From NCBI GenBank assembly GCA_903844685.1, contig CAIMUM010000016.1:1-32602 (forward strand): a stretch of 32,602 nt of DNA. The letters are read 5' to 3'. The notes beneath the pieces were generated by a model, which did no database searches, was not told the DNA's origin, and was given only the letters and a program-made list of their open reading frames with translations. A program made the translations under genes and the position numbers. The stretch is from an uncultured Dehalococcoidia bacterium. Lineage in GTDB: Bacteria > Chloroflexota > Dehalococcoidia > GIF9 > UBA5629. Positions 1-32,602 of this stretch are shown here, piece by piece (position 1 is the stretch's first letter; the number at the start of each line of letters is the position of its first letter).

Positions 1-633
1 ATGAGCATCATCATCGTTGATATGAAGAGCCCCGGCATAACGACGAGGCCCCTGGTTAACCTGGCGGGCGTACACAGCTTCAACGAACTTTTCTTCGACA
101 ATGTCAGGGTGCCCGCTTCCAACCTGGTGGGTGAGGAGAACAAGGGCTTCTATATGCTCATCCCGGCACTGGCCATCGAACGGCTCTCCATGGCACCGCA
201 CATCCTGGGAAACGGCAGACGCCTGATGGATATGCTCGTGCGCTATGCCCGGGAAACGTATGACAAAGGCCAGCCGCTGAGCGCCAACCCGGTGGTACGC
301 AACAAGCTCGCCGAAAGGGCCATAGAACTGGAGACGCTGCGCACCTTCGGACTCGAGATAATGTGGAAGATGAGCACCGGCAAGATGCCCGGTTATGAAG
401 CTGCCAGAAACAAGCTTTACAGTAACCTGGTCACCGAGAATTTGGCCAAGACAGGACTCGAGATAATCGGGGCATACTCGCAGATCAGCCCCGATTCAAA
501 ATGGGCTAAGCTAAAGGGACGGCTGCAGAACCTCTACCTGCTCAATGCAGGCTGGTTCAGCGCAGCCGGCACCATAGAAATACAGAAGAACGTTATCGGC
601 CAGTTCAAGCTCGGCCTGCCCAGGCCATATTGA
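1..633 (+). CDS. Acyl-CoA dehydrogenase, C-terminal part (5' end outside window)
   Basis: The 210 visible residues match the middle and C-terminal parts of the FAD-dependent acyl-CoA dehydrogenase family, which oxidises acyl-CoA thioesters to enoyl-CoA and passes electrons to an electron-transfer flavoprotein. The beta-domain signature is visible (F-F-D-N-V-R-V-P followed by N-L-V-G-E-E-N-K-G-F), then the four-helix C-terminal domain with A-I-E-R around residues 58-61. Full-length members have about 380-400 residues, so roughly the N-terminal half lies upstream of base 1. The ATG at base 1 is therefore probably internal rather than the true start. The substrate cannot be told from this fragment. 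The gene ends in TGA and is followed 25 bases later by a strong hairpin terminator. Confidence 0.9.
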   Translation: MSIIIVDMKSPGITTRPLVNLAGVHSFNELFFDNVRVPASNLVGEENKGFYMLIPALAIERLSMAPHILGNGRRLMDMLVRYARETYDKGQPLSANPVVRNKLAERAIELETLRTFGLEIMWKMSTGKMPGYEAARNKLYSNLVTENLAKTGLEIIGAYSQISPDSKWAKLKGRLQNLYLLNAGWFSAAGTIEIQKNVIGQFKLGLPRPY

Positions 634-660
634 TAACCGCACGGTCCCGCAATAAAAATA

Positions 661-696
661 GCAGGGCTCCTTCATCTGAAGGAGCCCTGCCTCTTT
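661..696. terminator. Bidirectional rho-independent terminator
   Basis: A perfect 14-bp stem (GCAGGGCTCCTTCA, loop TC, TGAAGGAGCCCTGC; 661-690) is followed by CTCTTT on the plus strand. On the minus strand it is followed by a T-rich tract (complement of 651-660). It lies between the convergent acyl-CoA dehydrogenase and TPM genes and probably ends transcription from both sides. Confidence 0.92.
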
Positions 697-711
697 AATA
701 CTTATAAAGGA

Positions 712-1632
712 TCACCAGCCGCCGCCGGCACCACCACCACCCGAACCACCACCACCAAATCCACCGAAACCACCGCCACCGCCCGAACCGCCACCGAATC
801 CACCGGGACCCCAGAACCCACCACCCGTTTTGTGCCAGTCGGTAGCTTTGCCCGATTCCTGTAGCTTCTGATAGTTACGCGACAAAATGAAATCTGTCAG
901 CAGTCCCAATCCAGCAAATATCAGCAGCGCCGCAATGAGCGCTGCTATACCTCCGATGGTCAATCCCAAAATAACTCCTGCGACGGCTCCCCAGACGCCA
1001 CCCATCCAGATGCTTTTGCTGCGGGCCAAGAAACCGGACAGGTAAACAGTTATAATCGTCAGAAAAAATAACACTCCTGTCCAGTCGCCCAGGGCGGATT
1101 TCACAGGGTTTTCCTCCAGAGGGGCGGGTGGAGTGCCATCCCTGATATATTTCTCTATCGAGGCCACACCCGCCGTTATCCCTCCCTCGTAATCGTTATT
1201 TTTAAACTTGGGTATCACATCGTTGTCACGAATCCTGCCGGCACGCCCGTCGGTGATCAGCGGTTCCAGCCCATACCCTACCTCGATCCTCATTTTGCGT
1301 TCATCCAGGGCGACCAGGAAGAGGACACCGTTATCCTTACCCTTCTTGCCTATCTTCCACTTTTCGAAAAGCCTGGCGGCGTAATCGTCCACGTCATCGC
1401 CTTCCAGGCTTTTGACCGTAACAACAGCCACTTCGGCCGTGGTATCTTTTTCCAGCTGTGTAAGGGTGGCTTCAAGCTGCGTTTTGACCGCCGGCGAAAG
1501 CAGGCCCGCATAATCGTTGACAAAACCCTGGTATTCCGGGAAATTCGGCTCCTGGGCCAGTACGGCGGCCATTGGTGTGGCAATGACAGCCAGGCAGGCC
1601 GCCAGTACCAGAAGAGACAATGAACGCTTCAC
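712..1632 (-). CDS. TPM-domain (YgcG-like) membrane protein with Gly-rich tail
   Basis: The 306-residue protein has an N-terminal signal sequence (about residues 1-26). A TPM/YgcG domain follows at about 32-165 (N-D-Y-A-G-L-L near 39-45, then E-V-A-V-V-T-V and V-L-F-L-V-A). Hydrophobic segments lie at about 185-200 and 210-245. The tail is almost entirely Gly and Ser and ends GGGW, as is usual for this family. TPM proteins are thought to be envelope proteins, some linked to photosystem or respiratory-complex assembly; the function here is unknown. The start is GTG at 1632. It overlaps the LemA stop codon by one base (TAGTG), which implies translational coupling. LemA and TPM genes often occur as a pair. 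The gene ends just before the shared terminator. Confidence 0.9.
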   Translation of the reverse strand: MKRSLSLLVLAACLAVIATPMAAVLAQEPNFPEYQGFVNDYAGLLSPAVKTQLEATLTQLEKDTTAEVAVVTVKSLEGDDVDDYAARLFEKWKIGKKGKDNGVLFLVALDERKMRIEVGYGLEPLITDGRAGRIRDNDVIPKFKNNDYEGGITAGVASIEKYIRDGTPPAPLEENPVKSALGDWTGVLFFLTIITVYLSGFLARSKSIWMGGVWGAVAGVILGLTIGGIAALIAALLIFAGLGLLTDFILSRNYQKLQESGKATDWHKTGGGFWGPGGFGGGSGGGGGFGGFGGGGSGGGGAGGGW

Positions 1633-2207
1633 TAAAACTCCACTTTGGGGGCCACGTCAGCGCCGGTTACAGATTGGAAGTATTGTTTCTCTGTGAAACC
1701 GAACATGCCGGCCAGCATATTGGTGGGGAAGGTTTTTATCTGCGTGTTGTATTCCCTGACCAGGTCATTGAAGCGCCTGCGCTCGACGCTGATGCGGTTT
1801 TCCGTTCCGGCCAGCTCATCCATGAGGTTTATTACCGTCTGGCTGGATTTGAGGTCAGGGTAATTCTCCATGACGGCTATCAGGCGTCCCAGGGAAGTTT
1901 CCACTTCGCCGGCTGCCTCTGCCTTGGCATCCACAGTCTGGGCGGCGCCGTACTTGGTCCTGGCATCCGCGATGGCCTGGAATACCGTCTGCTCCTGCTT
2001 CATCATGCCCTTGACGGCGTTGACCAGATTGGGAATCAGGTCGAAGCGCCTCTGGTACTGAGTTTCCACCTGTGCCCATTGGGCATCTATGGCCTGAGAT
2101 TTGGTTACCAGCCCGTTATATATGCCCATCAGGGAGACCACGATAATAATAGCAACGACGACAACGGCGCCTACCGCCGCCAGCACGCATCCCCAGGTAG
2201 ATTTCAT
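1632..2207 (-). CDS. LemA family protein
   Basis: The 191-residue protein has one N-terminal membrane helix (about residues 7-30) and then a long helical domain. It carries the LemA signature: W-A-Q-V-E-T-Q-Y-Q-R-R-F-D-L-I-P-N-L near residues 44-61, and F-N-D-L-V-R-E-Y-N close to the C-terminus. Length and layout are typical of the family. LemA proteins are widespread envelope proteins of unclear biochemical role. The ATG at 2207 is preceded by a good Shine-Dalgarno (GGAGGG, 7 bases upstream) and, further up, by a plausible sigma70-type promoter. It is the first gene of a two-gene operon with the TPM protein. Confidence 0.93.
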   Translation of the reverse strand: MKSTWGCVLAAVGAVVVVAIIIVVSLMGIYNGLVTKSQAIDAQWAQVETQYQRRFDLIPNLVNAVKGMMKQEQTVFQAIADARTKYGAAQTVDAKAEAAGEVETSLGRLIAVMENYPDLKSSQTVINLMDELAGTENRISVERRRFNDLVREYNTQIKTFPTNMLAGMFGFTEKQYFQSVTGADVAPKVEF

Positions 2208-2248
2208 TTAGTTACCCTCCTTGCATATATATCCAGCGTTAGTAAGCA

Positions 2249-2277
2249 ATTCTACACCAGCGGCATACCAGCGACAA
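2249..2277 (-). promoter_or_regulatory. Putative sigma70-type promoter for LemA-TPM
   Basis: Read on the minus strand, TTGTCG (complement of 2272-2277) and TAGAAT (complement of 2249-2254) are separated by exactly 17 bases. The predicted RNA would start near 2242, about 35 bases upstream of the LemA ATG. This is a pattern match only. Confidence 0.5.
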
Positions 2278-2291
2278 ATCTGTTACATTGC

Positions 2292-2320
2292 TTGTAAACA
2301 TAGCTGGTAGAGCCTATAAT
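2292..2320 (+). promoter_or_regulatory. Sigma70-type promoter for DUF3795 gene
   Basis: TTGTAA (2292-2297), a 17-base spacer and a perfect TATAAT (2315-2320) lie upstream of the ATG at 2353. A GAGAGGGGG ribosome site sits between the promoter and the start. The promoter is divergent from that of LemA and shares the same 145-base intergenic region. Confidence 0.7.
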
Positions 2321-2352
2321 TACCTGCATAAAGCGAGAGGGGGTGGCAATAT

Positions 2353-2802
2353 ATGTCCGGTAATAAAGCCCTGGCGGCTCCCTGCGGCCTTTATTGCGGT
2401 GTTTGCGGCATATTCATAGCGACACGCGACAATAACGAGAAATTCAAGGAGAAGCTTGCGCCCGTTTACGGCTCAAAACCAGAGGACCTGGTATGCGATG
2501 GGTGCCTGTCTGAACGTGTTTTCGCATACTGCCAGGTATGCCCCATCAAGTCCTGCTGCCGGGACAAGAAAATTGAGGGCTGCCACCAGTGCAGCGACTT
2601 CCCCTGCAAATTCATCGATAATTTTCCCGTACCGGTGGGCAAGAAGGTCATCCTGCGCTCAATCCCGCGCTGGAAAGAGGTGAGCACCGAAAAATGGATG
2701 TCTGAAGAGGAGAAGCGCTATGTCTGCCCTCATTGCGGCTTCCCCCAGTTCCGGGGTGTCAAGAAATGCCGCCAGTGCAAAGAAGCTATAGATCTCGACT
2801 GA
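2353..2802 (+). CDS. DUF3795 cysteine-rich protein
   Basis: The 149-residue protein is rich in paired cysteines. It opens with the DUF3795 hallmark P-C-G-L-Y-C-G-V-C (residues 10-18). Further clusters follow: C-D-G-C, C-Q-V-C-P-I-K-S-C-C, and C-H-Q-C-S-D-F-P-C near residues 77-85. It ends with a separate CxxC...CxxC zinc ribbon (C-P-H-C and C-R-Q-C). The family is small, cytoplasmic and common in anaerobes; metal binding is expected from the cysteines but no activity is established. The start is supported by the GAGAGGGGG sequence upstream. The C-terminal ribbon looks like an addition to the minimal domain. Transcription may run on into the substrate-binding protein gene 23 bases downstream. 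Confidence 0.88.
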   Translation: MSGNKALAAPCGLYCGVCGIFIATRDNNEKFKEKLAPVYGSKPEDLVCDGCLSERVFAYCQVCPIKSCCRDKKIEGCHQCSDFPCKFIDNFPVPVGKKVILRSIPRWKEVSTEKWMSEEEKRYVCPHCGFPQFRGVKKCRQCKEAIDLD

Positions 2803-2825
2803 ATTATTTATTTCGATAATCAAAA

Positions 2826-3977
2826 TTGGATAAAATACGTCTGTTTCTGGCTATTGCGCTGTGCGCTTTGATCACTTCTGCATGTAATACTGCTGCGCAG
2901 GATACCACTGCAAAGGTTGATCAGAGGTCATACGTTACCATTGGCGCCCTGCTGGGACTGAGCGGGGATGCCGCGGCGTACGGGGTTTCACAGAAAAAGG
3001 GCATCGAGTTAGCGGTCAGGGAGATCAATGACAGCAATTACCTGGCTGGCAACAGGGAGTTACGGTTGGTAGTAGTAGACGGAGGGTCCTCAGGCGACTC
3101 CGCAGCCGCAGCAATTTCTACATTGATCAGCGACAACAAGGTGGCCGCAATCATCGGTCCGACACTATCGTCGCAGGCTTTTAAGGCTGACCCGGAGGCA
3201 CAGAAAAACAGAATACCTGTCATGGCGGTGAGTAATACTGTGCCGGGAATCACCTCGATGGGGGACTATATCTTCCGCTGCAGCCTGCCTGAATCAACGG
3301 TCATAGGCGGCACCATCAAGGCAGCAGCCAGCCAGCTCCGCATCGTTAAGGTTGCTTACCTGTGGGGGAGTGATGACGACTACACCCGTGCTGGATACCA
3401 GGCTTTCTGCGACGCCGTAGAAAAGAACGGCCTGCAGGTACTTGCTGATGAAACCTTTGCGCGCGGTGACACTGATTTCAAAACACAGCTTGAGAAAATC
3501 ATCGCGCGTGAACCGGACGCGATATTGGTGTCGGCGCTGGCCAGAGAAGCCTCACCGATCATAAAGCAGGCTCGTGCGCTCAGTTACACCGGACTGATCA
3601 TCGGGGGCAACGGCTTTAACTCGCCCGATCTGATCACGCAGGCGGGTAGCGATGCTGAAGGTGTCATGGCCGGCACTGCCTGGAATATCGGCAATACCAA
3701 CCCCAGGAACCTGGCCTTCATCTCGGCTTTCCAGAAGGCCTATGGTGTTCAACCGGATCAGTTTGCCGCCCAGGCTTATACAGGTACCTGGCTTATCGCA
3801 AATGCCGTGCGGACAGGCCGTAGCGGCGAACCCGGCGCTATCCGCAACGCACTGGCAGAAATCGCTAACTTCACCACGCCCCTCGGCTCTTTCAGCTTCG
3901 ACGGCTCGCGTGAACCGGTCCATCCATCAATAGTTCAGATTATCAGGAACGGCAGGTTTACGGTCTTCAATCCCTGA
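2826..3977 (+). CDS. Branched-chain-type ABC transporter substrate-binding lipoprotein
   Basis: The 383-residue protein belongs to the periplasmic-binding-protein type I family (LivJ-like, Peripla_BP_6). A lipoprotein signal ends in I-T-S-A-C (Cys20), so it should be anchored to the outer face of the membrane. The mature part has the expected order: I-G-A-L-L-G-L-S-G-D near residues 40-49, G-I-E-L-A-V-R-E-I-N, I-I-G-P-T-L-S-S, and Q-A-Y-T-G-T in the C-terminal lobe. Such proteins capture amino acids or other small organic ligands for an ABC importer or a sensor. The start appears to be TTG: an in-frame stop lies three codons upstream and no ATG gives the signal peptide. No permease or ATPase gene is adjacent, so its transporter is elsewhere or it acts alone. 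Confidence 0.88.
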   Translation: MDKIRLFLAIALCALITSACNTAAQDTTAKVDQRSYVTIGALLGLSGDAAAYGVSQKKGIELAVREINDSNYLAGNRELRLVVVDGGSSGDSAAAAISTLISDNKVAAIIGPTLSSQAFKADPEAQKNRIPVMAVSNTVPGITSMGDYIFRCSLPESTVIGGTIKAAASQLRIVKVAYLWGSDDDYTRAGYQAFCDAVEKNGLQVLADETFARGDTDFKTQLEKIIAREPDAILVSALAREASPIIKQARALSYTGLIIGGNGFNSPDLITQAGSDAEGVMAGTAWNIGNTNPRNLAFISAFQKAYGVQPDQFAAQAYTGTWLIANAVRTGRSGEPGAIRNALAEIANFTTPLGSFSFDGSREPVHPSIVQIIRNGRFTVFNP

Positions 3978-4004
3978 AGCAACAGCCGTGAGTTTCAGCG
4001 CCGT

Positions 4005-5825
4005 TCATTTTTGCACCCATACCGGGCTTGACCATGCCAGGTTGCCATCCTCCTGAACTACTTTCATGAAATAAAACGAGTCCTGGCCGAATTCATTGTC
4101 GCTGAATTGACTTTCTGCAGACAGCATACCTTTGCCCTCGAAATTAAACGCCTCGTATCCCTTTGATTTCGAGTATTTCCATATCTCAATTTTCTGAACC
4201 GGGGCAGTCCCCTTTACCATGTAATAGATGAGGGGCGGGTTGCCGTTGTCAGCCCTGATTTCCGAACCCATGAGCGAACCGTTAACCTTAAAGTCGATGA
4301 TGATGCGTGCGCCGGTGGTGCCGTAGGTATGACGCTGCCACATGGCCTCATAGAGACCGGCGCGTGTCAAATCCGTTGCAATGATGGCCTGCAGGCCATT
4401 GGGATAATCCTGTGTTATGCCCGTCCCGAATGATTTGCCGCCCCTGGCCCAGTGGTTGTCCCCTCCTGCTATGATTCCCAGCTTATAACCCTTTGCAAGG
4501 GCTTCACGCACATATGAGCCGTCCCCTTTGTGCGCCCTGTTGCTGGTCGCTCCCATCAGGTAAATGAAGAACGGCGTGACGTCGTGGTGGATGGGGAAAG
4601 GGGACTCGAAGAAATCGCTGCTGCCATGCTTGGAGTAGATCTCGACCAGGCGCGCTTCCTCCCAGTCCGGCAGACCCCAGTTGTAGGGGCTGTTGGAATA
4701 CATAAAGCGCCACGCGGTATGATGAGGAATCACCAGGTAGCGCTTGCCCACCAGGGACGTACGCAGCGCATCCGGGCTTTTAACCTTATCGTAAGAGAAA
4801 AGGACGGGCGTCTCGCCCTCTGCAAAATATATATTGCGGTGTCCCTGCGGCAGGTTGGTCCACTCGGATCCCTGAAAAGTGACAAATTTCCCGGCATCAT
4901 TGTATCTTTCTGTCAACTCGTTCAGATAGCTGAGTTCGCCTGCATCAGGCGGTATGCCCCAGTATTCAAACAGGTCATGGATGCTGATCGCGGCAAAATC
5001 AAAGCCGTCAACATCTATGTTCCTCTGGAAAACCCACTCCGGCACCCGGTTGGCATCTTTTCCCATGGTATCATGCTGATGCAGGTCGCCCCAGTAAATA
5101 TGTGCGCCCGCTGTTTCCCCGACCACGAGAGGGTTGCTGTTATAAGTCTTATTCGTCACATCATCATGCACGTTCAAATTATATGTCCCCGGTTTGGTGA
5201 TACGTGCCTTCAGCTTTGCCGCGCCCTTATCCGCCGCAAGGAAGGTATATATGCCGTTGCCGAATTCTATTCCAGCTTGCGGGGGTATGCTAACCGTACC
5301 AGTATATTTCATCGATAGAAAACCGTCATTGTCTTCCGCCCTTACCACAAAAGTGAATTCCTCATTTAAGCCGGGCGTGCTGGGAGAGATCACTTTCAAC
5401 GAAGCTGCGGAGCCGCCCCCGACCTCCAGGGTGGCATACGAGGGAACAACGCGGTATTCCCCACTGCCGGATTCGTCGACATAGACGACCAGGTCGGCAT
5501 CCGCCTCGCCGGCAGGCATCATCCAGCCCGGCCCACCGCCTGACCTGTCTCCGAGGATCAATTCAACGGCCTCACCCGGCCTCAGGTTGCCTTCGGTCAG
5601 CTTGAGATGTACCTCGTGCCGGCGCGCAGCGTTCAGTTGGTAATAGATGGGAGAGCTTGGATCACTGCGGTATGGACCGCAGGCAGTCACGAACGCATTG
5701 AGCAGGAAATCCCTGGTATTGGGAGCATCCGGCTTGCTCAGGGAAATCTTGATCCCGGCAGGCGCCGTAACGCTGACAAATCCCTGCCCGGCAGGATTAT
5801 TTATCTGGAGGGTATTGTTGAACAT
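4005..5825 (-). CDS. DUF3604 (PHP-like) protein, main part of a frameshifted gene
   Basis: The 606-residue frame contains an N-terminal beta-rich region and then a DUF3604 domain. The domain begins at W-G-D-L-H-Q-H (residues 245-251), followed by S-I-H-D, G-S-E-W, I-P-H-H-T and G-G-D-N-H-W, the spaced His/Asp/Glu set expected of a metal-dependent PHP-type hydrolase fold. The substrate is unknown. The open frame continues upstream of the ATG at 5825 with sensible sequence (P-R-F-Y-D-C-T-Y-Q-D just before it) back to the C7 run at 5902-5908. There it would join the 5842-6309 frame if one base were absent. The natural product is therefore probably one protein of about 767 residues beginning at 6309, with three membrane helices and an external DUF3604 domain. 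It is the third gene of the xylulokinase-GH3 operon. Confidence 0.85.
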   Translation of the reverse strand: MFNNTLQINNPAGQGFVSVTAPAGIKISLSKPDAPNTRDFLLNAFVTACGPYRSDPSSPIYYQLNAARRHEVHLKLTEGNLRPGEAVELILGDRSGGGPGWMMPAGEADADLVVYVDESGSGEYRVVPSYATLEVGGGSAASLKVISPSTPGLNEEFTFVVRAEDNDGFLSMKYTGTVSIPPQAGIEFGNGIYTFLAADKGAAKLKARITKPGTYNLNVHDDVTNKTYNSNPLVVGETAGAHIYWGDLHQHDTMGKDANRVPEWVFQRNIDVDGFDFAAISIHDLFEYWGIPPDAGELSYLNELTERYNDAGKFVTFQGSEWTNLPQGHRNIYFAEGETPVLFSYDKVKSPDALRTSLVGKRYLVIPHHTAWRFMYSNSPYNWGLPDWEEARLVEIYSKHGSSDFFESPFPIHHDVTPFFIYLMGATSNRAHKGDGSYVREALAKGYKLGIIAGGDNHWARGGKSFGTGITQDYPNGLQAIIATDLTRAGLYEAMWQRHTYGTTGARIIIDFKVNGSLMGSEIRADNGNPPLIYYMVKGTAPVQKIEIWKYSKSKGYEAFNFEGKGMLSAESQFSDNEFGQDSFYFMKVVQEDGNLAWSSPVWVQK

Positions 5826-5841
5826 ATCCTGGTATGTACAG

Positions 5842-6309
5842 TCATAAAACCTGGGCTTGCCACCGACCGGTATTATCTTGCCGAGTCGTAAAATAATGCC
5901 ACCCCCCCTGGCTTATCCCCTTCTCCCCCGCGCGGAACGTGAGACTGGGCGTTACGTATGTATTGCGTTCTGTTATGACGGTATCGAGGGATGTAATCCC
6001 GCCCGCCGAACCTTCCACGATTTTGCCGTCAGGGTAAACGTCCGGGTTTTGATTTATCCAGCGTAAGCTCTCTGCCATCTCCAGGGATCCCAGAACTGCC
6101 AGCGAAAGGAAGACTACGCCGAATATACACAGGACCGGGATGCGCCATCCACTTTTCCTTGGCCAGAGGAAAAACGTAAGGGCAAAGCCACCATAAAGAA
6201 CCACCTCTATTAAAATGGCCAGTGCGAAAACGGCTCCCGGGTAAAACAGAAAGTACGTTAAAATCCCGAAGCCTATTAACAAGGCAATGAATAAAATCTG
6301 CTTTATCAT
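5842..6309 (-). CDS. N-terminal membrane part of the frameshifted DUF3604 gene
   Basis: This 155-residue frame has three hydrophobic helices (about residues 3-21, 24-50 and 56-77) and then a soluble segment. Its last 21 or so residues, after the C7 run, look out of frame (H-Y-F-T-T-R-Q-D-N-T...). In the alternative frame the same bases give G-G-G-I-I-L-R-L-G-K-I-I-P-V-G-G-K, which leads directly into the DUF3604 protein. I therefore read it as the true N-terminus of that gene rather than a separate one. The ATG at 6309 directly follows the TAG stop of the GH3 gene, with GGAGG 11 bases upstream, so translation is probably coupled. Confidence 0.7.
   Translation of the reverse strand: MIKQILFIALLIGFGILTYFLFYPGAVFALAILIEVVLYGGFALTFFLWPRKSGWRIPVLCIFGVVFLSLAVLGSLEMAESLRWINQNPDVYPDGKIVEGSAGGITSLDTVITERNTYVTPSLTFRAGEKGISQGGWHYFTTRQDNTGRWQAQVL
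5902..5908 (-). other. Homopolymer (G7 on coding strand) at apparent frameshift
   Basis: Seven G residues on the coding strand lie where the reading frame breaks between the membrane part and the DUF3604 part. With six G residues the two frames fuse into one uninterrupted protein. A sequencing or assembly indel, a phase-variable tract or a genuine mutation would all look like this. Confidence 0.75.
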
Positions 6310-8598
6310 CTATTCTTGAACCTCCAACTGTCCCATGAGCATTATATTTTTTGAAGACGTGCCCACCATCACGGTAAATACTCCGGGCTCGACGGCCAGT
6401 TGCATGTTAAGGTCGTAACAGGCCAACTCTTTAATCGGCAGAGCAAATTCTATCGCAGCGTTCTCGCCGGGTTGCAGCGATAAGCGCCGGAACCCCTTCA
6501 ACTGCAGCACCGGGCGCGTCAGGCTGGAAACGACATCGTTGATATACAATTGTATAACTTCGTCGCCCTGCCGGCCGCCGGTATTCTTAACATCTGTCTT
6601 TATGACCACAGTGTCATTTTTGTTAACGCGGGAAGGGGTAATACGCAGGTTGCTCAAGGCAAAAGTGGTATAACTCAGGCCGTATCCGAATTCATACCGG
6701 GGAGCTACCTGGCAGTCGGTATAATCGCCCCAGAACTGCGATTTGCCTCCCGATGGCCTGATGCCGTAGTAAACAGGCACCTGGCCTGCGCTCCTGGGGA
6801 AGGTCACCGGCAATTTGCCTCCCGGGTTACAATCTCCGAAGAGCACGTCAGCCACGGCATTTCCGCCTTCCTCGCCCGGCTTCCAGGCCATCAGAATGGC
6901 GGGTATTTTGTCTGCCATCCAACCCAGAGCCAGCGGCCTGCCATCCACGATCACCAGGACGATTGGCCTGCCTGTTTCATAGACAGCCTTGATAAGTTGC
7001 TCCTGTGCCCCGGGCAAGCGCAGATCAGCAGAATCGCGCATCTCTCCGCAGGTGCAATCAGGCATCAGTCCCGATTTACCGCCAACCGCTAAAATAACGA
7101 CGTCCGCCTGCCTGGCAATACCCACAGCCCCGGCGATACCATCCTCGGACCCATCGCAAACGCCGCAGCCTGCAGCGTATAGCACTCTTGCCCCTCCATG
7201 TAGACTATTTTTTATTCCTTCCAGCAGCGTCACCACCCTCACAGGAATACTATCTGGTTGTACATCTTCCGCCGGCAGGCTGCAACCGAGGGAATCCGCC
7301 GTCATAGCAGTTATGCCTATATGCCCCGGGTACGTATAGTCCCCGAGCTGGTTCCTGGCACTATCGGCGTTGGGACCGATAACGGCGATCGTCCCTGCTC
7401 CCTTATCCAGCGGCAACAGGTTATTCTCGTTCTTTAAGAGCACTATCGATTTACGAGCCGCTTCCAACGCCAGGGCACGGTTATCCACGGTATCGAATAT
7501 CTTTGTTACGTCGGGACTCTCAACATACGGTTTCTCGAAAAGCCCGAGCTTGAATTTCATCTTGAGCACACTGGCGACGGCACGATCTATTATGTCAACG
7601 GTGAATTTACCGGCGGCAACTTCCTCTACAAGCGCTGCCGTATAGCAGTCGTTCTTGGGAAGCTCCATGTCTATTCCCGCAGACAGTGACAGACGGGCAG
7701 CCTCTACCCGGTCGGATGCTATGCGGTGGAAGGTATGCAACATGAGCACTGCGTAGTAGTCAGACACCACCATGCCATCGAACCCCCACTCGTTACGCAG
7801 TATGGTTGTCAACAGTTCCCGAGATGCCGCGCAGGGCATTCCGTCGATCTCCTGGTAGGCATTCATGACAGAGAACGCACCGCCTTCCCTGACCGCCTTT
7901 TCAAAGGGGTAAAGATACACTTCACGCAGCATGCGCGGCGGGATATCGGAGGGCGCGTGGTTAAGGCCTGCCTCCGGCTTGCCGTATCCGGCAAAATGCT
8001 TTACGGTGGAGATAACCCCGTTACTGATATCATCGCCCTGCAATCCCCGGACGTAGGCCACGCCCATTCTCGCTATGAGATAAGGATCTTCGCCGAAGGT
8101 TTCCTCCATCCTGCCCCATCTCGGGTCCCGGGCTACATCCAAGACCGGGGAGAGTCCCTGGCGCACACCGACGGCCAGCATTTGCCTCCTGGTCACCTCC
8201 ATCATCTTCTGCACCAGACAGGGTTCCCAGGTACTGGCCATACCGATTATCTGGGGAAATATGGTGGCCTCCCTGGCCATGAAGCCGGTCAGGCATTCTT
8301 CGTGAACTATAGCAGGGATGCCCAGCCTGGTATTTTCCACCAGGAACCTTTGCAGGTCGTTGACAAAAACGGCTATCCAGCCGGGTTCCAGGGCAGTACC
8401 GACCCCGGCACGGCTGATCCCTCCCAACCCATTTTTAATCAGCTTTGCAGCCTTCTCCCCTGAAAACCTCCTGTTCTCCAGCACCTCCATTGCCCAGATC
8501 GAGCCGATCTGGGCAATCTTCTCCGGCAGCGTCATTTTGGCGAGCAGATCAGCTACCCTTTCAGACACCTGTTTAGAACCATCGCGGTAAATCTCCAT
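6310..8598 (-). CDS. Glycoside hydrolase family 3 beta-glucosidase-like enzyme
   Basis: This is a GH3 enzyme of about 762 residues with the full three-domain layout: an N-terminal TIM barrel, an alpha/beta sandwich and a C-terminal fibronectin-III-like domain. Numbering from this start, the D-P-R-W-G-R motif is at about 158-163 and K-H-F-A-G-Y-G at about 200-206. The nucleophile is Asp280 in V-V-S-D-Y-Y. There is no signal peptide, so it is probably cytoplasmic and hydrolyses imported oligosaccharides from the non-reducing end (beta-glucosidase or beta-xylosidase type; not separable by eye). I chose ATG 8598 because GGGGGAG lies 8 bases upstream; an in-frame ATG at 8631 lacks such a site. The gene sits 38 bases after xylulokinase, which favours a xyloside or mixed-glycan substrate. 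Confidence 0.92.
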   Translation of the reverse strand: MEIYRDGSKQVSERVADLLAKMTLPEKIAQIGSIWAMEVLENRRFSGEKAAKLIKNGLGGISRAGVGTALEPGWIAVFVNDLQRFLVENTRLGIPAIVHEECLTGFMAREATIFPQIIGMASTWEPCLVQKMMEVTRRQMLAVGVRQGLSPVLDVARDPRWGRMEETFGEDPYLIARMGVAYVRGLQGDDISNGVISTVKHFAGYGKPEAGLNHAPSDIPPRMLREVYLYPFEKAVREGGAFSVMNAYQEIDGMPCAASRELLTTILRNEWGFDGMVVSDYYAVLMLHTFHRIASDRVEAARLSLSAGIDMELPKNDCYTAALVEEVAAGKFTVDIIDRAVASVLKMKFKLGLFEKPYVESPDVTKIFDTVDNRALALEAARKSIVLLKNENNLLPLDKGAGTIAVIGPNADSARNQLGDYTYPGHIGITAMTADSLGCSLPAEDVQPDSIPVRVVTLLEGIKNSLHGGARVLYAAGCGVCDGSEDGIAGAVGIARQADVVILAVGGKSGLMPDCTCGEMRDSADLRLPGAQEQLIKAVYETGRPIVLVIVDGRPLALGWMADKIPAILMAWKPGEEGGNAVADVLFGDCNPGGKLPVTFPRSAGQVPVYYGIRPSGGKSQFWGDYTDCQVAPRYEFGYGLSYTTFALSNLRITPSRVNKNDTVVIKTDVKNTGGRQGDEVIQLYINDVVSSLTRPVLQLKGFRRLSLQPGENAAIEFALPIKELACYDLNMQLAVEPGVFTVMVGTSSKNIMLMGQLEVQE

Positions 8599-8636
8599 GT
8601 GACTATCTCCCCCCGGCCGTAAGCCAGCCATCAGGT

Positions 8637-10178
8637 CTATCCATTAATAAAAGAGGCGTCCATCTTATAGAATCCCGTCAGAGCAGGGTAAAGCCTACGA
8701 TAAATCTCGTAGAGGCGCCTGTACCTGTCGGCTTGCGCTAAATCCGGCTTTGCAGCATCTTTTACCCTGACGCATGTTGCGCACGCCGCTTGAACCGACT
8801 TATGTATTCCCGCGCCGACCGCCGCCAGCAAGGCTGCACCGAACGCAGGGCCTTCGTCGCTGCCCGCCCTCGCCACTTCAATCTCAAATATATCGGCGGC
8901 CATCTGTTGCCAGAACGCGCTCCTGGCGCCTCCGCCGGAAAGAAATATGCGGGACGCCTGCACTCCGCTCTGCTCCCCTAATTCCAGGCAATCTTTGAGG
9001 CTCATGGTTATCCCTTCCATCACCGACCGTGCCATATGTGCCCTGGTATGACGCAGCGACAGTCCCAGGAAAGCACCCCTGGCATCGGCATCAGCATAGG
9101 GCGTCCTCTCCCCCGCCAGGTAGGGAAGGAACAACAATCCTTCCGCACCCACTGATATCTCCTGCGCCATGCCGCCAATTATTTCATAGGGATCGATCCC
9201 CTTTTTTTCGGCAGCCGCTTTGATATCCTGGCAAAGGTTATCGCGGAACCAGCGCAGTGAACCCCCGGCAGCCAGTGTAACTCCCATCATATGCCACTTG
9301 CCGGGAACAGCGTGGCAGAATGAGTGCAGCCTGGCCATGGGATCGTAAGCAGGTGTATCGCAATGCCAGAAAACAACGCCGCTGGTTCCCAATACACAGG
9401 ACGCAACGCCTGTATTCACTATGCCATTCCCCACTGCCCCGGCCGCCTGGTCTCCCCCACCCCCCACAATAGGCGTACCACTGTCGAGACCGGTCAACCT
9501 TGCAGCGTCTGCACTAACACGGCTGCTGACTACAGTGGATTCAAAACAATCAGGTAGCCAGTTACCGGGGATTTCGAGCGCATTAAGCATTTCAACAGAC
9601 CATTTGCGTTCCCTGACATTGAAAAGCAGTGTCCCCGAGGCGTCGGAAACCTCGGTAGCAAAGACACCGGCCAGCCTGTAGCGTATATAGTCCTTGGGCA
9701 ACAGGATTTTATTGACCTTAGCATAGGATTCCGGTTCGTTTTGCTTAAGCCATAATATCTTGGGCGCGGTGAAGCCGGTCAACGCCCGGTTCGAGGTAAG
9801 CTCAATCAGCCTTTCCGCGCCGACCATAGCTGTGATCTGCCGGCACTGATCAACGGTCCGCTGATCATTCCACAGGATGGCTGGCCGCAGAACCTCCCCT
9901 TTATCATCGAGGAAAACCGAGCCGTGCATCTGGCCGGAAAGCCCTATAGCGGCCACTTTCACATCTTTCCTCACCGATACGCAGGATTCCGCCAGGCAAT
10001 TTTTCACGGCTGAAACCGTTGCATCCCACCAGGCTTCAGCATCCTGCTCAGCCCAGTTAGGCCTGGGTATAAGCAGCGGGTACTCCCCGTTGCCTGATGC
10101 AACAACTTCACCCTTTTCCGAGACAAGGAGGACTTTAACGCCTGTTGTCCCCAGGTCAATGCCCAGAGTGTATTCCAT
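8637..10178 (-). CDS. xylB: Xylulokinase (FGGY family)
   Basis: The 513-residue protein is a full-length FGGY carbohydrate kinase. The N-terminal phosphate-binding loop G-I-D-L-G-T-T is at residues 6-12. The xylulokinase marker S-G-Q-M-H-G is at 81-86. The catalytic Asp is Asp243 in G-G-G-G-D-Q-A-A-G, and F-L-S-G-G-G-A-R-S lies near the C-terminus. The enzyme phosphorylates D-xylulose to xylulose 5-phosphate, feeding the pentose phosphate route. It is first in an operon with a GH3 glycosidase and a DUF3604 gene and has a strong promoter about 85 bases upstream. No xylose isomerase or sugar transporter is in the window. Specificity for a related ketose cannot be excluded. Confidence 0.9.
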   Translation of the reverse strand: MEYTLGIDLGTTGVKVLLVSEKGEVVASGNGEYPLLIPRPNWAEQDAEAWWDATVSAVKNCLAESCVSVRKDVKVAAIGLSGQMHGSVFLDDKGEVLRPAILWNDQRTVDQCRQITAMVGAERLIELTSNRALTGFTAPKILWLKQNEPESYAKVNKILLPKDYIRYRLAGVFATEVSDASGTLLFNVRERKWSVEMLNALEIPGNWLPDCFESTVVSSRVSADAARLTGLDSGTPIVGGGGDQAAGAVGNGIVNTGVASCVLGTSGVVFWHCDTPAYDPMARLHSFCHAVPGKWHMMGVTLAAGGSLRWFRDNLCQDIKAAAEKKGIDPYEIIGGMAQEISVGAEGLLFLPYLAGERTPYADADARGAFLGLSLRHTRAHMARSVMEGITMSLKDCLELGEQSGVQASRIFLSGGGARSAFWQQMAADIFEIEVARAGSDEGPAFGAALLAAVGAGIHKSVQAACATCVRVKDAAKPDLAQADRYRRLYEIYRRLYPALTGFYKMDASFING

Positions 10179-10260
10179 TCAATTTATTCCGGCTTCAATC
10201 CTGCACAGTTCAGCTTGCGATTAAATAACGTCCACGATAACAGGATTTATAATTGCCGAT

Positions 10261-10289
10261 AGAATAAATCGCCTCAATCAACATGTCAA
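10261..10289 (-). promoter_or_regulatory. Near-consensus sigma70-type promoter of the xylB operon
   Basis: On the minus strand a perfect TTGACA (complement of 10284-10289), a 17-base spacer and TATTCT (complement of 10261-10266) lie upstream of xylB. The predicted leader is about 75 bases, with a weak GGAA ribosome site before the ATG at 10178. Confidence 0.75.
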
Positions 10290-10356
10290 CCAGGCTGCCC
10301 TTTAGATGATAAATTAAGGTTTGCAGCGTCATTTACAGCAGGACACCTTGCGACTG

Positions 10357-10365
10357 TGTTATAAT
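10357..10365 (+). promoter_or_regulatory. Extended -10 promoter, DUF47 gene
   Basis: TGT-TATAAT forms an extended -10 element with a perfect hexamer at 10360-10365. No good -35 is present at 16-18 bases. The ATG at 10379 lies only 13 bases beyond the -10, so the expected leader is about 6-8 bases and has no room for a Shine-Dalgarno. Confidence 0.6.
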
Positions 10366-10378
10366 TTTTCCGTCAGTT

Positions 10379-11011
10379 ATGTTTAAGTTCAACTTGATGC
10401 CCCGGGATGACAAGTTCTTTGACCTTTTCGAGGTCAGCGCCAAGAACATGGTAAGGGCAGCCGAAAGCCTTAAAGATATGATCTACAGCTGGGAATGTTT
10501 TGATGAGAAATTGGAGGAAATGACCAAGATAGAACACCAGGGCGATACCATTACACACGAGATAATGTTCCAGTTGAACCGCTCCTTTATCACTCCTTTT
10601 GACCGCGAAGATATCGGCCTGCTGGCACATTCGCTGGACGATGTCACAGATCTCATTCAATCGTCGGCCGATACCATGGTGCTGTACAAGGTCAAAACTC
10701 CGGGTAAACGCGCCCGGGAGCTGGCAGACATTCTTGTCCAGATCACCACGGAAGTTGAGAATGTGATGCCCAGCCTGCGCCGGCACAATTCGAACCTGGA
10801 GAAGATCTTGAATAGTTGCGTGGAGATAAACCGGCTGGAGAACCTGGCCGATACCATTTACCGCACCGCCCTGACGGAACTTTTTGAGGACGATTCGGAC
10901 ATTGCCGATATCATTAAATGGCGCGAGATTTACGAGCACATGGAGAGCGCGACGGATATGTGCGAGGACGTGGCCAACGTCCTTGAAAGCGTCGCTCTCA
11001 AGCACGCGTAG
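10379..11011 (+). CDS. DUF47 / PhoU-like phosphate transport regulator
   Basis: The 210-residue, all-helical cytoplasmic protein matches the DUF47 (PhoU-like, TIGR00153) family. Visible features are F-F-D-L-F-E near residues 13-18, the E-H-Q-G-D-T-I-T-H-E metal-binding-type motif near 52-61, F-I-T-P-F-D-R-E-D-I near 70-79, and an L-D-D-V-T-D-L-I-Q segment. These proteins usually sit beside a low-affinity Pit phosphate transporter and are thought to regulate it, with acidic and His residues binding metal. No pit gene follows here; the next gene is convergent. The length is normal. An internal ATG at 10397 is possible, but the ATG at 10379 keeps the conserved N-terminus. Confidence 0.88.
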   Translation: MFKFNLMPRDDKFFDLFEVSAKNMVRAAESLKDMIYSWECFDEKLEEMTKIEHQGDTITHEIMFQLNRSFITPFDREDIGLLAHSLDDVTDLIQSSADTMVLYKVKTPGKRARELADILVQITTEVENVMPSLRRHNSNLEKILNSCVEINRLENLADTIYRTALTELFEDDSDIADIIKWREIYEHMESATDMCEDVANVLESVALKHA

Positions 11012-11073
11012 ACTCTAAATATTGGCGGGACAGGGCATTCACCACCTTCCAGAGCTGGCACTCAACGATATTA

Positions 11074-11523
11074 TCATCGGTTAGGCAAGGATCCACCGGC
11101 CGATCCCATCGTTTTTCGCATTTCCAGCCTGTTCCCCTGTTTTACATCGAAACTATACTTTACTTCGTCCATCATCTTCTTCATTATGTATATTCCCAGT
11201 CCACCTATTTTCCTGTTCTCCAGGTCGGCATTAACATCCGGCTGTGGAACTGAGCCTGGATCGAAGGGTTTTCCACGGTCCTTGATACTGATAACTATAT
11301 CTTTTCCCTGGGTATCGCACGATATCTCGAAAAATCCCCCCCTTCCTCCATAGGCATGCTTTATAACGTTGGTGCTTGCTTCGTCCACCGCCGTCTCCAG
11401 CGGAAAGGAGTATTTTCCAAGCCCACGGCGTTCCAGCCAACTGATGACAAATTCTATAATGCGGGGGATATCGTCAAGAACGGCAGATTCTAACGTCAAT
11501 ATCTGTTTAGCCATGTTTTTCAC
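11074..11523 (-). CDS. RsbW-like anti-sigma factor serine/threonine kinase
   Basis: The 149-residue protein is a single GHKL/HATPase_c_2 domain. It has the N box E-T-A-V-D-E-A-S-T-N-V-I-K-H-A-Y (about 43-58), the G1 box D-R-G-K-P-F-D-P and the G2 box G-G-L-G-I-Y. This combination is typical of RsbW/SpoIIAB-type kinases, which hold a sigma factor or phosphorylate an anti-anti-sigma protein in partner switching. No sigma factor or STAS partner is in the window. The start is GTG at 11523, or ATG three codons later; neither has a clear ribosome site. It lies 36 bases downstream of the CDF-like gene on the same strand, so co-transcription is likely. Confidence 0.87.
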   Translation of the reverse strand: MKNMAKQILTLESAVLDDIPRIIEFVISWLERRGLGKYSFPLETAVDEASTNVIKHAYGGRGGFFEISCDTQGKDIVISIKDRGKPFDPGSVPQPDVNADLENRKIGGLGIYIMKKMMDEVKYSFDVKQGNRLEMRKTMGSAGGSLPNR

Positions 11524-11559
11524 TGTTTACTATGCAAACTCTCAACTATCCCGCCGAGA

Positions 11560-12525
11560 TCAGGCGACATCTGCTGTCGCAGGTGAAACCACGATCTCAC
11601 TGCCGTGGATTTTCTTCTCCAGGTTGGCTTTCATGGAATTAATCACTTGCTGGACTTCGGCCATCTTTTTCTCCCCGTCGAATTCCAGGAATATCTCCAC
11701 ATACACATTGGCGCCCGACCTTCGTGACCTGATGCCATGGATGGCCTCATATTCTTCAAAATAGCCGGCTAATTCACGCAGTATGATTAATTGCAGCGAT
11801 TCTTCCAGTGCACGGTCTAATAAGTCGTACACGGACATAGCACTGATATTGTAGATGGACTGTACAATAAAAAGGCCGATTATCACCGAGCCCAGCGGGT
11901 CAACGAATGAGACCCAGGGCTGGTCACTGAACATTGCGCTGATTCCCAGCGAAACTATGACCAGGATCGAAGCTACGGTTTTGAAGCGGTACATCCGCCA
12001 CAGTGATTCCAGCACCGGTGAGTATTCCTCCCTGGCGAGGTGATGGTCATGCCTCCATAGCCAGGCACTGGTCAGCAAGGCAACAGCCGAAAAAACTATC
12101 GCGAGGTCGAGGCCGCCCGTATGCAGTTCAACAGGATGCTGAAACCTTTCCACGGTATGACCTATGACGATAATCAGAGATATGACCAGCACCACTGATA
12201 CGATTAAGCCTGAGACGCTCTCCAACTTACCGTAACCGTAGTTATACCCCTCAGTCCGCCCGCGGTTGACCTTCCTTATGCTCAGGTAGGATAAGAAAAC
12301 AGCCGTCACCAGTCCGATATTCTTGAGTATCTCAGATTCCAGTGTCAGGGAGTTAGCGATTACAGCAGCGACTATACCGGTGATAAGCCCGAATATACCC
12401 AGTAAAAGGCCCAGCATTATGGAATGCTCTTTATCCTTGGCATGGTTGACAGTTTTTGCTCGTGTATTTTTCGACATGCTGTTGTTCATGCATAACCATT
12501 TTCCGCCGGTCATGCAAACACGCAT
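11560..12525 (-). CDS. CDF-superfamily membrane protein with altered metal sites
   Basis: The 321-residue protein has about six membrane helices between residues 35 and 225, then a C-terminal cytoplasmic ferredoxin-like domain. It resembles the cation diffusion facilitator family, for example Y-G-Y-G-K-L-E-S-V-S near residues 95-104, equivalent to the family's F-G-Y-G-R-x-E. The ligands that normally bind Zn/Fe/Mn are not kept. The helix-2 segment usually reading D-x-x-H-x-x-x-D is here S-L-T-L-E-S-E-I-L-K-N. The helix-5 H-x-x-x-D is K-T-V-A-S. Transport of a divalent metal is therefore doubtful. The N-terminus is uncertain: several ATGs occur (12525, 12477 and others between) and none has a strong ribosome site. 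Confidence 0.8.
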   Translation of the reverse strand: MRVCMTGGKWLCMNNSMSKNTRAKTVNHAKDKEHSIMLGLLLGIFGLITGIVAAVIANSLTLESEILKNIGLVTAVFLSYLSIRKVNRGRTEGYNYGYGKLESVSGLIVSVVLVISLIIVIGHTVERFQHPVELHTGGLDLAIVFSAVALLTSAWLWRHDHHLAREEYSPVLESLWRMYRFKTVASILVIVSLGISAMFSDQPWVSFVDPLGSVIIGLFIVQSIYNISAMSVYDLLDRALEESLQLIILRELAGYFEEYEAIHGIRSRRSGANVYVEIFLEFDGEKKMAEVQQVINSMKANLEKKIHGSEIVVSPATADVA

Positions 12526-12605
12526 ATTTTGGCATGATTCGGTTATTTATTCAAAGGAAATTGTTGGAATGACGCAGGCTTATTCCCAAAATGTTGACGG
12601 GGCGC

Positions 12606-12611
12606 TATAAT
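12606..12611 (+). promoter_or_regulatory. Possible -10 box upstream of Ig-like lipoprotein
   Basis: A perfect TATAAT lies about 40 bases before the ATG at 12652. The -35 at 17 bases (TTCCCA, 12583-12588) is weak and no Shine-Dalgarno precedes the start. Confidence 0.4.
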
Positions 12612-12651
12612 GGAACTTAAATAGCAGACAGGCACCTGTAATTAATAAAAT

Positions 12652-13380
12652 ATGTTGTTAAAATTAGATTGGCGATATTATTTAACAACCTTATCACTAT
12701 TAGCGTTGCTATCACTTGTTGTTCTTGTTTCCTGCACTGTAGATGAAACTCCTCTAACTGTCAATCCTGCGAACGAGAATGCAACAAACGCGACTCCTGC
12801 TACGCTCCTCGATATAAAGTCTTTCCAGGCCCAACCCCAGACCATAAAAGCCGGTGAGACTTCAACACTTGCGTGGAACGTGGCCGGGGCTTCCTCATTG
12901 TCAATTGAGCCGGTTATAGGTCCTATTTCCGGGAACACCGGCAGCGTTTCCATATCTCCGAAAGAAACCACATTATACACGTTAAAAGTGTCCGACGGCC
13001 AGTTTGAAACTTCAACTAAATTCCTGGTAATAGTAAAAACAGCGGATGGATCAATAATCTGGCCCAATAGCAGCTCCGATAACGCAACGACTGAACAGCT
13101 ATACGAAGGCTGGACATATTATCCAAATAAATACGTGGAATGGAAGATCACAGACGGTTATAAAGACCCATACGGCGACACCGGTAACTGCTGGCATGTG
13201 GGATACATTACCAATAATAATATCGAATGGATGATGACCGAGGTGACCATCAATAAAAATTTGGTGGCAGCGGGTATATTGCCGTCTTCGCGAACGAGCT
13301 ATACAACCACCGTAGATTGCAATCAATCGCCCCAACTGAAATGGAAATGGAAAGTCTATAAGCAAGTTACTCTTAAATAA
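12652..13380 (+). CDS. Secreted lipoprotein with Ig-like domain, function unknown
   Basis: The 242-residue protein starts with a lipoprotein signal ending L-V-S-C (Cys28), followed by an Asn/Thr-rich linker. An Ig-like beta-sandwich lies at about 53-128 (F-Q-A-Q-P-Q-T-I-K-A-G-E, then L-A-W-N-V-A-G-A). This kind of domain is common in secreted proteins of Chloroflexota and related sediment bacteria. The C-terminal 100 residues are rich in aromatic residues (W-T-Y-Y-P, C-W-H-V-G-Y, K-W-K-W-K) and match no family I recognise. The protein is probably tethered outside the membrane. It is followed 29 bases later by the TPR lipoprotein, so the two may be one transcript. Confidence 0.75.
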   Translation: MLLKLDWRYYLTTLSLLALLSLVVLVSCTVDETPLTVNPANENATNATPATLLDIKSFQAQPQTIKAGETSTLAWNVAGASSLSIEPVIGPISGNTGSVSISPKETTLYTLKVSDGQFETSTKFLVIVKTADGSIIWPNSSSDNATTEQLYEGWTYYPNKYVEWKITDGYKDPYGDTGNCWHVGYITNNNIEWMMTEVTINKNLVAAGILPSSRTSYTTTVDCNQSPQLKWKWKVYKQVTLK

Positions 13381-13409
13381 TACGTGCCGATAAGTAAGGA
13401 TAATAACGG

Positions 13410-14792
13410 ATGGGACAAATGAATAGCGCATGGAATAAAGTAACCTGTATCCTTGTTTTATCATGCATTCTGGCGTTCTCCATCTCCTGCTTCATTTTCG
13501 ACCGCCCTATCGACCGTTACAAGAAAGGCGATGAATATTACAGTCAGAAGCAATGGGAAATGGCAATTGATGAGTACACTAAGGCGATCAGTATGGACTC
13601 GAGCCAGCCCTTTTTCTATATCAACCGCGCATTAACCTATAACGAGATAGGCGAATATGACCTGGCAATCGCAGATTGCGACAAGGCCATTGATAAAAAG
13701 CCCAACATCGCATTAGCCTATACCACGCGCGCTTCCGCATATAATGAAAAAGGCCTTTACGACCTGGCTCTGGCGGACTCGGAGAAGGCGATAGAATTAA
13801 ATCCAAAATTGGCCCTGGGCTATATTAATAAAGGATGGGCGCTTTATGGTTTGGGCAGATACCGGGACTCTGTCATCACCTGCACCGATGCTATTAAGAT
13901 CGAACCGGATAGGGCCATGGCTTACACATTCAGAGCTATGGACTATAACGAGATGGGCAAGTATGATCTCGCACTCGAGGATTGCAATAAAGCAATAGAA
14001 CTCGACCCCACGCAACCGCTGGCATACGTTAACCGTGCCTGGGTTTATAACCAGACCGGCGGATATGAACTGGCCATAGAGGACTGCACCAAGGCTATAG
14101 GCATGGATCCCAGGATCGCCACAGCATATGTGAACCGTGCGTGGGCACAGACAGCCAGGGGCAACTACGACCTGGCTATCACAGATTGCGATATTGCAAT
14201 TAAGCTTAATCCCAACCTGCCTTTCGGTTATACTCAACGCGCCTGGGCTTATTTCGAGAAATATCCCTATGATCTCACCCGGGACTATTGGAATATGGGT
14301 ATGGCTGACTGTAATAAGGCCATCGAATTAAACCCCAATTCTGCCTTAGCTTACAACACGCGGGCACGCGGTTATATCCTGAAGGAAGACTACCGCATGG
14401 CGATTGCCGATGCCGCAAAGGCTATTGACCTGAGCCCTGAATTTGCAATACCCTACGTTACGCGCGCCTGGGCCTTCAACAATTTGCAGCAATTCGACCT
14501 TGCCATTACTGACTGTGATACTGCCATATCTTTGAATCCGAAACTGTCATCGGCCTGGGCTAACCGGGCCTGGGCTTACAACGAAAAGGGAATATATGAC
14601 AAGGCATTATCCGATATTAACGAGTCAATACGGTTGCAGTATGATTTTGCCTGGGCCTATTTCAGCCGCGCTATAATACATAAGAATATGGGTGATAAGG
14701 ACGGGGAAAAATCGGATATTGAATTGTGCCTTCAGTATACGACGGACCCGAAACTGATCGAAGCAGCGAAGGCCTTGATGTCATCACCGTGA
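13410..14792 (+). CDS. TPR-repeat membrane-anchored protein (12 repeats)
   Basis: The 460-residue protein has a hydrophobic N-terminal signal ending near Cys27 (F-S-I-S-C, an imperfect lipobox), then 12 consecutive 34-residue tetratricopeptide repeats from about residue 35 to 450. A typical unit reads A-Y-x-x-R-A-W-A-Y-N-E-x-G-x-Y-D-L-A-I and ends D-C-x-K-A-I-x-L-N-P. The eighth repeat carries an extra seven residues (near Y-D-L-T-R-D-Y-W-N-M). Such superhelices bind partner proteins or peptides; no catalytic domain is present. The start at 13410 has AGGA 10 bases upstream; an ATG three codons later is also possible. It probably shares a transcript with the lipoprotein just upstream. Confidence 0.85.
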   Translation: MGQMNSAWNKVTCILVLSCILAFSISCFIFDRPIDRYKKGDEYYSQKQWEMAIDEYTKAISMDSSQPFFYINRALTYNEIGEYDLAIADCDKAIDKKPNIALAYTTRASAYNEKGLYDLALADSEKAIELNPKLALGYINKGWALYGLGRYRDSVITCTDAIKIEPDRAMAYTFRAMDYNEMGKYDLALEDCNKAIELDPTQPLAYVNRAWVYNQTGGYELAIEDCTKAIGMDPRIATAYVNRAWAQTARGNYDLAITDCDIAIKLNPNLPFGYTQRAWAYFEKYPYDLTRDYWNMGMADCNKAIELNPNSALAYNTRARGYILKEDYRMAIADAAKAIDLSPEFAIPYVTRAWAFNNLQQFDLAITDCDTAISLNPKLSSAWANRAWAYNEKGIYDKALSDINESIRLQYDFAWAYFSRAIIHKNMGDKDGEKSDIELCLQYTTDPKLIEAAKALMSSP

Positions 14793-14939
14793 TAGCTACA
14801 CATTTACCCATCTAAGCCTGATTCTGTTTTGCCTGCTTGATACTCATCCGGATCACTTTGACCTTTGCCCGTAATACAGCACCACCCTTTCAAGAATTAC
14901 TGCACATTTACTTATGACAATTGAGTAATAGATTAATTA

Positions 14940-17900
14940 TCAATTTCTCTGGGTTATTTTCAAGCGTTTATGAAGCCCTTTTAAAGAAATTTGGTACTCC
15001 CCCGGTAACATATTTTCGGTGGTGAAGTCTAATATCAGGCCCCGGCGTTCTCCAGGCCCCACAGTAACTTCCTCAACAGCTAATATTTCACTTTCCAATT
15101 TTAATTCGTATTTCTGCACTGCAACAGTCTGGCTACTATTGACTAATGATACAAGTGCTTTAACAGTGTCGCCCTGCTTGACTTGACTGGGGGAGAGTTC
15201 AAATGCGGTAATCTCTATTCCAGAAGGAAGAGCGTCCTTGTCCACTTCCTTACTTTGGATTGCAACTTTCCGGTCTCGACCTGATAGCTTTGCCCAAAGT
15301 AACTCTGCTTTGGTGAATTGCCTTACCCCGGTATCGCCCATTAATAGATGCTTGTCATCCTCAGAGGGATGATCACCGATTACGGGAGCTGTACTGTTTT
15401 GTGTAATATTTTTCCGGAGACGTGCCAACTTATAGCCCAGCCATATGCCGGCCAGCATAGTCAGGACAGCGAGCAACGCTGTTACTATCCAGTAGAAATA
15501 GGGCAACGATAGATCAAACGTGCCCGTCAAGCCATTTACTTCCACCCGGTATATACCCGGCACGTCCCGGGTAACAACAAAGCTTACTACCTGATTGCTA
15601 CCTGGTTCTATAAAGATGTGCTTACTACCTTCAACAATACCCCCTATATTCAAGTTCATATCGTAGCTGCCTCCAGTATCTCCTGTATTTTCTAATAATG
15701 CGGTGATTTGAACTGGTTGTCCGACAGTACCTTGCATTGGGGTGATCACCAGATTTTTTACCTCAAATCTGGCCTGCACGGGAGACCCCCCTGCTATTCC
15801 ATGAGTAGTCTCAGCTGAAGGAGCAGGTGGAGGTACCGGGGCAGGTATAAGCGCAGATGATGGCGCCGGGTTAACCACAGGTTGATTAACAGACACTGCG
15901 GCAGCTTGTGGTGCCTGTGCCAGCTTAGCCAGAACAGCAAAACTGGTGAAATGGCTTACACTGGCGGCCAGCATACCCGCCTCTCCAATGTTAACCTCGT
16001 CTGATATAAGTTCGATCCACCCTTTTTGCGTATCATAGTAGGCAATAAATACTGAGGATGTACCTTGCGGCAACTTACCTGGATCATAGGATATGATCAG
16101 CCTGGCCGGCGGAGAGATGACAACCGGAATAGGATCCTGGTCACCCTGCTTTTGATAGGCGTTTAAGTCATAGACCGGCCCAATTATTACTGCGTTGTCG
16201 GGTGGTGGCTTAGTCTTGCCAAGTGTCAAGACTATTACCTCCGGTGGTTTAGTTGGCGCACCACAATTTTTACACATACCTGCGCCAGAGCTTATTCCTA
16301 CCATCGCTATCCTGGTATTCTTTCTCATTGTCAGGCTAACCTGTTTATCTATGAAATTTATCAGTAACCAATCGGAAGTCCTTCCATCAACGCTGACGCC
16401 TGTTTCATTGACCATTTCGTCTAAATATTCAAACTTCAGCAAAAGCGGATAGCTTAAATCTTTAATAATCTTCCCGGGAAGGGTCACCTCTTCAGGCTCT
16501 TTTACCACTCCCCCACCACCACCACCTCCTCCTCCGCCGCCTCCTCCTCCCGATGGCGTGCCATAAGTATGAGATTGGGTATCCGAGAACTGCTGAAGGC
16601 TGCCGGCAGTGACCTCAGACCAGGCCGAATAGTAATAAGTGATGCCATTAGCCAGGCCCGGATCAAGATAGCCTGTACCGGTATCAAAGTAGACCTGGAC
16701 GCCATCAGTGCGGTTGGCCGGGTAGCTACCCATTTTTCTCAAGATCATAGTACGGTCAGCCCCGGCGCCTTTTGTCCAGATTAAACTTATCTGTCCGTTC
16801 CCCGGTATAGCGATGAAGCCGCCAGGGGCATCCGGAAGGGTGAGTAAACTGAAATCTCCACCACTTACTATGCCGGCGCTGTTCTGGGCCTGGGCATGGA
16901 AGTGATATATATTGCCTTTGTTTAGTGGATTGATCTCCTGTGAGATGTTGTCCCCGGTTACTTTACCCAGTTGCCACGACGTATCGGTCCCATAGCTGGT
17001 CGTTGCTCCGTACTGAAATCTGACCTGGCAGGCCAGGCCGCCGTCAGCGATTAAAGTGCCGTTCAGGGTGGCGGTAGTGGCACCGATATTTGTGGCGCTG
17101 CCGGTTATCACAGTCGGGACTGCGGCAGGTGTGGCCTGAGCCTGAGCCAGGCTGTCGGAGAACTGCTGCGGGATGCCTACAGTGACCTCTGACCAGGCTG
17201 AATAGCAATACGTGGTCCCGTTAACCAGGCCCGGCGGGTCAAGATAACTTGTGCCTGTACCATAATAGACTTGGGTGCCGTCGGAACGGTCGGCCGGAAA
17301 GCTCCCAACCTTTCTTATGATTATGGTACGAATAGCCCCGGCGCCTTTGGTCCAGCTTAAACTAATCTGTCGATCCCCCGGGGCAGCCGTAAAACCAGCG
17401 GGCGCATCAGGTTTGGTGAGGAAAGTGCTGTCGCCTCCATTGCCAGTGCCGGCAGCGTTTTCCACCTGCGCACGGAAATGATATATACTGCCTTTGCTCA
17501 GCCCGGTGATATCCTGGGAGAAGAGGTACATTGCTCTTTTACCCGTTTGCCATGATGTATTATCGGTTTCATAGCTAGTTGTTGGCCCGTACTGGAATCT
17601 AACCTGGCAGGATAGGCCGCCGTCGGCGGTCAAAGTCCCGTTGAGGGTGGCAGTAGAAACGCTGACGTTTGCGGCGGCGTTGGTGGTCACAATGGGGATG
17701 GCAGCAGGTGTGGCCTGAGCCTGGGCCGGGCTGCTTGAGTACTGCTGCAGGCTGTCTGCAGTGACCAGAGACCAGGCGGAATAGTAATAAGTGGTCCCAT
17801 TAACCAGTCCCGTAGTGTCAACATAGCTCGCGCCGGGACCAGAATAGACAGGGTCGCCCGCATTAGGGTCGGTCGGATAGCCGACGTTACTTCTGCGGAT

Positions 17901-20267
17901 GACAGTCTGGCCAGCCCCGGCACCTTTTGTCCAGATTAAACTTATCTGGCCATTCCCCGGCGTAGCCGCGAAACCATTGGGCGCATCCGGCAGGGTGAGG
18001 AAGGTTTTTTCACCCCCGCCGGCTATGGCTACAGTGTTCTGACACTGAGCAATGAAATAGTATTTAGTGCCCTGTGTTAGCGGCGGGGTATTAACATTGT
18101 AGCTGAATGGCCCGGCGGTTATATTATCTGAACTCCAGGTAGTATTTTCCGTATAAACACCCGATGTTGTTCCCCAGCGAAAGCGGTACTGGCAGTCCTC
18201 GCCGCCGTTATCAGTCAAAGTCCCGTTAAGCGTAGCGGTGGTAGCACCGATATTCGTGGCATTATCTGTGGTCACCGCGGGTAGCAATGCCCAGGGCCCC
18301 CAGGTTGGTTCGGGGTCAACAAACTTCCTTAGAAATATCCAATCGACAGTAATATTCTCGCCGGGCGCATCAGAGTCAATATATAAATATCTGGGGGTCG
18401 CGGTAGGATAAATCCCGGCTATTTCGGGACCTCCATACAGGATGAACGTGTCATTGTCCGCAGCATATCTCCTGCATTCGGCTACATGATAACCAGTATC
18501 TACTGTCAGAAGCATATCAGGTTTAACGTAGTTAATATTATCGCCGGATATCGCAGAGAAATCGTAATCTTGATCATAATATCTGAAAGCCGAGGTGAAT
18601 TCACTGTCTGAAATGCTTCCTGCCGTATTTACAAACCCGATAAGCCTGGGATTGAGTAAACTCGTTAAATTGTCCGTAGTATCGAACTTTGCTCTTGAAT
18701 GTAGAGCATAGGCATTATCGTATGCGGCTATACTGGCTGCGTAAGTTCGGTTTTCAGAACCTGTGACCGTTAGAAGCCCACCAGAGACCGTGATAGCGCC
18801 CCCGCCGCCGATATACGCGGTCCAGCGGCTTGCATCCAGCGATATACCATCAAACTCATCGCCAAAGACAAAGGTATTTTGAATATTCGATACAGGCAGC
18901 GCCCCACTGTTGCCGTAATAGAGATAGAAGCTGGCAGTGCCGGGCGCAGCAGGGATAGAATCAAATTCAACCCATACCTTGGCAGTGACGTTATCCGATG
19001 ACTCGATCCAGTAGTCAAGCAGGGTGGCCCCGTCACCGCTGGTGAACCTGATGTCGCTGTAATCGCTGTTGCATTGTGTGCCCAAATAGACATCAGTGGC
19101 ATTGTCCGTTCCGTTTGTACGATTAATTCTAATCGGCATCTGGTAATATGTCAGAACACCCGCGGTTGACCCATTAATGGTGATTTTCTTGCGATGGCTC
19201 CAATTATTGAGCGATGTAACCTTTAATGTAACGGGCACGGTTTGCGAGGTAGCATTGTCGGCGCTTATGGTGATGCTCCCATTGTAGGTGGTACCAGGAT
19301 CTAAACCCGTGATATCAGCACTAACGGTTACATTATCCCATTCGCCGGTGGAATTGCCACTGGCCGGGTTGATCGTAAGCCAGGTACCAGCTTTTGTCGC
19401 CGACCAGGTAAGGTTGCCACTGCCTGAATTGGCAATTTTCAAAGTCTGCGCCGCCGGATTTCTGCCACCCTGATTGCCGTTGAAAGTCATGCTCGTAGGG
19501 CTGCTTGCTATCTTAGGCGCAACATGATACATAATGTCGGGCAAACGAACAACTGTAAAGCCATTATCCTTGAGATAGTCCATTTGAGCGGTGAAATTGT
19601 CTACAGTCACGGGGGTTGGTGCTGATGGATCGTTCGAAACCGAATGATAAACAAGGCAGATTACGGATGTATCACTGGCCGGGGCAACTATCCCTGCAAA
19701 AGTTATATTATCAGTTGTTTCGTTTATCTCCCTGGCGTCAATAGTATATCGTGCTGTAATATTGTCCACCGTCGGATTATAGGGAGGCGGATTGGCGCCG
19801 GACCTTGCACAAATATAACCGGCGTTTTCTGCAGTTGCGATAGCGGCATTGGTATAAAAATAATTTGGATATACAAACGTCCTGACATTAAACCCGGCCT
19901 GCTCAAGATCATCTTTTGAGCCCTTGATTTCGTAATCTAACTGTGACTGTGTAACGTTATCGGTCAGTTCCAGGTGCGTCCTGGTGTGAGAGGCGATGTC
20001 CATACCATGGTCGGCCAGATCCTGGATTTCGCTCATGGTCATGACCTTCTTGGCACCAGTACCGCCGCCGATCCATGTGGTGATTATGGCAAATGTGGCA
20101 TAGAATCCATGCGTCTGCAGGATGGGAAATGCATTTATATATTGACTTTCCCACGTGTCGTCGAAGGTAATGCATACCAGCTTTCCGGGGTTGGCTTTTA
20201 CGGACGATGCAGGGACAATATTTACCAGTATCGAAACTACCAGGGCCAGAATAGTTAGTTTTTTCAT
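14940..20267 (-). CDS. Giant multidomain membrane-anchored polysaccharide deacetylase-like protein
   Basis: The protein has 1,775 residues. In order: a signal peptide (1-25); a polysaccharide deacetylase (NodB-like, CE4) domain at about 28-250 with the metal-site motifs T-F-D-D (34-37) and S-H-T-R-T-H (93-98); a BACON-like domain (253-351); a DUF2341 domain and lectin-like region (355-650); three tandem modules of about 190 residues, each a pair of fibronectin-III-like domains (664-855, 858-1047, 1050-1235); a run of 14 Gly within 1240-1253; a beta-rich region (1255-1450); a Pro/Ala linker; a CARDB-like domain (1500-1585); one membrane helix (1589-1613); and about 160 further residues with a second CARDB-like domain. 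The catalytic part should be outside the cell, acting on N- or O-acetylated polysaccharide. No strong ribosome site precedes the ATG. Confidence 0.88.
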   Translation of the reverse strand: MKKLTILALVVSILVNIVPASSVKANPGKLVCITFDDTWESQYINAFPILQTHGFYATFAIITTWIGGGTGAKKVMTMSEIQDLADHGMDIASHTRTHLELTDNVTQSQLDYEIKGSKDDLEQAGFNVRTFVYPNYFYTNAAIATAENAGYICARSGANPPPYNPTVDNITARYTIDAREINETTDNITFAGIVAPASDTSVICLVYHSVSNDPSAPTPVTVDNFTAQMDYLKDNGFTVVRLPDIMYHVAPKIASSPTSMTFNGNQGGRNPAAQTLKIANSGSGNLTWSATKAGTWLTINPASGNSTGEWDNVTVSADITGLDPGTTYNGSITISADNATSQTVPVTLKVTSLNNWSHRKKITINGSTAGVLTYYQMPIRINRTNGTDNATDVYLGTQCNSDYSDIRFTSGDGATLLDYWIESSDNVTAKVWVEFDSIPAAPGTASFYLYYGNSGALPVSNIQNTFVFGDEFDGISLDASRWTAYIGGGGAITVSGGLLTVTGSENRTYAASIAAYDNAYALHSRAKFDTTDNLTSLLNPRLIGFVNTAGSISDSEFTSAFRYYDQDYDFSAISGDNINYVKPDMLLTVDTGYHVAECRRYAADNDTFILYGGPEIAGIYPTATPRYLYIDSDAPGENITVDWIFLRKFVDPEPTWGPWALLPAVTTDNATNIGATTATLNGTLTDNGGEDCQYRFRWGTTSGVYTENTTWSSDNITAGPFSYNVNTPPLTQGTKYYFIAQCQNTVAIAGGGEKTFLTLPDAPNGFAATPGNGQISLIWTKGAGAGQTVIRRSNVGYPTDPNAGDPVYSGPGASYVDTTGLVNGTTYYYSAWSLVTADSLQQYSSSPAQAQATPAAIPIVTTNAAANVSVSTATLNGTLTADGGLSCQVRFQYGPTTSYETDNTSWQTGKRAMYLFSQDITGLSKGSIYHFRAQVENAAGTGNGGDSTFLTKPDAPAGFTAAPGDRQISLSWTKGAGAIRTIIIRKVGSFPADRSDGTQVYYGTGTSYLDPPGLVNGTTYCYSAWSEVTVGIPQQFSDSLAQAQATPAAVPTVITGSATNIGATTATLNGTLIADGGLACQVRFQYGATTSYGTDTSWQLGKVTGDNISQEINPLNKGNIYHFHAQAQNSAGIVSGGDFSLLTLPDAPGGFIAIPGNGQISLIWTKGAGADRTMILRKMGSYPANRTDGVQVYFDTGTGYLDPGLANGITYYYSAWSEVTAGSLQQFSDTQSHTYGTPSGGGGGGGGGGGGGGVVKEPEEVTLPGKIIKDLSYPLLLKFEYLDEMVNETGVSVDGRTSDWLLINFIDKQVSLTMRKNTRIAMVGISSGAGMCKNCGAPTKPPEVIVLTLGKTKPPPDNAVIIGPVYDLNAYQKQGDQDPIPVVISPPARLIISYDPGKLPQGTSSVFIAYYDTQKGWIELISDEVNIGEAGMLAASVSHFTSFAVLAKLAQAPQAAAVSVNQPVVNPAPSSALIPAPVPPPAPSAETTHGIAGGSPVQARFEVKNLVITPMQGTVGQPVQITALLENTGDTGGSYDMNLNIGGIVEGSKHIFIEPGSNQVVSFVVTRDVPGIYRVEVNGLTGTFDLSLPYFYWIVTALLAVLTMLAGIWLGYKLARLRKNITQNSTAPVIGDHPSEDDKHLLMGDTGVRQFTKAELLWAKLSGRDRKVAIQSKEVDKDALPSGIEITAFELSPSQVKQGDTVKALVSLVNSSQTVAVQKYELKLESEILAVEEVTVGPGERRGLILDFTTENMLPGEYQISLKGLHKRLKITQRN
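16509..16550 (-). repeat. Poly-glycine codon run
   Basis: A low-complexity tract of GGN codons encodes 14 consecutive Gly residues, linking the fibronectin modules to the membrane-proximal part. It may vary in length between strains. Confidence 0.8.
16563..18278 (-). repeat. Three tandem ~190-residue fibronectin-III-like modules
   Basis: These are coding repeats inside the giant deacetylase-like protein, at 18278-17703, 17696-17127 and 17120-16563. Each copy carries T-A-T-L-N-G-T-L, then R-F-x-(W/Y)-G, then P-D-A-P-x-G-F, I-S-L-x-W-T-K-G-A-G-A and Y-S-A-W-S. The high similarity suggests relatively recent internal duplication. Confidence 0.85.
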
Positions 20268-20465
20268 GCTTTTTTCAAAGCTAACTATGCTGAATCACTG
20301 ATATACATCATCCCTCGTTTCCTGGAAGCATAATCATGGCATATATATTGGATATAATTTAAATATTATTATCAATCTAACAAACATGGTACTATTAAGT
20401 CAATTGCGCTTGCTGTCTTGTCTGCAGATATCTGGCTCTGACGGAATTTCATTTTTCTTTTTTTA

Positions 20466-20567
20466 ACCTGTTAACCGGTGGGATGCGGGGAACAACAGGT
20501 ACCTGTCAAAGACAGGAGGCGATCTGTGGAAAGTCATCCGGCAAGAAATCGGGACGGTAAAACAGAT
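20466..20567 (+). ncRNA. Candidate structured RNA element (three hairpins), unassigned
   Basis: Three helices fit in order. ACCTGTT (20466-20472) pairs with AACAGGT (20494-20500). CCTGTC (20502-20507) pairs with GACAGG (20511-20516) across an AAA loop. ATCTGT (20522-20527) pairs with ACAGAT (20562-20567) and encloses an inner stem GTC-CCG / CGG-GAC. It matches no riboswitch class I can name. If the promoter at 20633 is the one used, this element lies upstream of that transcript, so it would be a separate RNA or only DNA symmetry. Confidence 0.3.
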
Positions 20568-20632
20568 GCAGTAATATTTATTTATTGGCTGAACATAAAT
20601 TAGCGATATTACCACCGGAACTGCCCGTATCA

Positions 20633-20660
20633 TTGACTGGCGATATCTGCCCGATATATT
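20633..20660 (+). promoter_or_regulatory. Promoter adjacent to start of first deacetylase-like lipoprotein
   Basis: TTGACT (20633-20638), a 16-base spacer and TATATT (20655-20660); TATTAT at an 18-base spacer is an alternative. The ATG at 20670 begins nine bases after the -10, so the mRNA would be leaderless or nearly so. Confidence 0.6.
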
Positions 20661-20669
20661 ATTGAGCAT

Positions 20670-22496
20670 ATGGGTTATTTGTATATAAAAAAATTTGTTG
20701 CATTATTTGTTTGCCTGTCTGTTCTGATATCTTCAGGCTGCACACAGACACCTTCAACAACCGATACAACCATTCCGGCTACCACCCCGGCGCCAAGCGC
20801 CCATGTGCGAAGCTTACAGACACCACCCTATGGCGGAGGCGAGGCTATTATTTTCATTTTGGACCAGGATACAGATACCGGCTTCGGAGATACGGCAGAT
20901 CAAATAATAAGAGTATTCGGCGAAAACAGCGCCCCACTGAATGTTGCTTTGACACCTTCCATTGTCAATAACAATAGCGATGTGAGTCGGCTGCTCAGCT
21001 ATTTTGATGCCGGCATAATAGACATCAGCATCTATGGCTACCCCATTCCTTGGCTGCCGCAATCGGCATCGATCTCAAGCGCTGCTTATAGTGAGCTTAA
21101 GTCCACCCTTATCCGGTCACGGGAGCAATTCAAGTTTGATTTCGGTGAAGCACCGGCGGCCTGTGTTTTTCCTTCCGCATCTCTCACCGAAGTCAACTAT
21201 TCTTTGCTACAGCAGTCCGGTTTCAAGGTACTGTGTTCGCCGGCCTCCGCCAACTTCTTACCATCAAAGCTGCCGGTTAACTGGTCCGGCCAAACAGACC
21301 CCGACGGACTTTACAGATTGCCGATTGTTGGATCATTTGAGTTTGACTCTGATCTGCTTGATCCAATCGCAAAAAGCGTTGAAGGTCTCGGGATAGCAGT
21401 TATCGAAATACAACCGGCAGCATTAACCGGCAAGGATGGCAAATCAGACGCAGCCAAGCTGGCACAGCTGGCAAACCTGATAAAATCATCCCAGAAACTC
21501 GGCCAGATAACCACGCTGGAAAACTGGTACAGTTACAACGCCCTTGCGACAGCTTCTTCGGTCAAACAGCGCCCACTGCCTCCCTATGATGGAGGGTTTG
21601 TCATTATATTCAGGATGGATGATGTGGCTAAAGGTCTTGATGAAGAAGTGGTGAAAGAGATAATTAAAGTGTTCCAGAATAATGGAATCCCTGTTGATTG
21701 TGGCATATTCTCCAACGGCGTCGCAACCGATTTATATGATATACCCTGGCTAAAGCAATACTTCGACCAGAATGTCGTAGGTATAAGCATTAACGGTTAT
21801 GACTGGACCCCCTATCAACTGGATACTTCCCATGACCTCCAGTATCTGAAGGCCCTGCGCGATAGACCATGCATCGATTGGATAGCTGTACAGCGGGATA
21901 TCCCGAGTGAGAATTTGACGTACTTAGGCATTAAAACCAAGCTGATGCAGGCACGCGCTGAATGCTTAAAATATTTCGGGGTCAGCCCGATAGCATTCAC
22001 TGTCCCCGTTGATTATTACGATGAGCCCGCTTACAGGGCAATCCAGGATGCCGGGTTCAAAGTTTTCTCTACACAAATGAGTAACGAACCTTATCCCGAA
22101 ACGGATTACACAGTGGACTTCTCCGGTAAAAGGGACCTCGGCGGGATGTACAGAATTCCCGCAGTAAAAGACGTCTGCGCATGGGGAGATAACTGCACGT
22201 GGACAGATATTATCGATATCGGAAAAAAAGCATCAATCAAAGATTACTGCAAATATCATGATATTTACCAGGACGTATATGGCTACAATGACAACACGTG
22301 GAGTATCTGCACCGCGCTTGAAAAACTGGGGGTAGCTGCAATAAGTATTCACCCTGAGTGTTTCTTAGACAGGGACGGAAAACCGGATAAGCTCAAGCTG
22401 GAAAAACTGGATTCACTGCTAAAATGGTTCAAATCGTTTTCCACAATTATGACTTTCGATCAGTGGTACAGGTATAAGTTGCTGAATAAATTATAA
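20670..22496 (+). CDS. Lipoprotein with two polysaccharide-deacetylase-like domains, paralogue 1
   Basis: The 608-residue protein begins with a lipoprotein-type signal ending I-S-S-G-C (Cys24) and a Thr/Pro-rich linker. Two homologous halves of roughly 250-300 residues follow, each opening with Y-x-G-G-x-x-I-I-F and resembling NodB/DUF2334-type deacetylase barrels. The second half keeps F-R-M-D-D (314-318) and S-I-H-P (559-562), but the usual metal His is Asn375 in S-I-N-G-Y-D-W. In the first half the Asp pair is D-Q and the His position is Tyr. The protein is therefore probably a binding or degenerate enzyme, tethered outside the cell. The downstream paralogue starts 75 bases later, so this is a tandem duplication. 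A possible extra segment (about 388-414) interrupts the second half relative to the paralogue. Confidence 0.8.
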   Translation: MGYLYIKKFVALFVCLSVLISSGCTQTPSTTDTTIPATTPAPSAHVRSLQTPPYGGGEAIIFILDQDTDTGFGDTADQIIRVFGENSAPLNVALTPSIVNNNSDVSRLLSYFDAGIIDISIYGYPIPWLPQSASISSAAYSELKSTLIRSREQFKFDFGEAPAACVFPSASLTEVNYSLLQQSGFKVLCSPASANFLPSKLPVNWSGQTDPDGLYRLPIVGSFEFDSDLLDPIAKSVEGLGIAVIEIQPAALTGKDGKSDAAKLAQLANLIKSSQKLGQITTLENWYSYNALATASSVKQRPLPPYDGGFVIIFRMDDVAKGLDEEVVKEIIKVFQNNGIPVDCGIFSNGVATDLYDIPWLKQYFDQNVVGISINGYDWTPYQLDTSHDLQYLKALRDRPCIDWIAVQRDIPSENLTYLGIKTKLMQARAECLKYFGVSPIAFTVPVDYYDEPAYRAIQDAGFKVFSTQMSNEPYPETDYTVDFSGKRDLGGMYRIPAVKDVCAWGDNCTWTDIIDIGKKASIKDYCKYHDIYQDVYGYNDNTWSICTALEKLGVAAISIHPECFLDRDGKPDKLKLEKLDSLLKWFKSFSTIMTFDQWYRYKLLNKL

Positions 22497-22571
22497 CGAC
22501 GCCGTTCATTAATCTTATTTTGATTACGTTAGCAACAGCAAATATACGCGTTGCGTCAAATAGGTTGAACT

Positions 22572-24326
22572 ATGCTACCATCACACGCCCATAAATCTCT
22601 CCAATTGATTCTCAGTGCGTTCATCCTGCTGTCCAGCGCATGCACAGGTATAAATACTCAGACCGCTACAGGTATCCCGTCTAACCTGCCTGCTTCCGAA
22701 GCGCACGTCAGGAAACTGGATACCGCTGCTTATAACGGCGGGGAGGCTGTAGTTTTCATCGTGGAACAGTCTGAAATAAAGGGCGACTTATTGGCTGTGG
22801 TAATAAATATAATCAGGGTTTTCGGCAGCAATAATGTGCCCCTTAATTTAGCGCTGGAACCCGGGATAGTTGATACGGGATCAGCTCTGAGCAGCGAATA
22901 TATTGATTACCTCGATGCGGGTATCATAGACATCAGCGTCGATGGGTATTCTCTACCCTGGCTTCCTCAACAGGCATCCAGTTCATCCCCTTCCTACACC
23001 GAACTTAAATCCAGCCTGATCAAATCACGTGAGCAGTTTAAATATTATTTTGGCCAGACACCGGTCTCCTGCATATTCCCCACGGCGGCCTTCAACGAAA
23101 CCAACTATGACTTGCTGCAGCAATCAGGCTTCAATGTCCTATGCTCGCCAAATTCTGCCAATTTATCTCCGTCAGGCCAACCCACTAACTGGTCCGGCCA
23201 GGTAGATCCCAGCGGGCTTTACAGATTGCCTATGGTCGGCTCATTTGAATCTGACGCTGACTTGCCCGGCATAGCCAAGCGAAGCATGGACAGTAATGGC
23301 ATCGCGTGCATACAGATAAAGCCGGCAACCTTGCAGGGCAAGGACGGCAAGGCGGACCCTGCAAAGCTGGAGCAGCTGTCCACGCTGATAAAATCATGCC
23401 AGAAACTCGGCCAGATAACCACGCTTGAAAACTGGTATAAATACAAATCCCTTACTTCATCTCCCCCTGATAAGGAGCGTCCACTGCCACCTTATTCCGG
23501 AGGGCCGGTCATCATCTTCAGGTTGGACGACGTGTCCAAGGGTTATCTTGAGGATACTGTACAGGAGATAATTAAACTGTTCCAGGCAAATGGTATCCCT
23601 GTCGACTGCGGTGTTGTTTCCAATGCCGGCGGTGTTGATTCATATAAAATCCCCTGGCTCAAGCAATATTTCGACCAGAACGCTGTGGGCATAAGCGTCC
23701 ACGGCTACGACTGGACGTACTATCAGTTGGATACTACTAAATCAAATCTCTCTTACGATGATATCAAATCAAAATTAATTGCAGCGCGTCACAGATACCT
23801 GGAATATTTTGGAATCAATCCAGTTGCCCTTACTGTCCCAACCGATTATTACGACGAGACCGGGTATCGGGCCGTTAATGATGCCGGTTATAAGATTTTC
23901 GCTACCCAGATTGGCGTTGAGCCCCACCCATCAATAAATTATACTGTCGACTATTTTGGAAAAAGTGATCCCACAGGCATGTACAGGATTCCGACTGCAA
24001 GTGATGTGTGCGCCTGGGACAATATTACAGAAACCTGGAAGGACACTTTCGATATAAATCAGCAGTCCAAGCTTCAGGATTATTGCGGTGAGATTCAACC
24101 GGGTAATGAACAGTATTACAATGATTTCACTACCATGCTTTGTGCCACACTGGGTAAAAACGGGGTAGTCGCGATTGGTATTCATCCATCCTGCTTTATC
24201 AGTAAAGACAATAAACCGGACAGGGCCAAGCTGGAAAAGCTGGACCGGATAGTCAAATGGTGCAAGTCATTTGCAACCATCCTGACATTCGAACAGTGGT
24301 ACCGTTACAGGATAGGTGAAAAATAG
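22572..24326 (+). CDS. Lipoprotein with two polysaccharide-deacetylase-like domains, paralogue 2
   Basis: The 584-residue protein parallels the preceding gene along its whole length. It has a lipoprotein signal L-S-S-A-C (Cys24) and two deacetylase-like halves. The second half keeps the full set of likely metal ligands: F-R-L-D-D (316-320), S-V-H-G-Y-D-W with His377, and G-I-H-P (His538). The first half has lost them (E-Q in place of D-D, and Asp in place of His). This makes its C-terminal domain the only one of the four in the pair likely to be catalytic. The probable role is deacetylation or recognition of an extracellular polysaccharide. No separate promoter or good ribosome site is evident in the 75-base gap, so it is probably co-transcribed with paralogue 1. 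Confidence 0.82.
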   Translation: MLPSHAHKSLQLILSAFILLSSACTGINTQTATGIPSNLPASEAHVRKLDTAAYNGGEAVVFIVEQSEIKGDLLAVVINIIRVFGSNNVPLNLALEPGIVDTGSALSSEYIDYLDAGIIDISVDGYSLPWLPQQASSSSPSYTELKSSLIKSREQFKYYFGQTPVSCIFPTAAFNETNYDLLQQSGFNVLCSPNSANLSPSGQPTNWSGQVDPSGLYRLPMVGSFESDADLPGIAKRSMDSNGIACIQIKPATLQGKDGKADPAKLEQLSTLIKSCQKLGQITTLENWYKYKSLTSSPPDKERPLPPYSGGPVIIFRLDDVSKGYLEDTVQEIIKLFQANGIPVDCGVVSNAGGVDSYKIPWLKQYFDQNAVGISVHGYDWTYYQLDTTKSNLSYDDIKSKLIAARHRYLEYFGINPVALTVPTDYYDETGYRAVNDAGYKIFATQIGVEPHPSINYTVDYFGKSDPTGMYRIPTASDVCAWDNITETWKDTFDINQQSKLQDYCGEIQPGNEQYYNDFTTMLCATLGKNGVVAIGIHPSCFISKDNKPDRAKLEKLDRIVKWCKSFATILTFEQWYRYRIGEK

Positions 24327-24350
24327 CTTCACCCAGGACAAATGAGGCGG

Positions 24351-25319
24351 CTATGCCCGCTTTTTATACCAGTCAATATATTTCTGCAAGCCTGTTTTCA
24401 AACCGGTAACGGGTTTATATCCAAGCAGGGTCTCAGCTTTAGCAGTGTCAGCTATGCGGTTAAAGACTTCGATTTCCAACGACCGGCGGCGATCGTAATT
24501 TACATATTTTGTATTGACCTGTCCTTTAAGATTCAGGGTGCTCAGCACCATATCGGCCAGTGTATTAATGGATACAGCTTTTCCCGTTCCGAAGTTTATC
24601 ACCTGGTTAACACCTTCATCCATAATACCGGCCAGCAACGACATATCAACACTGTCTTGCACATAAGTGAAATCGCGAGTCTGGTTCCCGTCGCCGTAAA
24701 TATAGAGTTCCTGCCCCACCAGCGCCCTGTTTACAAAGCGGGAAAGTACAAACCGGTCGTCCTGACGCGGCCCGTACGAATTAAAAAAGCGCAGGGCAGT
24801 ATACTCAAGCCCAAATTTCTGGTAATACGCCATGCAGAAATGTTCGCCAATCAACTTGGTTAAGGCATAAGTGGACTTGGGATTAAACGGACCTTCCTCC
24901 ACCATAGGTTTAAGTGAGTCACCATAAACCTCCGAGGAGGACGCAAAGATAAAGCGCTTGACCTTATTCTTGGCCGCGAGGGAAATGACATTGGAAGTGC
25001 CCACCACCTCAACGTTGAGCAGGTTGACTGGTTCATCCTGCGTTTCCTCCACACCCACCACCGCGGCAAGGTGAAAAACCACATCCTGATCTTTGAAAAG
25101 AGGCGCAATGGCTGCAACATTCAAAACATCCTCTTCATGGATAACGAGGTTTTTGTGCCCGGAAAGGCGCTCAATCTTGTTTCCGCACAGCATAGTATCT
25201 ATCACTGATACATTTGCACCAAGTTCAAGGAGCCTCTCTACCAAGTGAGATCCGATAAATCCAGCGCCCCCGGTGACCAGCACTTTCAAACCTCGATATT
25301 TATCCAATACGTCTTTCAT
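24351..25319 (-). CDS. NAD-dependent nucleotide-sugar epimerase/dehydratase (extended SDR)
   Basis: The 322-residue protein is a full-length extended short-chain dehydrogenase. It has the Rossmann motif T-G-G-A-G-F-I-G-S-H (residues 16-25), F-H-L-A-A, the S-S-S-E-V-Y-G catalytic loop, Y-A-L-T-K as the Y-x-x-x-K pair, R-F-F-N-S-Y-G-P-R and G-D-G-N-Q-T-R-D-F. This pattern suits UDP-sugar 4-epimerases, dehydratases or UDP-glucuronate decarboxylases; the exact reaction cannot be decided by eye. AGAGG precedes the ATG at 25319. It is the last gene of the minus-strand run that includes the GT2 glycosyltransferase 63 bases upstream, so it probably supplies a sugar nucleotide to that enzyme. Confidence 0.88.
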   Translation of the reverse strand: MKDVLDKYRGLKVLVTGGAGFIGSHLVERLLELGANVSVIDTMLCGNKIERLSGHKNLVIHEEDVLNVAAIAPLFKDQDVVFHLAAVVGVEETQDEPVNLLNVEVVGTSNVISLAAKNKVKRFIFASSSEVYGDSLKPMVEEGPFNPKSTYALTKLIGEHFCMAYYQKFGLEYTALRFFNSYGPRQDDRFVLSRFVNRALVGQELYIYGDGNQTRDFTYVQDSVDMSLLAGIMDEGVNQVINFGTGKAVSINTLADMVLSTLNLKGQVNTKYVNYDRRRSLEIEVFNRIADTAKAETLLGYKPVTGLKTGLQKYIDWYKKRA

Positions 25320-25381
25320 GTTCCTCTTTATTGAAACAAGCAGTGAATCCCCGCTAATTATCTGTTTAACTGAGTCTGGTA

Positions 25382-26908
25382 TCAGTTACCCGATTCTTTA
25401 GCAGGTTTTTGCGGAATTTGCAGCAGTGAACTGGCAGCAGCCGGCCTTTGTGAATATGTTTTGTCTCCAATCCTGGCAACCTTTTCCCGCCGGGGGTATG
25501 TTCCACCGGCAAGTATTATATCGATTAAAGCTTTGATCATCGTAAAATCCAAAAATTGCTTGTAACCTACTATGAAAAGTGGTGAATAAATAGCCAGCTT
25601 CAAATCTTCATCAGCTATCAGGATAGCAAGTATAGATATTAATAATTGAAGTGCCATGAAAAGGGCAAGTGCGAGTACGAGCGTCATCCACTCGCCATCG
25701 ATAAGCATTATAACTGACGTGACAATTACGACAAGGCTGGCAAAAGGCACCAGTGTCATAGACAGCAGCATGTAAGGGAATGTCAATTTGTTCATAATAC
25801 CGAACCGGGGATTGAAAAATGCATCCCTGTGCTTCCAGAAATTCTGGAAATCGCCGCGGAACCAACTTAACCTCTGTTTGTAAACATCCTGCAGGGTTTC
25901 AGGAGCTTCCGTATAGCACACAGCTTCATTGCTACCATGCAATATCTGGTGCGATTTGAGCAATTTAATCGTTATATCAAAGTCTTCGAGCAGGTAATCC
26001 GGGTCATAATTACCTGCTTCCTTGAGGGCTGCTTTGCGGAACGCACTAAACGCGCCTGATGCTACCGTCAAAGAACCAAAGTTCTCAAAAGCCCTCCTGA
26101 CAATTTGTATTTGAACTATATATTCAAGGGCTTGAAGTTTTGTCAGTATATTGGTCCGGTTGTAGACCTTCAGGTTGCCGGCGACACCCGCGACGTCCGG
26201 ATCCTCAAAACCCCTTACTATCTCAGACAATGATACCCTGGTAATCATACTGTCAGCATCCACAGTGATAATTATTTCACCCGTAGATACAGCGATACCA
26301 GTATTCAACGCCGCAAATTTTCCACCATTGGGCCGCCTGACTACTTTGACACCACGCCCATTGAACTCTGAGGCTACTTCGAAAGTATTATCCTTTGACC
26401 CATCATCCACCACGATAATCTCTTTATCCGGATAGTCTGCCTCGATAATAGTTTCTATGGTTCTGGCAACAACCTTTTCCTCATTATACGCCGGTATGAT
26501 GATACTTATCCGCGGTTGATAATTGCTCGGTTTAAATATCTCCTTCCGTTCCTTGAGCTTGTGAAAAATGGCCAGCGGTACTGTTAAAAAGTTGATAAGC
26601 ATGGTAAATATCAATGAAACGAGCAGCAGCTGAATTAAGAGCGAAACCTCGATATTCCATAAGGTAATAATAAAAATAATGAAAATTATAAAAAAAATGA
26701 AGAGGAGCGAGGTCAGATTCTGCCAGGGACTTGGTTTCTGTTCCCTTACCTGTTTGCCTTTTACTAACCTCGATATAAAATGGTAGATGACTATCACAGC
26801 CATCGCTCCTAAACCAATCCAGATGGATTCCACGGGCATGAAATAAAAAATACCCAGCAGCAGAATCAAGAATAGCGCTGCAACAACAAAAATAGCTATG
26901 TTCTTCAT
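25382..26908 (-). CDS. Processive family 2 glycosyltransferase, membrane polysaccharide synthase-like
   Basis: The 508-residue protein has N-terminal membrane helices (about 4-24, 28-46, 65-112), a cytoplasmic GT-A domain (about 133-360), then three or so helices (about 371-465). The catalytic residues follow the cellulose/hyaluronan/PgaC synthase order: D-D-G (168-170), D-A-D (217-219) and L-L-E-D-F (Asp309, general base region). The last motif is Q-R-L-S-W (345-349), where processive enzymes have Q-x-x-R-W, so the Arg is replaced by Ser. It should polymerise UDP-sugars and move the chain across the membrane. Its neighbours (SDR epimerase, UDP-sugar dehydrogenase, deacetylase-like lipoproteins) support an exopolysaccharide role; the polymer is unknown. 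Confidence 0.87.
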   Translation of the reverse strand: MKNIAIFVVAALFLILLLGIFYFMPVESIWIGLGAMAVIVIYHFISRLVKGKQVREQKPSPWQNLTSLLFIFFIIFIIFIITLWNIEVSLLIQLLLVSLIFTMLINFLTVPLAIFHKLKERKEIFKPSNYQPRISIIIPAYNEEKVVARTIETIIEADYPDKEIIVVDDGSKDNTFEVASEFNGRGVKVVRRPNGGKFAALNTGIAVSTGEIIITVDADSMITRVSLSEIVRGFEDPDVAGVAGNLKVYNRTNILTKLQALEYIVQIQIVRRAFENFGSLTVASGAFSAFRKAALKEAGNYDPDYLLEDFDITIKLLKSHQILHGSNEAVCYTEAPETLQDVYKQRLSWFRGDFQNFWKHRDAFFNPRFGIMNKLTFPYMLLSMTLVPFASLVVIVTSVIMLIDGEWMTLVLALALFMALQLLISILAILIADEDLKLAIYSPLFIVGYKQFLDFTMIKALIDIILAGGTYPRREKVARIGDKTYSQRPAAASSLLQIPQKPAKESGN

Positions 26909-26967
26909 TTCAAACCCGGTGGAGCTCCCCTATCATCATACATAGTCAATGAGGCATAACCCCTTGT

Positions 26968-29295
26968 TCAGATTAATTTCCCCAGGTCCTGCTGTTCAAA
27001 TATATCTATCTTCTGTTGCACAGCAAATTGCTTGGCCTGGTCACTTACTCGCGGCAATCCAAAAAATACTTTGTTGCGTATGCCCGCATCGAAAGCGGCC
27101 GCATCGAATTTTGAAACCTCGTCCAACCCTACCGGTTGACCGGTGGCGCTGCCGGCAATACCGATGGCGATCGTAGGTACTACGATTTTATCGTCTTTAC
27201 GTGCAAATACATCAAATACATGCTCAACACCGGATTTTCCCAGTATAAGCGCCCTCTCATATACATCATAACCGCGGTTGCGCAGAAACTTCACCACTGT
27301 TGTCCTGGCGCTCCCTGACGCGGATGCCGCTTGGTTTTCAACCGCTTCCACCCTGCTTTGCATACCAATCTTGGAGCGATCCATATGAGTTAAATCCGCA
27401 ACTACTGCTGCCAATGTCTTGGCTTCATAAGCACGGATCATCTGTCTACCAGCAAAATTCATAGCTTCAGGTCCAAGCTTGGGAATCGCAATTACTACCT
27501 TGTAATTGATACCGATATCGTAGGCGCGTGTGTCAAACCTGAATAATGATTCCAACCCAACTTCCGGTTCGCCCGAGGCGGCAACCAGGATACCTATTCC
27601 AAGGTAGATCTTGGTAATTATGTCATCCCTGATGGCAAGGACGTCCACCGTATGCACCGCTCCGGACCGGCCGGTTAACTGGGCCAATTCATGCACCTGG
27701 TAGCCCTGGTTCTTAAGGAAATCCACCAGTTGTGTTTTCGGTTTCATCTGGAATTCAAGCCAGCCTTTCTTATCAGGGCTGAACTGGTAAGAAAAGGTCT
27801 CTACCTCTCTCAGCTCTCCGGCATTCCATACCTTGCGTGTTTTCATATTGCGCCACTTCATAACCGGTGTCGTGAATACCTCGCTGCAATCCTGGCATCT
27901 GTAGTGTATCCCAACGTTGCGGTAATCTGTGCCAATTAAGCGTAAATCCTTACGGCATTTGGGGCATACATAGCGGCTATCCTGCTTGAAGTCTTTGTCC
28001 AGTCCCACATAACCACAGGAAAAATGTTCCACCAGTTGCCCTTTGATTATATTTGCCGAATCGCAGCGCGGGCAGCGCTCCGTAGGTATCAGCTGAAAAA
28101 ATCCATCAGGATCAACGTAAAACTTTTCAAAAGACTGCTTGATCAGAATGCCATTGGTGGCAAGCGTTTCAAGTATATTAATAGTATCCTCCTCGGAGGC
28201 ATCTATCAGGCTACTTACGGAGGGATATGCATAGCCCGTCTTGTAACTGAAATCTACCACGGGATTGATATCAGGCAGCTTGCCGCTGACCAGAGCATCC
28301 ACAACTTTGACCACGCGTGGATCACTGAGTATCGCAGCCCCCTCATCATCACCGTTCGATGACGACTGTATCCCGGCGGGAACAGCGATCTGCTGCTGCA
28401 AAGGAGGAGGAGTCAACGGCCCTTTTACCTTATTCTGAAGATCTCTTTCCAAAGGCGGCACAATGGTGTGTGCAGCTTCTTGTCTTTGAGGAGTAACCTG
28501 CTTTTGCATTACGACCTCTGGCTGAGGTTGAACCTGCTGTGCCGTATCCATCGAAATATGCGGCCCCCTGGGTCGGACATAAACCGCTGGCGCCTCGTTA
28601 TATGTCTGTTGGACCGGTGTCACAGGTGGCCGCGAATATACCTCTGGTGCATCAGGCGCCTGGGTTGCAGACGCGACATCGGGCTTAACCTGATCTGTAG
28701 TCCTCCGGTTATAGAATTGCGCAACGGGTTCAGCCTGAGGCTGGATCCGGGCTGCAGATTGACCAGGAGCCGCCGGGGGAAGATTACCAGCGGCTTGCTG
28801 TGCAACCGGCGCCGATACTATCCTTGGTCCCGGCCTCGGTTGTACAGATTGCTGTGCCGCTGGCTGTCCCTGAGCAACCTGCTCTTGTGTCTGTGCCGCT
28901 GATTGACCCATCGGCTTACTCTGTTCTTTATCCGATTCCGGCCTCCGTAGCATCGCCTTGATACGAGCGAGCAATTCACGGGGACTAACCGGTTTGCGTA
29001 AGTAAAGATCAAACCCCAATTCCTCGACCCTGGCCCATGCGTCCGAATCAGGGATAGTGCCCAGCAGCACGATTAAAACTCCCTGCTGCTGTCTTACCTT
29101 GAGACAAGCCTCATAGCCGCTAATATCGGATAGTTCATCGTCAATTACAACTACTTGATACTTGTTCTTGTCGAGCATAACGAGCCCTTCAAGACAACCA
29201 GATGTGCCAGCCGCATCAAGTCCGCTTTGCTGCATAATCTCAAGGTTTTTTTCTTTTAGTACCGGGTCGCTTGAAATAAAAAGAATTTCACTCAT
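26968..29295 (-). CDS. Response-regulator-like protein with TackOD1 zinc domain and tandem nuclease-fold domains
   Basis: The 775-residue cytoplasmic protein starts with a receiver domain (1-118). It keeps the phospho-acceptor Asp (Asp52 in V-V-V-I-D-D-E) and Lys101 (R-K-P), but the N-terminal acidic pair is S-S (8-9), so it may not bind Mg or phosphate normally. A Gln/Pro-rich linker (120-310) and a helical segment follow. A cysteine-rich module lies at about 405-475: C-P-R-C at 408, H-x-x-C-G at 424-428, C-P-K-C at 444, I-G-T-D-Y, and C-Q-D-C at 467. It matches my knowledge of the TackOD1 signalling output domain. Two homologous C-terminal domains (about 521-635 and 665-775; F-L-K-N-Q-G-Y and F-L-R-N-R-G-Y) resemble Mrr-type nuclease folds without an obvious E-x-K. 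A GAGGG ribosome site supports the ATG. Confidence 0.8.
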   Translation of the reverse strand: MSEILFISSDPVLKEKNLEIMQQSGLDAAGTSGCLEGLVMLDKNKYQVVVIDDELSDISGYEACLKVRQQQGVLIVLLGTIPDSDAWARVEELGFDLYLRKPVSPRELLARIKAMLRRPESDKEQSKPMGQSAAQTQEQVAQGQPAAQQSVQPRPGPRIVSAPVAQQAAGNLPPAAPGQSAARIQPQAEPVAQFYNRRTTDQVKPDVASATQAPDAPEVYSRPPVTPVQQTYNEAPAVYVRPRGPHISMDTAQQVQPQPEVVMQKQVTPQRQEAAHTIVPPLERDLQNKVKGPLTPPPLQQQIAVPAGIQSSSNGDDEGAAILSDPRVVKVVDALVSGKLPDINPVVDFSYKTGYAYPSVSSLIDASEEDTINILETLATNGILIKQSFEKFYVDPDGFFQLIPTERCPRCDSANIIKGQLVEHFSCGYVGLDKDFKQDSRYVCPKCRKDLRLIGTDYRNVGIHYRCQDCSEVFTTPVMKWRNMKTRKVWNAGELREVETFSYQFSPDKKGWLEFQMKPKTQLVDFLKNQGYQVHELAQLTGRSGAVHTVDVLAIRDDIITKIYLGIGILVAASGEPEVGLESLFRFDTRAYDIGINYKVVIAIPKLGPEAMNFAGRQMIRAYEAKTLAAVVADLTHMDRSKIGMQSRVEAVENQAASASGSARTTVVKFLRNRGYDVYERALILGKSGVEHVFDVFARKDDKIVVPTIAIGIAGSATGQPVGLDEVSKFDAAAFDAGIRNKVFFGLPRVSDQAKQFAVQQKIDIFEQQDLGKLI

Positions 29296-29355
29296 ATCCA
29301 GTCCCTCACAATTACAACTGGTATTACTTTATAACATAATTTAGATATAACACAG

Positions 29356-30093
29356 TTAGTATTGAACATATTTATATCCGTCAGCTTCCTTCAATAGAAT
29401 TTTAGGGTTATTGGGATCATCTTCCAATTTTTCCCGCAGGCGGTGTATATATTCCTGCAGATGGGCAGTACTATTAACATATTCCGCACCCCACACATGG
29501 GTAAGTATATTATCGGCTGAAATGACCTGACCAGAAGCTGAAGCCAGGTACTTCAAAAGAGTCAACTCCGTACCCGTTAATTTCACCACGTCGCCATCCT
29601 TATACACCACATCTTTTGTGAAATCGATAACAATCCGGTTGGTGGTTGCTTTTTTCCTGATCACAGGGGAACCGGATTGTCCAGAATAATCCTGTTTTTT
29701 TATTGCCGCTGATGTCTTTTGCCGGTGATGCAACACGGCCTTAATACGCGCCAGCAGTTCCTTATGACTGAAAGGTTTGACAATATAATCGTCCGCACCC
29801 ATCTCCAGGCCCCTGACCTTGTCCGTCTCCTCACCCCGCACGGTCAGTATGACCACAGGGATATCAGAGTAACTGCGTATTTCCTTAAGAACCAGCATGC
29901 CATCCATATCGGGAAGGCCTAAGTCAAGCAATACCAAATCGGGCAACTCTGATTTCATCATGGCGAGGCCTTCAGACCCCTTGACAGCCTGGATTATTTT
30001 AGCTTCAGGCCAGTGTATTTCAAATATCAGGCACGTGATTTCACGGATGTCCGCATTATCTTCGATAAGGAGTATCTTCACAGGTTCCGGCAT
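29356..30093 (-). CDS. OmpR/PhoB-family response regulator
   Basis: From the ATG at 30093 the protein has 245 residues. It has a receiver domain with the acidic pair E11-D12, phospho-acceptor Asp57 (L-L-D-L-G-L-P-D-M-D-G) and the Lys of Y-I-V-K-P-F. A winged-helix DNA-binding domain follows, with L-T-G-T-E-L-T-L-L-K-Y-L, Y-I-H-R-L-R-E-K-L-E and G-Y-K-Y. Translation from the upstream in-frame ATG (30177) would add 28 non-homologous residues that overlap the kinase gene, so I reject it. The gene begins 17 bases after the histidine kinase stop and clearly forms a two-component pair with it. It is likely to bind direct repeats in the region controlling the kinase and the adjacent polysaccharide genes (inference). 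Confidence 0.92.
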   Translation of the reverse strand: MPEPVKILLIEDNADIREITCLIFEIHWPEAKIIQAVKGSEGLAMMKSELPDLVLLDLGLPDMDGMLVLKEIRSYSDIPVVILTVRGEETDKVRGLEMGADDYIVKPFSHKELLARIKAVLHHRQKTSAAIKKQDYSGQSGSPVIRKKATTNRIVIDFTKDVVYKDGDVVKLTGTELTLLKYLASASGQVISADNILTHVWGAEYVNSTAHLQEYIHRLREKLEDDPNNPKILLKEADGYKYVQY

Positions 30094-30110
30094 AAAATTG
30101 TGTTTCCCAA

Positions 30111-31349
30111 TTATTTTTCGCTCAAAGGCAGCGAAAATGAGAAAGTGCTGCCATTGCCGACATCGCTTTGTACCCAAATAGCGCCGCCGTGCAATTCGAC
30201 GATCTGCTTGCTGATCGCCAATCCAAGCCCAAGACCAGGTATCCCTGACCTGTCAGTGGACGGGTGATAATAAGGGACAAATAGTTTCTTTTTTTCCTCA
30301 TTGGGGATACCGGGTCCGGTATCCTGCACATTGACAACAAGTCTCTTCTCATCCTTATAGGCTTTTAAAAATATTTGCCCACCTTCAGGTGTAAACTTTA
30401 TTGCATTGGACAACAGATTCAGCAACACCTGCTCTATCCTCTGATCATCCGCATGTATCTTAATATATGGAGTGACGTCCAGATTCAAGGTCTGTTTCTT
30501 TTGTTTTACCAGAGATAAAACCTGGTCAGCCACCTCTGCCGCCAGCCGGGAGAAGTCGAATTCCTTCTTATTTATCCCGAAGGTCTCGTCCTTATTTTTA
30601 GAAAGATTAATCAGCTCGCTTAAACGGTTTTGCAGGCTGGTAGCACTGCGCGATATATTTTGCGCTATTCTTAATAACGTCGATTCTTGTTTTTTCTCCA
30701 GTTCTTCTATCAGCAGTCCGGTAGATGCGATAATCGCCGTCAGCGGTGTTTTCAACTCATGGCTAAGCGCACTTAAAAACAGATGGGTATGGGTGATCTC
30801 ATCCTGCTGTTTGGCAACCTCAGCTTCCCCATGATCAAGACAGGCACGGCCGCACACATCAGAAACACATGAACCTACGGCAGACATCAACTTATTTTCG
30901 TTCAATGTAAAAAAGTTCGATTTTGTTGACAGTCCACCGATCAATCCGACTAATTTACCACTTGAAATCACAGGAGAGGCGATGAGTGAGAAAAAACCGG
31001 CTTTAGCTGCTGCATCCCAATTGTAATTTGGATCGTTGCTCACATCATTGCAGTATATCGTTTTCCTATCTAATGCAACTCTGCCGATAGCGTCCATACC
31101 GACCTGGACAGATTCCAACTCCTTTATCAGGGACTCAGGCAATCCGTGCTGCACAACCAGTACCAGGGAATTTGTGGAGGCATTAAATTTCTGTATCCAG
31201 CAGGCGTCCAGATCAATAGCGTTGCCCATTTCCCACAGGACACTATCCAGAATATCCTTATCAGCAAGCGCACTGGATACCACATCTGAAATATCCGATA
31301 GTAAATACAGATACTTGTTTTTCTGTTGCCCTGCCTGTTGCATACTCAT
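30111..31349 (-). CDS. Soluble sensor histidine kinase (GAF-HisKA-HATPase)
   Basis: The 412-residue protein has no membrane helix. It has a GAF domain (about 30-165) and the phospho-acceptor His197 in L-S-H-E-L-K-T-P. The ATP-binding domain has an N box around Asn315 (N-L-L-S-N-A-I-K-F), a G1 box D-T-G-P-G-I-P (343-349) and a G2 box G-L-G-L-G-L-A (372-378). It therefore senses an intracellular signal through the GAF domain, which carries several Cys residues (Cys161, 166 and 170 just after it), and phosphorylates the response regulator encoded next. A near-perfect promoter lies directly upstream, with the -10 box nine bases before the ATG at 31349; a second ATG is two codons later. Confidence 0.93.
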   Translation of the reverse strand: MSMQQAGQQKNKYLYLLSDISDVVSSALADKDILDSVLWEMGNAIDLDACWIQKFNASTNSLVLVVQHGLPESLIKELESVQVGMDAIGRVALDRKTIYCNDVSNDPNYNWDAAAKAGFFSLIASPVISSGKLVGLIGGLSTKSNFFTLNENKLMSAVGSCVSDVCGRACLDHGEAEVAKQQDEITHTHLFLSALSHELKTPLTAIIASTGLLIEELEKKQESTLLRIAQNISRSATSLQNRLSELINLSKNKDETFGINKKEFDFSRLAAEVADQVLSLVKQKKQTLNLDVTPYIKIHADDQRIEQVLLNLLSNAIKFTPEGGQIFLKAYKDEKRLVVNVQDTGPGIPNEEKKKLFVPYYHPSTDRSGIPGLGLGLAISKQIVELHGGAIWVQSDVGNGSTFSFSLPLSEK

Positions 31350-31358
31350 TCAGCTTCA

Positions 31359-31386
31359 ATTATACCCAATGTTTTAAATATGTCAA
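31359..31386 (-). promoter_or_regulatory. Consensus sigma70-type promoter of the two-component operon
   Basis: On the minus strand a perfect TTGACA (complement of 31381-31386), a 16-base spacer and a perfect TATAAT (complement of 31359-31364). The start codon at 31349 is nine bases downstream, so the transcript is predicted to be leaderless or nearly so. Confidence 0.75.
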
Positions 31387-31414
31387 TTATGGCAACCCAC
31401 TATTTGTCAATTAT
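31381..31414. repeat. Direct repeats TGTCAATTAT, possible regulator site
   Basis: The 10-base sequence TGTCAATTAT occurs exactly at 31381-31390 and 31405-31414, 24 bases apart. The first copy overlaps the -35 of the kinase promoter. Paired direct repeats near a promoter are typical of OmpR-family binding sites, so autoregulation is plausible. Confidence 0.45.
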
Positions 31415-31458
31415 TTTGCCCACCGATGCCAGTTTTTAAGTCCGCGTACCGCCGACTC

Positions 31459-31497
31459 TGTCAACCTTTTGACACAACTTTGCGCCACAGCTAAACT
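31459..31497 (+). promoter_or_regulatory. Promoter with overlapping inverted repeat, UDP-sugar dehydrogenase gene
   Basis: TTGACA (31469-31474), a 17-base spacer and TAAACT (31492-31497) lie upstream of the ATG at 31548. The -35 is the right half of a perfect inverted repeat, TGTCAA-N4-TTGACA (31459-31474), which could be an operator. It is divergent from the two-component promoter. Confidence 0.6.
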
Positions 31498-31547
31498 ATG
31501 CATAATTGGCTGAATGATAAATAAAGTTCGAAGAGGAGATTTTAAGA

Positions 31548-32602
31548 ATGCCGCGTGCCGAATTGACAGTGAACGATCTGCGTAACCTGGAAAGCAGGAT
31601 AAAGGATAAATCAGCCGAAATAGGGGTAGTAGGCCTGGGTTACGTGGGGTTGCCCCTGGCTTTGGCCTTTGCCGAGGCCGGATTCAACGTAACCGGCATT
31701 GATTCAGACAAGGGACGGGTTAACAAGATTATCCGTGGTATCTCCTATCTGCTTGATATAGGATCAACCCGTTTAAAGAAGGCCGTTGCCAGCGGGCGCT
31801 TGAAAGCAACAACCAGCCAATCAGTCCTACGCAGGGTAGACACGATCATTATCTGTGTACCTACACCCCTGACCAAAAACAAGGAACCGGATTTAACCTA
31901 TATCGTGAGCGCCACCAATGATATCGCACGTTACCTGCGCCTGGGCCACCTGGTAATACTGGAAAGCACTACTTACCCGGGAACCACGCGTGAAATCGTT
32001 CTTCCATTGCTGGAATCAACCGGGCTAAGGGTGGGTATCGATTATTTCCTGACCTTTTCGCCGGAGCGCATCGACCCCGGCAGCAGAAAATTCACCATAA
32101 GGAATACACCCAAGGTAGTCGGCGGCATGGAGCCTAAATCCACCAAACTTGCAGCACTGCTCTACGCACATGTTTCAGACAAAGTGCTGGAGGTTTCTAC
32201 CCCCGAGGTAGCTGAAATGGACAAGGTCTTCGAAAACGTTTTCCGCAGCGTCAACATAGCCCTGGTAAACGAATTAGCCAAACTGTGTGAAAAGATGAAT
32301 ATAAATGTGTGGGAAGTCATCAAGTGCGCTTCAAGCAAACCTTTCGGTTATATGCCTTTTTATCCCGGACCGGGGGTGGGCGGCCATTGCATTCCATTAG
32401 ACCCTTACTACCTTGCCAGCAAAGCCAGGGAATATTTATTTCACACAAGATTCATCGAACTTGCCGCTGAGATCAATGAAACCATGCCCGAATACATAGT
32501 CGAGCGTATCATTGATACCCTTAATACCCGCAGCAAAAGTGTGAAAGGGTCCAGGATACTTGTACTGGGCGTCGCCTATAAAAAAGACATCGAAGATATC
32601 AG
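31548..32602 (+). CDS. Nucleotide-sugar dehydrogenase (UDP-GlcNAc/UDP-Glc 6-dehydrogenase family), 3' end outside window
   Basis: The frame from the ATG at 31548 stays open to the window end, giving 351 codons of an expected 430 or so. AGAGGAG lies 9 bases upstream. Motifs of the UDP-glucose/GDP-mannose dehydrogenase family appear in order: the Rossmann loop G-L-G-Y-V-G-L-P-L, C-V-P-T-P-L, E-S-T-T-Y-P-G-T-T, F-S-P-E-R-I-D-P-G, N-I-A-L-V-N-E-L-A, and the catalytic Cys in G-V-G-G-H-C-I-P-L-D-P. The enzyme oxidises a UDP-hexose or UDP-HexNAc to the uronic acid using two NAD+. The motif pattern is closer to WbpA/TviB-like UDP-GlcNAc dehydrogenases than to Ugd, but this is a judgement by eye. It should supply uronate precursors for surface polysaccharide. 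Confidence 0.92.
   Translation, partial: MPRAELTVNDLRNLESRIKDKSAEIGVVGLGYVGLPLALAFAEAGFNVTGIDSDKGRVNKIIRGISYLLDIGSTRLKKAVASGRLKATTSQSVLRRVDTIIICVPTPLTKNKEPDLTYIVSATNDIARYLRLGHLVILESTTYPGTTREIVLPLLESTGLRVGIDYFLTFSPERIDPGSRKFTIRNTPKVVGGMEPKSTKLAALLYAHVSDKVLEVSTPEVAEMDKVFENVFRSVNIALVNELAKLCEKMNINVWEVIKCASSKPFGYMPFYPGPGVGGHCIPLDPYYLASKAREYLFHTRFIELAAEINETMPEYIVERIIDTLNTRSKSVKGSRILVLGVAYKKDIEDI

What the first reader, a model, noticed from the sequence alone, without database searches (positions are those of the whole stretch)
26968..29295. TackOD1-type regulator with degenerate receiver and tandem nuclease-fold domains
This protein combines a receiver that has Ser-Ser in place of the acidic pair, a long Gln/Pro-rich linker, a seven-cysteine zinc module of TackOD1 type and two homologous C-terminal domains that look like Mrr-type nuclease folds lacking an obvious E-x-K. 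It lies directly downstream of a complete two-component pair. It may be a non-DNA-binding output protein coupling signalling to polysaccharide synthesis or to nucleic acids.
Basis: partly seen in the sequence, partly recalled or inferred. Interest (0 to 1): 0.65.

Follow-up and report, generated by a model that had tools for sequence, protein, structure and literature searches.

The report
Dead-nuclease signalling protein beside polysaccharide synthase
A bacterial signalling protein built from a broken phosphorylation domain, a zinc module and two dead restriction-enzyme domains belongs to a family found in type IV pilus gene clusters, and appears to have been re-used beside a sugar-polymer synthase, probably as a regulatory adaptor.

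Summary
On the minus strand, 26968-29295 encodes a 775-aa protein with four parts: a degenerate receiver (Ser-Ser for the acidic pair), a Q/P-rich linker, a TackOD1 domain (E 4e-30) and two Mrr-type domains. Domain 2 models at pLDDT 90 and matches Mrr-like nuclease folds (PDB 1y88, E 6e-7). The catalytic E/Q-x-K is missing from 105 of 106 related domain copies, so this is a pseudo-nuclease.

Sister proteins without the receiver (TackOD1 plus two dead nucleases, full 11 Cys + His zinc set) lie in type IV pilus gene clusters, often directly beside the motor gene pilB. Across the class Dehalococcoidia the same tandem pair is also fused to the N-terminus of PilB. The window's subfamily is one clade nested inside the pilus-locus TackOD1 proteins. 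It gained the receiver, lost one of three zinc sites, and lies in an operon with a histidine kinase, an OmpR regulator and a PgaC-like glycosyltransferase (the last next to 12 of 13 members).

Best reading: a non-catalytic adaptor that passes a signal to the membrane glycosyltransferase by protein contact, as its relatives probably do for PilB. The anatomy is well supported; the mechanism is inferred.

The parts
28939..29295 (-). Degenerate receiver domain, residues 1-119: S8-S9 in place of the acidic pair, Thr replaced by Leu, D52 and the KP lysine kept
   Evidence: Pfam Response_reg E 1.6e-10; alignment with companion regulators, 9 of 9 members
28342..28938 (-). Gln/Pro-rich linker, residues 120-318, poorly conserved
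   Evidence: 32% Q+P; unalignable between orthologues
27787..28308 (-). TackOD1 domain, residues 330-503; 7 Cys + 1 His, two predicted zinc sites; first and last CXXC of the family lost
   Evidence: Pfam PF18551 E 3.9e-30, 109 bits in genome search; Cys table
27394..27756 (-). Pseudo-nuclease (Mrr-type fold) domain 1, residues 514-634
   Evidence: family HMM E 3e-48; no E/Q-x-K
26971..27324 (-). Pseudo-nuclease (Mrr-type fold) domain 2, residues 658-775
   Evidence: Mrr_cat E 1.2e-5 for residues 655-775 alone; AF2 pLDDT 90.2, pTM 0.83; Foldseek 1y88 E 5.7e-7, TM 0.72
25382..26908 (-). Membrane GT2 glycosyltransferase, PgaC/IcaA-like, 59 bases downstream of the finding
   Evidence: Pfam Glycos_transf_2 E 8e-38; NCBIfam PgaC_IcaA E 5.6e-59, below its cut-off; conserved neighbour
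24351..25319 (-). NAD-dependent nucleotide-sugar epimerase/dehydratase, same operon
   Evidence: Pfam GDP_Man_Dehyd E 4e-61
29356..30093 (-). OmpR-type response regulator with intact acidic pair and Asp (likely start at the internal ATG; ORF extends to 30177)
   Evidence: Response_reg E 1e-26, Trans_reg_C E 1e-18
30111..31349 (-). Histidine kinase: GAF, HisKA (SHELKTPL H-box), HATPase
   Evidence: Pfam; sequence
31548..32600 (+). Divergent nucleotide-sugar dehydrogenase (runs off the window)
   Evidence: NCBIfam NDP-sugDHase 378 bits against cut-off 190

Best explanation
The protein is a non-enzymatic signalling adaptor. Its core, TackOD1 followed by two Mrr-fold domains that have lost the catalytic E-x-K (iREase), is a module of type IV pilus machinery: its relatives are encoded beside PilB, pilins or prepilin peptidase, and the same tandem iREase pair is fused to PilB itself. 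In one family of Dehalococcoidia a copy of this module gained a degenerate receiver on a flexible linker, lost one zinc site, and became fixed between a histidine kinase / OmpR regulator pair and a PgaC-like membrane glycosyltransferase. Proposed mechanism: the pseudo-receiver binds a component of the two-component system. The TackOD1-iREase part then contacts the cytoplasmic side of the glycosyltransferase (or its complex) and switches or scaffolds polysaccharide synthesis, as iREase probably acts on the PilB motor. Shown here: the domain make-up, lost active site, conserved operon, pilus-locus kinship, PilB fusions and nesting. Inferred: the protein contacts, the direction of control, and that the receiver is not phosphorylated.
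For: Domains. Catalytic K kept in only 2 of 106 domain copies and an E/Q/D-x-K match in 1 of 106, while 6 of 6 genuine Mrr proteins from relatives keep it. iREase pair N-terminal to MshEN-T2SSE in PilB genes across the class, with pilC beside it in the loci read. Receiver-less TackOD1-iREase2 genes directly beside pilB in 6 loci, including the window's own genome (C171), and with pilus genes visible in 15 of 20 loci examined. TackOD1 family arCOG06883 is also reported in thaumarchaeal pilus loci (PMC4858521, PMC5847659). Tree: the receiver type is one clade (100/100) nested within pilus-locus TackOD1 proteins; PilB fusions form the other side. The GT2 gene follows in 12 of 13 receiver-type loci, even where the kinase/regulator pair is absent (L025, L036/L102). 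Precedent for one regulatory module serving both pilus ATPases and GT2 synthases: MshEN in MshE/PilB and NfrB (PMC5013675, PMC8669469).
Against: No contact between this protein and the glycosyltransferase, or action of the iREase pair on PilB, has been shown; gene neighbourhood and fusion are indirect. No fusion of the module to a GT2 was found. One member (L040/L105) has no GT2 beside it. Retention of D52 and Lys leaves residual phosphorylation possible. The kinase/regulator pair could act on transcription alone, with this protein merely co-transcribed.
Confidence: 0.5

Rival explanations
1. It is a nucleic-acid-binding regulator. The dead Mrr domains and zinc ribbons bind DNA or RNA without cutting, and the protein controls transcription of the polysaccharide operon.
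For: The Mrr fold and zinc ribbons often bind nucleic acid (established knowledge). The first acidic residue (D695 position) is kept in 96 of 106 copies. The N-terminal part of TackOD1 models as helices plus a strand, possibly winged-helix-like, but in a poor overall model. Published REC-wHTH-TackOD1 architectures exist.
Against: The OmpR regulator in the same operon already supplies a DNA-binding output. The same tandem domains are covalently part of the PilB motor across the class, where DNA binding has no obvious role.
Confidence: 0.2
2. The iREase pair is a small-ligand receptor, for example for a nucleotide second messenger, which then changes the partner machine (PilB or GT2); the receiver only localises it.
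For: The mouth of the former active site keeps its own signature (G686, S688, G689, H692, D695 at 81-99%) and a new FDxxAxDxGIxxK motif that genuine Mrr proteins lack. The genome has 7 GGDEF hits but no PilZ hit. GGDEF ORFs lie within about 11 kb of iREase-PilB genes on the same contig in several genomes.
Against: Direct ligand evidence is absent. PilB already carries MshEN, a known c-di-GMP receptor. The genome is 78% complete, so the missing PilZ is weak evidence.
Confidence: 0.2
3. It still belongs to the pilus system: the operon's signal is sent in trans to the PilB encoded elsewhere (C171), and the glycosyltransferase neighbour is incidental.
For: Close kinship with pilus-locus proteins; the own genome has a PilB without iREase beside a TackOD1-iREase2 paralogue.
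Against: The GT2 neighbour is kept in 12 of 13 loci, including loci that lack the kinase/regulator pair. No pilus gene was found in the window among the ORFs scanned.
Confidence: 0.08
4. It is an active nuclease, for example a defence protein.
For: Above-cut-off Mrr_cat match and nuclease fold.
Against: E/Q-x-K lost in both copies here and in 105 of 106 copies overall; conserved operon of signalling and sugar genes.
Confidence: 0.02

Closest known systems
TackOD1-containing response regulators (PF18551, arCOG06883; Galperin et al. 2018, PMC5847659)
   Same: REC fused to TackOD1; TackOD1 domain over the curated cut-off; association of the family with pilus loci
   Different: Receiver is degenerate; 7 Cys + His instead of 11 Cys + His; two dead Mrr-type domains follow, which that paper's main text does not mention (word search)
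Mrr / PD-(D/E)xK restriction endonuclease domain (PF04471; structure 1y88)
   Same: Fold and sequence family; first catalytic Asp kept
   Different: E/Q-x-K lost, tandem, new conserved S/H/D and FDxxAxDxGI motifs
Inactive restriction-endonuclease-fold domains (NA-iREase1 PF22722; RPB5 jaw)
   Same: Nuclease fold without the catalytic lysine, used as a non-enzymatic module
   Different: Only a sub-cut-off match, and on a PilB relative (25.7 bits against a 27-bit cut-off), not on the window protein; different partners
MshEN regulatory domain of PilB/MshE and NfrB (PMC5013675, PMC8669469)
   Same: One regulatory module used on both pilus ATPases and a GT2 polysaccharide synthase
   Different: Unrelated module; here the regulator is a separate protein near the synthase, and no ligand is known
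PilZ/FimX adaptor complex of PilB (Xanthomonas citri, PMC8389850; title and abstract only)
   Same: Cytosolic proteins acting on PilB; a works-like analogy
   Different: Built from other domains; no kinship tested or claimed

Membership tests
TackOD1 (PF18551) | Profile match over the curated cut-off | tested here: met
   105 bits against 32
TackOD1 (PF18551) | 11 conserved Cys in five CXXC plus an HXXC motif (PMC5847659) | tested here: not met
   7 Cys + His in the ligand columns of 12 of 13 receiver-type members, fewer in L027; 17 of 17 pilus-type relatives have all 11 + His. By sequence it is a derived relative with one zinc site fewer.
Canonical receiver (PF00072) | Profile match | tested here: met
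   E 1.6e-10, 41.6 bits against 30.2
Canonical receiver (PF00072) | Acidic pair, phospho-acceptor Asp, Thr/Ser and Lys | tested here: not met
   Asp and Lys kept, acidic pair and Thr lost in 9 of 9
Mrr-type PD-(D/E)xK nuclease | Fold | tested here: met
   Domain 2: AF2 pLDDT 90, Foldseek top hit 1y88. Domain 1 by homology only; the longer model was poor
Mrr-type PD-(D/E)xK nuclease | Catalytic D...(E/Q)-x-K | tested here: not met
   D kept, E/Q-x-K lost
Type IV pilus ATPase-associated iREase module | Common descent with the PilB N-terminal tandem pair | tested here: met
   Family HMM finds the pair in 19 PilB fusions; tree
Type IV pilus ATPase-associated iREase module | Physical action on PilB | not testable with these tools
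   needs a binding or piliation experiment
c-di-GMP receptor | Binds c-di-GMP | not testable with these tools
   needs a binding assay

The most novel reading that the evidence does not exclude
The tandem dead-nuclease pair is a previously unrecognised regulatory receptor (ligand or partner sensing) of type IV pilus motors throughout the Dehalococcoidia. It has been transplanted, with TackOD1 and a pseudo-receiver, onto a polysaccharide synthase, so that one sensor fold controls both surface machines.
Probability: 0.2. Interest if true: 0.75.

Novelty: new variant of a known kind. Interest (0 to 1): 0.52.

Why it matters
TackOD1 has no known function. Here it is tied, in bacteria, to the type IV pilus motor through a concrete partner: a dead restriction-enzyme pair that is also fused to PilB itself. 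This gives TackOD1 a testable role, extends the use of inactive nuclease folds to motor ATPases, and suggests how a pilus regulator was re-used for polysaccharide synthesis.

Tried and rejected
AF2 of residues 318-775 with 8 close orthologues gave a poor model (pLDDT 59, pTM 0.38), so it was not used for fold searches; domain 2 with both copies aligned worked. Profile searches of the PDB by sequence found nothing usable for the iREase pair or for TackOD1 (only weak generic zinc-ribbon matches). Loci from the genome search were not given to the structure predictor, because its stated rule does not list them. An active-nuclease or defence reading was rejected on the lost E-x-K. An 'incidental two-component neighbour' reading was weighed: both genes or at least the regulator are present in 8 of the 10 loci where this could be seen, and the GT2 neighbour is kept more often. 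Paper searches for Mrr with PilB, iREase with NACHT, and PilB with Dehalococcoidia found no paper that, from its listing, describes the fusion; most subscription journals are not held.

Full report
Observation. The interval 26968-29295 encodes, on the minus strand, a 775-residue protein; the opposite strand is closed by stops. Pfam gives a receiver at 5-113 (E 1.6e-10), TackOD1 at 330-503 (E 3.9e-30, 105 bits against a cut-off of 32) and Mrr_cat at 667-774 (E 1.3e-7). Residues 120-318 are 32% Gln+Pro. A family profile places the two C-terminal repeats at 514-634 and 658-775.

Relatives and operon. Seven orthologues (65-84% identical in the best segment, query being the last 465 residues) were found in GTDB contigs, all Dehalococcoidia/Chloroflexi, and more in the same order. 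TackOD1 over its cut-off was found in only 4 of 301 sampled genomes of the phylum, all in the window's order. In the loci that are long enough the order is kinase (GAF-HisKA-HATPase), OmpR regulator, this protein, a membrane GT2, a nucleotide-sugar epimerase, and a divergent nucleotide-sugar dehydrogenase. The GT2 follows directly in 12 of 13 members, confirmed by Pfam in the two divergent cases tried; the exception is L040/L105. The kinase/regulator pair is missing in L025, together with the receiver itself, and in L036/L102, yet the GT2 stays. The GT2 is closest to PgaC/IcaA (E 5.6e-59, below the family cut-off), and polysaccharide-deacetylase-like proteins lie nearby.

Receiver. Against the companion regulators, the acidic pair (E-D) is S-S or S-N and the conserved Thr is Leu in 9 of 9 members; the acceptor Asp (D52) and the Lys of the KP motif are kept in 9 of 9. 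Loss of the metal-binding pair makes ordinary phosphorylation unlikely (established knowledge of receivers; not tested).

TackOD1. The published domain has 11 Cys and a His (PMC5847659). All 17 receiver-less relatives aligned have that set. The 13 receiver-type proteins have all lost the first and the last CXXC, leaving 7 Cys + His in the ligand columns (5 Cys in L027, which has also changed one Cys to Asp in the second CXXC and one in the fifth). Joint loss of the outer pairs suggests three nested zinc sites (outer site = first and last CXXC), of which this clade keeps two (inference).

Pseudo-nuclease pair. AF2 of domain 2, with both copies from eight genomes in the alignment, gave pLDDT 90.2 and pTM 0.83. 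The best PDB match is 1y88, AF1548 (E 5.7e-7, TM 0.72), followed by RPB5, MspJI, AspBHI and Can2 structures; the best viral matches are mostly restriction endonucleases. That 1y88 is Mrr-like and that the RPB5 jaw is an inactive nuclease-type fold is from my own knowledge. Genuine Mrr proteins from related genomes keep (Q/E)-x-K in 6 of 6 and the first Asp in 5 of 6 as aligned. Of 106 iREase copies, 96 keep the first Asp, 2 have Lys at the catalytic position, and 1 has an E/Q/D-x-K match near the strand. In its place the family has its own conserved positions, among them S688, H692, D731, D736, G738, I739, K742 and Q761.

The pilus link. Whole-genome searches showed three architectures. (a) Receiver-TackOD1-iREase2, as here. 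(b) TackOD1-iREase2 of about 450 aa: six of 20 lie immediately beside pilB (L042, L045, L047/L110, L054, L059, L109), one of these in the window's own genome (C171). In all, 15 of 20 have pilus genes (pilB, pilin, prepilin peptidase) visible, while the rest have short flanks or contig ends, or show none nearby; pilin and peptidase genes were recognised by eye. (c) iREase2-MshEN-T2SSE, an N-terminal fusion to PilB with pilC beside it and, where the locus is long enough, pilin-like genes. Of the 19 fusions in the tree, 16 carry the searched ATPase motifs, L070 is confirmed by Pfam, and L069 and L100 rest on their C-terminal ends and context. A class-wide search found the domain in 42 of 294 genomes, nearly always as tandem pairs. 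Architecture (c) occurs in single-contig genomes, so it is not a binning artefact. Where pilB lies directly beside (b) and was read in full (L059, L109, L110), PilB has no iREase. Archaeal TackOD1 proteins were already noted in thaumarchaeal pilus loci (PMC4858521).

Evolution. A maximum-likelihood tree of the tandem pair puts the PilB fusions on one side (100/99) and all TackOD1 proteins on the other; the receiver type is one clade (100/100) nested among the pilus-locus TackOD1 proteins, and among coded genomes it was found only in the window's family. The root is a midpoint, so the order between PilB fusion and TackOD1 fusion is not settled. If the root lies on or beyond the PilB side, the receiver type descends from the pilus type.

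Mechanism. Here a dead nuclease pair is covalently part of PilB in one lineage and encoded next to PilB, with TackOD1, in another. The simplest reading is that TackOD1-iREase2 acts on the pilus motor, and that the window's clade has redirected it to the GT2 next door, with the pseudo-receiver as the link to the two-component system. The MshEN domain is a published precedent for one regulator serving both pilus ATPases and a GT2 (PMC5013675, PMC8669469). The contacts themselves are not shown. Rivals (nucleic-acid binding, second-messenger receptor, action in trans on PilB) remain open.

Novelty. TackOD1 appears in one paper of the library, and receiver-TackOD1 is described there. The tandem pseudo-nuclease, its fusion to PilB across a bacterial class, and the re-use beside a GT2 were not found in the papers searched. 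It is a new variant of known kinds, not a categorically new system.

Noticed in passing
L091 1570-4866 (-): A PilB with four iREase domains (two tandem pairs) before MshEN-T2SSE, 1098 aa.
   Followed up: partly
L093 429-3839 (-), L094 1695-5543 (-), L095 1948-5457 (-): PilB proteins of 1136-1282 aa with a long stretch of unknown nature between the iREase pair and the ATPase part.
   Followed up: partly
L025 2941-4521 (+): Kinase, regulator and receiver domain are all absent, as if removed by one deletion, while TackOD1-iREase2 and the GT2 remain.
   Followed up: partly
L027 2-1714 (+): One Cys of the second CXXC and one of the fifth CXXC of TackOD1 are both Asp, suggesting that they share one zinc site. 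Single genome.
   Followed up: no
L060 7289-9051 (-): Three similar small proteins in a row, roadblock/LC7-like by eye (weak MAPKK1_Int match, below its cut-off, for the one tested), between TackOD1-iREase2 and the iREase-PilB fusion.
   Followed up: partly
L059 6242-9526 (+), L060 11562-15113 (+), L069 8572-11838 (+), L070 8845-12111 (+), L110 2228-5647 (-): A protein of about 1100 aa with a signal-like N-terminus and a recurring W-S-x-V-x-T-P stretch lies divergent from the TackOD1 or PilB gene in many of these pilus loci.
   Followed up: no
L065 1-2960, L067 1-2909, L068 10843-13884: GGDEF proteins of about 1000 aa lie within about 11 kb of iREase-PilB or TackOD1 genes in several genomes.
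   Followed up: partly
window 14940-20267 (-), 20670-22496 (+), 22572-24326 (+): A 1775-aa polysaccharide-deacetylase-like surface protein (judged by eye) and two deacetylase-like lipoproteins (Pfam match for the second only); similar lipoproteins also lie beside the orthologous operons.
   Followed up: partly
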